From: Enemella evansiae
GTDB taxonomy: Bacteria; Pseudomonadota; Alphaproteobacteria; Rhodobacterales; Rhodobacteraceae
DNA: 64,000 bases
Assembly (NCBI GenBank): GCA_017255395.1
Contig: JAFKDC010000004.1
Location: 124,001-188,000 of the forward strand
Direction: 5' to 3'
Part shown: positions 1 through 64,000 of the stretch, piece by piece
Layout of the letters: each line of letters begins with the position of its first letter
How positions within the stretch are numbered: position 1 is the stretch's first letter
The notes under the pieces: generated by a model
Told to the model about the DNA's origin: nothing
The model's database searches: none
What the model saw: the letters and a program-made list of their open reading frames with translations, nothing else
Made by a program: the position numbers and the translations under genes

Positions 1-84
1 ATGTATTATCTGAATGTCATGGCGGGGCCGCTGCGCAAGTGGCGCTTCGTCGCCGCGCCGCCGGTCGAGCACCTGATGCGCTAG
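1..84 (+). CDS. iolB: 5-deoxy-glucuronate isomerase, C-terminal fragment (5' end outside window)
   Basis: The first 27 codons read in frame to a TAG at 82-84 and contain YYLNVMAGP followed by a K-W-R-F segment. This is the conserved C-terminal signature of IolB, which converts 5-deoxy-glucuronate to 2-deoxy-5-keto-gluconate in myo-inositol catabolism. The start lies to the left of the window. The extreme C-terminus differs from most IolB proteins, which carry an Asp/His-rich end. The next gene, a TIM-barrel isomerase 28 bp downstream, supports an iol context. Only the tail is visible, so confidence rests on this one motif. Confidence 0.72.
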   Translation: MYYLNVMAGPLRKWRFVAAPPVEHLMR

Positions 85-112
85 CGGGCCGCCGTGCCCG
101 AAGGAGAACACC

Positions 113-886
113 ATGCCCTTCCAGCTTGCCGCCTGCGCCGAGATGCTCTGGCGCGACAGGCCCATCGACTGGCGCGCCGCCCGGCTGACCGAACGCGGCC
201 TTGGTGTCGGCCTGTGGAACTGGCCCGACCACGACCTGACAAGGCTCGAAAAGGTCGGCGCCCATTACACCATCATGAACGGCTACCTGACCGGGCGACT
301 GACCGATCCCGAGGGCGCCGACAGGCTGCTGGCCTCGGCGCGCGAAACCGCCGAGGTCGGCAGGCGGCTGGGGGTCGACCGGCTGAACCTGCACGGCACC
401 GGGCTGGGCGAGGGCGGCATTCCGATCCCGCAGCACGGCACCTTTTCACCGGGGATGGTCCTGCGCGCCCGCGATACGCTGCACCGGCTCTGCGACATGG
501 CGGAAGAGCTGGGCGTGATCTACACGCTGGAAAACCTGAACCCGCAGGATCATCCCGGCTGTCCCTTCGGATCGACCGCCGACGTGCTGTCCCTTGTCTC
601 GGCGGTGAACCGTCCGCAGTTGCGGATCAACCTGGACCTCTATCACACGCAGATCGGCGAGGGCGACCTGATCCGCTGGTGCAGGGCCTGCCTGCCGTGG
701 ATCGGAGAGGTGCAGGTCGCCGACAACCCGGGCCGCTGCGAGCCCGGCACCGGAGAGATCAACTACGCCGGCGTCGCCCGCGCCCTGCGCGACATGGGTT
801 ACACCGGCGCGGTGGGGATGGAGGCCTACGCGGCGGGCGACAGCGACGCCGCCGTCGAAGCCTTCGTGGCGGCCTTCACGCTGTAG
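113..886 (+). CDS. Hydroxypyruvate isomerase-like sugar isomerase/epimerase (TIM barrel)
   Basis: 257 residues of the xylose-isomerase-like TIM-barrel superfamily, closest in pattern to hydroxypyruvate isomerases (Hyi) and inosose-processing isomerases. Expected divalent-metal ligands are visible: Glu140 (TLENLN), Asp175 (NLDLYH), Gln201 (EVQVADNPG) and Glu237 (GMEAYA). The QVADNPGR..PGTGEINY stretch at 201-218 is typical of the Hyi group. The start is the ATG preceded by AAGGAG at good spacing. It follows the iolB tail closely, so it probably acts in inositol or related sugar catabolism. The substrate (hydroxypyruvate, 2-keto-inositol or other) cannot be decided. Cytosolic. Confidence 0.85.
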   Translation: MPFQLAACAEMLWRDRPIDWRAARLTERGLGVGLWNWPDHDLTRLEKVGAHYTIMNGYLTGRLTDPEGADRLLASARETAEVGRRLGVDRLNLHGTGLGEGGIPIPQHGTFSPGMVLRARDTLHRLCDMAEELGVIYTLENLNPQDHPGCPFGSTADVLSLVSAVNRPQLRINLDLYHTQIGEGDLIRWCRACLPWIGEVQVADNPGRCEPGTGEINYAGVARALRDMGYTGAVGMEAYAAGDSDAAVEAFVAAFTL

Positions 887-1770
887 GTCCGGCACCAGAC
901 AGCGGCCCGAAAGACTGCGCCGCCATCCCCGCATTCCCCGGTGTGTCCAGCCGGGCCGGGAGGCCGGTTGTGTGGTTTGCCCTTTCGATGCGCTGTCTCT
1001 GGTCCGGCACGTCACAGATGTCTGTCTACAGCATGCACGGCGCTCAGGTTTTCACTCTGGTGGCGGGTCCGGCCAGTTTTGGCAAGGCGCAGGGAAGAGG
1101 TGCCATCTGTGCCTGGTTTGAGGACGGTTGCGCGAGCGAAGCCTGCGCTCTCTATATTGCAGCTGTGAGGGCATGCGTACCTTCCCGGCGGAATTGCCAT
1201 GCAAATCGTCTGCCCGGTAACAGTACCTGGCGCTTCCGTGGCGAACTGGTCCCATAGCGCTTCCTTCCATTCTTGCGAAAGGGACACACCATTAAACCGT
1301 GGGATCAAACACCTAGGCAACCGTCCCCTCTGCAATGAGCTGAGCCTGATGGTGCCGTTGCAAGGCACCGTCCAGGCCAAGGGGTTCAGGGCACTAACGG
1401 GATGAGGTAGGTCAGCCCTCCGCCGGGCGATATATTTACCATAACCATCATTACAGGTGTGTGGTTTGTCGCGGGGGCAGGCTCCAAACCGCGTGCCACA
1501 TATGCCACGCCGGACCGCACTGAGACGGGCAGCGCCGCCCCCGGGAATCAGACGCTCCCCGCAAACGGAAATGGCGCATCCGTGACTGGGCTCGCTGACC
1601 CCTGTTTCCGGCCAAAGGGCAAGACTTCGGCGGCATGCCACCTGCCTTGCGCGAACCCGGAACGCGCTTTTCAGAACAAAGCACCGCCCTTTCAATCGCT
1701 TGCCTTGAAACTGCGCCACGGCAAACAGGGTGTGCCAAGTCCGCTGGCCAAAGCGGTCAGCCGAAATCCG
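887..1770. other. Long intergenic region, no convincing gene
   Basis: About 0.9 kb between the isomerase and the zinc operon promoter. Open frames exist on both strands but none has a ribosome binding site, family resemblance or consistent codon use. Base composition looks less GC-rich than the flanking genes, especially around 1150-1460, so a decayed gene is possible. I see no tRNA or clear terminator. Short inverted repeats (for example 1741-1756) are too weak to call. Confidence 0.5.
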
Positions 1771-1773
1771 GCC

Positions 1774-1801
1774 TTGAACATTGCGAGCGTTACAAGATAA
1801 C
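1774..1801 (+). promoter_or_regulatory. Candidate promoter of the zinc operon
   Basis: TTGAAC at 1774-1779 and GATAAC at 1796-1801 are separated by 16 bp, a fair sigma-70-type match. The predicted start near 1808 falls at the left edge of the Zur-like box. A further small palindrome CAAGAT-AACT-ATCTTG covers 1793-1808. Motif-based only. Confidence 0.35.
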
Positions 1802-1807
1802 TATCTT

Positions 1808-1825
1808 GATACGTTATAACAAATT
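1808..1825 (+). promoter_or_regulatory. Zur-type operator (zinc-responsive repressor box)
   Basis: The 18 bases contain the perfect palindrome GTTATAAC (1813-1820) inside GATACGTTATAACAAATT, which matches the alphaproteobacterial Zur-box pattern as I recall it (roughly GATATGTTATAACATATC) at about 15 of 18 positions. It stands about 105 bp upstream of the first ORF of a DUF1826/DUF2796 zinc operon, the expected target. A second, stronger Zur-like box lies at 23731. Binding is inferred from motif and context. Confidence 0.65.
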
Positions 1826-1930
1826 GAAACCGGATATGGCTGCGGTTCATCACCCTACCCTTGCCGCATGACCTGACCCGCCCCGAAACCGCAACGGCCC
1901 GCCCCCGGTCGGGACACAGGAGGTCCTGCC

Positions 1931-2143
1931 ATGCTCGATGCAGCAGTATCCCGCAGCCCCTTCGCTGGTCACAACGCCGGGGCGCGACGCGCCCGGGCAC
2001 CCCGCTTTGTGGCAGTCCTCGAAGACAGGCAACCGCCGCCTGAGGCACAGAGAGGGCCGGAACGGAACGGGGAGCACGATCTCCCTGCCCGCTTTCGCGA
2101 CGATCTTGCTGCGCGTGGGCGCCACCGGGTGGAGGCAGCATGA
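1931..2143 (+). CDS. Short unrecognised protein leading the zinc operon
   Basis: A 70-codon ORF with a strong Shine-Dalgarno (GGAGG, 7 nt before the ATG). Its TGA overlaps the start of the DUF1826 gene (ATGA), implying translational coupling. The product is basic and rich in Arg, Ala and Pro, with no membrane segment or signal peptide and no family I recognise. The ribosome binding site and overlap are the reasons for calling it. It may be a small regulatory or leader-like protein, or a short ORF whose translation mainly serves the next gene. Confidence 0.5.
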   Translation: MLDAAVSRSPFAGHNAGARRARAPRFVAVLEDRQPPPEAQRGPERNGEHDLPARFRDDLAARGRHRVEAA

Positions 2144-2754
2144 CCACGGTCCTTCCCCTGCTTGCCACGGGCGTGAACAGCGGCAGCGATGCGCGCGTAC
2201 TGAGGACACTGGGAATGGCGGGCGTGTCGCTTGCACTCTGGACGCGGGCGCTGCCCGATGATCTGGCCTGTGCGCTGGACGCCCTGCCGACCGACCGGCT
2301 GCCGCGTCTTCGCCGCACCCTTGCCCCCGGCAGCGTCGCCGGGGCGGTCCATGCGGCCTGCGCAGAGGCAGGAACCGACGATTGCGCCACCGCTCTGGCG
2401 GCGGAGGTCGCGGCGCTTGCGACACAGGCGATGGAGGTCTTTGCATCGCCCCTGCTGGCGCTTCGCCTCGACGTCACCGAGGGCCAGCCCTGCCCGAAAT
2501 GGCACGTAGACGCCGTCCCGGGCCGCCTGCTGTGCACCCTGCGGGGGCCGGGCACAGAATATGGGCCGATCGGGCCGGAGGGCGAGGCGCAAACCGTTCA
2601 CAGCATGCCGCGCGGCACGGTGGGCGTCTTTCGCGGCGTGCTGTGGCCGGGGCGGGAACTGGCGGCCATCGTGCATCGGTCGCCGCCGCGCGACGCGGGC
2701 GGTCCGCGCCTCGTCGTCGTGATCGACCCCGTGCCAGAGGCGGGGGCCTGCTGA
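2140..2754 (+). CDS. DUF1826 domain-containing protein (zinc-homeostasis associated)
   Basis: 204 residues. The central CPKWHVDAVPGRLLCTLRGP segment followed by GTEY (about 120-143) is the hallmark of DUF1826, whose members are repeatedly found in Zur-controlled loci beside zinc transporters and COG0523 GTPases. The Cys, His and Asp in that segment could bind metal; the activity is unknown. No signal peptide, so probably cytosolic. It overlaps the previous ORF by 4 bp and the next gene by 1 base, so it sits in one operon. Zinc starvation response is the likely role, inferred from context and the upstream Zur-like box. Confidence 0.85.
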   Translation: MTTVLPLLATGVNSGSDARVLRTLGMAGVSLALWTRALPDDLACALDALPTDRLPRLRRTLAPGSVAGAVHAACAEAGTDDCATALAAEVAALATQAMEVFASPLLALRLDVTEGQPCPKWHVDAVPGRLLCTLRGPGTEYGPIGPEGEAQTVHSMPRGTVGVFRGVLWPGRELAAIVHRSPPRDAGGPRLVVVIDPVPEAGAC

Positions 2755-3059
2755 TGGCGCGCCGCTCCAACCTGGGCGCGACCGGCCTTCACCGGCGGGC
2801 ACGCGCGGGCGACCCGATGGGCGCCTTCGATGCCCTGCCCGCCCCCCTGCGGCGATGGCTGGCCGAGGCCGCGCTGCCCTGGTCGCCCGCCTCCTGCCGC
2901 CGCATCTGGACCAGGGCCCGGGCCGAAGGCGCAAGCCCCGAGGACATCCTCGAACGGCTGGACCGGGCCGAGCGATCCACGCTGTCCCGCGACCGGCAGG
3001 CGCGGCGCCTCCCGAACGCCATGCCCCTGAACGACACGCCTGCCCGGCTGCGACGGTGA
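2754..3059 (+). CDS. DUF6525 family protein
   Basis: 101 residues starting at the ATG that shares one base with the preceding TGA (TGATG). The core FDALPAPLRRWLAEAALPWS followed by PASCRRIWTRA matches the DUF6525 family, small proteins found mainly in Rhodobacteraceae. Highly basic, predicted cytosolic, no known function. The longer frame upstream of this ATG runs through DUF1826 on another frame and is not used. Position between DUF1826 and the zinc transporter genes suggests co-expression under zinc limitation; this is inference. Confidence 0.75.
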   Translation: MARRSNLGATGLHRRARAGDPMGAFDALPAPLRRWLAEAALPWSPASCRRIWTRARAEGASPEDILERLDRAERSTLSRDRQARRLPNAMPLNDTPARLRR

Positions 3060-3165
3060 TGGGCGCGCCCCGATCATCACCCAGCGGGAAAATCGGGGCG
3101 CGCACCCAAGGGGCGTTGCAATGCCCCCTTCGACTCTTCATCAATCGACCCCGAAAGGACCCCTC

Positions 3166-3773
<608 letters not shown>

Positions 3774-3777
<4 letters not shown>

Positions 3778-4469
3778 CGGTGACGGACCCGGCCCTGACC
3801 CTGAGCGATGTCCGCTTCCGCTGGCCGGGGCGTGGGTCCTTCGGGCTGTCGGTGCCGGAGTTCCGCATGACACAGGGCGAAAGCCTGCTGCTGCTGGGCG
3901 AAAGCGGGTCGGGCAAGTCGACCCTGCTGTCGCTGATCTGCGGCATCGTCACCGCGGACAGCGGGCGGGTGGCGGTCGGCGGCACCGACCTCTCTGCCCT
4001 GCGCGCCGGGGCGCGGGACCGGTTCCGGGCCGAAGGGATCGGCGTGATCTTCCAGCAGTTCAACCTGCTGCCCTATGCCAGCGTGGCGGACAATATCCTG
4101 CTGCCGCTGCGCTTTGCCCCCGAACGGCGCAGGCGCGCGGCGCCGGACGAGGCCGCAAGCCTCTGTGCGGCGCTCGGCCTGCCCGAGGGGATCACCGGCA
4201 CCAGCGCCGGGCGCCTGTCGGTCGGGCAGCAGCAGCGGGTCGCCGTGGCCCGCGCGCTGATCGGCCAGCCGCCGCTGATCGTCGCGGACGAGCCGACCTC
4301 GGCGCTGGATGCGGCGACGCAGGACAGCTTTCTCGGCCTGCTCTTCGACCGCCTCGCCGCGACCGGCTCTTCGCTGCTGATGGTCAGCCACGACGAACGG
4401 CTGGGGGCGCGCTTCGACCGGGTGCTGCGCCTGACCGACATCGCGCAGATGGAAAGGCAGGCGGCATGA
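3774..4469 (+). CDS. ABC transporter ATP-binding protein of a Zrg-like zinc uptake system
   Basis: 231 residues with a complete nucleotide-binding domain: Walker [10 protein letters not shown] at 42-50, Q-loop FQQFN at about 93-97, signature LSVGQ at 148-152 and Walker B LIVADE at 168-173. The sequence type (LolD/MacB-like) fits the FtsX-type permease encoded next, with which it overlaps by 4 bp. Together with the DUF2796 protein upstream it resembles ZrgABC. It would power the partner membrane protein from the cytosolic face. A lipoprotein or macrolide transporter is the alternative for an isolated pair, but the zinc context argues against that. Confidence 0.85.
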
Positions 4470-5716
4470 TCCTGCGTCTCGCCTTTGGTTCTCTGATGGC
4501 GCGGGCGCTGACCGTCGGCATGACGGTGCTGGCCATCGCGCTGTCGGTGGCGCTGTTCCTTGGCGTCGAGAAGGTGCGCACCGGCGCGCGGGCCAGTTTC
4601 GCCGACACGATTTCCGGCACCGACCTGATCGTCGGCGCGCGCTCGGGATCGGTTCAGCTGCTGCTCTATTCGGTCTTCCGGATCGGCCATGCGACGAACA
4701 ACGTGACATGGGAAAGCTATCAGGACATCGCCGCGCGCCCCGAGGTCGACTGGATCGTGCCGATCTCTCTGGGAGACAGCCACCGGCAGTTCCGGGTCAT
4801 GGGCACCACGCAGGCCTTCTTCGAGCACTACAGGTATCGCGGCGGGCGGGCGCTGAAGGTCGGTCAGGGACAGGGACTGGACGACCTTTACGACGCGATG
4901 ATCGGCGCCGAGGTCGCGGCGGCGCTTGGCTATGCGGTGGGCGATCCCATCGTCCTGTCCCATGGCCTTGCCAGTTTCACCGACCACGCAGACCAGCCCT
5001 TCCGCATCGCGGGCATCATCGACCGCACCGGCACCCCGGTGGACCGCACGGTCATCGTCGGACTGGAAGCCATCGAGGCGATCCACGTCGACTGGCGGTC
5101 CGGCGCGCAGATCCCCGGCCAGTCGACCCCGGTCGAGCGCATCCGGCAGATGGACCTGGCGCCCTCGGCGGTGACGGCGGCACTGGTGGGCGTGAAGTCG
5201 CGGTTGCAGATCTTCGGCCTGCAACGCGCCATCAACGAATACCCCGAAGAGCCGCTGCTGGCGATCCTGCCCGGCGTCGCGCTGCAAGAGCTGTGGCAGA
5301 TCGTCGGCGTTGCGGAAACCGCGCTGACGGCGGTTTCGGCCATGGTGGTCGTGACCGCGCTTCTGGGCATGATGGCGATGATCTTCTCGTCGCTGAACGA
5401 GAGGCGCCGCGAAATGGCGATCTGGCGCGCCATGGGGGCGCGGCCCGCGACCATCCTCGGCCTGCTGGTGCTGGAGGCGGCCATGATGGCCGCCATCGGG
5501 GCGGCTCTGGGGCTGGCGCTGCTTTATGGCGCGCTGGTCGTCGCGCAGCCGCTGGTGGACAGCGCCTTCGGTCTCTGGCTGCCCATCGGCCCGCCAACCG
5601 CACGAGAGCTGGCGGTTCTCGCAGGCGTGATCGTCGCGGCGGCCATCGCAAGCCTTCTGCCCGCCCTCCGGGCCTACCGCCTGTCGCTCGCTGATGGCAT
5701 GATGGTGAGGATATGA
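4466..5716 (+). CDS. FtsX/MacB-type ABC permease of the zinc operon
   Basis: 416 residues. One N-terminal membrane helix (about 15-35), a large periplasmic domain, then three C-terminal helices (about 285-310, 335-360, 385-405): the type VII ABC topology. The ERRREMAIWRAMGARP motif just after the second helix is typical of FtsX permeases. Overlaps the ATPase gene upstream and the DUF3299 gene downstream by 4 bp each. Proteins of this topology usually do mechanical work on periplasmic partners rather than classical import, so how it helps zinc uptake is open. Confidence 0.82.
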   Translation: MILRLAFGSLMARALTVGMTVLAIALSVALFLGVEKVRTGARASFADTISGTDLIVGARSGSVQLLLYSVFRIGHATNNVTWESYQDIAARPEVDWIVPISLGDSHRQFRVMGTTQAFFEHYRYRGGRALKVGQGQGLDDLYDAMIGAEVAAALGYAVGDPIVLSHGLASFTDHADQPFRIAGIIDRTGTPVDRTVIVGLEAIEAIHVDWRSGAQIPGQSTPVERIRQMDLAPSAVTAALVGVKSRLQIFGLQRAINEYPEEPLLAILPGVALQELWQIVGVAETALTAVSAMVVVTALLGMMAMIFSSLNERRREMAIWRAMGARPATILGLLVLEAAMMAAIGAALGLALLYGALVVAQPLVDSAFGLWLPIGPPTARELAVLAGVIVAAAIASLLPALRAYRLSLADGMMVRI

Positions 5717-6225
5717 CCCGGATTCACCCGACCCGCCGCGCCTTCATGGCCCTTGCCGCCGCGACCCTTGTGCCGGGGCGTGCCATGGCCAGCCCGTTCC
5801 GGCAAATCGGCTGGGACGACCTGATCCCCAAGGGCGTGCCCTACGGCGAGATCATCGGCCCCGGCCAGATCGACGAGGTAAACGACACCTGGGTGCCGCA
5901 GTTCGACGAGAACGCCAGCAAGGTGAACACCGCGCTGGACGGCAAGCCGGTGAAACTGCCCGGCTACATCATCCCCTTCGACGTGACCGCTGCCGGTGTC
6001 ACCGGCTTCATGCTGGTGCCCTACGTGGGCGCCTGCATCCACACGCCGCCCCCGCCGCCGAACCAGCTTGTCTTCGTGACCACCCAGACGCCCTGGCCCA
6101 ACGAGTCCCTCTGGGATCCGGTCTGGGTTTCCGGGCGCCTGTCGGCCAAGGCGCTGTCGACCCAGATCGCCGAGGTCGGCTATCAACTGGTGGCCGAGAA
6201 GATCGAGGTCTACGAATGGCAGTGA
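5713..6225 (+). CDS. DUF3299 domain-containing periplasmic protein
   Basis: 170 residues. The N-terminus has twin arginines (TRRAFMAL) and a short hydrophobic stretch ending AMA-S, compatible with a Tat-like or Sec signal. The body carries VPYVGACIHTPPPPPNQLVF, the hallmark of DUF3299, with Cys, His and Pro residues that could bind metal. DUF3299 proteins commonly accompany DUF2796/ABC zinc uptake loci. It is the last gene of the operon; a GC-rich hairpin follows at 6245. Function unknown beyond the association with zinc. Confidence 0.82.
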   Translation: MTRIHPTRRAFMALAAATLVPGRAMASPFRQIGWDDLIPKGVPYGEIIGPGQIDEVNDTWVPQFDENASKVNTALDGKPVKLPGYIIPFDVTAAGVTGFMLVPYVGACIHTPPPPPNQLVFVTTQTPWPNESLWDPVWVSGRLSAKALSTQIAEVGYQLVAEKIEVYEWQ

Positions 6226-6244
6226 CCGGCCCGGCGCGCCGAAC

Positions 6245-6281
6245 GTCCTGTCAGGCGGCGCGGGCGCCGTCCGGTCAGGAC
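6245..6281 (+). terminator. GC-rich hairpin after the zinc operon
   Basis: GTCCTG (6245-6250) pairs with CAGGAC (6276-6281), enclosing an inner stem GGCGGCGC/GCGCCGTC. There is no T-run, so if it terminates transcription it is not a canonical intrinsic terminator. Confidence 0.45.
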
Positions 6282-6804
6282 AGCAAGCATCAGCGCGCCC
6301 CGGCTCTATCCGCTTGGCTCTCTGCGCGGGGCAAGCGTTAAACAAGCCTGCCAACCGCTGCCTTCAGACGACCTCGCGCCGGACATCCTGAAAGAGCACG
6401 GCGAGAGCCTTCTGAGCGGCCCGCACCCGTCCCCCTTCGGGACCGGTCGCAACGGGGCCCGGACGCGCGGCTGTGAAAGCGGCTGTCGAGGCCGTAACCC
6501 CCGCAGGCCTCGGCACCGCCGAGGAGTGGCGCGGTCAGGCAACCGGGGCAAGACGGGCCCCGGTCGCAAAAAGATGCGCTGCCGCCGAACGGACTGCAAA
6601 GAAATCCGCCAAAGCGAGCTATCGGGCTGCCGGACTTGGGGCGCTTCATCGCGGCCTTCCTTGGGGTGCAGGGCCTCCGCAGGACCGGCGCCGTGGTTTG
6701 ACGGGGCGCAATCCTTGCATGGGAAGACGCGGGGCGCCGCGTCCGGCGCCTGCCACCCACCCGCACGGGAAAAGGCGGGTATTGCACAGGAAACCTTGGC
6801 AACC
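6282..6804. other. Intergenic region without a convincing gene
   Basis: About 520 bp between the zinc operon and the nap promoter. Minus-strand frames (for example 6338-6802) contain Ser/Gly/Cys-rich peptides without a ribosome binding site or a family I can name. No tRNA or inverted-repeat element recognised. Confidence 0.45.
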
Positions 6805-6818
6805 TTGACGAACGTCAA
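6805..6818 (+). promoter_or_regulatory. FNR/DNR-family binding site of the nap operon
   Basis: TTGACGAACGTCAA is a perfect 14-bp dyad (TTGAC-N4-GTCAA) of the Crp/Fnr class. A possible -10 element TACTGT at 6842-6847 puts the site centre about 42 bp before the expected start of transcription, the activating (class II) position. An oxygen- or NO-responsive Fnr/Dnr-type regulator is expected; one Crp/Fnr gene lies at 14133-14822. Confidence 0.7.
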
Positions 6819-6955
6819 GGCCGCACCGGGCCGAGCTGGCTTACTGTATGAGTCGCGACGCATTCATTTTCCGGGTGTTCACTTCCTGACCAGCGGCTCC
6901 GACCGGTGCCTTGCGACAGGCTGTAACCGCCGGAAACGATACAGCCAGGCAGTTC

Positions 6956-7462
6956 ATGACGAGCAAGCTCAGCAGACGCAGCGTTCTCAGGGGTCGGCTT
7001 TCCCGGACCGACCCGGAAAGGCTGCGTCCGCCCGGCGCCCAAGGCGATTTTGCCCGGCTGTGCACAGGCTGCGGGGACTGCGCCCGGGCCTGCCCCGAGG
7101 GCATCGTCATCCGCCATTCTTCCGGCGAACCCGTGCTCGATTTCACCAAGGGCGCCTGCACCTTCTGCAATGCCTGCGCAGAGGCCTGCGAGACCGGCGC
7201 CCTGATCCCCGCGCCCGCGTCGGACTGGCCGTGGCGGGCGGTGATCACCGACAGCTGCCTGTCGCTGAACGGCATTGCCTGCCGCGCCTGCGAGGACGCC
7301 TGCGACGCCCGGGCCATTCGGTTTCGCCTGATGACGGCGGGCCGGGCGGCGCCGGTGCTCGATGCGGATCAATGCACCGGCTGCGGCGAATGTGCCTTCA
7401 CCTGCCCCGCCGGTGCCGTCTCTTTCGAAGCCCGAACCCCCGCAACCGAGGAAATCGCATGA
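6956..7462 (+). CDS. napF: Ferredoxin-type protein NapF
   Basis: 168 residues from the ATG at 6956; an upstream TTG (6911) is possible but less likely. Four cysteine groups are visible: CTGCGDCARACP, CTFCNACAEACE, a degenerate CRACEDAC, and CTGCGECAFTCP, the NapF pattern of three to four [4Fe-4S] sites. NapF is a cytosolic protein that assists maturation of NapA before Tat export. The TGA overlaps napD (ATGA). The Shine-Dalgarno is weak, so initiation may be modest. First gene of the nap operon and about 140 bp downstream of the FNR-like site. Confidence 0.93.
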   Translation: MTSKLSRRSVLRGRLSRTDPERLRPPGAQGDFARLCTGCGDCARACPEGIVIRHSSGEPVLDFTKGACTFCNACAEACETGALIPAPASDWPWRAVITDSCLSLNGIACRACEDACDARAIRFRLMTAGRAAPVLDADQCTGCGECAFTCPAGAVSFEARTPATEEIA

Positions 7463-7731
7463 ACATCTGTGGCTGCCTTGTCCATGTCGCCCGCGACGAT
7501 CTCGCCCAGGCCCGCAGCGCGATGGAGGCGATTGCCGGGGTCGAGGTCCATGCCCAGACCGAGGACGGCCGCCTCGTCGTCGTGGTCGAGGATACCGAGC
7601 CCGCCTTCGCCTCTGACACGATCATGGCGCTGCACCAGATACCGGGCGTCTACTCGCTGACGCTCAACTACCACCATTTCGAAGATCCCACGCAGCGGGC
7701 GCCGCTCGCCGCCACCCAGCCGGAGACCTGA
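7459..7731 (+). CDS. napD: NapA signal-peptide-binding chaperone NapD
   Basis: 90 residues, starting at the ATG overlapping the napF stop. Begins NICGCLVHV and shows the ferredoxin-fold pattern of NapD (VEVHAQTEDGRLVVVVED, then a conserved SLTLNYHHFE end). NapD binds the twin-arginine signal of NapA and holds it back until cofactor loading is complete. Only 3 bp separate it from napA, so the two are made together. Length and order match known nap operons. Confidence 0.93.
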   Translation: MNICGCLVHVARDDLAQARSAMEAIAGVEVHAQTEDGRLVVVVEDTEPAFASDTIMALHQIPGVYSLTLNYHHFEDPTQRAPLAATQPET

Positions 7732-7734
7732 CGC

Positions 7735-10230
7735 ATGACCATCTCGGAATCCCGCCGCACCTTCCTGAAGGCCACCGCCGCCGCCAGCACCGCCGCCGCC
7801 GCCGGAATCCCGCTGGCGACCGGCCCGGCCCTGGCCCAGGCGCCGGGCAATGCCGATATCCGCTGGGACAAGGCGCCCTGCCGGTTCTGCGGCACCGGCT
7901 GTTCCGTGCTGGTCGGCACCAAGGCGGGCCGCGTCGTCGCCACGCAGGGCGACCCCGAGGCCCCGGTGAACCGCGGCCTGAACTGCATCAAGGGCTATTT
8001 CCTGTCCAAGATCATGTATGGCGCCGACCGCCTGACCACGCCGCTGCTGCGCAAGTCGAATGGCGTCTACGACAAGAACGGCGACTTCGAGCCGGTCAGC
8101 TGGGACGAGGCCTTCGACACCATGGCGCTGAAGTGGAAAGAGGCGCTGGCCGCGAAGGGGCCGACAAGCGTCGGCATGTTCGGCTCGGGCCAGTGGACGG
8201 TCTGGGAAGGCTATGCCGCCGCCAAGCTGATGAAGGCCGGTTTCCGGTCGAACAACATCGACCCCAACGCGCGGCACTGCATGGCCTCTGCGGTGGTCGG
8301 CTTCATGCGCGCCTTCGGCATCGATGAGCCGATGGGCTGCTACGACGACTTCGAGCACGCCGATACCTTCGTGCTCTGGGGCTCGAACATGGCCGAGATG
8401 CACCCGATCCTGTGGTCGCGCCTGACCGACACGCGCCTGACCAAGGAAGGCGCAGAGGTCCATGTGCTGTCGACCTTCGAGCACCGGTCCTTCGAGCTGG
8501 CCGACAACGGCCTCGTCTTCAAGCCGCAGACCGATCTGGCGATCCTGAACTACATCGCCAATTACATCATCCAGAACGACGCGGTGAACTGGGATTTCCT
8601 CGAAAAGCACGTCAATATCACGAAGACCGCGACCGATATCGGCTATGGCCTGCGCGACAGCGATCCCCGGCAGGCGGCGGCGGAAAACCCGAACTCCGGC
8701 GCCCTGACGCCCATCGACTTCGACGCCTATGCCGCCGCCGTGGCCCCCTATACAGCCGAATATGTCTCGGAACTCTCCGGTGTGCCGGTGCACCAGCTGG
8801 AGAAACTGGCCCAGCAATATGCCGACCCGAACCGCAAGGTGATGTCGCTCTGGACCATGGGCTTCAACCAGCACACGCGCGGCAGCTGGGCCAACGGCTC
8901 GGTCTACAACATCCACCTGCTGACCGGGAAGATTTCCGAGCCCGGCAATTCGCCCTTCTCGCTGACCGGCCAGCCCTCGGCCTGCGGCACGGCGCGCGAA
9001 GTGGGCACCTTTGCGCACCGTCTGCCGGCGGACCTTGTGGTGACGAAACCCGAGCACCGCGCCCATGCGGAAGAGATCTGGCGCCTGCCCGAAGGCACCA
9101 TCCCGGAAAAGCCCGGCCTGCACGCGGTGGCGCAGAACCGCGCGCTGAAGGACGGCACGCTGAACGCCTACTGGGTGCAGTGCAACAACAACATGCAGGC
9201 GGCGGCCAATCTGAATGTCGAGGGCCTGCCCGGCTATCGCAACCCCGACAATTTCATCACCGTCTCGGACCCCTACCCCACGGTCACCGCCATGTCCGCC
9301 GACCTGATCCTGCCCACCGCCATGTGGGTCGAGAAGGAAGGCGCCTATGGCAACGCCGAACGCCGCACCCAGTTCTGGCGCCAGCAGGTCATGGCCCCCG
9401 GCGAGGCAAAGTCCGACCTCTGGCAGCTGATGGAATTCGCCAAGCGCTTCACCGTCGAAGAGGCATGGGGCGCCGACCTCGTCGCCAAGGCGCCCGAGTT
9501 GGCGGGCAAGACGCTGTACGACGTGCTCTACGAAAACGGTCAGGTGAACCGCTTCCCGCTGGAAGACACCGCCGAGGGCTTCGACAACGTCGAGGCACAG
9601 CACTTCGGCTACTACGTGCAGAAGGGGCTGTTCGAGGAATACGCCACCTTCGGACGCGGCCACGGGCATGACCTTGCGCCCTTCGACACCTATCATCAGG
9701 CGCGCGGGCTGCGCTGGCCGGTGGTCGACGGGCAGGAAACGCTGTACCGCTTCCGCGAAGGCTATGATCCCTATGTCGCCGAGGGCCGCGATGTCCAGTT
9801 CTACGGGCACAAGGACGGCAAGGCGAAGATCATCTTCGCCCCCTACGAACCCGCCGCCGAAGCCCCGGACGAGGAATACGACCTGTGGCTGTCCACGGGT
9901 CGGGTGCTGGAACACTGGCATTCCGGCTCGATGACCCGGCGGGTGCCCGAGCTGCACCGCGCCTTCCCCTCGGCGGTGGTCTTCATGCACCCCGAGGACG
10001 CCAGGGATCGCGGACTGCGGCGCGGGCAGGAGATCATGATCTCGACCCGCCGCGGCGAGATGCTCAGCCGTGTCGAGACACGCGGTCGCAACAAGGTGCC
10101 GCGCGGTCTGGTCTTTGTGCCATGGTTCGACGAGGGGCAGCTGATCAACAAGCTGACGCTGGACGCGACCTGCCCGCTGTCCAAGGAAACCGACTTCAAG
10201 AAATGCGCCTGCAAGGTCGAACGGGCCTGA
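7735..10230 (+). CDS. napA: Periplasmic nitrate reductase catalytic subunit NapA
   Basis: 831 residues, the usual NapA length. Tat signal SRRTFLK at 6-12 with a hydrophobic Ala-rich stretch to about residue 35. The [4Fe-4S] ligands Cys49, Cys52, Cys56 and Cys84 ([13 protein letters not shown]) and the molybdenum ligand Cys182 (ARHCMAS) are all present. It reduces nitrate to nitrite in the periplasm using a bis-MGD molybdenum cofactor and receives electrons from NapB. No sign of damage. In Rhodobacteraceae this enzyme serves redox balancing or the first step of denitrification; no nir, nor or nos genes are visible here. Confidence 0.97.
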
Positions 10231-10294
10231 TTGTTGCCCTGTGCCGCAGGGGGCCACACCCCTGCGGATCCCCTACCCGCCAAGGAGGCCGGGA

Positions 10295-11113
10295 ATGCCC
10301 GCCGCCACGCCAGTCCTGTCCCCCCAGCGCCGCCGGTTCCTGACCGATACGGCGCGCATGGCCGGCGGCTGCCTTGTCGCGGCAAGCGGATTGGCCTGGC
10401 TGGCGCGCGAGGCGCGGGCGCTTCCGGCAGAGGCGTTGCGCCCACCCGGCGCCCTGCCCGAGGCCGAGTTTCTCTCCGCCTGCATCCGCTGCGGGCTTTG
10501 CGTGCGCGACTGCCCCTATGACACGCTATCGCTGGCCGAACTGGGCGCCGACGGCCCCGCCACCGGCACGCCCTATTTCACCGCCCGCGCGGTCCCCTGC
10601 GAGATGTGCGAGGACATCCCCTGTGTCGCCGCCTGCCCGACCGGCGCGCTTGACCAGAGCCTGACCGATATCGACGAGGCGCGGATGGGCACCGCGGTTC
10701 TGGTCGATCAGGAGAACTGCCTGAACTTCCTCGGCCTGCGCTGCGACGTCTGCTACCGGGTCTGCCCGGTCATCGACGCGGCGATCACGCTGGAGCTGTC
10801 GCACAACGACCGCTCGGGCCATCACGCGATCTTTGCGCCGACGGTCCATGCGGACCACTGCACCGGCTGCGGCGTCTGCGAGAAAAGCTGCGTCCTGCCG
10901 GAAGCCGCGATCAAGGTGCTGCCCCTGCGGCTGGCCCGGGGGGCCTCGGCAGAGCATTACCGCAGGGGCTGGGAAGAGCAGGACAGCAACGGCGCGCCGC
11001 TGGTCGACGGGTTGATCGACCTGCCCGACCGCCTGCCGGGAACGGGCACCGACAACCTGGCCGCGCCCGGCGGCTTCGATCCGGCCTTCACCCTGCCGGA
11101 GGCGGGACAATGA
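10295..11113 (+). CDS. napG: Quinol dehydrogenase ferredoxin subunit NapG
   Basis: 272 residues from the ATG that follows AAGGAGG; a longer frame upstream lacks a ribosome binding site. The N-terminus has a twin-arginine-like [10 protein letters not shown] motif. Four [4Fe-4S] cysteine groups follow: [43 protein letters not shown] and [11 protein letters not shown]. NapG works with NapH to feed quinol electrons to periplasmic NapC/NapB. Overlaps napH by 4 bp. Confidence 0.95.
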
Positions 11114-12021
11114 AGGCCTCGACCGCCGCGCCCGTCGGGCAGGAGGCCATTCAGGCCAAGGGGTGGCTGCGCGCGCATCGCTTCCTGATCCTGCGCCGAA
11201 TGTCGCAGGCGGTCTTCCTGGCGCTGTTCCTGCTGGGGCCCTGGTTCGGCCTGTGGTGGGTCACCGGCACGCTGGCCGGGTCGCGCAGTTTCGGGGTGCT
11301 GCCGCTGACCGATCCCCTGGTGGCGTTGCAAAGCCTTGTTGCGGGGCACTGGCCCGCCGCGACGGCGCTGATCGGCGCGGGCATCGTTCTGGTGACCTAC
11401 GCGCTGATCGGCGGGCGGGTCTATTGTTCCTGGATCTGCCCGATCAACCCGGTGACGGACGCCGCGCATTGGCTGCACGACCGGCTTGGGCTGCACAAGG
11501 GCTGGCAGCCCAAGCGCCAAACCCGGCTCTGGCTGCTGGGCGCGGTGCTGGCCGTCTCGGCCCTGACCGGCACCATTGCCTGGGAAACCGTCAACCCGAT
11601 TACCATGCTGCACCGCGGGCTGGTCTTCGGCATGGGGTTCGCCTGGGCGCTGGTGGGGCTGGTCTTTCTCTTCGACCTGCTGGTGGCGCGCCGTGGCTGG
11701 TGCGGGCACCTGTGCCCGGTCGGCGCCTTTTACGGGCTGCTCGGCCAGCGCAGCCTGCTGCGGATCAGCGCCGCCCGGCGCGTGGCCTGCGACGACTGCA
11801 TGGATTGCTTCGCCGTCTGCCCGGAAAACCAGGTCATCGCCCCGGCCCTGCGCGGCAAGGACGGAGACACCCCGCTGATCCTGTCGCCGGACTGCACCAA
11901 TTGCGGGCGCTGCATCGACGTCTGTGCCGTCGATGTCTTCGCCTTCACCCATCGCTTCGACACCCGTGTCGAAGGCCCCTCACCCCGGCGGCCCCGCACG
12001 GCCGCCGACCAAGCCGCCTGA
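11110..12021 (+). CDS. napH: Quinol dehydrogenase membrane subunit NapH
   Basis: 303 residues. Four predicted membrane helices (about 30-50, 75-100, 140-160 and 175-195) alternate with cysteine motifs CSWICP and [10 protein letters not shown], and two C-terminal ferredoxin clusters follow ([12 protein letters not shown] and [11 protein letters not shown]). This is the NapH architecture. It oxidises quinol in the inner membrane together with NapG. Start overlaps the napG stop (ATGA). Confidence 0.95.
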
Positions 12022-12042
12022 CGGCGCCAACGGAGAGCTGAC

Positions 12043-12483
12043 ATGAAACTGCCGGTCAAAGCGGGCCTCGCCGCATTCGCCTCAACCCTGCTGCTGTCCG
12101 GGCTGGTCCTGGCGCAATCCAACAGCCATGTGCAATCGCTGCGCGGATCGGAGCTGGACACCACCCTGCCCGCCCCCGACCTTTATCAGCAGCAGCAAGG
12201 GCGCGAGGTGCGCAACTATCGCCAGCAGCCGCCGCTGATCCCGCATTCGATGGAACAGTACCAGATCGACCTGCGCACCAACCAATGCCTCAGCTGCCAC
12301 GACTGGACCAATGCGGGCGACCGCGGCGCCCCGACGCTGTCGATGACCCACTACCTCGATCGCGACGGCACCCAGCTGGATACCGTCGCGGGCACCCGCT
12401 GGTTCTGCAACCAGTGCCACGTGCCGCAGGCGGACGCCCCGGCCCTGGTCGACAACACGTTTGAACCCAGCGCATCGCGCTGA
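12043..12483 (+). CDS. napB: Periplasmic nitrate reductase cytochrome subunit NapB
   Basis: 146 residues with a cleavable signal peptide (to about residue 24, LVLA-Q) and two haem-binding motifs, CLSCH and CNQCH, as expected for dihaem NapB. It passes electrons from NapC to NapA in the periplasm. Preceded by a GGAGAG ribosome binding site and followed after 23 bp by napC. Length and order are typical. Confidence 0.95.
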   Translation: MKLPVKAGLAAFASTLLLSGLVLAQSNSHVQSLRGSELDTTLPAPDLYQQQQGREVRNYRQQPPLIPHSMEQYQIDLRTNQCLSCHDWTNAGDRGAPTLSMTHYLDRDGTQLDTVAGTRWFCNQCHVPQADAPALVDNTFEPSASR

Positions 12484-12506
12484 GGCTAGGCACGGAAGGA
12501 CAAGAC

Positions 12507-13208
12507 ATGGCCGAGAATGACACCAAGCCCGGTCGGCGGAATTTCCTGCTGCGCCTCTGGGACGCCTTCTGGAGCCCGACGGGCGTGCTCAGCACGGGCT
12601 TCCTGCTGATCGCCGGCTTCATCGGCGGCATCCTGTTCTGGGGCGGCTTTCACTGGTCGCTTGAACTGACCAACACCGAGGAGTTCTGCACCTCCTGCCA
12701 CACGATGGAAACGAACCTCGGCGAGTACCGCGAGACGATCCACTACAACAACCACTCGGGTGTGCGGGCGATCTGTTCCGACTGCCACGTCCCGCACGAG
12801 TGGCAATACAAGATGAAGGCCAAGATCATGGCCGTGAAGGACGTCTACCACGAGGTGTTGGGCACCATCTCGACCGAAGAGAAATACGAAGCGCGCCGGT
12901 TGGAAATGGCGGCGGCGGTCTGGAAAAAGATGAAGGCCAGCGACTCGCGCGAGTGCCGCAACTGCCATGCTTTCGAGTACATGGACTTCACCCTTCAGGA
13001 GACCCGCGCCGCCGACAATCACCAGCGCGCCATCGACGAGAGCATGACCTGTATCGATTGCCATCAGGGCATCGCCCACGACCTGCCGCCGGGCTACCAG
13101 GAAGAATACGATCACGTGGTCGAAACGCTGGCCCGGTCCGGCGCGGCACCGGCCGCGGGCACCGACATGGCTGCCATCCGGTCATGGCTGAAGGGTGCGG
13201 GCGAATGA
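12507..13208 (+). CDS. napC: NapC/NirT family tetrahaem cytochrome c
   Basis: 233 residues: one N-terminal membrane anchor (about 27-50) and four CxxCH motifs (CTSCH, CSDCH, CRNCH, CIDCH), the standard NapC set. It oxidises quinol at the membrane and reduces NapB. With napGH also present, two quinol entry routes coexist in this operon. Start ATG follows AAGGAC. Confidence 0.95.
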   Translation: MAENDTKPGRRNFLLRLWDAFWSPTGVLSTGFLLIAGFIGGILFWGGFHWSLELTNTEEFCTSCHTMETNLGEYRETIHYNNHSGVRAICSDCHVPHEWQYKMKAKIMAVKDVYHEVLGTISTEEKYEARRLEMAAAVWKKMKASDSRECRNCHAFEYMDFTLQETRAADNHQRAIDESMTCIDCHQGIAHDLPPGYQEEYDHVVETLARSGAAPAAGTDMAAIRSWLKGAGE

Positions 13209-13263
13209 CCGCGCGCGCGCCCATCCGCCCTTCCGACAACCGCCGCATGACGGAGTGATACAG

Positions 13264-13536
13264 ATGCTCAGTTTTCTCGATCTTCTCGGCACCATCGGCG
13301 CAAGCGTGCTGGGCCTGCCCGGCATCATCGGCGTCGCGCTTGGCATGGCGACACGGAAATGGGCGCTGGCCGCCGGGCTGGGCGGGCTGATCGGATTGCT
13401 GGCGCCGATGATCCTTGGCGGATCGCATTCGACCCATGTGGCGATCACGCCGATGGAATACACGATCTCGGTTCTGGTCGGGCTGCTGGCCGGTCTGGTC
13501 GGATGCGCCATCCGCCACAAGGGCGCCAGAATCTGA
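13264..13536 (+). CDS. Small membrane protein after napC
   Basis: 90 residues with three predicted hydrophobic helices (about 5-28, 32-52 and 62-83) rich in Gly, Leu and Ala; no recognised family. The ATG is preceded by GGAGTGATACAG. It lies 55 bp after napC on the same strand, so it is probably the last gene of the nap operon. No cysteines or histidines that would suggest cofactor binding. It is not a standard nap component; NapE, the usual small membrane protein, is shorter with one helix. Confidence 0.6.
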   Translation: MLSFLDLLGTIGASVLGLPGIIGVALGMATRKWALAAGLGGLIGLLAPMILGGSHSTHVAITPMEYTISVLVGLLAGLVGCAIRHKGARI

Positions 13537-13552
13537 GGCGCGGCCCGGGGGC

Positions 13553-14056
13553 CTAACCGGCCAGCGCCCCGCGCAGCCAGTCGTCGAGGGCCGCGGCCCC
13601 GGCCCCGACCTGCGACCCAAGCCCGCCGGCGAAACGCAGGAACCCGTCGCGGTTGCGGGCATTGACCGCCGTCAGAACCGGAATGCCCTTCTCCAGCGCA
13701 AGGGCGAGCACCGGCGCAAAGCCGCGCCCGGCACATTCCTGCGCGCCGAACTTGTTCAGGATCAGCACATCGGCCCCCTCGCGCAGCCGGAGCGTCACCG
13801 CCTCCGCCGCCGCTTCCAGAGACCCCGGATCGAGACGGCAGCCCCGGGACCCGGCCCCCAGCTTCTGCGAGATTTCCAGCGCCGGGCCGCGCGGCAGAAC
13901 GGCAAGCTCCATGTCGCAGGGATGCGCGCCCTCTGTCGGCGCGCGGGATTGCACGATACCGGCAACCACATGGCCCTCTGCCCTCAGTCTTTCGGCAAGC
14001 GAGGCCAGCAGGCGATCCGCCTCCCCCCGCGTTTCGGAAAGGATATATCCGAGCAC
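13553..14056 (-). CDS. DUF2478 domain-containing protein (molybdenum-metabolism associated)
   Basis: 167 residues from a GTG with AGAAGGGGG five bases upstream; the longer frame to 14173 would overlap the upstream regulator and lacks this ribosome binding site. Begins VLGYILSETRGEADRLLASL and contains ADVLILNKFGAQE, matching DUF2478, a P-loop-like family usually encoded near molybdate transport or molybdoenzymes. It converges on the nap operon, whose NapA needs molybdenum, so a role in cofactor or metal supply is plausible but unproven. Probably transcribed with the Crp/Fnr gene upstream. Confidence 0.72.
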   Translation of the reverse strand: MLGYILSETRGEADRLLASLAERLRAEGHVVAGIVQSRAPTEGAHPCDMELAVLPRGPALEISQKLGAGSRGCRLDPGSLEAAAEAVTLRLREGADVLILNKFGAQECAGRGFAPVLALALEKGIPVLTAVNARNRDGFLRFAGGLGSQVGAGAAALDDWLRGALAG

Positions 14057-14132
14057 AACAGCCCCCTTCTTCTGTTCAGGTCGCGCAAGCGGGTCGCCCG
14101 CGGTCAAGGAAAGGCACGACCCGACAAACCGG

Positions 14133-14822
14133 TTACTCGGTTTCGCACAGGTCGCAAAAGCGCGACAGGTCATGGGTGTCCGCGATCCGCGCGGTGTTGC
14201 CCTCGACCGTCACCCCCCTGTTGCGCAGCCGGGCAAAGGCGCGCGACAGGCTTTCCGGCGACATGCCGATCCGCCCGGCGATGACGACCTTGTCGTAGGG
14301 CAGGCGCACATCGCAGGCGCCGCCCTGCCCCGGCGGCAGAAGCGACAGAAGGAACCGGGCCGCGCGCTGCGCCCCGTCCCGCAGCTTCAGCATTTCGATC
14401 TCGCGCACGAGGGCGTTCAGATGCGCGCGCGCCCCGGCCAGAATGGCGCCGCGCGTCTCTGGCGACCGGTCCATCAGGGACAGAACAAGGCTGACGGGCA
14501 ATTGCAGGGCCTGCACCTGGGTGATGGCCTCGGCGTGGACCATATGGGACGGGGCGCCAAGAACGGCGGCGTCCCCGATGGTCTGACCCGGGCCAAGCAC
14601 ATTGATGACCGCCTCTTGCCCGCGCGCGGTCACGCTGTACAGCTTGACCCAGCCCCCCATGATCACGAAAAGGTGCTGTGCCGGCGCCCCCGCCGAGAAG
14701 ACCGTCGTGCCGCGTTCGAACATGCGGACGGTGCCCTGATCGAGCAACCTGTCCGCTGCCTCTTTCGGGCACATCCCGATCAGATCCGCCCGTCGCGCCG
14801 CGTTTCTGAGAGCTTCGTTCAT
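14133..14822 (-). CDS. Crp/Fnr family transcriptional regulator
   Basis: 229 residues from the ATG at 14822. N-terminal cyclic-nucleotide-binding-like beta barrel (about 20-140, with HLFVIMGGWVKLYS and GQTIGDAAVL), a long dimerisation helix, and a C-terminal winged helix with VIAGRIGMSPESLSRAFARL as recognition region. It lacks the N-terminal cysteine cluster of FnrL, so it is more like DNR/NnrR-type sensors, but a CDLC pair sits at the very C-terminus. It is encoded near nap and may act at the dyad at 6805-6818. The effector is unknown. Confidence 0.85.
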   Translation of the reverse strand: MNEALRNAARRADLIGMCPKEAADRLLDQGTVRMFERGTTVFSAGAPAQHLFVIMGGWVKLYSVTARGQEAVINVLGPGQTIGDAAVLGAPSHMVHAEAITQVQALQLPVSLVLSLMDRSPETRGAILAGARAHLNALVREIEMLKLRDGAQRAARFLLSLLPPGQGGACDVRLPYDKVVIAGRIGMSPESLSRAFARLRNRGVTVEGNTARIADTHDLSRFCDLCETE

Positions 14823-15311
14823 CCGTCTGACTTTCCGTAGCTGGCATGACCCGGACGCGTGGTTCGAACGCGCCGGACGGCACAACGATACGCCGCAGCC
14901 CCGGCAGAGATGTTGCGGCAGCGCAAACTTCTGCCGCGATTTCCGGGACGCCCCCCTGACAGATCCGCAGCATTGGCGTGTCCTGTCAGGAATACTCACT
15001 TAATGGTTGTATAAAGCAACCGATTTGGCAGCGCCGCCACGCCCCTGGCGTTTGCATTTCAACGGAAAGGGCGCCGGTCGCGCAGATCATGTGACAGAGA
15101 AATCTATCTACCCCAGGATGATAACCGGAAATCATGAACGATAGAGCCCCGATAGAGGAAAAAGCGGCCCCACGACCGGGAAAGGCTTTGCCCCTCGCTT
15201 TCCAAGCAAGGGGACCGAAATGCGAAACATGTGCAAACCCGCCTTAGAAGGCCGGTAGCTGGGGAACGCGAGAGCAGGGCCTTGGGGGGCCGAGGCCCCG
15301 CCCCCGCGCGG
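14823..15311. other. Intergenic region upstream of the Crp/Fnr gene
   Basis: About 490 bp between the regulator start and the 3' end of the ABC-like gene. It contains an imperfect dyad GGTTG-N7-CAACC at 15005-15021 in an AT-richer stretch that may hold the regulator promoter. No gene is convincing here. Confidence 0.45.
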
Positions 15312-16895
15312 TCACTTAGGGGCATGCAGGCTGCATGGCTGTGGCGCGGGGCTTTCGGCGCCTTCAGCGCTACCCCAGAGAACAGTCGTTGGGGTCGCAT
15401 CGATCCAGTGCCGCACGGCTTCCGCGACCTCCGGCCGCGCGGCAGCGAAGTCCTGACCGACAAGCACAAGGCGCGGTTGGCACAGGGACGCGCGCACCAG
15501 ACTGACGGCCGTGCGCTCGGACAGCGACAATGTCCGCCCGCCCTCCGTAATTCTGCGGTCGAGATCGCCATCGGGGCACAGCACCGCCTTCAGCCGCAGC
15601 TGGCCGATCCTGTCACGCAGGGCCGCATCCTCGATCGAAACCCCGGTCCCGAAGGTCAGCGCGCGGCGCAGCGACCCTTGCAGGATCGGCACATCGGGAC
15701 CGATCCGGCAGAGGTTGCGCCGCAAGGCGCCGCGGCTCAGCGCATCCAGCGGGATGCCCGACATCCGGACCTGCCCGGCAGGTTTCGGGTCGCGCCCCAG
15801 AAGGATGTCGAAAAGCGCGGTTTCGGCACGTTCGCCAAGCGCGATGCGGCCTGCCTTGCCAGCAGCCAGCCTGAAGGAAAATGCGGGCGCGCCCGGCAGC
15901 TCCAGCGCCTCGATCCGCAGCGCCACCGGGCCCTTGGGCAGCCCGCGCGTGCCATAGGGGCCGCGCTGGCGGCGGGCCAATGCGGCGGCGCATTTCTCTC
16001 GCGCCGCGCGCCACCCGGCGTGCAGGTTCCAGACCGTGGCAAGGTTGCGCATCGGCGCAAGCAGCAGCCCCAGCGCCGAAAGCGCCGCGGCAATGGTCCC
16101 GGTGCCAAGCCCCTCTCGGGCGCCGATCAGCAGGATCAGCGCCGCCGTCAGCCCGGCCATCAGCTCGGGCACGGCGGTCAGAGCCTCGGCAAGGCGCAGC
16201 CGGTCAAGCGCGGCCTCGATCATCTGCCCCGACCGTCGGCGCAGCCGGTGCAGCTCTTTGTTCCGGCGGCCCAGCCGGTCGAGATCGGGGGCCAGCGCCA
16301 TGCGTTCGGTCATCTCGGCGGCGATGCGCCCCCGACGGGCGCGCAGGCGCCGGTGCAGCGGCGCAAGACGCCGCCCCCCCACGAAGATCAGCAGCAGCGC
16401 CACGCCAAGCGGCGGCAGCACCGCAAGCAGCAGCGCGGGCGACAGCAGGCCCAGCACCGCCAGAGTCGCCGGAATCAGGATCGCCCCCGCAATGAGGCGC
16501 GGCACCCCGCGCCCCGCCCAGTTGCGAAAGGCGGTCATATCGCCGACGAAACGCAGGCTGGAGTATCCGCTGCGCCGCGCCGCCACATCGCTGGCGGCCA
16601 TACCCGCCGCATGTTCGAAAAGCGCGGCGCGCAGGTCCAGCGCATAGCTCTGCGCCAGACGCTCGCCCTGCACCTGCGCCGCGATCCGTGCCGAGGCGAT
16701 GACCAGACCGGACAGGCTGAGCACCACCACCGGGACCAGCGGCAGGTCGGGACCGCCCGCGTGCAGCGCCTCGAACAGCGCGCGGGTGGCAAAGGCCGCG
16801 GCACCGGCGGCCAGCCCCTGCATCAGCGTCAGCAGCGTCACCCGGGCCAGCGGCGCGCGCCGCCCGGGGGCAAGAAGGCGGGGCATCGGGGTCAT
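15312..16895 (-). CDS. ABC-exporter-like protein with degenerate ATPase domain
   Basis: 527 residues. N-terminal exporter-type membrane domain (about residues 15-290, roughly six helices) fused to a C-terminal region that aligns by order with an ABC ATPase but has lost its motifs. The Walker A position reads ALGERAETALFD (no Gly-Lys-Ser), the signature reads TLSLSERTAVSLVRA, and the Walker B end reads LVLVGQDFA instead of Asp-Glu. ATP hydrolysis by this subunit alone looks impossible. Its ATG overlaps the stop of the DUF1611-like gene (ATGA). It could pair with an active half-transporter encoded elsewhere or act without ATP. Confidence 0.7.
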   Translation of the reverse strand: MTPMPRLLAPGRRAPLARVTLLTLMQGLAAGAAAFATRALFEALHAGGPDLPLVPVVVLSLSGLVIASARIAAQVQGERLAQSYALDLRAALFEHAAGMAASDVAARRSGYSSLRFVGDMTAFRNWAGRGVPRLIAGAILIPATLAVLGLLSPALLLAVLPPLGVALLLIFVGGRRLAPLHRRLRARRGRIAAEMTERMALAPDLDRLGRRNKELHRLRRRSGQMIEAALDRLRLAEALTAVPELMAGLTAALILLIGAREGLGTGTIAAALSALGLLLAPMRNLATVWNLHAGWRAAREKCAAALARRQRGPYGTRGLPKGPVALRIEALELPGAPAFSFRLAAGKAGRIALGERAETALFDILLGRDPKPAGQVRMSGIPLDALSRGALRRNLCRIGPDVPILQGSLRRALTFGTGVSIEDAALRDRIGQLRLKAVLCPDGDLDRRITEGGRTLSLSERTAVSLVRASLCQPRLVLVGQDFAAARPEVAEAVRHWIDATPTTVLWGSAEGAESPAPQPCSLHAPK

Positions 16896-17965
16896 GCAGC
16901 GTGCGACCAGTCCGCATTCGCCCGCAGCGCGAACCCGTTGGCCTCGGCGGGGTCCGACAGATCCGACTTGCGCAGCACCGGGATGCCCGTGGCGACCTCG
17001 GCCTCGCGGCTGGCCATCGGCGAACAGCTCAGCATTCCGGTCAGCAGGTCCGGGGCCAGCCCCAGTCGCGCCAGCTCGGCCACGCCACCGGCGGCGGCCA
17101 CCGCATCGCCACAGGCAAAGACCAGGCCAGAGATCCGGCTCTGGAACCACGGATCGGCGATGAGCTGCGCGGTTTCGCGCTGGAACAGCCCGTCAGCCAC
17201 CTCCATCACGGCAATCTCGCAGCCCTGGCGCTGCGCCTCGCCCAGCAGCCGCTCGATACCGCGCCGGATGCGCGGCAGCTCTTCAAGGTAGGTGGTCACC
17301 ATGCCCGCATCGGTGAAATCGCCGACATATTGCGCGCCGGTATCGCTGTATTCGTTGTAATCGCCGAAGGCGCCGGTGCCGGTGGCCTTGATCGCGGCGG
17401 TCTTCCATCCCGCCCGGCGCAGCCCCAGCGCAAGCTGCGCGGTGGCCAGCGTCTTGCCCGAGTTCATCGCCGTGCCCAGAACCGCGATCACCGGGATACG
17501 GGAGGGCTGGGCAGGATCGGGCAGCGCGAAGTGTTCCAGGTTGACCGGCCTGCCGTCCTGCCCCAGCAGGCGCCCCTTGGGCAGCAGCCGCGTGGCGGGC
17601 TTGATGCGCTCGTTGCGGGCGGTCATGCGACCGATGCAGCCGCCGCCCGCCAGCATGTCGGCGCCGTCCGCCGCGATTTCGGCGACACCCTCGAACTGGT
17701 CGGGCGCATAGCGTGCGCCGCAGGCCAGCACGACGAGATCGCCGGGAAACAGATCCGACGGCCGCCCCGAGGGCAGCTGGATGCGCCGGTGCTGGCCGAT
17801 CTGCGCAACCTGCGCGAGGATCAGATCGCCGGGGCGCGCCTCGGCAAAGCCGGTGTCGAGACCGCAGATCTGCGTGCGGTCCACACGGCGGGTCGAAAAG
17901 CTCCATTTCGCGCTGTCGAGCTGGGTTGTCAGGGCGGCGGTCGGGGATGTCAGGGCGGTGGTCAT
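16892..17965 (-). CDS. DUF1611-like P-loop protein (DgcN family-like)
   Basis: 357 residues. A beta-rich N-terminal domain (about 1-130) is followed by a P-loop domain starting VLGTAMNSGKTLATAQLALG (about 172-191) and a conserved AIKATGTGAFGDYNEYSDTG segment. This resembles DUF1611 proteins; characterised relatives (DgcN) N-acetylate D-glutamate. The N-terminal half differs from those, so the activity is uncertain. Start ATG follows AAAGGA. It sits between an alpha/beta hydrolase and the degenerate ABC protein and overlaps the latter, so the three are co-expressed. Confidence 0.6.
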   Translation of the reverse strand: MTTALTSPTAALTTQLDSAKWSFSTRRVDRTQICGLDTGFAEARPGDLILAQVAQIGQHRRIQLPSGRPSDLFPGDLVVLACGARYAPDQFEGVAEIAADGADMLAGGGCIGRMTARNERIKPATRLLPKGRLLGQDGRPVNLEHFALPDPAQPSRIPVIAVLGTAMNSGKTLATAQLALGLRRAGWKTAAIKATGTGAFGDYNEYSDTGAQYVGDFTDAGMVTTYLEELPRIRRGIERLLGEAQRQGCEIAVMEVADGLFQRETAQLIADPWFQSRISGLVFACGDAVAAAGGVAELARLGLAPDLLTGMLSCSPMASREAEVATGIPVLRKSDLSDPAEANGFALRANADWSHAA

Positions 17966-18015
17966 GAGAGGGGTCCTTTCAAGGGCGGGGAAGATGTTGA
18001 GGATCGGAAACAGGG

Positions 18016-18852
18016 TCAGGCGGCGCTGGACAGGCCGGTCTGCGCGGGGGCGGTCACCATCCGGGCCAACCCGGCGTGCCGGACGGCCCAGGCAACGTCA
18101 TGCGCGCAGCCCGGAAGCTCATGCAGGGCAATGCGGGGCGAACAGCCCTCTGCGGCGGCGGCACCGCGCAGCGCCTGAACATAGGTGCGGGCGCGGGCCA
18201 GACGGGTCTCGCCCTGAAGGCGGTCCAGTTCCGGTGTCTGGCGCAGTGCCTCGTCGCGCGTGGTGTCACGGCTGCCCACATAGACATGGATGGGACGGTC
18301 GAGAAAACGGCGCAGCCCGACGCCATGGCGGCGGGCCCAGAACAGATCGCGCGGCGCGGCGCTTTCGGCCAGCCCGTAGGGATAGGCCATCTGCCGGTTC
18401 GGCAGGCAGTACCAGCCCGCCGCCGCGACGTGCAGATCCGCAACGCGCTGGGGAAACAGCATGGCGAAGCGGTGCGCCAGCTGCGCGCCGCCGGAATGGC
18501 CGAACAGGCTGACCGGGCCCGACTGCTCGGGAAAGGCGGCCTCGAAGGCCGCGAGCAGCGCAAGCAGCGCCTGATCCGGCCGCGCCTTGCGCGAGGGGCG
18601 CTGGAACACCGGCCAGGCTCGGTCACCGAAGTGGGGAACGATGACGGTCCGGCCCGTGCGCTCCGCCTCGGGGCGGAAGAGCTCTGTCAGCTCGCGGGCG
18701 TTGCGGGAAATGCCGTGCAGCACCAGAAGCGGCGCCGCGCCACTGGGTCGGGTCGGCAGGACGACCCGGGCAGAAAGCCGCCCCGCCGGGCTGGTGCAGA
18801 CAAGGCTGGAGGTCTGGCGGGGCTGAAGGATCGAAGCGGGGGAACGGGGCAT
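18016..18852 (-). CDS. Alpha/beta hydrolase
   Basis: 278 residues. The LLVLHGISRNARE oxyanion region (about 42-54), nucleophile elbow GHSGG (about 118-122) and a late CAHDVAW histidine (about 253) form the expected catalytic set. Pattern is like polyhydroxybutyrate-depolymerase/esterase-type hydrolases. No clear signal peptide, so cytosolic unless the Ser/Pro-rich N-terminus is cleaved. AAGGAG lies ahead of the ATG. It is 76 bp downstream of the subtilase gene and 50 bp upstream of the DUF1611-like gene, all on one strand. Confidence 0.78.
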   Translation of the reverse strand: MPRSPASILQPRQTSSLVCTSPAGRLSARVVLPTRPSGAAPLLVLHGISRNARELTELFRPEAERTGRTVIVPHFGDRAWPVFQRPSRKARPDQALLALLAAFEAAFPEQSGPVSLFGHSGGAQLAHRFAMLFPQRVADLHVAAAGWYCLPNRQMAYPYGLAESAAPRDLFWARRHGVGLRRFLDRPIHVYVGSRDTTRDEALRQTPELDRLQGETRLARARTYVQALRGAAAAEGCSPRIALHELPGCAHDVAWAVRHAGLARMVTAPAQTGLSSAA

Positions 18853-18928
18853 TGCGGGCTCCTTGCGTTGGCATCTGCAAGGATTACGCCCGACCCGCCG
18901 CCCTATTCCCGCCGGGCGCGAAAGTTTT

Positions 18929-20410
18929 TCAGGGGATTGTTTTCTGCTCTGTTTTCAGGGGCTTGACGCAGGCGTCCGTGACCGGAACCAGCCCGTGACC
19001 GTAAACGATGTCCGGTCCGGGATCCCCCAGATCGGTGGCCCCCGCGCGCAACGCCTCGGCGATCTCGGCGGCGCTCCGGTCGGGCTGGGCCTCGCGCAGG
19101 ATGGCCGCCGCCGCCGTGGCGAAGGGCACGGCGAAAGAGGTGCCGGTCTTCCAGCGTGCACCGCTGACAGAGGCCGCGGTCCAGACGTTCACCCCCGGGG
19201 CGGCCAGGTCGATATGCGGCCCCTGCACCGCACGCCGGTAGACCTGCTTGTCACGATCCACCGCCGTCACGGCCATCACATGGTCGTAGGCCGCCGGGTA
19301 ACGCGGCCCGGCACGCGGCCCGTCGTTCCCCGCCGCCGCGAGGATCAGGATATCGTTCTCGGCAACCAGCTGTGCCGTGATCTCTTCCAGAACCGCGTTT
19401 TCGGGCCCGGCAAGGCTGAGGTTGATCACCCGCACGTCTCGATCCGCCAGGAAAGACAGCGCCGATGCGAGGGTGAAGGCATCCGCGCGTTCGTCATTGC
19501 CCGCGCGGTGAAAGGAATCGACCGCGACCAGCGAGGCACCGGGCACAAGCCCGGGCGACCGGGTGCCCGGATCGCCGACCAGCAGCGCGGCGATGGCGGT
19601 GCCGTGCAGGCGTTTGGACGGCGGCAAGTCTTCGTCCGAGAGGCGATGCAGTTCCAGATCGGCCCCGGCAAAGGTCTGATGCGCGTCGTTGATGCCGGTG
19701 TCGATCATGCCGATGGCGACACTGCTGCCACATCCGTCGCGCGCGGGCGGCAGCGGCCAGCCGATGCTGAAGCGCGCCGGGCAGTCGCCGCCCTCGCAGT
19801 CCGGGGCAAAGCCCTGCTCGGTCCGGTAGTAGTGATTGAAATCCGCCTCGGGCGCCGAGGGCAGCGCCCGCAACCGCGCCCGCGCGGTCTCTAGCGTCAC
19901 GCCGGAGGGCACCGAAAGGCGGTGGATCTCGACCCCCAGCGCCGCCAGCTGGCGCTGCTCCAGCGAGCGGTACCCTTCGCTTTCCAGCGTGGCCAGATCC
20001 TCCGGCGAAAGGCCGTTTGCGATGATCTCCGCCCTGGCCTGCTCGGGCGGCGGCGGAGGCGCCGCGCGGCGCGGGGCCGCACGCGGCGCTTGCTGTTGCG
20101 GTGCCCGCTGCTGCTGGGGCGCGCGCTGCTGCTGCCGCGGCGCTACGGGTTCGCCCCGGAACAGCCGAAGCAGCCCGCCACCGTCCCTGGAGCCGCCGCT
20201 GCTGCGCGACGGGCTGCGGTCGTCATCGTCGTCGTCGTCATCATCATCATCGTCGTCATCATCGTCGTCATCGTCGTCGTCACCGCCGTCATCATCGTCG
20301 TCGTCATCGTCGGCCCATGCAGAGGTCGCAAGGCCCGGCCATGGGGCCTCGGCCGGAGAGAAGAGGGCGACAGAGGCAAGCATTTGAACAAGCAAGATTT
20401 TTCTGATCAT
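18929..20410 (-). CDS. S8 family serine peptidase (subtilase) with poly-aspartate region
   Basis: 493 residues. Start chosen at the ATG giving a signal peptide (MIRKILLVQM..., cleaved near SAWA-D, residue 33). Mature N-terminus: 8 Asp, Gly-Gly, then 21 Asp (34-64), then Gln/Pro/Arg-rich linker (about 90-125). The catalytic triad is present: Asp236 (MIDTG), His268 (LHGTA), Ser424 (GTSFA), plus oxyanion Asn361 (AAGND). Exported; the acidic run could bind calcium or a basic surface. Transcribed divergently from the ECF sigma gene 113 bp away, a probable regulatory link. Confidence 0.88.
   Translation of the reverse strand: MIRKILLVQMLASVALFSPAEAPWPGLATSAWADDDDDDDDGGDDDDDDDDDDDDDDDDDDDDDRSPSRSSGGSRDGGGLLRLFRGEPVAPRQQQRAPQQQRAPQQQAPRAAPRRAAPPPPPEQARAEIIANGLSPEDLATLESEGYRSLEQRQLAALGVEIHRLSVPSGVTLETARARLRALPSAPEADFNHYYRTEQGFAPDCEGGDCPARFSIGWPLPPARDGCGSSVAIGMIDTGINDAHQTFAGADLELHRLSDEDLPPSKRLHGTAIAALLVGDPGTRSPGLVPGASLVAVDSFHRAGNDERADAFTLASALSFLADRDVRVINLSLAGPENAVLEEITAQLVAENDILILAAAGNDGPRAGPRYPAAYDHVMAVTAVDRDKQVYRRAVQGPHIDLAAPGVNVWTAASVSGARWKTGTSFAVPFATAAAAILREAQPDRSAAEIAEALRAGATDLGDPGPDIVYGHGLVPVTDACVKPLKTEQKTIP
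20219..20311 (-). repeat. GAY trinucleotide repeat encoding poly-Asp
   Basis: About 29 Asp codons (GAC/GAT mixed), broken once by two Gly codons, at the N-terminus of the mature subtilase. Mixed codons make slippage less efficient than in a pure repeat, but length variation between strains is likely. Confidence 0.9.
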
Positions 20411-20523
20411 CGGGGCGGGTCTCTTTGTTGAATTGCAAATCGGGTCACGATGACTACGGTTGCGGTCAGACCTAATTCCATCCAATCCGTGCGGCAAACA
20501 CTTTGGATAGCGGGTACGCGGGT
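20411..20523. promoter_or_regulatory. Divergent control region between subtilase and ECF sigma factor
   Basis: 113 bp shared by the two start codons. On the minus strand GGAATT is followed after 16 bp by GTAGTC, similar to ECF promoters (GGAAC...GTC), which would suit the sigma factor driving the subtilase. Weak, motif-only evidence. Confidence 0.3.
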
Positions 20524-21012
20524 ATGAACGGCCGTTTCGAACATGACATCATCGCCCAACTCGTGCCCCTGCGCCGTTTCGCGCTGTCGCTGTGCCGCAG
20601 CCCGGATCTGGCCGACGATCTGGTGCAGACGACCGTTGAACGCGCGATTGCCGCGCGCGATCGCTATGATTGCACCCAGCGCCTGGAACCCTGGCTGTTC
20701 CGCATCCTGCGCAATGCCTGGCTGGACGTGATGCGGCGACGCAGGACGCGAGGCACCGAGGTCGATGTGATCGACTCGCCCGATGTCGTGGCGGTCGACG
20801 GCCGGCAGATCACCGATGCGCGGCTGATGCTGAACGCGACGGAAAAGGCGCTGGACGAGCTGCCCGACGAGCAGCGTGAGGTGATCCTGCTCGTGTGTTA
20901 CGAAGAGCTGTCCTATGCCGAGGCCGCCTCGGTTCTGGACATCCCGCGCGGCACGGTGATGAGCAGGCTGGCACGGGGCCGCATGGCTTTGGCAAAAAAA
21001 CTGGGAATATAA
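20524..21012 (+). CDS. ECF-family RNA polymerase sigma factor
   Basis: 162 residues. Region 2 (LSLCRSPDLADDLVQTTVER, PWLFRILRNAWLD) and region 4 (LDELPDEQREVILLVCYEEL, then SYAEAASVLDIPRGTVMSRL) are both clear; no extra domains. The start is the ATG giving the normal ECF length. The anti-sigma gene follows after 43 bp, the usual arrangement. Its targets probably include its own operon and perhaps the divergent subtilase. Confidence 0.9.
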   Translation: MNGRFEHDIIAQLVPLRRFALSLCRSPDLADDLVQTTVERAIAARDRYDCTQRLEPWLFRILRNAWLDVMRRRRTRGTEVDVIDSPDVVAVDGRQITDARLMLNATEKALDELPDEQREVILLVCYEELSYAEAASVLDIPRGTVMSRLARGRMALAKKLGI

Positions 21013-21055
21013 TCCGGCCCGGCACGTGGACAGAGGGACGAGGAGCAAGAGCGAC

Positions 21056-21820
21056 ATGGCAGAGCCCAAGCTAAGCGATGAAATCCTGATGGCCTACGCC
21101 GATGGCGAGCTGGACGACGAGACGGCGCGCGCCGTCGAGGCCGCCATCGAGGCGGACCCCGAGGTGGCCGAACGGGTGGCCCTGTTCGGCGACACCGCGC
21201 GTGTGCTGAAACAGGCCGCACAGGCCCGCCCCGTGTCCCCCCTGCCCGACGCGCTGATGGCGAAGATCGACAAGGCCTTCGCGCAGGCGAAGACCGCTTC
21301 GGATGCAACGGCAGAGCCGGTGGCGGATGTGGTTGTCCCCCTGCCCCGGCGCCGCAGGGTCGAATGGCAGCCCATGGCCCTGGCGGCAAGCATCACGCTG
21401 GCCATCGGTCTGGGGGGCGGCCTTATGCTTGGCCGGACCTCGACACCGCAGGCTCCTGCGACGGATTTCGCCGTGCTCTCGACCCCTGCGGTCAAGGCCG
21501 CACTGAACGACCTGCCCTCGGGCGAAGACCGTCAGGTGGCAGGCGGCGTCGTGCGCCCGATTGCCTCGTTTCACGACGCGGACGGCAGGCTGTGCCGGGA
21601 ATTCGAGTTCGATGAAAGCGCGCGGGCGCATGTCGCGGTCGCCTGCCACGACGAAGACAGCTGGGCGCTCCGCTTCGCGGTGATCGCCGATGTCGCGTCG
21701 GATGGCTATGCCCCGGCGTCGTCGCTGGATGCGCTGGAGGCCTATCTGGGCTCGATCGACGCGGGGGCGCCGCTTTCCGTCGAAAGCGAGGCCGACAGTC
21801 TGTCCGCCCTTGCACGCTAG
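21056..21820 (+). CDS. Anti-sigma factor (transmembrane, zinc-finger-like N-terminus absent)
   Basis: 254 residues. The cytosolic N-terminus (LSDEILMAYADGELDDETAR) is the standard anti-sigma domain found after ECF sigma genes, but lacks the HxxxCxxC zinc motif. One membrane helix at about 105-128 (LAASITLAIGLGGGLMLGRT) leads to a periplasmic domain of about 125 residues. It would hold the ECF factor at the membrane until an envelope signal, possibly proteolysis, releases it. Start ATG follows GAGGAG. Confidence 0.85.
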   Translation: MAEPKLSDEILMAYADGELDDETARAVEAAIEADPEVAERVALFGDTARVLKQAAQARPVSPLPDALMAKIDKAFAQAKTASDATAEPVADVVVPLPRRRRVEWQPMALAASITLAIGLGGGLMLGRTSTPQAPATDFAVLSTPAVKAALNDLPSGEDRQVAGGVVRPIASFHDADGRLCREFEFDESARAHVAVACHDEDSWALRFAVIADVASDGYAPASSLDALEAYLGSIDAGAPLSVESEADSLSALAR

Positions 21821-21831
21821 TCAGCCGGGGC

Positions 21832-21852
21832 CGCCCCTCATTGCTTGGGGCG
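21832..21852 (+). terminator. Weak hairpin after the anti-sigma gene
   Basis: CGCCCC (21832-21837) pairs with GGGGCG (21847-21852), 9-nt loop, followed by TGGTTTCTC. Short stem and no strong T-run. Confidence 0.35.
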
Positions 21853-22080
21853 TGGTTTCTCTGGTGTAACCGCCTGCCCGCGGCGCGGACTTCGGCGGCG
21901 GGCCGGGCCACCGCCGTGCCGCGATCCTGCCCCCTGCCCCGCATCCGCATAGGCAGGGTGCAGCCGACCGGCAAGACGGAAGCGGCGCCTTGCAGCCGCC
22001 CGGGCCGGTGACGTCGGACGGTTCAGCGCGGCGCACCGGCAGGCGGTGCTGTCGAACGGCGTGACCGGACCGCAAGGGCC

Positions 22081-22836
22081 TCAACCGGCGGCGCGCAGGA
22101 AGAAGAGCGCCGTCATGATCAGGCCGATCGCGATAATCAGCAGGCGCAGCAAGGCCGTGTTCTGCACCCGCCGGGCCAGAACCGCGCCGAGGTATCCGCC
22201 AAGGGCGCAGGACAGGCCGACAACCAGCAGGTTGCCCCAGTCGATCAGCCCCGCCACGGTGTAGGTCGCGACCGAAACGACGGACAGGACCACGGACATC
22301 AGGTTCTTCAACCCGTTCATCCGGTGCAGGTTGGTCATGCCGATCACGCCGAAGGCCGCCAGCAGCATGATGCCGAGGCCGCCGTTGAAATAGCCGCCAT
22401 AGACCGAGACCGCGAAGACCAGGCCAAGGGCGGCGGGGTCGGACATCGTCCGCCCGGACCTGGCAAGGCGCCGGACGAAGGCCGGACCAAGCGCAAAGGC
22501 GGCGGTCGCGATCAGCAAGAGCCACGGGACCACGCCCGAGAACAGCTCTTCCGGTGTCACCAGCAGCAGGCCCGCGCCCGCGAGGCCCCCGACCACGGCG
22601 GCGCCGACAAGATGGGCGAGCGGCGGCTTGCCCCCGCGCTCGATATCGCCCCGATAGGCCCAGGCGCTGCCGACATAGCCCGGCAGGGCGGCGAAGGTCG
22701 CGGTCGCATTGGCCATGATCGGCGGCACGCCCGCCCAGACCAGCGCCGGAAAGGTCAGAAAGGTGCCGCCGCCCGCGATGGCGTTGAGCGCACCGGCGCC
22801 CAGACCGGCCAGCACGAGCACGAATATTGTCAGCAT
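22081..22836 (-). CDS. TSUP family sulfite/organosulfonate exporter-type permease (TauE/SafE)
   Basis: 251 residues, about eight hydrophobic helices. N-terminal GAGALNAIAGGGTFLTFPAL and later SVYGGYFNGGLGIMLLAAFG are the duplicated TSUP signature. Start ATG follows TAGGAG. Family members move sulfite, sulfonates or related anions; the substrate here is unknown. It is divergent from a GntR regulator 77 bp away, which probably controls it. Confidence 0.88.
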   Translation of the reverse strand: MLTIFVLVLAGLGAGALNAIAGGGTFLTFPALVWAGVPPIMANATATFAALPGYVGSAWAYRGDIERGGKPPLAHLVGAAVVGGLAGAGLLLVTPEELFSGVVPWLLLIATAAFALGPAFVRRLARSGRTMSDPAALGLVFAVSVYGGYFNGGLGIMLLAAFGVIGMTNLHRMNGLKNLMSVVLSVVSVATYTVAGLIDWGNLLVVGLSCALGGYLGAVLARRVQNTALLRLLIIAIGLIMTALFFLRAAG

Positions 22837-22878
22837 GGTTGTTCTCCTAAAGGCCGCGCCGCTGTTGCACGGCGCGCG

Positions 22879-22899
22879 ATTGGTCTGCAAATTGGTCTG
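22879..22899. promoter_or_regulatory. Direct repeat, candidate GntR operator
   Basis: ATTGGTCTG occurs at 22879-22887 and again at 22891-22899 (12-bp period) in the 77-bp gap between the divergent TSUP and GntR genes. TGGTC is a common half-site of FadR-type GntR proteins. Confidence 0.45.
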
Positions 22900-22913
22900 G
22901 ACAGGAGGCACGC

Positions 22914-23609
22914 ATGGCAACGAAACGGACGCAAGAGATCGTCGAGGCCCTGCGCGACTATTGCGCGGCAGAGGCCATCGGTCCGGGCGGGCAACTGCCG
23001 CCGGAACGGGATCTGGCGCGGCGGCTGGGGTGCAGCCGCGAGACGCTGCGCAAGGCCCTGGCCGAGCTGGAGCGCGCGGGCGACCTGTGGCGGCATGTCG
23101 GGCAAGGCACCTTCCTCGGCTCCCGACCGCTGGGGCATCCGGTGCGCGAGGCCATTCTGGTACAGGGCGCCTCGCCCTTGCAGCTGATGCAGGCCCGTCT
23201 CACGCTCGAACCCTCGGTCGCCGCCGAGGCTGCCATGCTGGCGACACCCGCCAGCCTCGCCTACCTGTCCGGGCTGGTCGATCAGGGCCGCCGAGCCAGG
23301 ACGCGGTCCGATTGCGAACGGCTGGACACCGCCTTTCACCGCGGCATTGCCGAGGTGACGGGCAATCCCATCCTGCTGGGCCTGCTGGATTATCTGGCCG
23401 GGGTGCGCCGCCACGCGGCTTGGCAGCGCGAATGGGACATCACCTACCGGGCCCTTGGCGTCGACGCCTTCACCGAGCGCCACAGCCAGCAGCACGAAGA
23501 GGTGGTGACCTGCATCCGCCGGGGCGCAGCGATAGAGGCCTCGGACGCCATGCGCAGGCATCTGGAGACGATCTTCTCGGCTATGCAAGGGGCAGGTCTG
23601 CCCTCCTGA
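22914..23609 (+). CDS. FadR-subfamily GntR transcriptional regulator
   Basis: 231 residues. N-terminal winged helix (LPPERDLARRLGCSRETLRK, about 28-47) and C-terminal all-helical FCD ligand domain with the metal-site pattern Asp..His (LDTAFHRGIAEVTGNP) and later HSQQHEEV plus HLETI histidines. Start ATG follows AGGAGG. It probably regulates the divergent TSUP gene and itself through the repeats at 22879-22899. Ligand unknown, likely a carboxylate. Confidence 0.87.
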   Translation: MATKRTQEIVEALRDYCAAEAIGPGGQLPPERDLARRLGCSRETLRKALAELERAGDLWRHVGQGTFLGSRPLGHPVREAILVQGASPLQLMQARLTLEPSVAAEAAMLATPASLAYLSGLVDQGRRARTRSDCERLDTAFHRGIAEVTGNPILLGLLDYLAGVRRHAAWQREWDITYRALGVDAFTERHSQQHEEVVTCIRRGAAIEASDAMRRHLETIFSAMQGAGLPS

Positions 23610-23730
23610 CGCGCCCCTGCCCCGTCCTGACAGCCCTGCCCGCCAGTTCTGCCGCCACGCGCCGCGCACCGGGAATTGCGCAGGGTTCCGCCAAAAACCT
23701 GAGCGGGCGCGTTTGCGCCTCTTGCGTGAT

Positions 23731-23743
23731 GTTATACTATAAC
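23731..23743 (+). promoter_or_regulatory. Zur operator upstream of COG0523 GTPase genes
   Basis: GTTATACTATAAC is a perfect GTTATA-N-TATAAC dyad, the core of the proteobacterial Zur box, flanked by TGAT and TGTAT that also fit. It lies 41 bp before the first CobW-type ATG and contains the possible -10 element TATACT, so Zur binding would block transcription when zinc is plentiful. Confidence 0.75.
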
Positions 23744-23784
23744 TGTATGGAGCAGGCAGCGCGGCACAGCAAGGGAGCGACGGC

Positions 23785-24897
23785 ATGACACTGGGAACCA
23801 AAGACAACCGGGTTCCGATCACCCTGCTGACGGGCTTCCTTGGCGCGGGCAAGACGACGCTGCTCAATCACCTGCTACACGATCCGGGCGCCGGGCGGAT
23901 CGCCGTCGTCATGAACGAGTTCGGCGATATCGGTCTGGATCACGACCTGATCGAAGCCGCGACCGAAGAGACGGTCCTGTTGCAGTCCGGTTGCCTGTGC
24001 TGCACCATTCGCGGCGACCTGCTGAAGACGCTCGGCAGCCTCATGGCGCGGCGCAACCGGGGCGATCTTGCCTTCGACCGCGTGGTGATCGAGACCACCG
24101 GCATCGCCGATCCCGGGCCGATCCTGCACAGCCTGATCGTCGACCCTGTCGTCGCCCCGTATTTCCGCATGGACGGGGTCGTGACGCTGGCCGACGCGGC
24201 CCTGGGGCCGCAGACGCTGGACCGGCAATACGAGGCCGTGCAGCAGGTGGCGATGGCCGACCTGATCGTGGTGTCCAAGGCCGACCTTGTCGATGCCCGC
24301 AGCCTGACAGAGTTCAACGCCCGGCTGGAGCGTCTCAACGATACGGCCCGGCGCATCCATGCGGAACGGGGCCGCCTCGCGGCGCGCAGCCTGTTCGGGT
24401 TGACCGCCCTGCATCAGGACGCGACCACGCAGGACATGGCGCGGTGGCTTGGGCCGACCGCCGCGCCGGACGATCCGCTTGCGAACCTGTCCGGCTTTGC
24501 GACACCCGCTTCCGGGACGGCCCCCTTGCCCACCCCGGCCTCGGCGAAAGCGCCCCATGACGACCGGATCGTCTCTGTCTCTTATGAGATGGCAGAACCG
24601 ATCGCCTGCGAGGTCTTCGACCTCTGGCTCGACACCCTGATCGCGCTCCGGGGGCCGCATATCCTGCGCATCAAGGGCATCGTGCACCTGCAGGGCATAG
24701 ACGATCCCTTTGTCTTTCACGGCGTGCAGCACATCTTCGACGCGCCCGTGCAACTGAAGGGCTGGCGCGGTCCCGACAGGGTCAGCCGCATCGTCGTCAT
24801 CGCCCGCGACATGACCGAGGCCGACCTGAGGGCCAGTCTCGACACGCTTCACATGCAGCCCCGCAAGGCGGCGGAAACGGCCGACACGCCGCTCTGA
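23785..24897 (+). CDS. CobW/COG0523 family metallochaperone GTPase
   Basis: 370 residues. Walker [10 protein letters not shown] (about 17-25), metal motif GCLCC (about 69-73), Walker B region VVIETTGIADP, base-specificity SKAD, and a C-terminal CobW_C domain beginning near residue 260 (DRIVSVSYEM). The CxCC motif binds zinc and GTP hydrolysis delivers it to client enzymes; in zinc-starved cells such proteins protect essential metalloenzymes. Behind a strong Zur box and 36 bp upstream of a second COG0523 gene, so zinc rather than cobalt is the expected metal. Confidence 0.9.
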   Translation: MTLGTKDNRVPITLLTGFLGAGKTTLLNHLLHDPGAGRIAVVMNEFGDIGLDHDLIEAATEETVLLQSGCLCCTIRGDLLKTLGSLMARRNRGDLAFDRVVIETTGIADPGPILHSLIVDPVVAPYFRMDGVVTLADAALGPQTLDRQYEAVQQVAMADLIVVSKADLVDARSLTEFNARLERLNDTARRIHAERGRLAARSLFGLTALHQDATTQDMARWLGPTAAPDDPLANLSGFATPASGTAPLPTPASAKAPHDDRIVSVSYEMAEPIACEVFDLWLDTLIALRGPHILRIKGIVHLQGIDDPFVFHGVQHIFDAPVQLKGWRGPDRVSRIVVIARDMTEADLRASLDTLHMQPRKAAETADTPL

Positions 24898-24933
24898 CCC
24901 CGCCCCTTTCCGACCACGACACAGGAGACAGCC

Positions 24934-26145
24934 ATGCCCGCCACCGACACCCGTTTGCCCGTCACCGTCCTTTCCGGCTTCCTCGGCGCGGGAAAGACCA
25001 CGCTTCTGAACCGCGTGCTGAACAACCGCGAGGGCCGCCGCGTCGCCGTCATCGTCAACGACATGTCCGAGGTGAACATCGACGCCGATCTGGTGCGCGA
25101 GGGCACCGAACTGTCGCGCTCCGAGGAGAAGCTGGTCGAGATGTCCAACGGCTGCATCTGCTGCACCCTGCGCGACGACCTGCTGAAAGAGGTGCGCGCG
25201 CTGTCGCAGGAGGGCCGCTTCGACTACCTGCTGATCGAGTCCACCGGCATCTCGGAACCGCTGCCCGTCGCCGCGACCTTCGATTTCCGCGACGAACAGG
25301 GCGAAAGCCTGTCGGACGTGGCGCGTCTGGACACCATGGTCACGGTGGTGGACGCGGTGAACCTGCTGAACGACTATTCCAGCCACGACTTCCTGACCGA
25401 CCGGGGCGAGAGCCTTGGCGATCAGGACGACCGCAGCCTTGTCAGCCTGCTGACCGAACAGATCGAATTCGCCGACGTGGTGATCCTGAACAAGGTCACC
25501 GACGCGGGCCCCGACAAGACCGACAAGGCGCGCAAGATCATCCGCGCCCTGAATGCCGACGCGAAGATCATCGAGACCGATCATTCCGAGGTGGCGCCCG
25601 AGGCGATCCTCGACACCGGGCTTTTCGATTTCGACAGCGCGCATGAACACCCGATGTGGGCCAAAGAGCTCTATGGCTTCGCCAACCACGTGCCCGAGGA
25701 CGAGGAATACGGCATCACCTCTTTCGTCTACAACGCCCGCGCGCCCTTCCACCCGGAGCGGCTGCACAGGGCGCTGAACGGCCCCCTGCCCGGCACCATC
25801 CGCGCCAAGGGACATTTCTGGATCGCCTCGCAGCCCAACTGGGCGATGGAGTTCTCGCTGGCGGGCGCCATGTCCTCGGTCAAACCGCTGGGCTGGTGGT
25901 GGGCCTCGGTTCCGAAAGAGCGTCTGCCCACGCATCCCGAGGCGCAGGCCGAAATCGCGCGGCTCTGGGCCGAGCCATGGGGCGACCGGCGGCAGGAAAT
26001 CGTCTTCATCGGCGTGGGCCTCGACCGCGACGCCATCTGCGCCACGCTGAACGCCGCGCTGCTGGACGTGACGGATTTCACCCCGGCGGACTGGACCGAC
26101 CTGCCTGATCCCTTCCCGCGCATGGACCGGCAAAAGGCGGCCTGA
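24934..26145 (+). CDS. COG0523 zinc metallochaperone GTPase (ZigA/YciC-type)
   Basis: 403 residues. Walker [10 protein letters not shown], metal motif [16 protein letters not shown] and LNKV motifs, then a C-terminal domain with [20 protein letters not shown] and WWWASVP, typical of the longer ZigA/ZagA/YciC subgroup. Its sequence differs clearly from the GTPase just upstream, so the two are not a recent duplication. CAGGAGA precedes the ATG. Likely co-transcribed from the Zur-controlled promoter and active in zinc allocation under starvation. Confidence 0.9.
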
Positions 26146-26443
26146 CGGATCACCGGCGGCCATGACCCCGGGAGGCGCCCCGGCAAGGGCGCCCTCTCAC
26201 GGGTCTATGGGACGGAGGGCATCGAGGCGGCGGGCAGAACCGCCCCGCCAGCCTTTGCAGGTATGTCGGCGAAAGCCATGCCCCCTTGCCGTTCAAACCG
26301 GCCATGGCCAGACCTTCCACCCGATGCGGGGCTGGTGGGCAGCAGGCTCTGCCTTCTGTCCGGCGCGCGGCCCATGGTCTTCCCGCGGACGGCCTGCGTC
26401 ACTTGACGCGCACCAAACCCGCCCGCCAAAGGCCTTCGCCCCG
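26146..26443. other. Intergenic stretch between COG0523 gene and pseudogene
   Basis: About 300 bp with no ribosome binding site or recognisable coding frame. It may include further decayed sequence belonging to the truncated HMG-CoA lyase-like neighbourhood, but nothing can be assigned. Confidence 0.4.
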
Positions 26444-26874
26444 CTACGCCTGTTTTCCCGGGAAGGGATAGAGCCGATCCGATGTCCCCGCCTTCATGAC
26501 GAACCCCGAGACCGCATGGTTCAGACATCCGGCAGCGCCTGCGAAATCTCGATCAGCGACCACAGGCCGGTTCCGGTCGGAATGCCGCACCGATGGCACA
26601 TGTACACAAGGTCTTCGGTGCGGGCGTTGCCCGTTGCCCCCGGCGCGCAGGGACAACCGCCAATGCCGACAAGCGCGGAATCGAAGCCGCGAATGCCAGC
26701 ATCATAGGCGGCCAGCGCATTGACCAGACCCATGTCGCGCGAGTTGCGCAGGTGCCGCGTGCGGGGAAGGCCCGGGCGCCTGTCCGGGATGGTGGCCACG
26801 ACTTCCGTAACATGGCGCGGATTGGCCACCCCGATGGTGTCGGCAAGGCAAACAAGCTCAGCGCGCGGCGGCGA
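26444..26874 (-). pseudogene. Remnant of a hydroxymethylglutaryl-CoA lyase-like gene
   Basis: The minus strand encodes, in one frame, ELVCLADTIGVANPRHVTEV, then AAYDAGIRGFDSALVGIGGC and GATGNARTEDLVYM, ending in a stop at 26521. After a frameshift near 26530 a second frame continues NHAVSGFVMKAGTSDRLYPF to 26444. Both pieces match the C-terminal third of HMG-CoA lyases in the right order. The N-terminal two thirds are missing (in-frame stop at 26875-26877), and normally conserved residues have changed (HLRNSRD where HLHNTRG is usual). A decayed gene, not a functional enzyme. Confidence 0.75.
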
Positions 26875-26920
26875 TCAGATCGCCGAGGGCCGTACTGCTA
26901 CGTCAGTGGCATGGGCGCGC

Positions 26921-28594
26921 TCAGAGATCGATCCGCTGCCGCATGCTTCCCGCCTTTTCCGAGCGCAGTTCCACCACGCAGGAGGCCGCCCCGGCGCGAC
27001 CACGCACCAGCCATTCCGCCTTGCGGGTGACCGCGGACCATTGCTGCCCCCAGGGCGACCAAAGATACTTCCGTTCGTTCCGTCCCGCGAGGTGGCCAAG
27101 ATCCTGTTCGGCTGCGTTCATCACAAGCTCCGCCCCTTCCGTGCGCAGTGCCACCTTGACCGTCTTGGCGACACCCTTTTCAAGTGCCACGTCCGACAGG
27201 TTCGTTGGCAGGTATCCGTGGTTCGACACGACAGCGGAGATCCTGAAGAGATCTTCGCCAAGGGCCTCGCAGGACACATCGTCGAGCCGGACCTGCGGGG
27301 CGGATGCGGCGTGCCGAAGATTGAACAGCGTGTTGTTGTGGCAGATCTCTTCCAGAAGGTGGCCCGGCGGGTTCCTGTAGCTCCAGATATAGACCATCCC
27401 GCCGATCTCGACCGGCCCGAGTTGCGGGTGATCGAACCGGGTCCAGTCACGAAAGCCGTGATCCCCGAGATTCTCGATAACCCAGTTAAAGACGGTTCGC
27501 TGGGTTTCCGCGTCTCGCGGGCCAAGGTTGTAGTAGCCCACCTTGGGCACGCCCGCCGTCCGCTCCAGATCCCAAAGCTCGGTCGAAAAGCAGATGATGC
27601 CCTTTTCCTCGTAGACCCAATCCTTGAGACTGCCGTGCCGGACCTTTGACTTGTCCGGTGTGAATTCCTCGTAGACCGAAACGGTAGGATAGCCGGTCAG
27701 CCGTTCGCCCACCGCGCCGAGGTCCTTGTACAAAGCCAGGTCGCGCGGGCTCATATCCGCGTCCAGCTTCATCATGGAGGGTCTCAGGATGATGCCGCCA
27801 TGGGTATGGTAGGCACACATGCCAGCGATGTTCGGATGGTCGAGAATGAGACGCCCGATCCCCATCGCTTCGGGCTCGGAGAAGGGATACTCGCCCGCGC
27901 CATACTCCCGTGGGCTCCAGTTGATGGGGAAGTTCCGGTTCATGTTTCCGTCTTCGCCCTGCTCGATCTCCACATGCAGGCCGTCGTAATCCCGGATCAG
28001 GCCCTCGGGATAGATGCGGTAGTATTCGCCCCCTTCCTCACCCGGTTCCCTCTGCACCATGATGCGGGGATCCACATCGTCCTTTTTCCATTCGCCCCTG
28101 GGGTCGGGCACCCGCATGTTCACGATATAGCCGTCGCCGTCGATGTCCTGGGGCACCAGGCCGGAAATCCGGTCTTCGCCCGGCAGGAAACGCCCGTTGC
28201 CGCACCACGGGTGATAGGGGGCTTTCAGGGCGAATTCGGCGCCGTCGGGATTGATGCGGGGGATGATGTAGAAAACCTGGCTGTCGACCAGCCGGGTGAC
28301 CTCTTCGTCCTGCCCGTAGTTCGACAGCAGATACCAGATGGCATAAAGCGCGGTGGCCGATGTCGCATGTTCCTCGGCGTGAATCTGGGCATCGATGTAG
28401 AAACCGGGTTTGTCCTCGGCCTTGCCGGTCCTCGGGTTCGTGATCTGCATGAACCAGACATCGCGCCCCCGATGCGACCTTGCGATGCTGGTCAGCGTGG
28501 CGATTTCGGGGTGGGCCTCGGCCAGCTGCCGCAGGTAGCCGGTCATCGTGTCGTAGTCGTGATAGGTGTCGAAAGGGATGTCGATCCCGGTCAT
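26921..28594 (-). CDS. M14 family zinc carboxypeptidase
   Basis: 557 residues. The zinc motif HAEE (His72, Glu75) and the pattern IIPRINPDGAEFAL (about 111-124) mark a carboxypeptidase A/M14 fold; a later AYHTHGG supplies the third ligand. The extension beyond the usual 300-350 residue catalytic domain is C-terminal and beta-rich. No signal peptide, so cytosolic. AAGGAG precedes the ATG. It is the last gene of the long leftward operon of peptidases and small-molecule enzymes, where it would trim residues from an imported peptide-like substrate. Confidence 0.87.
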   Translation of the reverse strand: MTGIDIPFDTYHDYDTMTGYLRQLAEAHPEIATLTSIARSHRGRDVWFMQITNPRTGKAEDKPGFYIDAQIHAEEHATSATALYAIWYLLSNYGQDEEVTRLVDSQVFYIIPRINPDGAEFALKAPYHPWCGNGRFLPGEDRISGLVPQDIDGDGYIVNMRVPDPRGEWKKDDVDPRIMVQREPGEEGGEYYRIYPEGLIRDYDGLHVEIEQGEDGNMNRNFPINWSPREYGAGEYPFSEPEAMGIGRLILDHPNIAGMCAYHTHGGIILRPSMMKLDADMSPRDLALYKDLGAVGERLTGYPTVSVYEEFTPDKSKVRHGSLKDWVYEEKGIICFSTELWDLERTAGVPKVGYYNLGPRDAETQRTVFNWVIENLGDHGFRDWTRFDHPQLGPVEIGGMVYIWSYRNPPGHLLEEICHNNTLFNLRHAASAPQVRLDDVSCEALGEDLFRISAVVSNHGYLPTNLSDVALEKGVAKTVKVALRTEGAELVMNAAEQDLGHLAGRNERKYLWSPWGQQWSAVTRKAEWLVRGRAGAASCVVELRSEKAGSMRQRIDL

Positions 28595-28615
28595 GTCAGG
28601 CTCCTTCTGGCGCGC

Positions 28616-29983
28616 TCAGCTGCGTCCGAAATGTTCCATGATGGCGGCGGCGTACTTGATGCCCTTGATGTATTTGTCGACGTGAATGTTCTCGTCGGGG
28701 GCATGAAGGTTGCAGCCGGGGTTCGCAAAGCCGGTCAGCACGCAGGGTATCCAGACGTGGCGCAGGACCGCCCCTTCCGCCGAGACACCGTTGACGATGG
28801 GCGGCTCGCCATAGACTTCGTGCGCGGCGGCGATGATCGAGCTCGCGATGTCCTCCTTGGCAGAGATCTTGTAGGGCTCTTCGGCCCGCTCGAAGGTATT
28901 GACCTCGATAGTGTCGAAGCCCCGCGCCTTGATATGCGCCCGCAGCTTTTCTGCGGCCTTGATCGGGCTGATATTCGGGATCAGACGGAAATCGAGCCGC
29001 ACCCGTGCCTCGGCAGGCACGATGGTCTTGGTGCCCTTGCCCATGTATCCTGCCTCGATCCCCTGAATGTTCGCCGTCGGCTCATAGGTTCGGGCGCGCA
29101 GAGCATCGACACCGTCTCGGCCCAGCACGAATGAGTCGACACCCATTTCCTCGCGCAGCAGGTCAAAGTCGATGCGGGATGCCTTGTCGCGCAGGAACCC
29201 TTCGTGGTCCTCGTCGGGGACATAGATGCCCTCGGCCCAGTCGGGGATCAGGATGTTCCTGTCGCGGTCCATGATCGTCCCCAGACAGTGGATCAGATCC
29301 CAGACCGGGTTCGGCACCAGAGGGAAATTCAGGGAGTGCACGTCGGTCCGCGGCCCGCGCGCCACCAGTTCGACGAAGAGGATGGATTTCAGCCCAAGGG
29401 AGACATCCGGGACATCGGCCCCGATCTCCAGCGACCCGTCAAGGCAATGCATCCCGTCGGCGGCCAGCATGTCCTTGTTGCGTTCCGACCACGGCCCAAG
29501 GTTGGGGCTGCCGATTTCCTCTTCGCCCTCGATCAGAAGCTTCAGCGTGACGGGCACGTCGCCGCGCACCGCCAGGAACGCCTTGGCCGCCTTGTTGAAG
29601 GCCAGCACACCGCTCTTGTTGTCGGTGGCACCGCGCCCGTAGAGCACGCCGTCGACGATCTCGGCGGACCACGGGCCGCCATGGGTCCAGGCCTCGATCG
29701 GCTCGGGCGGCTGTACGTCGTAATGCGAGTAGCACAAGAGCGACTTGGCCGAACTCCTGCTCTTGACCTCGCCGAAAACAACGGGCGGCCCCTCTGGCAG
29801 CGCGTGCAGGTCGGCGGGCAAACCATCGCGATGCATCATGTCCCGCAGCAGCTCGGCGCAGTCCTGCAATCCGATATCCTGCGCGGAAATGGAGGGCTGT
29901 CGCACAAAGCTCTGGAGGTCCGCCACGAATTCATCGGCATGGGCGTCGATGTAGTCGTAAATCTCTTGCATGGCGCGGGTCAT
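28616..29983 (-). CDS. M20 family metallopeptidase (dipeptidase/deacylase-like)
   Basis: 455 residues from the ATG overlapping the SDR stop codon; the longer frame upstream lies inside the SDR gene. Di-zinc ligands are visible: SHYDVQP, YGRGATDNKSG, EGEEEIGS and a late HAPDENIH. The pattern matches the M20 dipeptidase group (carnosinase/CNDP-like). Cytosolic. It probably cleaves dipeptides or N-acyl amino acids released from the imported substrate. Confidence 0.88.
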   Translation of the reverse strand: MTRAMQEIYDYIDAHADEFVADLQSFVRQPSISAQDIGLQDCAELLRDMMHRDGLPADLHALPEGPPVVFGEVKSRSSAKSLLCYSHYDVQPPEPIEAWTHGGPWSAEIVDGVLYGRGATDNKSGVLAFNKAAKAFLAVRGDVPVTLKLLIEGEEEIGSPNLGPWSERNKDMLAADGMHCLDGSLEIGADVPDVSLGLKSILFVELVARGPRTDVHSLNFPLVPNPVWDLIHCLGTIMDRDRNILIPDWAEGIYVPDEDHEGFLRDKASRIDFDLLREEMGVDSFVLGRDGVDALRARTYEPTANIQGIEAGYMGKGTKTIVPAEARVRLDFRLIPNISPIKAAEKLRAHIKARGFDTIEVNTFERAEEPYKISAKEDIASSIIAAAHEVYGEPPIVNGVSAEGAVLRHVWIPCVLTGFANPGCNLHAPDENIHVDKYIKGIKYAAAIMEHFGRS

Positions 29984-30714
29984 TGCGTGGTCTCCTTCCG
30001 GTTCGACAGGTCCCAGGCGTTCAGGCGCTGACCGTTGAACGCCGGAGAGCGGGTTTCGGCGATGGTCAGGAAAGCCGGCGCAAGGGCTGCGGGGTCGACC
30101 CACCGGGCCTTCAGTTCCGGCGGGTAATTCTGTTCGGACATGGGGGTTTGCATCGCCTGTCCCGGCGTTATCGTGCAGGACAGGATGCCATGATCGGCGC
30201 CTTCCAGCGCCAGGCATTTGGACAGCCCCTCAAGCCCGTGTTTCGCCGCGCAATAGGCGGTTTCGTCCACAAACCCCTTGATGCCCGACTGCGAGGACAC
30301 AAAGACCAGCGCTCCGCCGCCCCGTGCCTTCATGCCCGGCCAGACCGCCTGCGCCAGAAGGAACCCCGCCTGTAGCCCGACATTCACGGTGGCGAAATAG
30401 GTGTCCAGGCTGACCTGATCGAACGGTTCGGGCCGAAGGATTGCGGCGTTGTGGATCAGGGTGTCGACCGGCCCGCCCGCAGCCTTCATGCGCCCTATCG
30501 CCTGCCGGCAGGCCGTGGCGTCGGAGAGGTCCGCCGGAATCATCGTTGCGGTTCCGCCAAGCGCGGCATTCAGCGCCTCGAGGCCGTGAACGTCGATATC
30601 CATCAGGACAAGATCGGCCCCGCGCGCGGCAAAGGCGCGGGCGATTGCAGCGCCTAATCCCTGTGCCGCGCCGGTGATACAGACACGCTGGTCGGAAAGC
30701 GGTGGAACCTTCAC
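29980..30714 (-). CDS. Short-chain dehydrogenase/reductase
   Basis: 244 residues with the NAD(P) motif GAAQGLGAAIA (about 15-25), an Asp at the end of beta-2 (LMDID) favouring NAD, the NAA motif (IHNAAIL) and the catalytic Ser-Tyr-Lys (SSQSG, AYCAAKHG). Start overlaps the stop of the Gfo/Idh gene upstream by 4 bp. Substrate unknown; part of the leftward catabolic operon. Confidence 0.88.
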   Translation of the reverse strand: MKVPPLSDQRVCITGAAQGLGAAIARAFAARGADLVLMDIDVHGLEALNAALGGTATMIPADLSDATACRQAIGRMKAAGGPVDTLIHNAAILRPEPFDQVSLDTYFATVNVGLQAGFLLAQAVWPGMKARGGGALVFVSSQSGIKGFVDETAYCAAKHGLEGLSKCLALEGADHGILSCTITPGQAMQTPMSEQNYPPELKARWVDPAALAPAFLTIAETRSPAFNGQRLNAWDLSNRKETTQ

Positions 30715-31793
30715 GTCGCACTGCCCATGTCCAGATCCACCCAGGCGCGCGAGGTCGTCGAGGCGACAACCGCATCAAGCACCATCTGGTTGCGCAGCCC
30801 GTCCACGAAGGTCGCGCCGCGCGACAGTTCGCGCTCTTGGGCGATGGCCGCGGTCAGTTCGCGCAAGGCGCCCAGAACCGAGACGTTCCAGATGCCCTTG
30901 TTCAAACCCGCAAGGCGGGCGTCGGGATCGTCGACCGTGATCTCCTCGAAGGAACCGGTGCCCTTGGCGAAGTAGAGGCGTTCGTCGGAATTCGACAGGG
31001 TGATCGTGCCCTTGGAACCGAAAATCTGCGTTTCATTGCCCATGTTGGCAGCCGCAACGCCGGACATGAAAACATTGGCCAGCGCGCCGCAGCGCATCTC
31101 CAGCGTGAAATGCGACAGGTCGTCCGCGGTTGCCGTCCAGCGGTCGCCGGTGTGCTTGCAGCGGCGATCCGGGACCACGGTCAGCGCCTGCCCCACAACG
31201 GCGGCAGGCTCACCCAGCCACCAGCGCACCATGTCGACCTGATGGCTGCCATTTGCGCCCAAACGACCGCCGCCCTGCGCGGCATCGGACCACCAGTCGT
31301 CCCTGGGCCGCGATGCCGGGTCATTCCACGAGGCGCCGATATTCGTGATGTTGACGTGCCTGATTTCCCCAAGATCGCCCTGGGCGATCGCCTCGGCCAC
31401 GCGCATGCGGTTCGGGTTGAAGCGCAGTTCGTGGTCGATCATGTGCAGCCGCCCTGCCGCCCGCGCCGCATCCAGCATGTCCCGGGCCTCGCCTGCGTTC
31501 ATGGCCGTGGGTTTTTCGCAGAGCACATGGGCTCCGCGCGCGAGCGCCGCCTTGACCATCGGCGCGTGAAGCACCGTCGGGGTCGCGATACAGACAAGAT
31601 CAAGCTCTTGCTCTGCCAGCATCCTTTCCCAGTCGTCGTAGACGGCGCCGATCCCGTGCGGCGCGGCGGCTGCCCGCGCGCTTTCCATCCGGCCCGAGGC
31701 GAGGGCAACGGCCTGCGCGCCCTCGATATGGGCAAGGGCGGGAAGATAGGCGTCGCGGGCGAAACTGGCGCCGATGATGCCGGTCCTGATCAT
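30711..31793 (-). CDS. Gfo/Idh/MocA family oxidoreductase
   Basis: 360 residues from the ATG after GAGAGG. Rossmann motif TGIIGASFARDA, catalytic-lysine motif LCEKPTA (about 95-101) and a C-terminal alpha/beta domain with DHELRFNPNRMR and WWSDAAQGGGRLGANGSHQV (His likely catalytic). NAD(P)-dependent oxidation of a sugar, inositol or amino-sugar derivative is typical for the family. It is followed by the SDR gene with overlap, and a second family member lies at 33508. Confidence 0.87.
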   Translation of the reverse strand: MIRTGIIGASFARDAYLPALAHIEGAQAVALASGRMESARAAAAPHGIGAVYDDWERMLAEQELDLVCIATPTVLHAPMVKAALARGAHVLCEKPTAMNAGEARDMLDAARAAGRLHMIDHELRFNPNRMRVAEAIAQGDLGEIRHVNITNIGASWNDPASRPRDDWWSDAAQGGGRLGANGSHQVDMVRWWLGEPAAVVGQALTVVPDRRCKHTGDRWTATADDLSHFTLEMRCGALANVFMSGVAAANMGNETQIFGSKGTITLSNSDERLYFAKGTGSFEEITVDDPDARLAGLNKGIWNVSVLGALRELTAAIAQERELSRGATFVDGLRNQMVLDAVVASTTSRAWVDLDMGSAT

Positions 31794-31857
31794 GATTTGT
31801 CCTCTCTCATTGGTTGTTCGGGTTCCGCCCAGGGCATGGAAGGAACCATATGGGCGC

Positions 31858-33414
31858 TCAGTCGGATGCGAGGCGCGCGTCCCAGAGGCCAAGCCTTTCG
31901 TCGCGCCGGGCGGTCCAGTCGACACGCTGTCCCACGCCGTAAAAGTCTGGCTGGTAGTACATGTGCAGCCACGGACCGTCGTCGTAGAAGACTTCGAGCA
32001 TCTGGTTGATGATGGCCCGCTGATCCTCGGGCGTGGCGGCGTTCATCAGGTCGGGCCAGCGCTCGAACCAGCGCGGATCGGCCCAGTTCGTATAGTTCGG
32101 ACCGGATTCCACAGTCGCCAGCGCGGCCATGTCGTATAGCGGGCTCCACAGCGCGCCACCGGACCCGAGAAAGAACAGCGGCCCGGCCCGATGCTGGCGG
32201 ATCAGAGGGACATAGACCGAAGACCATTCCATCAGTTCGACCTCGGTCGCCACGCCGACGTCATCGAGGAAAGCCCCGACGGCAAGCGCCACGTTGGCAT
32301 CGTTCAGATACCTCCCGCGCGGTGCCTGCAGCACGATGTCGAAGCGGACGCCGTCCTCGCCGCGCGGGTAACCGGCTTCGTCCAGCAGTTTCTCGGCCAT
32401 TGCCGGATCGTAGGGATAAGGGTCGAGATCGGGGTGATCGTTCGGCGGGTTCACGATCCCCGTGGCCCGCTTGCAGTCAAAGTTGAGAAGGTGACTGCAA
32501 ATCAGCGGGACATCGACGGCATATTGCAATGCCCGCCGCACGTCCGGATCACGGATCGCCGTGCCCGCGATCCCTTCGAATTCGGGACTTTGGTTGAAGC
32601 CGATGTACATGCGGCGCAACCCCTGGACCGCCTGAACCTCGGCGATCCCGCTGGCGTTGATCATGTCGCTCTGGTCGGGCAGGACGTTGGTGATGATGTC
32701 CACGTTGCCCGCCAGAAGTTCGGCAATCCGGGTCGAGGCTTCGGGGATCACGCGAAAGCGGATGCGGTCGAAGTGGCCGGGGCCTTCCCGCCAACGCTCC
32801 AGCACCAGTTCCGAACTCGGGTTCCATTCGGCCAGCCTGTAGGGCCCGGAGGCGACGGGCGACCGGGCGATTTCGTCCTCTGTCATCGCTTCGAAGCTGT
32901 CACGACAATGCAGGAGGACCTGCGACGAAAAACCGAGCGCCATCGGGTTCCGCTCGCGGATATGGATCGCGACGGTGGTGTCGTCCAGCGCCTCGGCCCG
33001 CTCGAAACCCATCGAGGTATAGACGAAGCCAGGGGTGTTTCCGGCGAACGCATTGGCCGGGTCCGCCGCGCGGTTCCATGAATAGGCAACGTCATCGGCG
33101 GTCAGCGGCTCGTTATCGGCGCAGGTCTGGTCAGGCAGGATCCTGTAGGTCCAGGTTCGGCCATCCTCCGACACCTCCCAGGAGGTGGCGAGCCGGGGCA
33201 GGATCTCTCCGTCTCCCCCGATCCGGGTCAGGGAGGTGTAGATCATCTCGGCGATATTGGCGTTGTCGAGAGAACGGATCTCTGCCGGTTCGAAGGTACT
33301 GGCATCCGCGCTGAGACCGACGACGAGCGTGTCGTCGGGAATTGTCTGGGCCTGAACGGTTGCGGTCAGCGCAAACAACGCGGCACCGGTAGCGAGAAGT
33401 TCAAAACGTCGCAT
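31858..33414 (-). CDS. Dpp-type ABC transporter substrate-binding protein
   Basis: 518 residues of the peptide/nickel/opine SBP family 5. Signal peptide to about residue 22 (ATVQA-Q). Typical features: TLVVGLSADASTFEPAE near the mature start, DDVAYSWNRAADP, and SGPYRLAEWNP. The segment LMEWSSVYVPLIRQ plus GSGGALWSPLYDMA is nearly identical to the paralogue at 60894-62444, so the two share a ligand type. No permease genes adjoin it; the dppBC/dppDF genes at 55482-59781 are the likely partners. Periplasmic. Confidence 0.92.
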   Translation of the reverse strand: MRRFELLATGAALFALTATVQAQTIPDDTLVVGLSADASTFEPAEIRSLDNANIAEMIYTSLTRIGGDGEILPRLATSWEVSEDGRTWTYRILPDQTCADNEPLTADDVAYSWNRAADPANAFAGNTPGFVYTSMGFERAEALDDTTVAIHIRERNPMALGFSSQVLLHCRDSFEAMTEDEIARSPVASGPYRLAEWNPSSELVLERWREGPGHFDRIRFRVIPEASTRIAELLAGNVDIITNVLPDQSDMINASGIAEVQAVQGLRRMYIGFNQSPEFEGIAGTAIRDPDVRRALQYAVDVPLICSHLLNFDCKRATGIVNPPNDHPDLDPYPYDPAMAEKLLDEAGYPRGEDGVRFDIVLQAPRGRYLNDANVALAVGAFLDDVGVATEVELMEWSSVYVPLIRQHRAGPLFFLGSGGALWSPLYDMAALATVESGPNYTNWADPRWFERWPDLMNAATPEDQRAIINQMLEVFYDDGPWLHMYYQPDFYGVGQRVDWTARRDERLGLWDARLASD

Positions 33415-33507
33415 GATATTCCTCGGTTTTTGGCAGAGAACAGACGGGCCGCCGGGGCCCGGACAGATCGGGAGCGATATCTTCGTGTCGGATTCCTTTC
33501 TGCATGG

Positions 33508-34530
33508 TCACGACCCCGGGTCCCCCAGGGTGACGGGTTGACCCGTCTCGGACGACCGGATGCAGGCATCCAGCATCCGGAGGGAAAGGAGGTGGTCGCG
33601 ACCGGTGCATTCGGGGGCCGCACGGCCGTGCAGCGCGTTCGCGATCATGGCAAGCAGTGCCGTCGCATCGGTGATCCATGGCTCCAGCGCTGCAAGCGGC
33701 ACGGCCGAATACTCGGGCTCTGTCCGTGTAACGACCACGAGGTCGCCGAACATATCGCGTTGCAGCGCAACCCCGTCAGAGCAATCCGTGCGCCATTCGA
33801 AATCCAGCCGGTCGACGCCGCCCTGCCAGGTGCCCTGGTAGTTCACGATCATGCCCTGGTCGAATTCGATCAGGGCCGAAACATTCGCGTCACCGCGATA
33901 CATGGACCACTCGGGGTTGAAGGTGCGGGCATAGATCCGCACCGGCTCTTGCGCGTAGACAAAACGCATCAGGTCGAAGTGGTGGATCGACTGCTCCCAC
34001 AGCATCGGCTGATCCATCGTCAACGGGTACTTGTTCAGCCGCGGCAAGGTGCCGTCCCGCCAGCGCTCATAGGTGAAGCGGGCGAAGGCGGCTTTGCCGA
34101 TCCGGCCGGATGCCAACAGGTCGCGCAGCGCGGTTGTCACCGGAAGGTAGCGAAAGTTCAGCCCGACGATCAGGTGCAGCCCCGCCGCCTCTGCCGCCGC
34201 AACATAGCGTTCCGCCAGTGCAACGCTGTCAGCGAGCGGCTTTTCCGCGATGATATGCAGCCCCGCTGCAATCGCGGCCTCGATCTGTCCCTCGCGTCCG
34301 CCCGGCGGCGTGACCAGAAGCACGGCATCGGCCTTGACCGTGGCCGCCAGCGCGGCCAGGTCATCCGAGACGGGCAGGGTCGGGTATCGCTGTGCCGCAT
34401 TTTTCCGGGCATCCTCCGACGGATCGACAAGCCCGGCGAGGATCACGTCCTCTCGTGCGTCGATCACCGACAGCCAGATGCGGGCCCGCGCCCCCAGACC
34501 CACCACGATCAGCCGGACAGGGGGGGTCAT
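33508..34530 (-). CDS. Gfo/Idh/MocA family oxidoreductase
   Basis: 340 residues from the ATG overlapping the NAD-epimerase stop. VVGLGARARIWL nucleotide-binding motif, IAEKPLADS catalytic-lysine motif and EQSIHHFDLMRF in the C-terminal domain. It differs clearly from the paralogue at 30711-31793. Cytosolic NAD(P)-dependent dehydrogenase of unknown substrate. The 93 bp to the binding-protein gene downstream hold only a possible 34-codon ORF (ATG at 33505) without support. Confidence 0.86.
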   Translation of the reverse strand: MTPPVRLIVVGLGARARIWLSVIDAREDVILAGLVDPSEDARKNAAQRYPTLPVSDDLAALAATVKADAVLLVTPPGGREGQIEAAIAAGLHIIAEKPLADSVALAERYVAAAEAAGLHLIVGLNFRYLPVTTALRDLLASGRIGKAAFARFTYERWRDGTLPRLNKYPLTMDQPMLWEQSIHHFDLMRFVYAQEPVRIYARTFNPEWSMYRGDANVSALIEFDQGMIVNYQGTWQGGVDRLDFEWRTDCSDGVALQRDMFGDLVVVTRTEPEYSAVPLAALEPWITDATALLAMIANALHGRAAPECTGRDHLLSLRMLDACIRSSETGQPVTLGDPGS

Positions 34531-35453
34531 GCCTTGCCCTCCGTGGCCAGCAACCGGTCGAGCGCGTCGCCGATCGGTGTCCAGTCGATATCGCCGAGCA
34601 CCGTGGCGCGCGCGCTGGCCATGGGCGGCCGCGATGGCGGCCCCGCCGGACTGTCGGTGTCCACCGTGGCACCCGGTATCCGGGTGGCGACCTGTTGCGC
34701 CAGATCGTAATCCGAGAGCACTGGTGGCGTGCCAGCGTGCAGCACACCGCCCAGGGTGGGCATCTGGCCCAGAAGGTCCGCAATCCCGGCGGCGAGGTCG
34801 GGCAGCCACATCCACTCCCGCAAGTTCCGACCCGAACCCGGGCTGATCCTGCCCCCATCCGAGCGACCCTGCGCGATCATCCTGCCGACCAGACTCAGCC
34901 AGGGCCGCGAGGGGCGCGGCCGTTCGCCCGGGCCAAATACATTGCCAAGCCGCAGCGACAGGGTGGCGAACCCGCTTTCGGCGGCGGCGGCGGTGATGGC
35001 TTCGCCGGTCTTCTTCGCCGTCCGGTAGGGTCCGGTTCCCCGGGCAGCATCCGCTTCGGTGAGCACCGCCTGCCCCTGCCCGTCCGACGGCGCGAAAACA
35101 CCCATCGAACTGAGAAACAGGAAACGGTCTGCGCCAGCGGACCTTGCCCAGTCGAGACAGCCCAGATGCAGCGAGAGATTGGCCCTGAGGTGTCCGGCGA
35201 CCGAGATCCCGAGGGTCTCGGGCTCTGCCGTGAGCGCCGCGCCGTGAATGACCGCGCCGGGCCGGGGAAGATCAAGGCCCTCCAGACCGGCGGCCAGATC
35301 GGCCCGGATCCGGCGAATGCCCGCATGTCCGGGCGGGCCGTCGAAAGCCCGGTCGATAGCGATCACCTCATGCCCGGCTTCCGCGCATCCCAGCGCAAGG
35401 CCGGAACAGACGAAACCGCCCGCTCCCGTTATGATCACCGGTCCGCTGGTCAT
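34527..35453 (-). CDS. NAD-dependent epimerase/dehydratase (extended SDR)
   Basis: 308 residues. ITGAGGFVCSGLALG gives the N-terminal NAD motif, AIDRAF the beta-2 acidic residue, and GPYRTAKKTGE the YxxxK catalytic pair. LSLRLGNVFGPGERP is typical of sugar epimerases and uronate dehydrogenases. Its gene overlaps the downstream Gfo/Idh gene by 4 bp, suggesting the two act in sequence on a sugar-like part of the substrate. Confidence 0.86.
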   Translation of the reverse strand: MTSGPVIITGAGGFVCSGLALGCAEAGHEVIAIDRAFDGPPGHAGIRRIRADLAAGLEGLDLPRPGAVIHGAALTAEPETLGISVAGHLRANLSLHLGCLDWARSAGADRFLFLSSMGVFAPSDGQGQAVLTEADAARGTGPYRTAKKTGEAITAAAAESGFATLSLRLGNVFGPGERPRPSRPWLSLVGRMIAQGRSDGGRISPGSGRNLREWMWLPDLAAGIADLLGQMPTLGGVLHAGTPPVLSDYDLAQQVATRIPGATVDTDSPAGPPSRPPMASARATVLGDIDWTPIGDALDRLLATEGKA

Positions 35454-35472
35454 GTCCCCGCCCTGCCCCGCA

Positions 35473-36372
35473 TCAGGCGCCCTGCGGTCCGGCGGCGATG
35501 ACCGCCTCTTTTATCTTGGCCTGATGGGCATCGGCCATGGTCACGAAGGGAGGCCGGACCGTGGCAAAGCCGACGTCATTCCTTTGCGCCGCCACCGCCG
35601 TCTTGATCGCGGGAATGAGGGGCAGGCCCTCGAAGATTGTCCGAACCGCAGAGACCTGTTCGTGGCAGGTGGCCTCGGACTCCGTACCAAGCGCGTCGAT
35701 AAGGCGGCGGATGCCCGCAGGGTTCACATTGGCGCTGGCGCTGATGCACCCCGCCCCGCCCCTGGCCGCGTTGCGGGGGATAAGCGACTCTGACGCCGAA
35801 TAGGTGGCAAGGTCGGGGAAGGCGTCGATAACGGCGCGGGTGTTCTCCCAGTCGCCGGAACTGTCCTTCAGCCCGGCGATGATCCCCGGAAAGGCCGTCA
35901 TCAGCCGCTCGATGAGGCCAAGGGTAATGGGCACCCCGCTCATCTGCGGGATGTGATAGAGATAGACCCGCAGCCGGTCATCCGCCACGGCGTCGATCAT
36001 GCGGGCATAGGCATCGAAAACGCCATCCTCGGGCACATTCTTGTAATAGAACGGCGGCAGCACCAGCGTGCCGCGACAGCCCAGTTCGGTTGCGTGTTTC
36101 GAAAGCGTGACGCAGTCGCCGACGGCGGGACAGCCCGTGCCGGGGATCAGCCGGACCGGGTCTATCCCGGCAGCGATCAGCGCCTCGAGCGCGGTCATGC
36201 GTTCCGCCAGTGTCAGGGAGGCCGCCTCGCTGGTTGTCCCGAAAGGGGCAAGGCCGTGCGCGCCCGCTGCCAGAAGCGCCTGACAATGGTCGACAAATCG
36301 TCCCGTATCGACCGAAAGGTCTTGGGTGAAGGGTGTGATCGCGGGAACGTAAAGCTCGATCGTCCGGGTCAT
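35473..36372 (-). CDS. Dihydrodipicolinate synthase/N-acetylneuraminate lyase family aldolase
   Basis: 299 residues from the ATG preceded by AAAGG; a longer frame upstream overlaps two genes and is not used. Schiff-base lysine in IIAGLKDSSGDW, tyrosine in YLYHIPQMSG and GTTSEAASLTLAER (where true DapA has GTTGE) identify the class I aldolase family. Ser in place of Gly suggests a catabolic aldolase or dehydratase making or using a 2-keto acid rather than lysine biosynthesis. Cytosolic; part of the leftward operon. Confidence 0.88.
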   Translation of the reverse strand: MTRTIELYVPAITPFTQDLSVDTGRFVDHCQALLAAGAHGLAPFGTTSEAASLTLAERMTALEALIAAGIDPVRLIPGTGCPAVGDCVTLSKHATELGCRGTLVLPPFYYKNVPEDGVFDAYARMIDAVADDRLRVYLYHIPQMSGVPITLGLIERLMTAFPGIIAGLKDSSGDWENTRAVIDAFPDLATYSASESLIPRNAARGGAGCISASANVNPAGIRRLIDALGTESEATCHEQVSAVRTIFEGLPLIPAIKTAVAAQRNDVGFATVRPPFVTMADAHQAKIKEAVIAAGPQGA

Positions 36373-36404
36373 GGTAGGCCTTTCGTCGGCGCGCGGCGCG
36401 CGCG

Positions 36405-36899
36405 TCATTGCAGAAGAAGGGGGGGGATGTCGCGGAACTCGTCGTCCGGCTGCGTGCCGCCGCGCCGCATCAGGACGGCGAAATGACCGGTCCGGTCCAG
36501 CACGCTTGCCCCCATGTGCCAGACATTGCGATGGAAGATCACGCCGCGATCCCCCGGGACGACCATCCCGATTGCCGCCTCTGTCATCGGTGCGCCGCGG
36601 GCATCCGAAGGCATCACGAGAACCACGTAGCGCGACACATCGAGCGGCAGAAAGCACTGTGCCGCATGGGGATGCCGCTCGATCCGGGTGCAGCGCAGCG
36701 GCAGCTGCGCCTGCGGGACGCAATTGGTATGAAGAACGGGCGCCGCACCCTTGGGGCCTTCGTGCAGGCAATCGGAATAGAACAGCCGGGTCCCCGCGAC
36801 ATCGGGCGCCGTCACAAAGCGCCCGTAGGGGGCAAAGGCCGTGGCGTCCGCCGCAATCAGCGTCACCTTCTGCCCGGTCGTTATGTCGGGGCCGGTCAT
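36405..36899 (-). CDS. Ureidoglycolate lyase-like protein (AllA family)
   Basis: 164 residues of the cupin-fold ureidoglycolate hydrolase/lyase family: AFAPYGRFV near the N-terminus, the IERHPHAAQCFLPL motif (about 73-86) and GVIFHRNVWHMGASVLD (about 117-133). Known members release urea and glyoxylate from ureidoglycolate. It overlaps the gene for an allantoinase-like deacetylase by 4 bp, which strengthens a role in breaking ureido or carbamoyl compounds, though no other purine-degradation genes are present. Confidence 0.85.
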   Translation of the reverse strand: MTGPDITTGQKVTLIAADATAFAPYGRFVTAPDVAGTRLFYSDCLHEGPKGAAPVLHTNCVPQAQLPLRCTRIERHPHAAQCFLPLDVSRYVVLVMPSDARGAPMTEAAIGMVVPGDRGVIFHRNVWHMGASVLDRTGHFAVLMRRGGTQPDDEFRDIPPLLLQ

Positions 36900-37828
36900 G
36901 CGCCGGCCCTGAACGGTTGTTCCGCCATCCAGTGCCGGGCGATGTCCTCGCGGCGGCAGATCCAGACGTCGTCGCGATCCTTGAGGTGATCGAGGAACCG
37001 GACCAATGCCGCGACCCGTCCGGGATGGCCGATGATCCGCGAATGCAGACCGATCGACATCATGCGCGGCACCCGGTCCGCTTCCGCGGCCAGAACCTCG
37101 AACCCGTCAATCAGGAAGTCCGAGAAATCCTTCGACGAAAACACATCCCCCGCCAGGAACTTCGCGTCGTTGTTGACCATCGTGTAGGGCATGACCAGAT
37201 GCGCCTTGCCCGCGACCTCTGTCCAATAGGGCAGGTCGTCGTTGTAGGCGTCGCTGTCATACAGATAGCCCCCGTGCCCGGCCACCAGTTCGCGTGTCCG
37301 CTCTGACGGGGCATAGCGGCAGTACCAGCCCTGCGGGGCCTTGCCGGTGCTGGCCAGAATACTCGCATGCGCCTTCGCGATATGGTCGGTCTCGGTCTCG
37401 GGATCGAGCTTGTAATGCTCGATCCATCGCCAGCCATGGGCGCAGATGTCCCATTCGCTTTCTGCGATGGCCTGCGCCACGGGGGCGCAGCGCTCCAGGG
37501 CAACGGCGCTGGCGAAAATCGTCAGAGGCACGCCACGGCTGCGGAACAGGTCGAAGATCCGCCAGATCCCGACACGATGGCCGTATTCATACATGCTTTC
37601 CGCCGCGAGATCGCGGTCGCCCTCGGGCACGCGCGTGGCCCGCACCTCCAGCAACGCGGATTCCGACGCCGGATCGCCGTTTCCGATGGAGTATTCAGAG
37701 CCTTCTTCCACGTTGAGCACGAAATTCAGCGCGAGGCCCGCGCCGTTGGGCCATCTGAGCTTCGGCGGCGCAGCGCCGTAGCCCAGAAAATCGCGCTTAT
37801 GCGCCATATGCCCCTTCGCGTCAGTCAC
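36896..37828 (-). CDS. Polysaccharide deacetylase-fold hydrolase (PuuE allantoinase-like)
   Basis: 310 residues. Start chosen at a GTG with GGAGG 6 nt upstream that overlaps the AstE-like stop; the ATG at 37807 is the alternative. Opening KRDFLGYGAAPPKLRWPNGA, NVEEGSEYSI and AHGWRWIEHYKLDPETE match the PuuE group of the NodB deacetylase superfamily, which contains a metal-independent allantoinase. Related members hydrolyse other cyclic amides or N-acyl groups. Cytosolic. Confidence 0.85.
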   Translation of the reverse strand: MTDAKGHMAHKRDFLGYGAAPPKLRWPNGAGLALNFVLNVEEGSEYSIGNGDPASESALLEVRATRVPEGDRDLAAESMYEYGHRVGIWRIFDLFRSRGVPLTIFASAVALERCAPVAQAIAESEWDICAHGWRWIEHYKLDPETETDHIAKAHASILASTGKAPQGWYCRYAPSERTRELVAGHGGYLYDSDAYNDDLPYWTEVAGKAHLVMPYTMVNNDAKFLAGDVFSSKDFSDFLIDGFEVLAAEADRVPRMMSIGLHSRIIGHPGRVAALVRFLDHLKDRDDVWICRREDIARHWMAEQPFRAGA

Positions 37829-38819
37829 GCGGACCCTCCACCTTGCAGAAGAAGCAGCACCAGTCGCCGGTGTTGACATTGGGCAGCGCGCGCAGCCCGA
37901 AGAACATGCCGTCCGCCGGCGCCTTCAGCTCGCCCACCTCGTCGCCGAAAACGTTCACGATCCGGGCGATCCGGTCGCCCTTCTTCATCATCGTCAGGAA
38001 ATCGACGCCCTCTTCAGGCAGGAAAATCCCCGAAGCAGGAGCCAGAAGCGCCTCTTGAACACCTTTCCAGCACGGGTCGGGATAGACGGCGGTGCCGTCC
38101 AGCATCTTGTAGTGGTAGAGAATATTCAGGATCGATTTGGCCAGCTCATCGGCCACATAGCGGAAACGCTCGGGCGATGTGGCCGAGCGGCCGCCCAGCT
38201 CCACGGTGATGCCGGTCCGACCTTCGGCGCGCAGCGCCGCCATCGGGCTTCCCGACGGATTGAAGTTCGACATGATGCAGCCCCAGCCATCGCCCATGGC
38301 CTTGGCCAGCTCCACCGCCTCGGGCGACTCGTCGACAAAGATCGCCTTGTCGAGAAAGGAATGCGCGCCGCCGGAGTGAATCGAGATCTCGAGGTCGGCC
38401 ACATCCTTCATGGCCTGCCAATGCGCATGCGCGACCCGGTCCGAAAAATAGCCGCCGGGCTTGCCCGGATAGATCCGGTTCATGTCATAGGTGAAGGTGT
38501 CCAGCGGATTGCCCCGCTCTGCCGCCGAGAAAGCCAGCGGGTTCACCACGGGAACCAGAACGACCGCACCGCTGAGTTCTGCCGGGTCGATCCGCTCCAT
38601 CGCCAGTTGGCAGGCACGCGGGCCTTCCGGCTCGTCGCCGTGGATCGCGCCGTTGACCCAGAAGACACGCCCGGGTTTCGCGCCGTTGATGACGACAACC
38701 GGAATCTCGACCTTCACACCGCCAGCCAGATCCCCGGCCGGGATATAGCCGCGCACCATCTCGCCGGGTTTGGCACTGGCCGAGCCGACGCTCAGCACCT
38801 GATTTTCCTGCGTACTCAT
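37821..38819 (-). CDS. Succinylglutamate desuccinylase/aspartoacylase family deacylase
   Basis: 332 residues. Zinc motif NGAIHGDEPEGP (HGDE) near residues 57-68, NPLAF and MNRIYPGK motifs, third zinc ligand in LEISIHSGG, and a catalytic Glu in ITVELGG. The fold is the M14 AstE/ASPA family, which removes acyl groups from amino acids. The C-terminal 90 residues form a beta domain (AGDVV-like, LLAPASGIFLPE). Its ATG overlaps the VOC stop codon. It probably deacylates an intermediate in this pathway. Confidence 0.87.
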   Translation of the reverse strand: MSTQENQVLSVGSASAKPGEMVRGYIPAGDLAGGVKVEIPVVVINGAKPGRVFWVNGAIHGDEPEGPRACQLAMERIDPAELSGAVVLVPVVNPLAFSAAERGNPLDTFTYDMNRIYPGKPGGYFSDRVAHAHWQAMKDVADLEISIHSGGAHSFLDKAIFVDESPEAVELAKAMGDGWGCIMSNFNPSGSPMAALRAEGRTGITVELGGRSATSPERFRYVADELAKSILNILYHYKMLDGTAVYPDPCWKGVQEALLAPASGIFLPEEGVDFLTMMKKGDRIARIVNVFGDEVGELKAPADGMFFGLRALPNVNTGDWCCFFCKVEGPRD

Positions 38820-39307
38820 ACTGCTTCTGCCCCCGAACGTTCGTAGGCCGCCAGCTGTTCGGGCGTGTAGACCTGCATGAATTCGATCTCGATGCCCCCG
38901 GCATCATTGTCCAGAAAGGCGACCCAGCCTTCGGGATGGGCATGGCTTCCGGTCTTCTTGCAGGCCTTGCATTCACGCAGCGTTGCGCCTTGTGCCTGCG
39001 CATGTGACAGCGCCTTGTCGATGTCGTCGACCTCGTAGCAGATGTGATGCAGCCCCTCGGCGCCACGCTCCTTGATCCAGGAGGCGAACCGCCCGTCCGC
39101 CTCTGTCGACTGGCAAAGCTGGTACTCGATCCCACCGAGGTAAAAGAGCGCGACCTTGTTGCCGGACTTGGGGAAATGCGTGATCTCGGTATCGGCCGGG
39201 ACGTGCAGGTACTTCGAATAGGACTGCAGCGTTTGCTCGACATTGCTGACGGCGAAGGCCATGTGCTTGATGCCCTTCACGTTGGGATTGTCGGATTTTA
39301 CGTTCAT
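38816..39307 (-). CDS. VOC/glyoxalase family protein (methylmalonyl-CoA epimerase-like)
   Basis: 163 residues. GIKHMAFAVSNVEQTLQSYS, ERGAEGLHHICYEVDDIDKA and a late GGIEIEFMQVY give the His/Glu metal ligands and paired beta-alpha-beta modules of methylmalonyl-CoA epimerase-type VOC proteins. GGAGGAGAC precedes the ATG. Its true substrate is likely another 2-keto or 2-substituted acid; no methylmalonyl-CoA mutase is present. Cytosolic. Confidence 0.82.
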   Translation of the reverse strand: MNVKSDNPNVKGIKHMAFAVSNVEQTLQSYSKYLHVPADTEITHFPKSGNKVALFYLGGIEYQLCQSTEADGRFASWIKERGAEGLHHICYEVDDIDKALSHAQAQGATLRECKACKKTGSHAHPEGWVAFLDNDAGGIEIEFMQVYTPEQLAAYERSGAEAV

Positions 39308-39328
39308 TTCTGTCTCCTCCTTTTCTTG

Positions 39329-40534
39329 TCAGGCGTCCGCAGGGGCCGCGCGTTCCGCACGGATGGCGGCCACGACCTCACCGATGCGCGTCATGGCCAC
39401 GCGGATACGGTCCGCCGGCTGTGTCATGGACATGCGGACAAAATCGTCGGTGTGATCGCCGTAGATCGTGCCGGGGTACATCATCACCTTGCCGTCGGCC
39501 AAAAGCCGTTCGCAGAAGGTGCCGGCGGTGATCCCCAGCCCCAGGCTGGCCACGTCCGCGTAGACATAGAAACCGCCCTGCGGTTCCGCGTAGCGCATGC
39601 CGACGGCATCGAGGCCTTCGCAGATGGCGCGGCGGCGTTCATCGTAGATGCGGCGCATCTCCTCGACGCAATCCTGCGGCCCGGACGCGGCCGCAAGCGC
39701 GGCGTGCTGGCTGACGGCGGCGGTCGAGATCGCAAAGGCGTGGTTGATTTCCGACATCGGCGTAATGAGTTCGCGCGGCGCCGCCAGGTAGCCGATCCGC
39801 CAGCCGGTCATTGCATAGGCCTTGGAAAACCCCGACAGGGTGATGGTGCGCTCGCGCATGCCCGGGATAGAGGCCACCGGCAGCACCTTGTGATTGCCGA
39901 AGGTCAGCCGCGAATAAATCTCGTCCGAGATGACGATCAGATCGTGCTCCTGCGCCAGTTTCGCGATCTTGCGGACCTCTTCGACCGGCGTGACCGTGCC
40001 TGTCGGGTTGTTCGGGTTGATCAGCACGAGGATCTTCGAACGGTCGGTGATATGCGGCCGGATCATGTCGGCGGTGAGCGTGAAGTTCGTCTCCATACCC
40101 ATCGGGACCTTGACGACCTTGGCGTCGGTCATCTCGGCAGCCTGACTGTAAGGGTTGTATCCCGGACAGGGCACGATGATCTCGTCTCCGGGGTTCAGCA
40201 ACGCCAGAGCGATCACGAACATGCCGTGCTGCCCGCCCGGCGTGACCATGATCTCGTCCGGGTCATAGGCGGCGCCACCGTAGTCCCGGATGTTCCGGGC
40301 GATGGCCTCGCGGAGCGGCAGGATGCCCTGCGGATGCGTGTAATGGGTGGCGCCATTGGCAAGCGCTTCCTGACCCGCCTTGATGATATGAGCGGGCGTG
40401 TCGAGATCGGGATCGCCGCGCCCCATCTTGATGACATCATCGAGGCCGTCCGCGATGTTGAGCATCCGCGTGATCAGGTGCTCCTCGGTCAGTTTCACGC
40501 GGTCGGCCAGTCTGGCGGCGTAGTCGATACTCAT
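39329..40534 (-). CDS. Pyridoxal-phosphate aminotransferase (class I/II, aspartate type)
   Basis: 401 residues. The lysine motif SGFSKAYAMTGWRIGY (about 230-245), VLINPNNPTGTVTP and VISDEIYSRLTF are those of aspartate-type aminotransferases. A second, clearly related enzyme lies at 47575-48765; both share an N-terminal VIKMGRGDPDLDTPAH-like segment, so they probably arose from one ancestor and act on related compounds. GGGAGG precedes the ATG. Confidence 0.92.
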   Translation of the reverse strand: MSIDYAARLADRVKLTEEHLITRMLNIADGLDDVIKMGRGDPDLDTPAHIIKAGQEALANGATHYTHPQGILPLREAIARNIRDYGGAAYDPDEIMVTPGGQHGMFVIALALLNPGDEIIVPCPGYNPYSQAAEMTDAKVVKVPMGMETNFTLTADMIRPHITDRSKILVLINPNNPTGTVTPVEEVRKIAKLAQEHDLIVISDEIYSRLTFGNHKVLPVASIPGMRERTITLSGFSKAYAMTGWRIGYLAAPRELITPMSEINHAFAISTAAVSQHAALAAASGPQDCVEEMRRIYDERRRAICEGLDAVGMRYAEPQGGFYVYADVASLGLGITAGTFCERLLADGKVMMYPGTIYGDHTDDFVRMSMTQPADRIRVAMTRIGEVVAAIRAERAAPADA

Positions 40535-40575
40535 TGTTCAGGTTCCCTCCCTAAAGGCATGTCGTCAGGGCGGCC

Positions 40576-42105
40576 TCAGGCCGCCAACGCGTAGATTTCG
40601 CTGAACTTCGCGGTGAGGTGGCGAAGATAGGGCTCCGGGTCGAGCGTGCGGCCCGTGGCCTTTTGCAAAAGCTCGTCCCGCGTGAAGCGACGGCCATGGC
40701 TGGCGATATTCGCGGTCAGCCAGTCGCGAAGCGGTCCGTAATCGGCGGCGTCGAGCGCGGCCCCAATCCCCGGCTTCTGTTCCTTGGCCGCCTCGAAGAG
40801 CTGGGCCGCCATGATATTGCCGATCGTGTAGTTGCAGAACGTCCCGATCTGGCCCGACGACCAGTGCACGTCCTGCAAGACGCCCTTGGCATCGTCGGGC
40901 ACATCGACCCCGAGGTACTCCTTCATCGCGGCGTTCCAGGCCTCGGGAAGATCCTTGACCTCCAGACTTCCCTCGACAAGGCGGCTTTCCAGTTCGACGC
41001 GCACCATGATGTGGAAATCATAGGTCAGCTCGTCCGACTCGACACGGATGAAGCTCGGCTGCGAACGGTTGACGGCACGGTAGAATTCTTCATCCGTCAC
41101 GTCGTCCAGCGTTCCGGAATAGGCCTTCTGGAGGTCCGGGAAATGGTTGCGCCAGAAGGCGCGCGAGCGTCCGACGTGGTTCTCCCACAGGCGCGACTGG
41201 GATTCATGGGCGCCAAAGCTGACCCCCCCCACCGCATAGAGCCCGACCAGATCCGTCGCCAGCGGGGTCCGCGTATAGGCCGGATCGACGCCTTGTTCAT
41301 ACATGGCGTGGCCGGCCTCGTGCAGGGCGCCGAACAGGGACATGGGCATGTATTCCGGGTTCACGCGCGTGGTGATCCGCACGTCGTTTCGCGTGAAGGA
41401 AATCTCGAAGGGGTGCATCGTGGTGTCCAGGCGCCCGCGCTCCGTGTCGTAACCGATCCGCTCGGCCATCTTCAGCGCGACGGCCATCTGGTCCTCGACG
41501 GGATACGTGCGGGCCAGGAAATCCGACCGCGGCTGTTCGGCCTCGGCGATCTGGCGCACGAGCGGCAGCATACCCTCCCGCAGTCGACCGAACAGCGTCT
41601 TCAGTTGTGTCGTGGTTGTCCCCGGTTCGAACCGGTACATCAGCGCATCGTAGGGATGGTCTTCGTAGCCGATCGCCTCGGCGATCTCGCGGTTGATCTC
41701 GACCATTTGCGTCAGCGCCGGCGCAAAGAGCGAAAAATCAGCGGTCGCCCGCGCCTCGGCCCAGACGTGATGATTGGCTGCGCCCATTTCCGTCTTCCGA
41801 CTCAGAAGCGCGGACGGAATGCGCTCGTGGTAGTCGATGGCCTCGCGCACGGCCGCGACGACCCTGACTTCCGGAGCGTCAGGCGCCTTGCCCGCGACCT
41901 CCTTCTCCGCCCCGTCGAGCGCGCGTTTCATTTCATCGGAACAAAGCAGGTCGCGGGCCGCCACAGCGAGCGTCGCCATCTGCTTGGCCCGGGTTTCGCC
42001 ACCGGACTTGGGCATCATGGTGCGCGAGTCCCAGGACAGAATGGACCCGGCATTCAGAAAGTCGTTCACCCGTCCGTTTACTTCGATCAGATCGGCGTAG
42101 CTCAT
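40576..42105 (-). CDS. M32 family metallocarboxypeptidase
   Basis: 509 residues, the normal thermostable-carboxypeptidase-1 length. HEXXH motif in GALHEAGHAMYEQG (about 254-267), MSLFG upstream, GVSFGAHESQSRLWENHVGR with the third ligand and VGRSR substrate region. Removes C-terminal residues from peptides in the cytosol. First gene of the leftward operon, divergent from the DUF4438 genes and about 120 bp from the ATTGTCGACA operator. Confidence 0.92.
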   Translation of the reverse strand: MSYADLIEVNGRVNDFLNAGSILSWDSRTMMPKSGGETRAKQMATLAVAARDLLCSDEMKRALDGAEKEVAGKAPDAPEVRVVAAVREAIDYHERIPSALLSRKTEMGAANHHVWAEARATADFSLFAPALTQMVEINREIAEAIGYEDHPYDALMYRFEPGTTTTQLKTLFGRLREGMLPLVRQIAEAEQPRSDFLARTYPVEDQMAVALKMAERIGYDTERGRLDTTMHPFEISFTRNDVRITTRVNPEYMPMSLFGALHEAGHAMYEQGVDPAYTRTPLATDLVGLYAVGGVSFGAHESQSRLWENHVGRSRAFWRNHFPDLQKAYSGTLDDVTDEEFYRAVNRSQPSFIRVESDELTYDFHIMVRVELESRLVEGSLEVKDLPEAWNAAMKEYLGVDVPDDAKGVLQDVHWSSGQIGTFCNYTIGNIMAAQLFEAAKEQKPGIGAALDAADYGPLRDWLTANIASHGRRFTRDELLQKATGRTLDPEPYLRHLTAKFSEIYALAA

Positions 42106-42312
42106 GGTGCTTTGATTTCCCTCATTATTTCCGTTCGATTTTCCGGTTTTCGCCTCTGCGAAACGCGACTTCCGACCCCGGCGCTTGACTATCTGCCCTG
42201 CTCATGTATCCCATCGGGTTATCAATGTCGACAATCTACTGGTGGCAATTGATCAGCGATAAGTCAACACAAAAACCCGAGCCACATGCCTGCAAGGAGG
42301 ACCCACGCGAAA
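42106..42312. promoter_or_regulatory. Divergent control region of the peptide catabolic cluster
   Basis: 207 bp between the first genes of the two large operons. Rightward, TTGACT (42185-42190) and TATCCC (42207-42212), 16 bp apart, form a possible promoter. The operator-like dyad at 42224-42235 lies just downstream of it. Confidence 0.4.
42224..42235 (-). promoter_or_regulatory. Candidate GntR operator 1
   Basis: AATGTCGACAAT, i.e. ATTGTCGACATT on the minus strand, with core TGTCGACA. The same core with ATT on its left occurs at 57591 and 59879, each in a promoter region of this cluster. Confidence 0.6.
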
Positions 42313-43179
42313 ATGAAAAGCCTGAAAACCAACGAATCGACCTTGGTCGAGATGGCGATTACGGGGGCGGTCACGACACCCTCTGTAAGGCCCGGCCAGT
42401 ACATTCCATGGCCTGACGGAAAGGCGACCGTGCTGCCCGGCATGTTCGGCGTGACCTACAATGTACGGTGCGGAGACCGCGCGTTCGGATGGGCGGGCGA
42501 TCATGTCGAGCCGGGCGTCTCCATCGACATGGAGGCCGATCAGGGCCGCCATTTCGCGCTGCATTATCTCAACTGCATCGGCAATGACGCGGTCGTTACC
42601 TCGGGCCTCGCAACCGGCGCGAAAGGCATCGTGATCGGGGAACACGCCCGGATCCTCGTGCAGTTCGACGACGCGACGCACGAACTTCTGGCCGAGGGCG
42701 ACCGCATCCAGATCACCTCGCACGGTCAGGGGCTGGCGCTTCTCGACTATCCGCAGGTGGCGCTGAAGAAGATGAGCCCGCGCCTGCTGCATGCCATGGG
42801 CATCACCGAGACGGCGGGCGGGCGGCTGCACGTGCCGGTCGCGATGGAGCTTCCGATCCGCATCATGGGCTCGGGCGCCGAGCTGAACTCGGAATATGTC
42901 GATCAGGACCTGATGTCCGGAGATCGCGCGCTGATGGCCGAACTCGGCGTCGATCAGATGCGGCTGGGTGACGTGATCGCCATTCGCCATGCCGATCACC
43001 ACTGGGGCCGCAGCTATCGCGAAGGCGCGGTGTCCATCTGCCTGTGCATCCACGGCGACTCGATCATGACCGGGCACGGTCCGGGCATCCTGACCCTGAT
43101 GTCCGCCCCTGACGGCTGCATCGATTTCAGCATCGACCCGAACGCCAACATCGCCTGCCAACTCGGACTGGGAGACTGA
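42313..43179 (+). CDS. DUF4438 domain-containing protein (copy 1)
   Basis: 288 residues from the ATG at 42313, with AAGGAGGA about 12 nt ahead. Conserved stretches such as VLPGMFGVTYNVRCGDRAFG, HVEPGVSI, NCIGNDAVV and HADHHWGRSYREGAVS match DUF4438, an uncharacterised family with a cyclophilin-like-looking all-beta character. It is followed at once by a second DUF4438 gene. About 35-40% of positions appear shared between the two. Function unknown; tandem occurrence within a catabolic operon suggests a two-subunit enzyme. Confidence 0.8.
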   Translation: MKSLKTNESTLVEMAITGAVTTPSVRPGQYIPWPDGKATVLPGMFGVTYNVRCGDRAFGWAGDHVEPGVSIDMEADQGRHFALHYLNCIGNDAVVTSGLATGAKGIVIGEHARILVQFDDATHELLAEGDRIQITSHGQGLALLDYPQVALKKMSPRLLHAMGITETAGGRLHVPVAMELPIRIMGSGAELNSEYVDQDLMSGDRALMAELGVDQMRLGDVIAIRHADHHWGRSYREGAVSICLCIHGDSIMTGHGPGILTLMSAPDGCIDFSIDPNANIACQLGLGD

Positions 43180-43181
43180 GA

Positions 43182-44060
43182 ATGACCATCAAGACCAATG
43201 CGGCCGACGTCGTCGCCGTGTCCGTATCCGGCCGCGCGGCCAATCCGTCGATGGGCGCCCTGCCCGCCGAACCCTATCGCCTGACCTCGGAAGGCCGGCC
43301 CTTCCTCTGGCCCACGTTCGGCGGCATCGTCTACAATGTCTCGGTCGGCGACAGCGCCTTTGGCTGGACCGGCGACTGCATCCATCCATCGGTCAGCATC
43401 GCGCATCCCGACGGCAACAAGAACCGCGGCCTCAACGTCTTTGCCTGCGTCGGCAACCGGGCCACGGTCGCAAGCGGAGCCGCCCGCGGCGCGCAGGGCG
43501 TCGTCACCGGCAAGTCGGGGCGTTTTTCGGACCAGGTCATCGTGCATTTCGACGATGAGACACGGCGCAAAATGGCCGTGGATGACCTGATCGTCGTGCG
43601 TGCCGAGGGTGTCGGTCTTGCCCTGCCCGATCACCCCGAGGTGGCCATCAAGTCGATCGCGCCTGCGCTGTTCGATGCGCTGCCCAAGAAAGTCGAGGAC
43701 GGGGTGCTGAAAATCGGCGTCGTCGCGACCGTGCCCCCGCACATGGTCGGCGCCGGGGCGGGCCTCACCTCGGAAGGTGGATCGCTGCACATGCAATCGA
43801 CCGATCGCGCGGAACTGGCGAAACACGGCCTGGACGCACTGCGGCTGGGTGACGTCGTGGCAATCGCCGATACCGACAGCCGCTACAATCACGGCTACCT
43901 GCGCGGCGCCATGAGCATCGGCATCGTCGGTCAGACCGATGGACCCCGCGCGGGCTATGGCCCCGGCATGACCGTGGTGATGACGGCGCCCGCCGGCCAG
44001 CTTGGTGCCTTCCATGCCCCCGAGACAAACATCGCAACCCTGCTGGAGCTGACGGACTGA
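43182..44060 (+). CDS. DUF4438 domain-containing protein (copy 2)
   Basis: 292 residues, 2 bp after copy 1. Shares with it the pattern WPTFGGIVYNVSVGDSAFGW, CIHPSVSI, CVGNRATV, GLDALRLGDVVAIADTD and GYLRGAMSIGIVG. The pair probably forms a heteromer. Uncharacterised; no signal peptide, so cytosolic. Its TGA overlaps the ATG of the Ldh-family gene (TGATG). Confidence 0.8.
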   Translation: MTIKTNAADVVAVSVSGRAANPSMGALPAEPYRLTSEGRPFLWPTFGGIVYNVSVGDSAFGWTGDCIHPSVSIAHPDGNKNRGLNVFACVGNRATVASGAARGAQGVVTGKSGRFSDQVIVHFDDETRRKMAVDDLIVVRAEGVGLALPDHPEVAIKSIAPALFDALPKKVEDGVLKIGVVATVPPHMVGAGAGLTSEGGSLHMQSTDRAELAKHGLDALRLGDVVAIADTDSRYNHGYLRGAMSIGIVGQTDGPRAGYGPGMTVVMTAPAGQLGAFHAPETNIATLLELTD

Positions 44061-45151
44061 TGGATGATCGACGTATTCCCATGACGAACGTGAACAAGGA
44101 GGACCTGCGCGCCTTCGTCGCCGAGGGCTTTGTCGCCCTGGGGCTGACGAAGGAGGATGCCGGGATCTTCGCCGATGCGCTTGTCTTCTCAGAGCTGCGC
44201 TTTCACCCCGGTCAGGGCCAGGGCGTGATGCGCCTGCGCCGCTACCAGCAGCGCATCGGCAACGGAGAGGTCAATCCCCGCGCCGGTTGGTCGGTGGTGA
44301 AGGAAGGCCCGGCGCTGGCCATCGTCGATGCCCATAACGGGATCGGCACCGTGGCCGCGGCCAAGGCCATGCGGCTGGCCATCGACAAGGCGAAAGCCAA
44401 CGGGATCGGCACCGTGATCGTGCGCAACTCGACTCACTACGGATCGAGCGCCGTTCACGCATGCCAAGCGCTGGAACATGATTGCATCGGCATGGCCTTT
44501 ACAAACGCCGGGCCCGAAATGGCCCCCCATGGCGGGCGCGAAGGGGTGACGGGGACCAATCCGTGGTCGATCGCCGCGCCTTCCGACAAGGGCTTTCCGG
44601 TCGTGCTCGACATCGCGCTGACCACGGCGGGCAAGGGCATGATGAAATGGTACGAGCGCGAGGGTAAAAAGATGCCCCTCGACTGGGCCATCACACCAGA
44701 GGGCCATGAGACCGACGATCCCACGGCGGCCATGATGGGACCTCTTCTGCCGATCGGCGGACACAAGGGGTATGGGCTCGCCTTCATGTCCGATGCGATG
44801 ACCGGCGTTCTGTCGGGCGGCGGCTTCGGCCTGACCCCCTATTCGGACCCGCAGAAGCTCGACGTCTCGCATTACTTCCAGGCCATCGACATCAGCTGGT
44901 TCATGGAGCCCGCCGATTATGCCCGGCGCATGGGCGAATTCGTCGACATGGCGAAATCGCGCGCAAGGCGTCCCGGCGTCGAAGAGATCCTCGTACCCGG
45001 TGAACAGGAAGCGCGCCGGGTAGCCGCCAAGTCCCAGAACGGCGTGCCGCTGGACGACACGGTGCTGGCTGACATGAAGCTGCTGGCCGAAGAGCTTGGC
45101 ATCAAGCAGGAGCTGCGCGAACTGGGCCCCTATACGGGTGACACGCTGTGA
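44060..45151 (+). CDS. Ldh family NAD(P)-dependent oxidoreductase
   Basis: 363 residues of the malate/L-lactate/ureidoglycolate dehydrogenase (LDH2/YlbC) family. Landmarks are FSELRFHPGQGQGVMRL, the catalytic His in VRNSTHYGSSAVHACQ, NAG and TGTNPWSIAAPS, and LPIGGHKGYGLAFMSD. Family members oxidise or reduce 2-hydroxy/2-keto acids, including ureidoglycolate (AllD) and diketogulonate. Given AllA-like and allantoinase-like genes in the same cluster, a ureido-acid substrate is one possibility. Confidence 0.9.
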   Translation: MDDRRIPMTNVNKEDLRAFVAEGFVALGLTKEDAGIFADALVFSELRFHPGQGQGVMRLRRYQQRIGNGEVNPRAGWSVVKEGPALAIVDAHNGIGTVAAAKAMRLAIDKAKANGIGTVIVRNSTHYGSSAVHACQALEHDCIGMAFTNAGPEMAPHGGREGVTGTNPWSIAAPSDKGFPVVLDIALTTAGKGMMKWYEREGKKMPLDWAITPEGHETDDPTAAMMGPLLPIGGHKGYGLAFMSDAMTGVLSGGGFGLTPYSDPQKLDVSHYFQAIDISWFMEPADYARRMGEFVDMAKSRARRPGVEEILVPGEQEARRVAAKSQNGVPLDDTVLADMKLLAEELGIKQELRELGPYTGDTL

Positions 45152-46314
45152 CCACGCCCGAGCTTAGGCCGCTTGACGCGGCCTTCCATTCAGCGGCGCG
45201 GGACCGGTTGCGCGCACGGGCGCAGGGGGCAGGACTTGACGGCCTGCTCCTCTGCCACGCCCCGAACATCGCCTATGCCACGGGACTGTTCCTGTCCGCC
45301 AACGAACGGCCAATGGCCGTCTGGTTGCCGGTCGAGGCAGAGCCGGTCCTGTTCATGCCCGAGCTGGAACGCGAGAACGCCGCGATCCCCGCGATCCCCG
45401 ATCTGCGCTGCTACGCGGAGTTTCCCGGAGAAACCGAACCGGTCCTGTGGATGCTCGACGAGATCGGGTCATGCGCCGTCGGCATCGACCGCCTGGACGC
45501 GCGCCTTCTCGACCCCGCCCGCGCGCGCGCCACACGGATTGACCTCGTCGATCATGCGATGGCGGTTCGCGCGATCAAGACGCCCGAGGAACTGGCCCTG
45601 ACGCGCGAAGCGGCACGGTTTGCGGATCTCTTCCTGTTTCGCCTGCTGGACAGCGCCGGCGACATCATCTCGCAGGGGGGCACGGAACAGGACCTCATGG
45701 CGGATGCCATGGACCACGCTCGCAGCGCCCTTGCCCGGACCCATGGCCATGCCTTTTCCGGCACACCGGTCGGCATCACGGCATCGGTGCATTCCGGGCC
45801 GCGTGCCGCCCTGCCCCACGGGCAGGTTCTGAACCGCGTGCCGCAACGCTCAGAGACGCTTGTCGCCGGGATCGGCGGCCATCTGGGTGGCTACCATGCC
45901 GAGAGCGGGGCGACCCTGATCGTCGGCGAGAGCACCGCCGAACAGCGGCAGATCATGGCCGCCATGCAAGCCTGCAACGATGCCGGCGCCGCCGCCCTGG
46001 CGGCGCGCGAGACCGGAACCCGCATCAACGAGGCCGCACTGGACGAGTTGCGCAAGGCCGGGCTGACGGACGCGATCCGGCATCGCATCGGGCACGGGAT
46101 GGGCCTTGAAGGACATGAAGCGCCCTGGCTCGCCCCGGGTGACGAAACCCACGCGGCGCCGGGCATGGTCTTTTCCAACGAACCCGGCGTCTACCGGCCC
46201 GGGCGGGACGGCTACCGCACCATCAACACGATGATCCTGGACAGGGACGGCGTCGAGATTCCCTCGCGCTTCCAGAGCCAGATTCCCATCGACGCGCGCA
46301 TCGTCGCGCTCTGA
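45148..46314 (+). CDS. M24 family Xaa-Pro peptidase-like hydrolase
   Basis: 388 residues, GTG start overlapping the previous stop. N-terminal creatinase-like domain (LDGLLLCHAPNIAYATGLFL) and a C-terminal pita-bread domain with RIGHGMGLEGHEAPWL and FSNEPGVYRPG. Several usual metal ligands are altered: where most M24 enzymes have paired Asp residues, this one reads GGHLGGYHAESGAT, so it may not bind two metals and may act like creatinase rather than as a peptidase. Confidence 0.83.
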   Translation: MTTPELRPLDAAFHSAARDRLRARAQGAGLDGLLLCHAPNIAYATGLFLSANERPMAVWLPVEAEPVLFMPELERENAAIPAIPDLRCYAEFPGETEPVLWMLDEIGSCAVGIDRLDARLLDPARARATRIDLVDHAMAVRAIKTPEELALTREAARFADLFLFRLLDSAGDIISQGGTEQDLMADAMDHARSALARTHGHAFSGTPVGITASVHSGPRAALPHGQVLNRVPQRSETLVAGIGGHLGGYHAESGATLIVGESTAEQRQIMAAMQACNDAGAAALAARETGTRINEAALDELRKAGLTDAIRHRIGHGMGLEGHEAPWLAPGDETHAAPGMVFSNEPGVYRPGRDGYRTINTMILDRDGVEIPSRFQSQIPIDARIVAL

Positions 46315-46339
46315 CAAGATTGCATCAAGGGAGAGAGAG

Positions 46340-47575
46340 ATGCCCGAACCAGCCGCCTGGCACTACCAGAAAATCACCAAGCGCATGTTCGACGAACCGG
46401 CGCCGGATCGCCTGTTCCACGGGCGCATCCTGACAGCCGTCGGTGACGAGATCATCGAGGACGGCTTTGTCCATGTGAAAGAGGGCAAGATCGCCGCCGT
46501 TGGCCGACGTGCCGACCTCACAACCGCGCCGGACGGGGCCGAGGTCGTCGACACCGGCGGCAAGACGATCATGCCCGGCCTGATGAACAGCCATGCCCAT
46601 CTCAGCTGGGACGGCATTCACGAACTGTCGCAGCAATCGATGTTCGACGCCCCCGAGATCCGCGCCTACAAGGCGGCGGGCAATATGCTCAAGTCGCTCC
46701 GCGCCGGTATCACCCTGGTGCGCGATCTTGGCGTTCACGACGCCAATCTTTTCACCAAGCAGGCCGTGGCGCAGGGTATCTTCCCGGGGCCGCGCCTGCT
46801 GGTCTCGGGTGAAGCCATCATCCAGACCGGCGGCCACACCTACTGGGTCTGCCGGGAAGCGTCCGGGGCCGACGAAATGCGCCGCGCCGTGCGCGACCAG
46901 GTCAAGCGCGGCGCCGACCTGATCAAGATCATGGCCTGCCACGACACGCTGGAATTCACCGACGACGAGCTGCATGCCGTCATCGACGAGGCGCATCGCA
47001 ACCGCCTGCCGATCACCGCGCATGCCACCTACAACGATTGCATCAAGCGGGTCGCGGAATTCGGCATCGACTGTATCGAGCATGGCGGGTCTATGACCGA
47101 CGAGACGATCGGCATCCTGCTGGACCGCAAGTTGCCGATTGTCACCACCTTTTCGGCACTGGTGATCCAGGCCAACGAAGAGATCGCACGCCGCTTCGGC
47201 ATACCGGAATGGAAGATCGCCGAGCGCAAGCGCGCGGTCGCGGACAAGGCGCGCTTCGACGGGCTGGTACGCGCCGCGAAAGCCGGCGTTCCCATCGTCT
47301 TCGGCACCGATGCGGGCAGCCCCGCCGTCGAACATGACCGCATCGTCCCCGAGCTGGGTTTCATGGTCGAGGTCGGCGTCTGCCCCGACAACATGGACGC
47401 CCTGCGCGCCATCACCGCCCGGGCCGCCGTGCTGAACGGTCTGGGGGAGGATCTTGGCACGCTGGAGGCCGGGAAACGCGCCGATCTGATCGTTGTCGAC
47501 GGCCAGCCCGACCGGGATCTCGCGGCGCTGGAACGTGTCGGGATGACCTTTATCGACGGCAAGAGGATGTACTGA
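46340..47575 (+). CDS. Metal-dependent amidohydrolase (prolidase/imidazolonepropionase-like)
   Basis: 411 residues. HxH motif NSHAHLSWDG (about 76-85), then LIKIMACHD with the bridging lysine position, ITAHATYND, IEHGGSMTD and VFGTDAGSPAVEHD with the catalytic Asp: the complete amidohydrolase set. Pattern fits the Xaa-Arg/Xaa-Pro dipeptidase (Sgx9260/Cc2672) group. Strong GGGAGAGAGAG ahead of the ATG. Cytosolic hydrolase for N-acyl or dipeptide-like compounds. Confidence 0.88.
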   Translation: MPEPAAWHYQKITKRMFDEPAPDRLFHGRILTAVGDEIIEDGFVHVKEGKIAAVGRRADLTTAPDGAEVVDTGGKTIMPGLMNSHAHLSWDGIHELSQQSMFDAPEIRAYKAAGNMLKSLRAGITLVRDLGVHDANLFTKQAVAQGIFPGPRLLVSGEAIIQTGGHTYWVCREASGADEMRRAVRDQVKRGADLIKIMACHDTLEFTDDELHAVIDEAHRNRLPITAHATYNDCIKRVAEFGIDCIEHGGSMTDETIGILLDRKLPIVTTFSALVIQANEEIARRFGIPEWKIAERKRAVADKARFDGLVRAAKAGVPIVFGTDAGSPAVEHDRIVPELGFMVEVGVCPDNMDALRAITARAAVLNGLGEDLGTLEAGKRADLIVVDGQPDRDLAALERVGMTFIDGKRMY

Positions 47576-48765
47576 TGACCGATCAATCGCTTTTGGCAAA
47601 CCGTCTGGCGCCGCGTGTCGTCGAAGAAGACGGCTCTTTTCGCACCAGGATGCTGGGCATCGCCGCCGACCTGAAGGACGTGATTGCGCTTGGCCGCGGC
47701 GACCCGGACTTTCACACACCACACCATGTCACCGAGGCCGCGAAGGCCGCGATCGATGACAACCAGCACCACTACACCGGGCCGACCGGCCTGCCGCAGC
47801 TCAGACAGGCGATCGCCGACACCCTCGCGGCGGACTATGGCCTTGGCTATTCCGCCGACGAAATCGTGGTGACCGCGGGCGTGCAGGAATCCATCATGCT
47901 GTGCATGCTGGGCCTCGTGCGGGACGGCGACGAGGTTCTGATCACCAGCCCCCGCTTCACCACCTACGACACGGCCGTTCATCTGTGTGGCGGCGTCCCG
48001 GTGCCGGTGCCGACCCATGAAAAAGACGACTTTGCGCTGAACCCGGACGAGATCGAGGCCAGGATAACGGACCGGACGCGGATGTTCGTGCTGGTCTCGC
48101 CGAACAATCCGACCGGCGCAGTGACGCCGCCCGACGTGATCCGCAGGATTGCCGATCTCGCCGTGAAACATGACATCCTGATCGTGGCGGACGAGATCTA
48201 TGCCAAGCTGATCTACCCCCCGCACGAACATCTCTCGATTGCCACCCTGCCCGGCATGAAAGAGCGCACGATCACGCTGAACGGCTTTTCCAAGACCTAT
48301 GCGATGACCGGTTGGCGCGTCGGCTACATGGCCGCCCCGGCGGATTTTGTCGCCAAGCTGACCGAGCCACGGCACACCCTTTCGATCAACACCTGCACCG
48401 TCAGCCAGTTCGCGGCGCTTGCGGCGCTGACCGGGCCGCAGGACGATATGCACAGCATGTACGAGGACTACTCGGCCCGGCGTGCCTATCTGATGCAGAC
48501 TCTGGACGAGATGGGGCTGAGCTTCGGCGCGCCCGGCGGTGCGTTCTATGTCTACACGAACATTTCCTCGACCGGCATGAAGGGCAAACCCTTCTGCGAG
48601 GCACTCCTGCGGGAAACCGGCGTGATGGTCTTTCCCGGCGACATGTTCGGAGAGCCGGACAGCGACTTCATCCGCATTTCCTATCTTCAGCCGCTCGACC
48701 TCATCCGCGAAGCCATGCGGCGCATCGCGGGCTTTATCGAAACCCGCAAGAAAGGTGCCGCATGA
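47575..48765 (+). CDS. Pyridoxal-phosphate aminotransferase (class I/II)
   Basis: 396 residues. NGFSKTYAMTGWRVGYM carries the Schiff-base lysine, VSPNNPTGAVTP and IVADEIYAKL complete the fold. Related to the aminotransferase at 39329-40534. Starts at an ATG overlapping the amidohydrolase stop (TGATG). Provides transamination of an amino or keto acid released in the pathway. Confidence 0.92.
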   Translation: MTDQSLLANRLAPRVVEEDGSFRTRMLGIAADLKDVIALGRGDPDFHTPHHVTEAAKAAIDDNQHHYTGPTGLPQLRQAIADTLAADYGLGYSADEIVVTAGVQESIMLCMLGLVRDGDEVLITSPRFTTYDTAVHLCGGVPVPVPTHEKDDFALNPDEIEARITDRTRMFVLVSPNNPTGAVTPPDVIRRIADLAVKHDILIVADEIYAKLIYPPHEHLSIATLPGMKERTITLNGFSKTYAMTGWRVGYMAAPADFVAKLTEPRHTLSINTCTVSQFAALAALTGPQDDMHSMYEDYSARRAYLMQTLDEMGLSFGAPGGAFYVYTNISSTGMKGKPFCEALLRETGVMVFPGDMFGEPDSDFIRISYLQPLDLIREAMRRIAGFIETRKKGAA

Positions 48766-50195
48766 CCTCCAGACACAAGCCCGACCCGGCCGAGAAATTC
48801 GTCGGCATCCAGGTCAGCCCGATCAGCTTCATCGACGAGGGCGTCGAGACGGTGCTCGACACGCTCAAGGAGCGCGTGGGCGTGAACGTGCTGATGCTCG
48901 GCACCGTATCATGGCTGGGCCTCAAGACCGGACGCTCGATCAGCCACAAGCTCGACGGCTGGCCGGACCACGGGACGCCTGAGCACTTCACCATGCAGGG
49001 CGGGGCCTATTTCGACCCCGACCCGCGCTACTACCAGAACACCCTGATCAAGGATTTCCGCGCCAAGGACGAAGAGATGCGGGGGATCGACATTCTCGAC
49101 CTCGTCATCCCGGAGGCGAAGAAGCGGGGAATGCTGGTCTATCCCGAACTGATGGAACCCTTCTTCAAATACGCGGGCCATGGCTCGGTCAACTCCATCG
49201 ACATCCCGAACCTCGCTCAGGTGATGGAGGTCGATGTGTTCGGGCGCCGCAAGGACGAACCCTCGACATCGAACCCCGATTACCGGACCTGGATGCATTC
49301 GATGATCGAGGACCAGGTCCGGCGCTACGACATCGACGGGCTGATGTGGTGCAACGAACGCAACTCGCCTCTCGATCAGCTCATACAGGGTCAGGCGCCG
49401 GGTGACTTTTCCGAAGCGTCCCGCGCCGAAGCCCTGCGCCGGGGGATCGATGTCGAGGCCTGCCGCCGCGGTCTTATCAAGATGTACGAATTCATGCAGG
49501 CCGCCATCGCGGGCGAAGAGTTCGACGACGGTGCGTTCATCACCTTCCTGCGGGTCCTGATGGAAAACCCGGAAATCCTGATCTGGGAACGCTTCTGGCT
49601 GGAGCGGAACAAGGATCTCGACCGCGAACTCTACGGGTTGGTGAAATGGTGCAAACCGTCGCTTCCCTTCGGGTTGAACGTCTGGAACCGTAACCACTTC
49701 AACCTGTTCCGCCGCGCCCAATGGCCATGGGCCGAGCAGACCATGTACGCGGACTGGGTCAAGCCGATCACCTACCAGCACCAGGCGGGCGAAATCTGGC
49801 ACAAGGAGTTCGGCTTCTTCCATCAGACCATCCTGCGCGATTTCGACCCGGTCGCCGCGGCGGCGGTCCTCAGCAATATCCTGGGCCTGCGCGAAGCAGC
49901 CCTGGACCGGGTGATCCAGGAGGGCATGGACCCGGACAGCTATGTCTTTGGCCAATGCGCGGATGCGCTGACCGGGGTACATGGGCGGGCGAAGGTCTAC
50001 ATGGGGCTTGGGATCGACGCACCGCGCGTGCGTGAGGATCAGGCGAAATGCACACCGGACATCGCCTACCGCTCTGTCATGGCGACCTATCGCGCGGGCG
50101 GGCACGGTGTCGTGCTGTCGCCGAACTACGCCTCGATGCACCTGACGAACCTTGACGGTGTGGCACAGGCGCTGACCGAGCTGGGGTTGAAATGA
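48762..50195 (+). CDS. Unrecognised 477-residue cytosolic protein, possible glycoside-hydrolase-like TIM barrel
   Basis: Start is the ATG overlapping the aminotransferase stop (ATGA). Opens with KFVGIQVSPISFIDEGVETV; alternating alpha/beta pattern; RRYDIDGLMWCNERNSPLDQ (about 187-206) resembles the strand-4 catalytic region of GH-type barrels, and LVYPELMEPFFKYAGHG a strand-3 loop. Rich in Trp and His near QTMYADWVKPITYQHQAGE. No signal peptide. I cannot place it in a named family. Its central position in the operon implies a core catalytic role. Confidence 0.65.
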   Translation: MTSRHKPDPAEKFVGIQVSPISFIDEGVETVLDTLKERVGVNVLMLGTVSWLGLKTGRSISHKLDGWPDHGTPEHFTMQGGAYFDPDPRYYQNTLIKDFRAKDEEMRGIDILDLVIPEAKKRGMLVYPELMEPFFKYAGHGSVNSIDIPNLAQVMEVDVFGRRKDEPSTSNPDYRTWMHSMIEDQVRRYDIDGLMWCNERNSPLDQLIQGQAPGDFSEASRAEALRRGIDVEACRRGLIKMYEFMQAAIAGEEFDDGAFITFLRVLMENPEILIWERFWLERNKDLDRELYGLVKWCKPSLPFGLNVWNRNHFNLFRRAQWPWAEQTMYADWVKPITYQHQAGEIWHKEFGFFHQTILRDFDPVAAAAVLSNILGLREAALDRVIQEGMDPDSYVFGQCADALTGVHGRAKVYMGLGIDAPRVREDQAKCTPDIAYRSVMATYRAGGHGVVLSPNYASMHLTNLDGVAQALTELGLK

Positions 50196-51574
50196 CCCGG
50201 CTCGCCACGGTGATCAAGGGCGGAGAGGTGCTCTTGCCCGACGGGCTGCATCGCGTCGATCTGGGGTTGGCGAATGGCAAGGTGGCGGGGGTCTATGCCC
50301 CCGGCACCGCGCCGGGTGCGGAAGAGACCATCGACGCCACCGGGCAGGTCGCCCTGCCCGGCATTGTCGACATACATTTCCACGTGCGCGCACCGGCCTA
50401 TCCCGAGCGCGGCACCGTGCAGTCAGAGACCCGCGCCGCCGCCGCCGGCGGCGTGACCACCCTGTTCGAGATGCCGATCTCCAAGCCCTGCTGTTCGACC
50501 CCCGAGGAGTTCGACCGGCGCCGCGCGCATTTCGCGGAAAACGCGGTTGTCGATTTCGCCCTCTACGCCGCGCCGGGCGATCTTGCCCCGGCCACCCGTG
50601 ACCGGTTTCTCGAACAGGGGGCGGTCGCCTTCAAGATCTTCACCACGCCCGCCCCGCCGGGCCGGGGCGACGAATTCGACGGGCTGGCCTTCCCGCGTGA
50701 GGACGACCAATATCGCGCCCTGTGCCTTCTGGCCGGGACCGGGCGTCCTTTGGTGGTTCATGCCGAAAGCGCCGACCTCCTGGGACATTTCGAGGCACAG
50801 GCGCGCGCGGAGCTCGATCCGGGCAGCGGCTATACCCACAACCGGGCACGACCCGCGGTCTGCGAAAGTGTCGCGGTCGCGAAACTGCTGGCGATGAACA
50901 TAACCGCCCAGGCCAGGCTGCACATCGCCCATGTCACCAGCGCCGAAACCGTGGCCGTGCTGCGCGCCTTTGCCGGTACGTCGGACTTCACCGCAGAGAC
51001 CTGTCCGCAATACCTCTTTGCGACCGAAAAGGATGTGGACCGCGCGGGCGTCTATGCAAAGGTCAATCCGCCCATCCGCACGCAGGCCGACCAAGAGGCC
51101 CTGTGGCAGGCGATTGCGGACGGGATCATCGACTACGTGACCACCGATCATGCGCCCTTCGCCCAAGCCGAGAAGCAGGCCGCCGAAGGGGACTTCTTTG
51201 CCGCACCGCCGGGCTCGCCGGGGATCGAGACGATCCTGCCCGCGATGCTGGATGCCGTCGCGGCGGGGCGGATGGATCTGAAACGGGCGCATGACCTGAT
51301 TTGCGCCAATGGCGCGCGGCGCTACGGGCTGTTCCCCGCGAAGGGCAGCCTTCTTCCCGGCGCGAACGCGGATGTCGCGCTGGTGGACCTGAACGGCACG
51401 ACAGAGGTGTCTCTCGGATCGCTCGTCAGCCACGCGCGCGACGTGGCCCACCTGTGGGAGGGGCGGCGCTTTCGGGGCAAGCTGCGGCGCACCCTTCTGG
51501 CAGGCCGCACGGTCTATGCCGACGGCGCGGTCACAGGCAAACCGGGCGACGGTCAATTCGTCGTCCCGGGCTGA
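50192..51574 (+). CDS. Dihydroorotase/allantoinase family cyclic amidohydrolase
   Basis: 460 residues. VDIHFHVRAP (HxH), AFKIFTTP with the lysine that is carbamylated in this family, VHAESAD, HIAHVTSAE and YVTTDHAPF with the catalytic Asp: all metal ligands are in place. The length and GGVTTLFEMP motif fit allantoinase/dihydroorotase-like enzymes that open cyclic ureides or imides. With PuuE-like, AllA-like and Ldh-family enzymes nearby, a cyclic ureide intermediate is suggested. Confidence 0.88.
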   Translation: MTRLATVIKGGEVLLPDGLHRVDLGLANGKVAGVYAPGTAPGAEETIDATGQVALPGIVDIHFHVRAPAYPERGTVQSETRAAAAGGVTTLFEMPISKPCCSTPEEFDRRRAHFAENAVVDFALYAAPGDLAPATRDRFLEQGAVAFKIFTTPAPPGRGDEFDGLAFPREDDQYRALCLLAGTGRPLVVHAESADLLGHFEAQARAELDPGSGYTHNRARPAVCESVAVAKLLAMNITAQARLHIAHVTSAETVAVLRAFAGTSDFTAETCPQYLFATEKDVDRAGVYAKVNPPIRTQADQEALWQAIADGIIDYVTTDHAPFAQAEKQAAEGDFFAAPPGSPGIETILPAMLDAVAAGRMDLKRAHDLICANGARRYGLFPAKGSLLPGANADVALVDLNGTTEVSLGSLVSHARDVAHLWEGRRFRGKLRRTLLAGRTVYADGAVTGKPGDGQFVVPG

Positions 51575-51689
51575 ACAGGTCGCCGCGCGGGCCATATCCG
51601 GGCGGCGATACGCGACGAACCACCAGATCCGCCCGACCGCCGGTCGGGCGGATCGGTGCGTGTCGGCACACTTCATGGGAGACACCGAG

Positions 51690-53516
51690 ATGCCATCACC
51701 TGCCGAGGTCATGCAGCCTGCCGACACAGCATCCTGGTCGGGCGGAATGCGCAACATTGCACGGGTCACGCGCCTGGCCTTGCGCCATCCCGGCGCGGTC
51801 GCGACGGCGGCGCTGGCGACCGCCCTCGCCGCGGCCATGCAACTGGCGATCCCGGTCCTGCTGGGGCGAGCCGTCGACCAGACCCAGGGCCTGACCGGCG
51901 CGGGGAATGACGGCGCGGTCCGGGCCCTTGCGATCACTGCGGGTCTTGTGCTCGGGGCCTCGGTGCTGCGCGGGCTCTTTACCACCCTTCAGAACTACTT
52001 CAGCGAATATGTCGGGCACCAGACGGCCTATGCCCTGCGGCTGGCCTATTACGACCGCATCCAGAACCTCAGCTTCGAGTTTCACAATCGCATGCATTCG
52101 GGGGATCTGATCACCCTTGGGATGCTCGATCTGGAAGCGGTGCGGATGTTCTTCTCGACCGGGCTGATACGGCTGATCCTGCTGACGCTGCTTATCGGCC
52201 TTGGCGGCTACATGCTGTTGTCAACGTCGCTGACACTCGGGCTTCTGGCACTCAGCTTCGTGCCCTTCGTCGCCTGGCGGTCCTCGGTGACCCAGTTGCG
52301 CCTGCGGGGCACCTGGCTGGAGCTTCAGGACAGGCTGTCCGATCTCAGCCGGGTGATGGAGGAAAACCTCTCCTCGACGCGGGTCGTCCGGGCCTTCGGC
52401 GCCCAGCCCTACGAAATGGAAAAATACCATGCCGTCTCCGCGCGTGCCCTGACCCTTGCACATGACCGGGTGGGCATCAGGGTCCGCAACACGTCGGCGA
52501 TGACCTTTTCCTTCCTGATCGCGATGGGGCTGGTCCTCTGGGTCGGGGGCGGAATGGTCCGGTCCGGCGAGATCACGGTCGGCACACTGACCTCCTTCCT
52601 GACCTTCATGACGATCCTCCAGATGCCGGTGCGCCAGCTGGGAATGGTGGTGAACTCATTCGCGCGCACGGCAACCTGCGGCGAACGGCTGTTTGCGCTT
52701 CTGGACCTCGAACCGGCCATCTCCAGCCGCACCGGCGCCCCCGATCTGAAGGTCGAACAGGGACGCCTGGTGGTCGAGGACCTCGCCTACAGCTACCCGG
52801 ACGCGGAAAGAACCTCGCTGGATGGCATCTCTTTCGAGGCGCGACGCGGCGAAACCATCGGCCTGATCGGGCCACCGGGCAGCGGCAAGAGCACGCTCGC
52901 GCATCTGATCGCGCGCTACCACGATCCGGATCGGGGGCGAATCCTGATCGACGGACAGGACATCCGCGACGTGTCGCTTGGCTCGCTGCGCCGGGCGGTC
53001 GTGGTGACGCAGCAGGATTCCTTTCTCTTCACCACCTCCCTTGAGAACAACATCGCCTATGGCGACCCCTGGGCCACGCGCGAAGCGGTGCGGCGGGCCA
53101 GCGACCGTGCCGAACTCGACCAGTTCGTCGCCGGTCTGCCGGACGGCTATGAAACCGCGGTCGGTGAACGGGGCGTGTCGCTTTCCGGCGGGCAACGCCA
53201 GCGCATGAACATCGCACGGAGCCTGCTGCTGGATCCCGAGATCCTGGTGTTCGACGATTCCACCGCCGCAATCGACGCGGGCACCGAAGCCCGCATTCGC
53301 AAGGCCGTGACCGCCACGGCGGACGACAGGATCACCATCATCATTGCCCATCGCCTCAGCTCGCTAATGCACGCGGACCGCATTCTCGTGATGGAGAACG
53401 GGCGCATCGTCGAAACCGGCACCCATGCCGCGCTGCTGGCGCTTGGCGGACGCTACGCGGCGCTTCATGAATTGCAATTCGGTGCCGGGACGGCGCCAGA
53501 GACCGAGGCAGAGTGA
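51690..53516 (+). CDS. ABC exporter half-transporter 1 (degenerate catalytic site)
   Basis: 608 residues from the ATG after GGGAGA; an ATG at 51675 is an alternative. Six-helix exporter domain (about 30-320) and a C-terminal ATPase with Walker A GPPGSGKST, signature VSLSGGQRQR and Walker B ILVFDDST. The catalytic Glu is replaced by Asp, the pattern of the degenerate-site subunit in heterodimeric exporters such as TM287/288 and BmrCD. The next gene supplies the partner. Probably exports a product or the toxic substrate of this cluster. Confidence 0.88.
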   Translation: MPSPAEVMQPADTASWSGGMRNIARVTRLALRHPGAVATAALATALAAAMQLAIPVLLGRAVDQTQGLTGAGNDGAVRALAITAGLVLGASVLRGLFTTLQNYFSEYVGHQTAYALRLAYYDRIQNLSFEFHNRMHSGDLITLGMLDLEAVRMFFSTGLIRLILLTLLIGLGGYMLLSTSLTLGLLALSFVPFVAWRSSVTQLRLRGTWLELQDRLSDLSRVMEENLSSTRVVRAFGAQPYEMEKYHAVSARALTLAHDRVGIRVRNTSAMTFSFLIAMGLVLWVGGGMVRSGEITVGTLTSFLTFMTILQMPVRQLGMVVNSFARTATCGERLFALLDLEPAISSRTGAPDLKVEQGRLVVEDLAYSYPDAERTSLDGISFEARRGETIGLIGPPGSGKSTLAHLIARYHDPDRGRILIDGQDIRDVSLGSLRRAVVVTQQDSFLFTTSLENNIAYGDPWATREAVRRASDRAELDQFVAGLPDGYETAVGERGVSLSGGQRQRMNIARSLLLDPEILVFDDSTAAIDAGTEARIRKAVTATADDRITIIIAHRLSSLMHADRILVMENGRIVETGTHAALLALGGRYAALHELQFGAGTAPETEAE

Positions 53517-53518
53517 CC

Positions 53519-55402
53519 ATGGCCGAAGAACTCGAAGTAGAACGCAATGACATCCGTGACGACGGTCGCCGCCCGCCCCGTGCGGTTGTCGGCTCCTTCC
53601 GCATCGAACGCGATCTGTTCGGCCGCGTCTTCGACCGCAGCACGGTCGCGCGGATCTGGGATTTCGTCCGACCCTACAGGCGTCAGGTCTGGGTGTCGGT
53701 CGCCGCCGTCCTCGCCTTCACCGGCACCCAGCTCGCCATTCCGCTGATTGCCCTTTATGCCATCGACACCGGGATGAGCGGCCAGCCCGGCACCGAAAAC
53801 GCCCTGACCCACGCCATGATCGCCTTCCTCGTGGTGACGGCGATCAATTTCATCGCGAGCTACCTTCAGGAAAACACCGTCGGCCGTGTCGCGGAAAACG
53901 TCCTGTTCGACCTGCGCACTGCGATGTTCGGTCATCTCCAGCGCGTCTCGCTGTCATTCCTCGACAAGACCGAGGTCGGGCGGCTGATGTCCCGGTTGCA
54001 GGGCGACGTGAACGCGATGCAGGAATTCCTGGAAACCTCCGTTCTGTCTGTGGGCGACCTCGCGCTTCTGGTGGGGATCGTGACGGCCATGCTCATGCTC
54101 GACTGGCAGCTTGGCTTGCTCACACTCAGCGTGCTGCCGGTGCTGTTCATCGTCCGCGTCGTTTGGCTGCCACGGGCGCGCGAGGCTTTTGTCGTCGCGC
54201 ACGAGGCGAACTCGGCGACAAATGGCGCCCTTGCCGAGGCCATCCACGGCGTCAGGACGGTCCAGGCCAGCAACCGGCAGGCCGTCAACCTCACGCTTTA
54301 TGACGACAAGGCCAGAGGCACGCTGAACGCCCATGCCCGCGCCTCGCGGATTGCACAGGTCATGGTTCCGATCGTCGACAGCCTGACCGGATTTGCCATG
54401 GCCGTTGTCATCGTGCTGGGCGGGACGCTGGTGCTGGAACGCCATATCGAAGTCGGTGTGCTCGTGGCCTTCCTGTTCTATGTTCAGCGGTTCTTCGACC
54501 CGATCCGCTCTCTGACCTTGCAGTACTCTGTCATGCAACGCGCCATGGCCTCGGGCCAACGCCTGATCGAGGTGCTCGACGTCCCGCTGGCCATCACCGA
54601 TACCGACGATGCGCGGGAACTGCCCGCGCCGCTGCGGGGTGACATCGAATTCCGGGAGGTGCATTTCGGCTACAACCCGGATCACCCGGTGCTCAAGGGG
54701 GTGAGCTTTCGTGTCCGGCCGGGCGAAACCGTCGCGCTGGTCGGCCCCACCGGGTCCGGCAAATCCAGCGCCATGGCACTGTTGAAACGGTTCTACGACG
54801 TTCAGGGCGGCGCGGTGACGATCGACGGCATGGATGTGCGTGACATAACGCAGGAATCGCTCGGGCGGGCGGTCGCCATGGTGCTGCAAGAGCCGGTGCT
54901 CTTCAGCGGTTCCGTCTACGAGAACATCCGCTACAACAAAAGCGATGCCACCCGCCAGGACATCGAGGCCGCCGCCCGCGCCGTGGGGGCGCATGGCTTC
55001 ATCACGGCGATGGCGGAAGGCTACGACACGATGCTTGGCGAACGCGGCGGCTCTCTCTCGCTGGGCCAGAGGCAGCTGATCAGCTTTGCCCGCGCGCTTG
55101 TCGCCGATGCCCCCATTCTGGTGCTGGACGAGGCCACCGCCTCGATCGACAGCCAGACCGAGCGCCAGATCCAGTCGGCGCTTGCCACGCTGCTTGCCGG
55201 GCGGACCGGGCTGGTGATCGCGCACCGGCTGGCCACCATCCGCAACGCCGACCGCATTGTCGTGCTGCGCGAGGGTCAGGTCCACGAGCAGGGCAATCAC
55301 GACCAACTGGTGGCGCGGGGCGGTCTTTACGCCCGGCTCTACCGGATGAACTCCGGTTCCTTCGATGATCTGGACGATCTTCACACGACCTCCGCATCCT
55401 AG
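53519..55402 (+). CDS. ABC exporter half-transporter 2 (active catalytic site)
   Basis: 627 residues; ATG at 53519 (a GTG at 53513 overlapping the previous stop is possible). Exporter membrane domain (about 45-330), Walker A GPTGSGKSS, Walker B ILVLDEATASID with the catalytic Glu, and signature LSLGQ instead of LSGGQ. An altered signature here and an altered Walker B in the partner together give one consensus and one degenerate site, as expected for a heterodimer. Last gene of the rightward operon, followed by a strong terminator. Confidence 0.9.
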   Translation: MAEELEVERNDIRDDGRRPPRAVVGSFRIERDLFGRVFDRSTVARIWDFVRPYRRQVWVSVAAVLAFTGTQLAIPLIALYAIDTGMSGQPGTENALTHAMIAFLVVTAINFIASYLQENTVGRVAENVLFDLRTAMFGHLQRVSLSFLDKTEVGRLMSRLQGDVNAMQEFLETSVLSVGDLALLVGIVTAMLMLDWQLGLLTLSVLPVLFIVRVVWLPRAREAFVVAHEANSATNGALAEAIHGVRTVQASNRQAVNLTLYDDKARGTLNAHARASRIAQVMVPIVDSLTGFAMAVVIVLGGTLVLERHIEVGVLVAFLFYVQRFFDPIRSLTLQYSVMQRAMASGQRLIEVLDVPLAITDTDDARELPAPLRGDIEFREVHFGYNPDHPVLKGVSFRVRPGETVALVGPTGSGKSSAMALLKRFYDVQGGAVTIDGMDVRDITQESLGRAVAMVLQEPVLFSGSVYENIRYNKSDATRQDIEAAARAVGAHGFITAMAEGYDTMLGERGGSLSLGQRQLISFARALVADAPILVLDEATASIDSQTERQIQSALATLLAGRTGLVIAHRLATIRNADRIVVLREGQVHEQGNHDQLVARGGLYARLYRMNSGSFDDLDDLHTTSAS

Positions 55403-55424
55403 GCAGCGCCAAGCGCCATGCAAA

Positions 55425-55453
55425 AAGGCCGCGCGAACAGTTCGCGCGGCCTT
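55425..55453. terminator. Bidirectional intrinsic terminator
   Basis: AAGGCCGCGCGAA (55425-55437) and TTCGCGCGGCCTT (55441-55453) form a perfect 13-bp stem with a 3-nt loop, flanked by A-run on the left and CGCCTTTTC on the right. It lies between convergent genes and can stop transcription from both sides. Confidence 0.88.
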
Positions 55454-55481
55454 CGCCTTTTCATTCCCTTTTCAGCCCGCG

Positions 55482-56411
55482 TCAGCTGTTTTCCTTGAGC
55501 CTCGGGTCGAGGAAATCGCGCAGCCAGTCGCCGATGATATTGAAGGCGAGCACCGTGAAGACAATTGCCATCCCCGGGAAGACGGCCAGCCACCACTTGT
55601 TGGACAGCAGGTGATCCCGGCTTTCGGACAGCATCGACCCCCAGGTCGGCACGTCCGGCGGCACCCCCAGCCCAAGGAAGGACAGGGCCGCTTCCGACAG
55701 GATCACGCTGGCGACGTTGAAGGAGGCGATGACCGTCAGCGGCGCGATGATGTTCGGCAGGATGGTACGGAACAGGATCGACAGCGTACCGTCGCCCATC
55801 GCGCGCGCGGCCTCGACAAACTCCTTTTCCTTGAGGCTGAGCGTCTGGGCGCGCACGATCCGGGCATAGGTGATCCACTGCCCGATACCCAGCACGAGGA
55901 TGATGTTTCCCAGTCCCGGCCCGAGCACGACCAGGAACATGATCGCAAGCAGGATGAAGGGAAAGGCCAGCTGGATATCCCCCAGACGCATGATGACGTC
56001 GTCGACCCAGCCCCCGAAGTAGCCCGAGACCAGGCCAAGCATCGTGCCCAGCGTCCCGCCGACCACGATGGCCGCGACCCCCACCAGCAGTGACACCCGC
56101 GCCCCGTAAAGCAGCCGCGACAGCACGTCCCGGCCCAGATGGTCGGACCCCAGCCAGTATGTGCCGCCGCGCGCGGCCTCGGCGCCCGGCTCCATCAGGC
56201 GCATGATGATGTTCTGCCGGTTCGGATCAAAGGGGGCCAGCCATGATCCGAAGATCGCCACGAATGTCACCACGAAGAGGATCAGCATTCCCACCAGCGC
56301 CCATCGGCTGGCCACGAGGCTGGCGAAGGCACGGCGCATTTCCCGCTGCCGGTGTGACACCCGGCGCGCCGGTGCCATCTTCATCCGTACCGTTGGTTCG
56401 ACATTTGCCAT
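55482..56411 (-). CDS. Dpp-type ABC transporter permease (DppC family)
   Basis: 309 residues. N-terminal helix with LAPFDPN after it, TDHLGRD-type motif (SDHLGRDVLSRLLYGAR), five further helices, and EFVEAARAMGDGTLSILFRT as the EAA coupling loop. These are the features of the DppC/OppC subunit. With DppB (next gene upstream) it forms the peptide import channel in the inner membrane. The binding proteins at 31858 and 60894 are the likely partners. Confidence 0.93.
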   Translation of the reverse strand: MANVEPTVRMKMAPARRVSHRQREMRRAFASLVASRWALVGMLILFVVTFVAIFGSWLAPFDPNRQNIIMRLMEPGAEAARGGTYWLGSDHLGRDVLSRLLYGARVSLLVGVAAIVVGGTLGTMLGLVSGYFGGWVDDVIMRLGDIQLAFPFILLAIMFLVVLGPGLGNIILVLGIGQWITYARIVRAQTLSLKEKEFVEAARAMGDGTLSILFRTILPNIIAPLTVIASFNVASVILSEAALSFLGLGVPPDVPTWGSMLSESRDHLLSNKWWLAVFPGMAIVFTVLAFNIIGDWLRDFLDPRLKENS

Positions 56412-56422
56412 GCTCGCCCCCT

Positions 56423-57397
56423 TCAGAGCTTCACGCGCGGATCAAGGCGCGAGTAGATAAGATCGACGATCAGGTTCAGCAGGATGAAGATCACCGCAAG
56501 CAGGATCACAGACGCCTGGACCACGGGAATGTCCCGCTGGTTGATCGCGTTGAAAACAAGGCGCCCGATGCCGGGATAGGAGAATACCGTCTCGACCACG
56601 ACAACGCCGCCCAGCAGGAAACCGAACTCCAGCCCGATCATCGTGACCACCGGCAGCCAGGCATTGCGCAGCGCGTGATGCACGATCACCCGCCGCTCGG
56701 GGATGCCCTTGGAGCGGGCGGTGCGCACGTAGTCCTGCTGCAACACTTCGAGCATTGACGAGCGCACCAGCCGCGCGTTGCGCGCCAATGTGTAGGAACC
56801 CACGGCGACCGCCGGCATGACCATGTAGTAAAGGCTGCTCGGCAGGTTTCCGAAGGCGGTGGAAAAATCGCCCTCCAACAGGGGCTTCAGGAAGGGCACA
56901 TGTCCCGAGATCGGGAACCAGCTGAGATACAGCCCCAGATACATGATCATCATGATCCCCATCCAGAAGTTGGGAATCGATTGCCCCAGCATGGCAAATG
57001 TCATGATGCCGCCGTCGACCGGCTTGCCGCGCTTCAACGCCGAGTAGATGCCAAGCGGGATCGACAGGGCAATGGCCAGAACCAGCGAGAAAACGGTAAG
57101 CTCGATGGTCGCTGGCATCGCGGTCAGGACCACGTCCATCGCCGGCTGGCGATAGCTGAGCGATGTCCCGAAATCGCCATGAAGCACATCCCACAGGAAA
57201 CTGAGATATTGCACATACAGTGGTTTATCGAATCCCAGCGCCTCACGCGCCCTTTGGATTTCTTCGGCACTGGCGGCTTCGGACACAAAAAGGTAAGTCG
57301 GGTCGCCTCCGATTTGAAGCGAAACGAAGCTGATCAGTGTCACACCGATGATCACAATCACGCTCTGCCAGAGCCGTCGTATCAGGAAAGTCGACAT
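56423..57397 (-). CDS. Dpp-type ABC transporter permease (DppB family)
   Basis: 324 residues, six helices, with N-terminal IRRLWQSVIVIIGVTLISFV, the GDFGTSLSYRQP motif of DppB proteins and EAA loop QQDYVRTARSKGIPERRVIV. Upstream partner of DppC, 11 bp apart. Transcribed leftward from the control region shared with dppD; GAGGGGCGGAAC lies ahead of the ATG. Confidence 0.93.
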   Translation of the reverse strand: MSTFLIRRLWQSVIVIIGVTLISFVSLQIGGDPTYLFVSEAASAEEIQRAREALGFDKPLYVQYLSFLWDVLHGDFGTSLSYRQPAMDVVLTAMPATIELTVFSLVLAIALSIPLGIYSALKRGKPVDGGIMTFAMLGQSIPNFWMGIMMIMYLGLYLSWFPISGHVPFLKPLLEGDFSTAFGNLPSSLYYMVMPAVAVGSYTLARNARLVRSSMLEVLQQDYVRTARSKGIPERRVIVHHALRNAWLPVVTMIGLEFGFLLGGVVVVETVFSYPGIGRLVFNAINQRDIPVVQASVILLAVIFILLNLIVDLIYSRLDPRVKL

Positions 57398-57707
57398 CCG
57401 TTCCGCCCCTCAGACGCTGTCACAAGCCAGGCCGACATCGTCGCGCCACGCTTGCGTTTTCCGTTCACCGTAAAGGCGCTCATTTCTCTCTCCCACAGTC
57501 ACCCCCCGTTGTTCATTGCCGCCTATCCCCGCTCTCCGGGTTCCGTGCTTCTTGACAAGAGAACTTATCCTGCACCAAGGTAGCCACCATATTGTCGACA
57601 GTAGACCAATGAAATCACGCAGGACCGACCGGCGTCAAGGAGCCAAATCAAAATTGGTGCGCTGAACAGAGGCGGCGGACCCTAGAGATGCGGAACAGGG
57701 GAGAGAA
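57398..57707. promoter_or_regulatory. Divergent control region of dppBC and dppDF
   Basis: 310 bp with no stable coding frame other than the mini-ORF that follows. Contains TTGACA (57552-57557) and the operator-like dyad at 57591-57602. I see no clear -10 at correct spacing from the TTGACA. Confidence 0.45.
57591..57602 (+). promoter_or_regulatory. Candidate GntR operator 2
   Basis: ATTGTCGACAGT, sharing ATTGTCGACA with the sites at 42224 (minus strand) and 59879. Located between the divergent dppB and dppD genes. Confidence 0.6.
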
Positions 57708-57773
57708 ATGACAGCATTGCTAAGCCAGACAATGGGGCGCGCGGTTGGCGCGTTGCGGGGAACGGCGCGATGA
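57708..57773 (+). CDS. Possible 21-residue leader ORF coupled to dppD
   Basis: ATG at 57708 preceded by GGGGAGAG, 21 sense codons (MTALLSQTMGRAVGALRGTA, then Arg) and a TGA at 57771-57773 that overlaps the dppD start (ATGATG). dppD itself has only a poor ribosome binding site, so translation may depend on ribosomes arriving from this ORF. Too short to test by homology; it may be a leader peptide or a coincidence. Confidence 0.4.
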   Translation: MTALLSQTMGRAVGALRGTAR

Positions 57774-58816
57774 TGCCGGAACGCGCGGACATCAGCCAAG
57801 ACGCAACCACCGCGCAGACACCGCTTTTGCGCGTGCGCGATCTCCAGACGACCTTCAAGCTGGGAAAGGCGCTGTCGGTTCAGGCCATTGACGGGGTCAG
57901 CTTCGATCTTAATCCCGGAGAAACAGTCGCGATCGTCGGCGAATCCGGGTCCGGAAAATCGGTGACGAGCCTGTCGATCATGGGGCTTCTGCCCAAGGGC
58001 GTGGGCCAGATCACCGCCGGAAGCATAGAACTCGCCGGGCGCAACATCACCCATCTGCCAGAGCGCGGGATGCGGAAGATCCGGGGCAAGGAGATCGGCA
58101 TGATCTTCCAGGAACCGATGACAAGCCTCAATCCCGTCCACACCGTCGGGGCGCAGATCGCGGAAACGGTCATGGCGCACGAAAACCTGTCGAAGTCCAA
58201 GGCACGGGCGCGCGCCATCGACATGCTCGACCTGGTCGGCATCCCTGAACCCAAGCGCCGGGTGGATAACTTCCCGCACGAGATGTCCGGCGGCATGCGG
58301 CAGCGCGCGATGATCGCCATGGCCCTGGCCTGCGAACCGCGTGTCCTGATCGCGGACGAGCCCACGACCGCGCTTGATGTGACCATTCAGGCGCAGATGC
58401 TGGACCTGATGATGGATCTACAGGACCGGATGGGGATGGGCATCATCTTCATCACCCACGATCTTGGGGTCGTGGCCGAAGTCGCCGATCGCGTGGTCGT
58501 GATGTACTGCGGTCAGGTCATCGAGACCGGCGACGTCCACACCATCTTCGGGCGCCCCCGGATGCCCTATACCGCCGGGCTCATGAACTCGATTCCAAAG
58601 CTCGGCTCCTCGCTTGAGAATCAGAAACTGGAGGCGATTCCGGGAACCATCCCGCCGCTGACCAACACACCGGCGGGCTGCCGTTTCAACCCGCGATGCG
58701 GCTTTGCAACGGATCTCTGCCGCGCAACCGCCCCCGTACTCGAATCGGAAGCCGGCCACCTGGTGCGCTGCCTGCGCTGGCGCGAACTGGAACTTGAAGG
58801 AACGACCGACGCATGA
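57770..58816 (+). CDS. Dpp-type ABC transporter ATP-binding protein (DppD family)
   Basis: 348 residues. Walker [10 protein letters not shown], signature MSGGMRQR, Walker [13 protein letters not shown], and the C-terminal oligopeptide-transporter domain with [14 protein letters not shown] (possible [4Fe-4S]-type Cys set). Two adjacent ATG codons; the first is used here. Overlaps dppF by 4 bp. Provides energy for the permease encoded divergently. Confidence 0.93.
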
Positions 58817-59781
58817 CCGAACCGCTGGTACAGGTCCAGGACCTCAGGAAATTCTTCGATATTCGCGGCGGCGTGCTTCAGCGCGTCGTGGCTCAGGTGA
58901 AGGCGGTCGACGGCGTCAGCTTCGACATCGGGCGCGGCAAGGTTGTCGGCCTTGTCGGCGAAAGCGGGTCGGGCAAGACAACCGTCGGGCGCACGTTGTT
59001 GCGTCTCGAACAGGCCACCTCCGGTGTGGTCCGGATGGACGGCGTCGACATCATGGCGCTGTCGCCCTCCGAGCTGCGTGCCTATCGCAAACGGATGCAG
59101 ATCATTTTTCAGGACCCCTATGCAAGCCTCAACCCGCGCGAGAAGGTCCGCGAAATCCTCACGCACCCTCTGAAGCTGCACAGGATCGGCAGCGCCTCAG
59201 AGCGCGACGACCGCGCCGAGATGCTGATGGACAAGGTGGGCCTGACCGCCGACCACCTCGACCGGTTCCCGCACGAGTTTTCCGGCGGGCAGCGGCAGCG
59301 AATCGGTATCGCCCGGTCGCTGGCGGTCGAGCCGGATTTCATCGTGGCGGACGAACCCGTATCGGCGCTGGACGTGTCCATTCAGGCGCAGGTGATCAAC
59401 CTGCTGCAAGACCTGACAGAGGAGTTCCAGCTCACCATGCTCTTTATTGCGCATGACCTCGCCGTGGTGGAGCATTTTTGCGACGAGGTGATCGTCATGT
59501 ATCTGGGCAAGGTGGTCGAAAAGGCCCCGGCTGCCGATCTCTATGCCCGCCCGAACCACCCCTATACCGAGGCGCTGATGTCCGCGGTGCCCCGCCCGAT
59601 ACCGGGCCGCCGTCGTGAACGGACATTGCTCAAGGGGGATATCCCCTCTCCGATCAACCCGCCCTCGGGTTGCGTGTTCCGCACGCGCTGTCCCCTGGCA
59701 ACCAGCGAATGCGCCAACGTGGTCCCACCCCTGAAGGAGATCGCCCCCGGCCATCTGAGCGCCTGCATCCACAGGGGCTGA
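58813..59781 (+). CDS. Dpp-type ABC transporter ATP-binding protein (DppF family)
   Basis: 322 residues. Walker [10 protein letters not shown], signature FSGGQRQR, Walker [14 protein letters not shown]-terminal [17 protein letters not shown]. Opens with [17 protein letters not shown], the standard DppF N-terminus. Pairs with DppD. The gene order (BC divergent from DF) is less common than a single dppABCDF operon. Confidence 0.93.
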
Positions 59782-60088
59782 GCCCCACCTGTCGACGCCA
59801 CAGGCTGGGCGCGATTGTCACCCGCCGTCAAAGAATACTTGACACCAACAAGGGATACTGGCCATTGTCCACCTACGGATTGTCGACAACGTACAGGATG
59901 CAAGGCAATGGACGACAAGGTGTCTCCATGGAGCCACACCGCATCCAATCCGCGAGTCGACGATCTTCCGGTGGCCGGAACTTTGGACACGGCCCTTGCT
60001 ATAAGGGGATCAAGCACCGTAGGCGGCCTTCTGGCCGCGTACCGGTCGCTTGCAACGCCAATGCCACGTCTGGCTGGAGGGCCACGAA
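59782..60088. promoter_or_regulatory. Control region of the GntR gene
   Basis: 307 bp. TTGACA at 59839-59844 may be a -35 element, followed by ATTGTCCACC (59864-59873) and the full operator-like site at 59879. The remainder to 60088 contains no recognisable gene. Confidence 0.45.
59879..59890 (+). promoter_or_regulatory. Candidate GntR operator 3 (autoregulatory)
   Basis: ATTGTCGACAAC, the closest of the three to a full dyad, with a degenerate copy ATTGTCCACC 15 bp upstream. About 200 bp before the GntR/FCD gene. Confidence 0.6.
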
Positions 60089-60784
60089 ATGACAGAGACG
60101 ACTCCCCTGAACGACGCCTCGACCGTGGGTGACATCGCGCCCATCGAAAACTCGCCGTTGCGTGTGCTTGTCGCGAAACGCCTGCGGGACGCGATCGTGA
60201 ATGGCCGCCTGAAGCCCGGCACCCCGCTTGTGGAAACGGCCCTGGCGCAGCAGATGAATGTATCGCGCGCGCCAATCCGCGAAGCCATTCAGATACTGGA
60301 AAACGACGGGCTGGTCGAAACCATCGCCTACAAGGGTAAGCGGGTGAAACCGCTGACGCCCCGCGAGGTTGAGGAAATCTACAGCCTGCGCGAAACCTTC
60401 GAGGTGATGGCCGCAAGGCGGATCATCGAGAAGAAGGCCCCTGTCACCAGCCTGCGCGATGCCTGTACATCCATGCAGAGAGCCGCCGATGCGGACGACC
60501 GCGAGGCGCTGATCGCCGCGGACGAGGCGTTTCACAGGGCGCTGATCAAGTCGTCGGACCACGATCTGTTGCTTGCCACCTGGGGCAACCTCTACCTGCG
60601 CATCCACCAGATCATGTCCCTGCGACGCAGCGACAAGCGCGAGCTGACCGAAATCGCCGCCAACCACCCCCCTATCGTCGACGCGCTGGAAGCCGGCGAC
60701 GAAGAGCGCGCGGTCGAGCTGATCTCGATCCATACCCGAAATCTCGAAGACTTCAACCCGGAGCTGATTGCCGGCACCGGCTAG
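60089..60784 (+). CDS. GntR family regulator with FCD domain
   Basis: 231 residues from the ATG after GGAGGG (7-nt spacing). Winged-helix segment LAQQMNVSRAPIREAIQILE (about 65-84) and FCD domain with AADEAFHRALIKSSDHDLL and a final HTRNLED histidine. A repressor that usually releases DNA on binding a small carboxylate. It lies inside the transport part of the cluster and is preceded by one of three shared ATTGTCGACA sites, so it is the best candidate for the cluster regulator. Confidence 0.9.
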   Translation: MTETTPLNDASTVGDIAPIENSPLRVLVAKRLRDAIVNGRLKPGTPLVETALAQQMNVSRAPIREAIQILENDGLVETIAYKGKRVKPLTPREVEEIYSLRETFEVMAARRIIEKKAPVTSLRDACTSMQRAADADDREALIAADEAFHRALIKSSDHDLLLATWGNLYLRIHQIMSLRRSDKRELTEIAANHPPIVDALEAGDEERAVELISIHTRNLEDFNPELIAGTG

Positions 60785-60893
60785 CATCCGGCCTGATCCG
60801 CTAAGGCAGACAGGCCGGTCAAACACCCGACTAGAACAGAAATCAAAAGCCAAAGTCGGGCCTCACATGACCAACAGGTGAAAGGATGACCAC

Positions 60894-62444
60894 ATGTCTG
60901 TCTTGAAACGTTTGCTTGCGACGGGAAGCGCAGGCCTTCTGGCGACCAGCGCCGCAATGGCGCAGACCAATGACGAAACCCTCGTCGTCGGCCTGAGCGC
61001 CGACATCACCACCATGGACCCCGCACAAATCTCCTCTCGGGACAATTCCAACGTCGCGCGCCACGTGTTCGGCACGCTGATGAGCATCAGCGCCGAGGGC
61101 GAAGAGTTGCCGGACCTTGCGGAATCCCGGGAAGTCACCGAGGACGGTCTCGGCTATATCTACACCCTGCGCGACGGGCTGACCTGCCATGATGGCGAGG
61201 CCTTGACCGCCGAAGACGCGGCTTATTCCTTCAACCGCGCCGGGGACCCCGCAAACGGCTTTACCGGCAACACGCCGGGCTTCGTTTTCTCGTCGATCAA
61301 GTTCGACAGCGCCGAGGCGCTGGACGATCTGCGCGTCCAGATCAACCTCAGGGAAAAGAACCCCATTGCCTTCGGCCTGATCGCCGAGGTCATGATCCAC
61401 TGCAAGGACAGCTACGAGGCGATGAGCCACGACCAGGCCGCCACGAGCCCGATCGGATCGGGAGCCTACAGCCTCTCCGAATGGTCGCCCGGGGCCTATA
61501 TCGAGCTCGAGCGCGTCGACCCCGACATGGCCTTTGAAACCATCCGCTGGCGGATCATCCCCGAAGCCTCGACCCGTGCCGCGGAACTGATGGCCGGGAA
61601 TGTCGACATCATCACCAACCTCGCCCCCGACCAGATGGACGCGATCAATGCCCGCGAAGGCGCCGAGGTTGTCGCGATCCAGGGGACCCGGCGCATGTAT
61701 GTCGGCTTCAATCTGTCCGACGAGATGGCGAAACAACCCGGCGGCGATGCAATCCAGGACCCCATGGTCCGGCGCGCGCTGCAATACGCGGTGGACGTTC
61801 CCACGATCTGCCGCCAGTTGCTCAACTTCGAATGCGAGCGGATGACCGGCCTCGTCAACCCGCCCAACGACAACAAGAGCCTCTCGCCCTACCCCTATGA
61901 TCCCGACAAGGCAGAGGCCATGCTGGACGAGGCCGGTTGGCCCCGCGGCGACGATGGCACGCGCTTCAAGATCCGCTTTCAGGCCGGACCGGGTCGCTAC
62001 CTGAACGACGCTAGCGTTGTCCAGGTGATCGCCCAGTACCTTGGCGATGTGGGGCTGGACATCGAGCTTGACCTGATGGAATGGTCGTCGGTCTACATCC
62101 CGCTCATTCGCGAACGCAATGCCGGTCCGCTTTACTTCATCGGATCGGGCGGCGCCCTGTGGAGCCCGCTCTACGATATGGCCGACCTGTCGGCGGTGGA
62201 CGCCGGCACCAACTACACCCAGTGGGACGACCCCCGTTGGTTCGACCGCTGGACCGATGTCAACGCCGCCGAAACCGAGGAAGAGCGGCGCACCGTGATC
62301 GACGAGATGCTTCAGGTGTTCTACGACGATGGCCCCTGGCTGCACCTCTACTTCCAGCCGGATTTCTACGGCGTGAGCGACCGCCTCGACTGGAGCCCGC
62401 GCCCGGACGAGAAAGTCTATCTCTTCAATGCCAAGCTGAACTGA
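60894..62444 (+). CDS. Dpp-type ABC transporter substrate-binding protein (paralogue)
   Basis: 516 residues. Signal peptide ending AAMA-Q (about residue 23). Same family as the protein at 31858-33414, sharing long stretches such as EASTR.AEL.AGNVDIITN, RRALQYAVDVP.IC and LMEWSSVYIPLIRE. AAAGGA precedes the ATG. It lies 109 bp after the GntR gene and is followed by a hairpin at 62455. With dppBCDF it completes an importer; the second binding protein widens or tunes specificity. Confidence 0.93.
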   Translation: MSVLKRLLATGSAGLLATSAAMAQTNDETLVVGLSADITTMDPAQISSRDNSNVARHVFGTLMSISAEGEELPDLAESREVTEDGLGYIYTLRDGLTCHDGEALTAEDAAYSFNRAGDPANGFTGNTPGFVFSSIKFDSAEALDDLRVQINLREKNPIAFGLIAEVMIHCKDSYEAMSHDQAATSPIGSGAYSLSEWSPGAYIELERVDPDMAFETIRWRIIPEASTRAAELMAGNVDIITNLAPDQMDAINAREGAEVVAIQGTRRMYVGFNLSDEMAKQPGGDAIQDPMVRRALQYAVDVPTICRQLLNFECERMTGLVNPPNDNKSLSPYPYDPDKAEAMLDEAGWPRGDDGTRFKIRFQAGPGRYLNDASVVQVIAQYLGDVGLDIELDLMEWSSVYIPLIRERNAGPLYFIGSGGALWSPLYDMADLSAVDAGTNYTQWDDPRWFDRWTDVNAAETEEERRTVIDEMLQVFYDDGPWLHLYFQPDFYGVSDRLDWSPRPDEKVYLFNAKLN

Positions 62445-62454
62445 TCGCTCGACA

Positions 62455-62485
62455 GGAACGCCGGGGCGGATTGCACCGGCGTTCC
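62455..62485 (+). terminator. Intrinsic terminator-like hairpin after the binding-protein gene
   Basis: GGAACGCCGG (62455-62464) pairs with CCGGCGTTCC (62476-62485), 11-nt loop, followed by GCTTTCC. Strong stem, weak T-run. Confidence 0.7.
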
Positions 62486-62794
62486 GCTTTCCGGCCCCCG
62501 CGGCAATATCCGGTCGGACCGCCCGAGAAAGAGCGCCTGACGCTGTTCTGGAGCCACTCGCCGGTCTTGCCGGCTCTGCGGAAGCCGACGACGTTACGTG
62601 CAGAGGCAGCCGGGACAGGCCTCGACCGAGATGACCCGCCGCTCCCAGCGCCGTCGTGACCGCCTCGGGGTGAACCTGAGCAAGGCCGCCGGTTTCTGCC
62701 CCCCTGCCCCGGGCATCGGTTTTCGCGGCCTCTTTCCTATGGCGCGAACGCCAAACCGTGATCGTCCTTGCCGATGAAAACGGGAAATGCTGTA
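62486..62794. other. Intergenic region between catabolic cluster and repC
   Basis: About 310 bp containing no convincing gene. It marks the junction between the accessory catabolic region and the replication module, read convergently. Confidence 0.5.
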
Positions 62795-64000
62795 TCACGC
62801 CGCCTGCGCGCTGATCCTGCCGTAGAAACTGCGCTCCAGATGCAGCTCCCCTGCCCCGGCTTTTGTAACCATGCCGCGCAGATAGCCGCTGGGTGACGCG
62901 ACTTCGCCCGCACAATGCTTCTCGAAGACAAGGGCCAGCGCCGCCGTTGCCTGCTGCCTGCCCAGCTGGACCTGTGCGAGGTTCCAGGCCTGTTCGGAAA
63001 GCCCGATCATAGGCCGCAGCTGTCCGGCGATCCGGTGCAGATCGGCCCAATCCCTCAGGAAGCCGCCGATATTACGCGCCCATGATGCGAATTCAGGACA
63101 GGCCTGCATGACCGTGGACAGATCCATTCCTGCGCGCGCCTTGCGTGTTTCGGACACGGGGTCTTTTGGGGCCTGTTCGACCTGACCCGGGGTTTCCGCA
63201 TTGGGCAGAACCGTCGTGACTTGCGCATTTTCGCAGGTATTACCGGTTACTTGATCAAGTTGATTGGTAATTAGTATGTGGGATCCGGAAATGACCTCCT
63301 TGGGGTTCATTTGCTGGGTGTTTTCGGCTGTGTTTTCCACAGGTTGGGTGACTTCTGTTGCCTTGAGATAAGCGGCCTCGACGCGGTCCTGAAGTTCCGT
63401 GAACCAGGTCAGCAGCCGTGTGAGCTGTTCCGGTGTCTGGTGTCGACGCGGAAGCCGTCCCAGAAGCTCTTCGAAGAGATGGGTGAGCTGCATCCAGGGA
63501 CCGCGCAAAGCCTCGCTGACGGCAGCCTCGATCCGCGCGCGGATCATCCGGCGGGCCACCGTGATCTGGCGCTTCAGGCGTTGGCAAAGCGCACGCTCGG
63601 CCTGCAACTCGGCATGCAGGGCCTCGAACTCGGCCACACGCGCCGAGAGAGGCGACAGATCGAAGCCGTAGGCCTCGGCGATGCGGCCTTCGGTGTCGCG
63701 GCGGCCCCAGCGTTTGCCATTGGGGCTGTCCCTGAAAGAGATCACACCCGCCTCGGCCAGTCGCCGTGCGTGGCGCTTGAGCGCAGAAAGCGAGAAGCCG
63801 GTTTGCGCCATCAGATAGGCGTTCGAGGCCCAGACAATCGGGCGCTGTCCCACGTCCCAGTCCTGCGCCTGCGTGAATGCGCCCAGCGTGTCCAGCAGCA
63901 TCATGTCGCCCGCCTTGAGGCCTATGGCGGCCCCTACCCGCTTCACGGCCACGAAAGCCCGCGATTTGGGCACGGCGACCTGCTCACCGGCTGCCGCATG
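62795..64000 (-). CDS. repC: Plasmid replication initiator RepC (5' end outside window)
   Basis: The frame stays open to the right edge; at least 401 residues are visible and the usual N-terminal stretch of about 40 residues is cut off. VPKSRAFVAVKRVGAAIGLK, then RPIVWASNAYLMAQTGFSLS and SFRDSPNGKRWGRRDTEGRI are the RepC winged-helix landmarks; the C-terminal half after a variable linker (about 200-270) is also typical. RepC starts replication of repABC plasmids and chromids; repA and repB should lie to the right. A GTG at 63973 is an internal start, not the likely one. Confidence 0.9.
   Translation of the reverse strand, partial: HAAAGEQVAVPKSRAFVAVKRVGAAIGLKAGDMMLLDTLGAFTQAQDWDVGQRPIVWASNAYLMAQTGFSLSALKRHARRLAEAGVISFRDSPNGKRWGRRDTEGRIAEAYGFDLSPLSARVAEFEALHAELQAERALCQRLKRQITVARRMIRARIEAAVSEALRGPWMQLTHLFEELLGRLPRRHQTPEQLTRLLTWFTELQDRVEAAYLKATEVTQPVENTAENTQQMNPKEVISGSHILITNQLDQVTGNTCENAQVTTVLPNAETPGQVEQAPKDPVSETRKARAGMDLSTVMQACPEFASWARNIGGFLRDWADLHRIAGQLRPMIGLSEQAWNLAQVQLGRQQATAALALVFEKHCAGEVASPSGYLRGMVTKAGAGELHLERSFYGRISAQAA
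63224..63350. other. AT-rich stretch inside repC, candidate replication origin (oriV)
   Basis: In a gene otherwise very GC-rich this section is strikingly AT-rich and includes TTGATCAA (63251-63258), TGATTGGTAATTAGTATG and T-runs. It encodes the variable linker of RepC. In studied repABC replicons the origin lies within repC in such an AT-rich region, where RepC acts. Inferred by analogy. Confidence 0.6.

Follow-up and report, generated by a model that had tools for sequence, protein, structure and literature searches.

Gene organization

The window, i.e. the whole stretch of 64,000 nt that was analysed, carries a unit of three genes on its minus strand. The gene for P0003, an alpha/beta hydrolase of 278 aa (18016..18852), precedes that for P0002, a P-loop protein of 357 aa (16892..17965), and the latter overlaps the gene for P0001, an ABC-exporter-like protein of 527 aa (15312..16895), by the sequence ATGA, which is common to both genes. 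The frames of P0002 and P0003 are open, and that of P0001 is intact across 15312-16895; a first-pass annotation made from the sequence alone had described this intact frame and its overlap with the P-loop gene correctly. Recurrent neighbours are the genes for an S8 subtilase in which a poly-Asp stretch follows an apparent signal peptide (18929..20497, minus strand), an ECF sigma factor (20503..21012, plus strand), and a putative anti-sigma factor (zf-HC2; 21026..21820, plus strand).

P0001 is encoded directly downstream of P0002 at 58 of 61 loci, with a 4-nt overlap at 45 of those. The annotation had proposed searching for the trio in other genomes, and one such scan recovered it at all 26 named loci; at 17 of the 61 loci, no hydrolase gene was found nearby. 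The annotation had also stated that the trio matches no known system, and our literature search likewise found no description of a hydrolase/P-loop/ATPase-dead exporter trio. The accessible part of PMC10206079 mentions neither DUF1611 nor ABC.

The ATPase motifs of P0001

The membrane domain of P0001 matches PF00664 (ABC_membrane) with 33.8 bits (cut-off 28), and AlphaFold2 predicted a complete exporter fold at a pLDDT of 94. The model contains six long helices, the first starting at residue 10, with no extra TM0; short ones occupy the coupling positions (101-106 and 202-207). The prediction for the C-terminal part, which the annotation had suggested, recovered an ABC (nucleotide-binding) domain fold with high confidence and without the ATPase motifs (residues ~319-527; 15312..15941, minus strand).

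In the alignment, the Gly-Lys-Ser columns of Walker A are occupied by A357-E358-T359, and GxxGxGK[ST] is absent. The signature retains its Ser (S457), and its second Gly is replaced by S459 (local sequence LSLSER). The Walker B Asp and the catalytic Glu are replaced by G480 and Q481, respectively, and the H-loop His column holds A510. In 12 canonical relatives, the same columns contain G, K, S/T, S, G, D, and E in 12/12 cases and H in 10/12. This comparison agrees with the annotation, which had reported changes in the Walker A Lys, the Walker B Asp/Glu, and LSGGQ, and it establishes at the sequence level that the P0001 lineage has lost residues for ATP hydrolysis.

According to the established scheme of composite sites in ABC dimers, P0001, having lost its Walker side as well as its signature side, can complete neither site of any dimer. 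This bears on the idea that P0001 contributes the degenerate half to a heterodimer and that a gene at another site supplies the active one. Heterodimeric exporters often have degenerate sites, as described in the accessible part of PMC7756269, and the genome encodes other ABC exporters, including two adjacent ones at window positions 51393-55399. However, apart from the composite-site argument, the genome encodes no close paralogue of P0001 (642 bits for P0001 versus 177 for the next protein), and other ABC-domain frames lie within 6 kb at just 10 of the 61 loci, with none so near in the window. The operon thus yielded no ABC partner and the genome no close paralogue, and we consider a heterodimer quite improbable.

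Shared motif loss and selection

The annotation had proposed checking whether orthologues share the motif losses, and these turned out to be common to the 30-row clade that includes the window and to several genera. GK[ST] is present in 0/30 rows, one row (L024) having a lone Lys at the Walker A column; the catalytic Glu is missing in 29/30 rows, with L032 keeping Asp-Glu, and the second signature Gly is retained in 4/30. The underlying tree omitted L034 (incomplete sequence), L113, L121, L108, and L022.

dN/dS values were estimated for 12 pairs, i.e. nine usable motif-less pairs, a tenth motif-less pair that was saturated (L083/L085), and two motif-bearing pairs. For the nine motif-less pairs, the values were 0.10-0.30 over the dead ABC domain and 0.08-0.20 over the membrane domain. 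The frames of all 26 named orthologues are open, one of them ending at a contig edge.

A copy in decay and on its way out would fit the patchy distribution (P0001 in 4 of 121 sampled genomes, the window's own counted, and P0002 in 40 of 390 genomes of the order) and the finding that the replacements at the lost motif positions differ among the clade rows, with no single fixed set. The open orthologues, the dN/dS values of the dead domain, and the losses common across genera argue against it. Because the state of P0001 is both shared and selected, we hold this reading to be refuted and give it next to no credence, and the orthologues together with the dN/dS values also rule out a pseudogene or a sequencing artefact. 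The annotation's verdict that this is not random decay is therefore upheld. These comparative data show that the P0001 gene is kept by selection, and maintenance for another role is plausible.

Relatives with ATPase motifs

Twelve rows with all motifs intact adjoin the same P-loop gene; five of them are 33-39% identical and seven are 23-31% identical. Other distant relatives beside the P-loop gene retain some of the motifs only. The annotation had named orthologues with intact motifs as the finding that would make P0001 a lone decaying copy. Intact relatives do exist, but all of them are distant and none is a close orthologue; since, in addition, the window's own clade is mostly dead, the notion of a lone decaying copy fails.

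Walker A disappeared on at least two occasions (AU p 2.3e-5). In contrast, a single clade of all Glu-less rows was not rejected (AU p 0.13), and repeated loss of the catalytic Glu is therefore not claimed. As judged from the alignment, the loss of ATPase motifs in the P0001 family is graded, one family beside one P-loop gene having members that range from canonical through hydrolysis-impaired and loop-less to fully dead. ABC transporters are generally held to need ATP at one or more canonical sites; the graded family makes the order and the cost of motor loss testable.

Genes of the Asp/Asn-hydroxylase family are found at 9 of the 61 loci, with Pfam confirmation for three. They occur at 9/22 Walker-A-positive versus 0/38 Walker-A-negative loci (Fisher 3e-5); L113, which is a generic ABC exporter, and L108, whose protein is identical to that of L107, are counted both among the 22 loci and among the 61. 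A tie between loss of the ATPase and loss of the hydroxylase gene is unsupported by the only three independent pairs, so that shared descent may explain the association.

Comparison with known transporters

The modelled P0001 shares the six-helix domain, the coupling helices, and the ABC-domain fold with the type IV ABC exporters MsbA, TmrAB, and CydDC, to chains of which residues 3-523 can be aligned. PaMsbA gave a Foldseek TM of 0.84 of the query, and a TmrAB chain a VIA-align Z of 27.9 over 515 residues at 3.2 A. P0001 differs from these exporters in lacking Walker A, the second signature Gly, the Walker B pair, and the H-loop His. CydD is its best NCBIfam model, yet the score is far under the cut-off (79.5 versus 435 bits), and membership in CydD/CydC was rejected.

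In exporters of the TAP, TM287/288, and CFTR type, the degenerate site still binds ATP. Like P0001, they have lost catalytic residues from an ABC domain that remains under selection, as described in the accessible part of PMC7756269; unlike P0001, which has no complete site and no P-loop, they possess one canonical site.

A second comparison concerns SbmA/BacA (SLiPT). The accessible part of PMC13316013 describes SbmA as an ABC-exporter membrane domain without an ABC domain that uses protons via a glutamate ladder and whose presumed ancestor was an ABC transporter that lost its ABC domain. The fixed TM5 glutamate of P0001, E237, recalls this ladder; the E194 column is also acidic in 30/30 clade rows and E244 in 97%, as judged from the alignment columns. 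In contrast to P0001, with its ABC-domain fold, helices at the coupling positions, and no TM0, SbmA as described there has neither ABC domain nor coupling helices and has the extra TM0. No SLiPT, SbmA included, was among the matches listed by Foldseek and VIA-align, which is not evidence against a likeness. The P0001 family may represent a stage before the loss of the ABC domain, as proposed for SbmA in that part of PMC13316013.

E237 is present in 30/30 rows of the dead clade versus 2/20 Walker-A-positive relatives. No more than six columns combine fixation in the clade with rarity in these relatives, the charged ones being R211 and E237. E237 is absent (0/8) from a second motif-less group, which would therefore need another way, and its fixation in one clade possibly reflects one event. 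It precedes the peak of hydrophobicity in TM5 by about nine residues, so that it may not be buried in the membrane.

The partner proteins P0002 and P0003

The label "DUF1611-like" that P0002 had received was not retained, because the match to PF07755 is below threshold (20.1 bits, cut-off 25) and its 43 residues are confined to the P-loop. In the fold search, SRP GTPases scored above synthetases; the Foldseek matches 1vcn, 1dbs, and 3of5 have E-values from 3.5e-7 to 3.9e-6 and query TM values of 0.37-0.41, for the P-loop part only. A profile comparison with BioD gave an E-value of 0.0014 over ~50 residues, and no solved structure matched the P0002 sequence itself at E 0.01. The P-loop part thus resembles SRP GTPases, CTP synthase, dethiobiotin synthetase, and DUF1611; unlike the last three, P0002 has an additional N-terminal part (residues 35-134) that is modelled as all-beta. 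The nucleotide loop G-T-A-M-N-S-G-K-T is kept, with its residues invariant in 46/46 cases, and Lys193, Glu255, and Asp258 are also invariant.

By analogy with ArsA, the ATP-driven motor of ArsB, P0002 might be the new motor of P0001. A P-loop fold whose nearest counterparts are SRP-type GTPases and CTP/dethiobiotin synthetases, the invariant loop, and the gene overlap are compatible with this. However, P0002 already adjoins exporters with intact motifs and hence did not arrive as a replacement motor, and Lys193, Glu255, and Asp258 look like a catalytic set that we take to be of the dethiobiotin-synthetase type. A motor swap therefore appears very unlikely.

P0003 had been annotated as a hydrolase of no particular family. 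Its family profile now groups it with poly(Asp) hydrolase-1 (PahZ1; E 2e-24) and LpqC (E 8.5e-28), and the three have stretches such as GHS.G.Q..HRF, GWY, and QG..R.AR in common, a homology that, judged from profiles and motifs, exceeds the general alpha/beta-hydrolase fold. S120 and H251 are invariant in 16/16 sequences and are the predicted nucleophile and catalytic His, based on the GHSGG motif and on position. Because LpqC is as close as PahZ1, the substrate cannot be read from the family. PahZ1 was characterised on synthetic poly(Asp) (PMC4456602); the accessible part of that report names no exporter or P-loop gene. P0003 might also point to the context in nature of enzymes whose characterisation relied on a synthetic polymer.

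Proposed function

We tentatively favour, with somewhat less than even confidence, an ATP-independent exporter that serves the enzyme pair P0002/P0003. P0001, most likely a homodimer, would still move a substrate over the inner membrane without spending ATP of its own, either coupled to protons or downhill, and the dead ABC domain may be retained as a cytoplasmic clamp for the coupling helices. P0002, a P-loop enzyme, would probably use ATP to activate a carboxylate, and P0003 would act as a PahZ1/LpqC-type hydrolase in the same unit.

A possible, if somewhat less probable, alternative is that P0001 moves nothing and, as a scaffold or receptor in the inner membrane, anchors P0002 there, and perhaps also P0003, or signals across that membrane. 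Pseudo-enzymes frequently turn into scaffolds. In the core clade, conservation is much stronger for P0002 than for P0001 (68-93% versus 46-85% identity to the window); the nucleotide loop of P0002 is retained without exception, and the adjacency of the two genes persists regardless of the motif state, all of which would suit a scaffold. Conversely, G110, R115, D119, and R185 are invariant in all groups, with E78 and E197 nearly so; these residues, presumably usual for ABC exporters, and the low dN/dS of the membrane domain exceed the needs of a mere anchor.

A more specific form of the exporter reading, which we regard as doubtful, places P0001 midway between an ABC exporter and a secondary transporter, with E237 and R211 marking proton coupling and with a poly-Asp or beta-aspartyl product of the partner enzymes as cargo. 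If this were true, P0002 and P0003 would make and trim poly-aspartate or a beta-aspartyl product that P0001 exports or imports.

Aspartate-rich sequences

Runs of (GAY)8 occur in the genome solely at window positions 20219-20311, within the subtilase gene beside the trio. At the threshold used, 25 of the 61 loci have Asp-rich frames within the retrieved sequence and 36 have none. We also compared 46 P0002-positive genomes (38 of the same family and eight of other families) with 46 P0002-negative genomes of the family, defined by absence from the full list of P0002 matches. A strict Asp run is present in 29/46 positive genomes (25/38 within the same family) and also in 19/46 negative ones, and the presence of poly-Asp anywhere in a genome was therefore rejected as an indicator of the trio. 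Because Asp runs are common without the trio, an Asp-rich or beta-Asp peptide or polymer as the favoured cargo or target is a lead only.

Among the matches listed, an Asp run lies within 10 kb of P0002 in 2/13 positive genomes (G173 and G209). For 20 hand-picked Asp-run sites, the neighbours were inspected: trio-type or subtilase/ECF neighbours occur at 0/9 sites in negative genomes, and a subtilase is nearby at 3/11 unlinked sites in positive genomes. The P0002 homologues of two loci, L101 and L119, adjoin a cyanophycin-synthetase-like/PGA_cap fusion.

The gene unit and its distribution

Three genes on the reverse strand of the window form a conserved unit in which an exporter has lost its ATPase motifs stepwise and its gene has been kept under selection. 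They encode an alpha/beta hydrolase (P0003, 18016-18852), a P-loop protein (P0002, 16892-17965), and an exporter-like protein (P0001, 15312-16895); the P0002 and P0001 genes share an ATGA and thus overlap. No description of this trio was found in the literature searched. The first-pass annotation had joined the three genes into one unit, and the unit recurs in other genomes: one scan of named genomes yielded 26 loci with orthologues, and all three genes are present at 26 of 26, with the P0001 gene of locus L034 cut by a contig end. The titles are mostly Paracoccus, Roseovarius, Roseivivax, and other Rhodobacteraceae or Rhodobacterales genera or bins, and one locus (L030) belongs to a bin titled Pseudoxanthobacter. 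The nearest orthologue (86%) is that of Celeribacter persicus, a species placed by the NCBI taxonomy in the Roseobacteraceae, Rhodobacterales.

The distribution of P0001 and P0002 is patchy. With the own genome counted in each case, P0001 was detected in 4 of 121 genomes (E 1e-20); for P0002, the counts are 40 of 390 genomes at the level of the order and 15 of 289 at that of the class. The one further genome of this genus in the 121-genome search gave no P0001 match at this threshold. The own genome (4.83 Mb, 93 contigs) has a single P0002 match.

Motif loss in the exporter

In P0001, Pfam places ABC_membrane above the cut-off and ABC_tran below it (20.3 versus 25 bits). The motif columns were read from an alignment with 12 canonical relatives, i.e. 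distant homologues with all motifs. The Gly-Lys-Ser/Thr columns of Walker A are A-E-T, the Asp-Glu columns of Walker B are G480-Q481, the second signature Gly is S459, and the H-loop His is A510. The initial reading that all three ATPase motifs are replaced thus holds for Walker A, the Walker B pair, and the second signature Gly, but not for the signature Ser, which is retained. The Q-loop region is also deviant; this was not counted as a loss because the canonical relatives, inspected by eye, deviate there too.

Once further genomes are added to the named ones, the losses are common to a clade of 30 aligned homologues (rows), some of them near-identical, e.g. L022/L023. The GK[ST] loop occurs in 0 of 30 rows (L024 alone has Lys at the column), the catalytic Glu is missing in 29 of 30, the H-loop His is absent from all 30, and the second signature Gly is retained in four. 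The member at L032 (8001-9509) keeps the Asp-Glu of Walker B and lacks Walker A.

Exporter genes adjoining P0002 homologues have several motif states. Besides the 12 canonical rows, of which four come from the window's family and the remaining eight from the class's other families, and the 30-row clade of the window, five rows retain Walker A and the Asp but have Glu replaced by Ala and an altered signature, three retain Walker A without the Glu, and a second group of eight lacks Walker A. In a tree of 56 rows calculated from the membrane domain alone, the rows without Walker A are not a single clade, and forcing them into one was rejected (p-AU 2.3e-5); there were therefore at least two losses of the loop. 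A single clade of all rows without the Glu was not rejected on this tree (p-AU 0.13).

Selection was estimated as dN/dS (Nei-Gojobori, own script) between motif-less proteins in nine pairs, some sharing a member; three more pairs outside this set were saturated or motif-bearing. The dead ABC domain gives 0.10-0.30, compared with 0.08-0.20 in the membrane domain and 0.09-0.26 in P0002, and thus purifying selection on the dead domain is somewhat weaker but clear.

Predicted folds and a possible likeness to SbmA

The C-terminal ABC-domain fold, for which structure prediction had been suggested, is in place in the AlphaFold2 model of P0001 (pLDDT 93.9, pTM 0.87), the best structural matches of which are ordinary ABC exporters. 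In an ABC dimer, every ATP site is built from the Walker A/B motifs of one half together with the signature of its partner. As P0001 lacks both the Walker and the signature sides, no dimer containing it can have a complete canonical site. The family profile gave 642 bits for P0001 and 177 for the next protein of the own genome. The forward strand of the window carries, at 51393-55399, a pair of overlapping frames that match ABC_membrane and ABC_tran strongly and encode ordinary ABC exporters.

Six columns alone were at least 95% fixed in the 30-row clade and present in at most 15% of the Walker-A-positive relatives: M120, P132, R211, E237, I268, and S387. E237 is found in 30 of 30 rows of the clade; among Walker-A-positive rows it occurs in 2 of 20, and in the second dead group in 0 of 8. 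The model helices place it in TM5, just ahead of the hydrophobic peak. SbmA, thought to be descended from an ABC transporter, has a membrane domain of the ABC type but no ABC domain, and protonation of a glutamate ladder drives its peptide movement (PMC13316013). The fixed E237 in TM5, compared with this ladder, may offer a lead to a likeness between P0001 and SbmA.

The P0002 model (pLDDT 95) has a P-loop part resembling SRP GTPases, followed by CTP synthase and dethiobiotin synthetase. Eight residues (G164, M167, G170, K171, T172, K193, E255, and D258) are invariant in 46 of 46 homologues, and therefore P0002 looks like an active enzyme. Among the eight, K193, E255, and D258 look like a dethiobiotin-synthetase-type catalytic set. 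A role of P0002 as the ATP-driven motor of P0001, for which ArsA/ArsB would be the comparison, is unlikely.

Hydrolase and possible Asp-rich cargo

The P0003 family profile matched LpqC (8.5e-28) and two entries that bear the name poly(Asp) hydrolase-1 (PahZ1; 2.1e-24 and 1.9e-23); with P0003 as a lone query, the values for LpqC and poly(Asp) hydrolase-1 entries were 3.2e-16, 4.3e-16, and 6.2e-10. PahZ1 cleaves the beta-amide bonds of poly(Asp) (PMC4456602).

Asp-rich frames, i.e. those with at least 12 Asp in 20 residues within the fetched stretch of each locus, occur at 25 of the 61 loci with a P0001 homologue. Their carriers are unlike one another, have signal-peptide starts by eye, and include subtilases with the Asp stretch after the signal peptide. 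In the window, an S8 subtilase gene with a long poly-Asp stretch (18929-20497, reverse strand) adjoins the trio and is the only place in the 4.83 Mb genome with (GAY)8. Small proteins with an EF-hand-like part and a poly-Asp C-terminal tail are encoded directly upstream of the P-loop gene at L083 (7026-7583), L084 (8339-8749), L085 (6571-6996), and L087 (7021-7473); Pfam found an EF-hand in both that were run (L084 and L087). Other small Asp-rich proteins occur at L007 and L097, and Asp-rich repeats lie 4-5 kb away at L105 and L106.

L119 (3739-15556) and L101 (4356-15490) encode a longer P0002 homologue with a C-terminal part matching Transposase_mut, a cyanophycin-synthetase-like ATP-grasp/PGA_cap fusion, and a PahZ1-type hydrolase, together with type I secretion genes including an ABC exporter of that kind (models were run for L119 only). 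The L101 cluster also contains two LPG_synthase_C proteins.

A gene of the Asp/Asn beta-hydroxylase family is present at 9 of 61 loci (Pfam checked for three), i.e. L007 (5885-6538), L091 (2068-2637), L093 (14237-14842), L111 (10383-10958), and five more. It was seen only where Walker A is retained (9 of 22 versus 0 of 38 loci), an association without support once descent is allowed for.

A strict Asp-run pattern was found in 29 of 46 P0002-positive genomes (25 of 38 within the family) and, in the same family, also in 19 of 46 genomes that lack P0002. Among 13 P0002-positive genomes with runs listed, G173 and G209 alone have a run within 10 kb of P0002. The Asp link is thus suggestive at the local scale rather than exclusive, and an Asp-rich cargo or target of the trio is a lead. 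On the favoured reading, P0001 would form a homodimer, transport without ATP, and serve P0002, a putative carboxylate-activating enzyme, together with the PahZ1-like P0003. Poly-Asp runs, often C-terminal tails, are also carried by assorted proteins at L140-L148, in genomes without P0002.

Neighbourhood

Regulation around the trio is variable, with ECF sigma genes at 18 and histidine kinase genes at 20 of 61 loci; a subtilase is present at 20 and the hydrolase at 44 of 61. The window region 11110-14999 encodes a ferredoxin-like protein, which we take to be NapH-like, a NapC/NirT cytochrome, a DUF2478 protein, and a Crp-type regulator.
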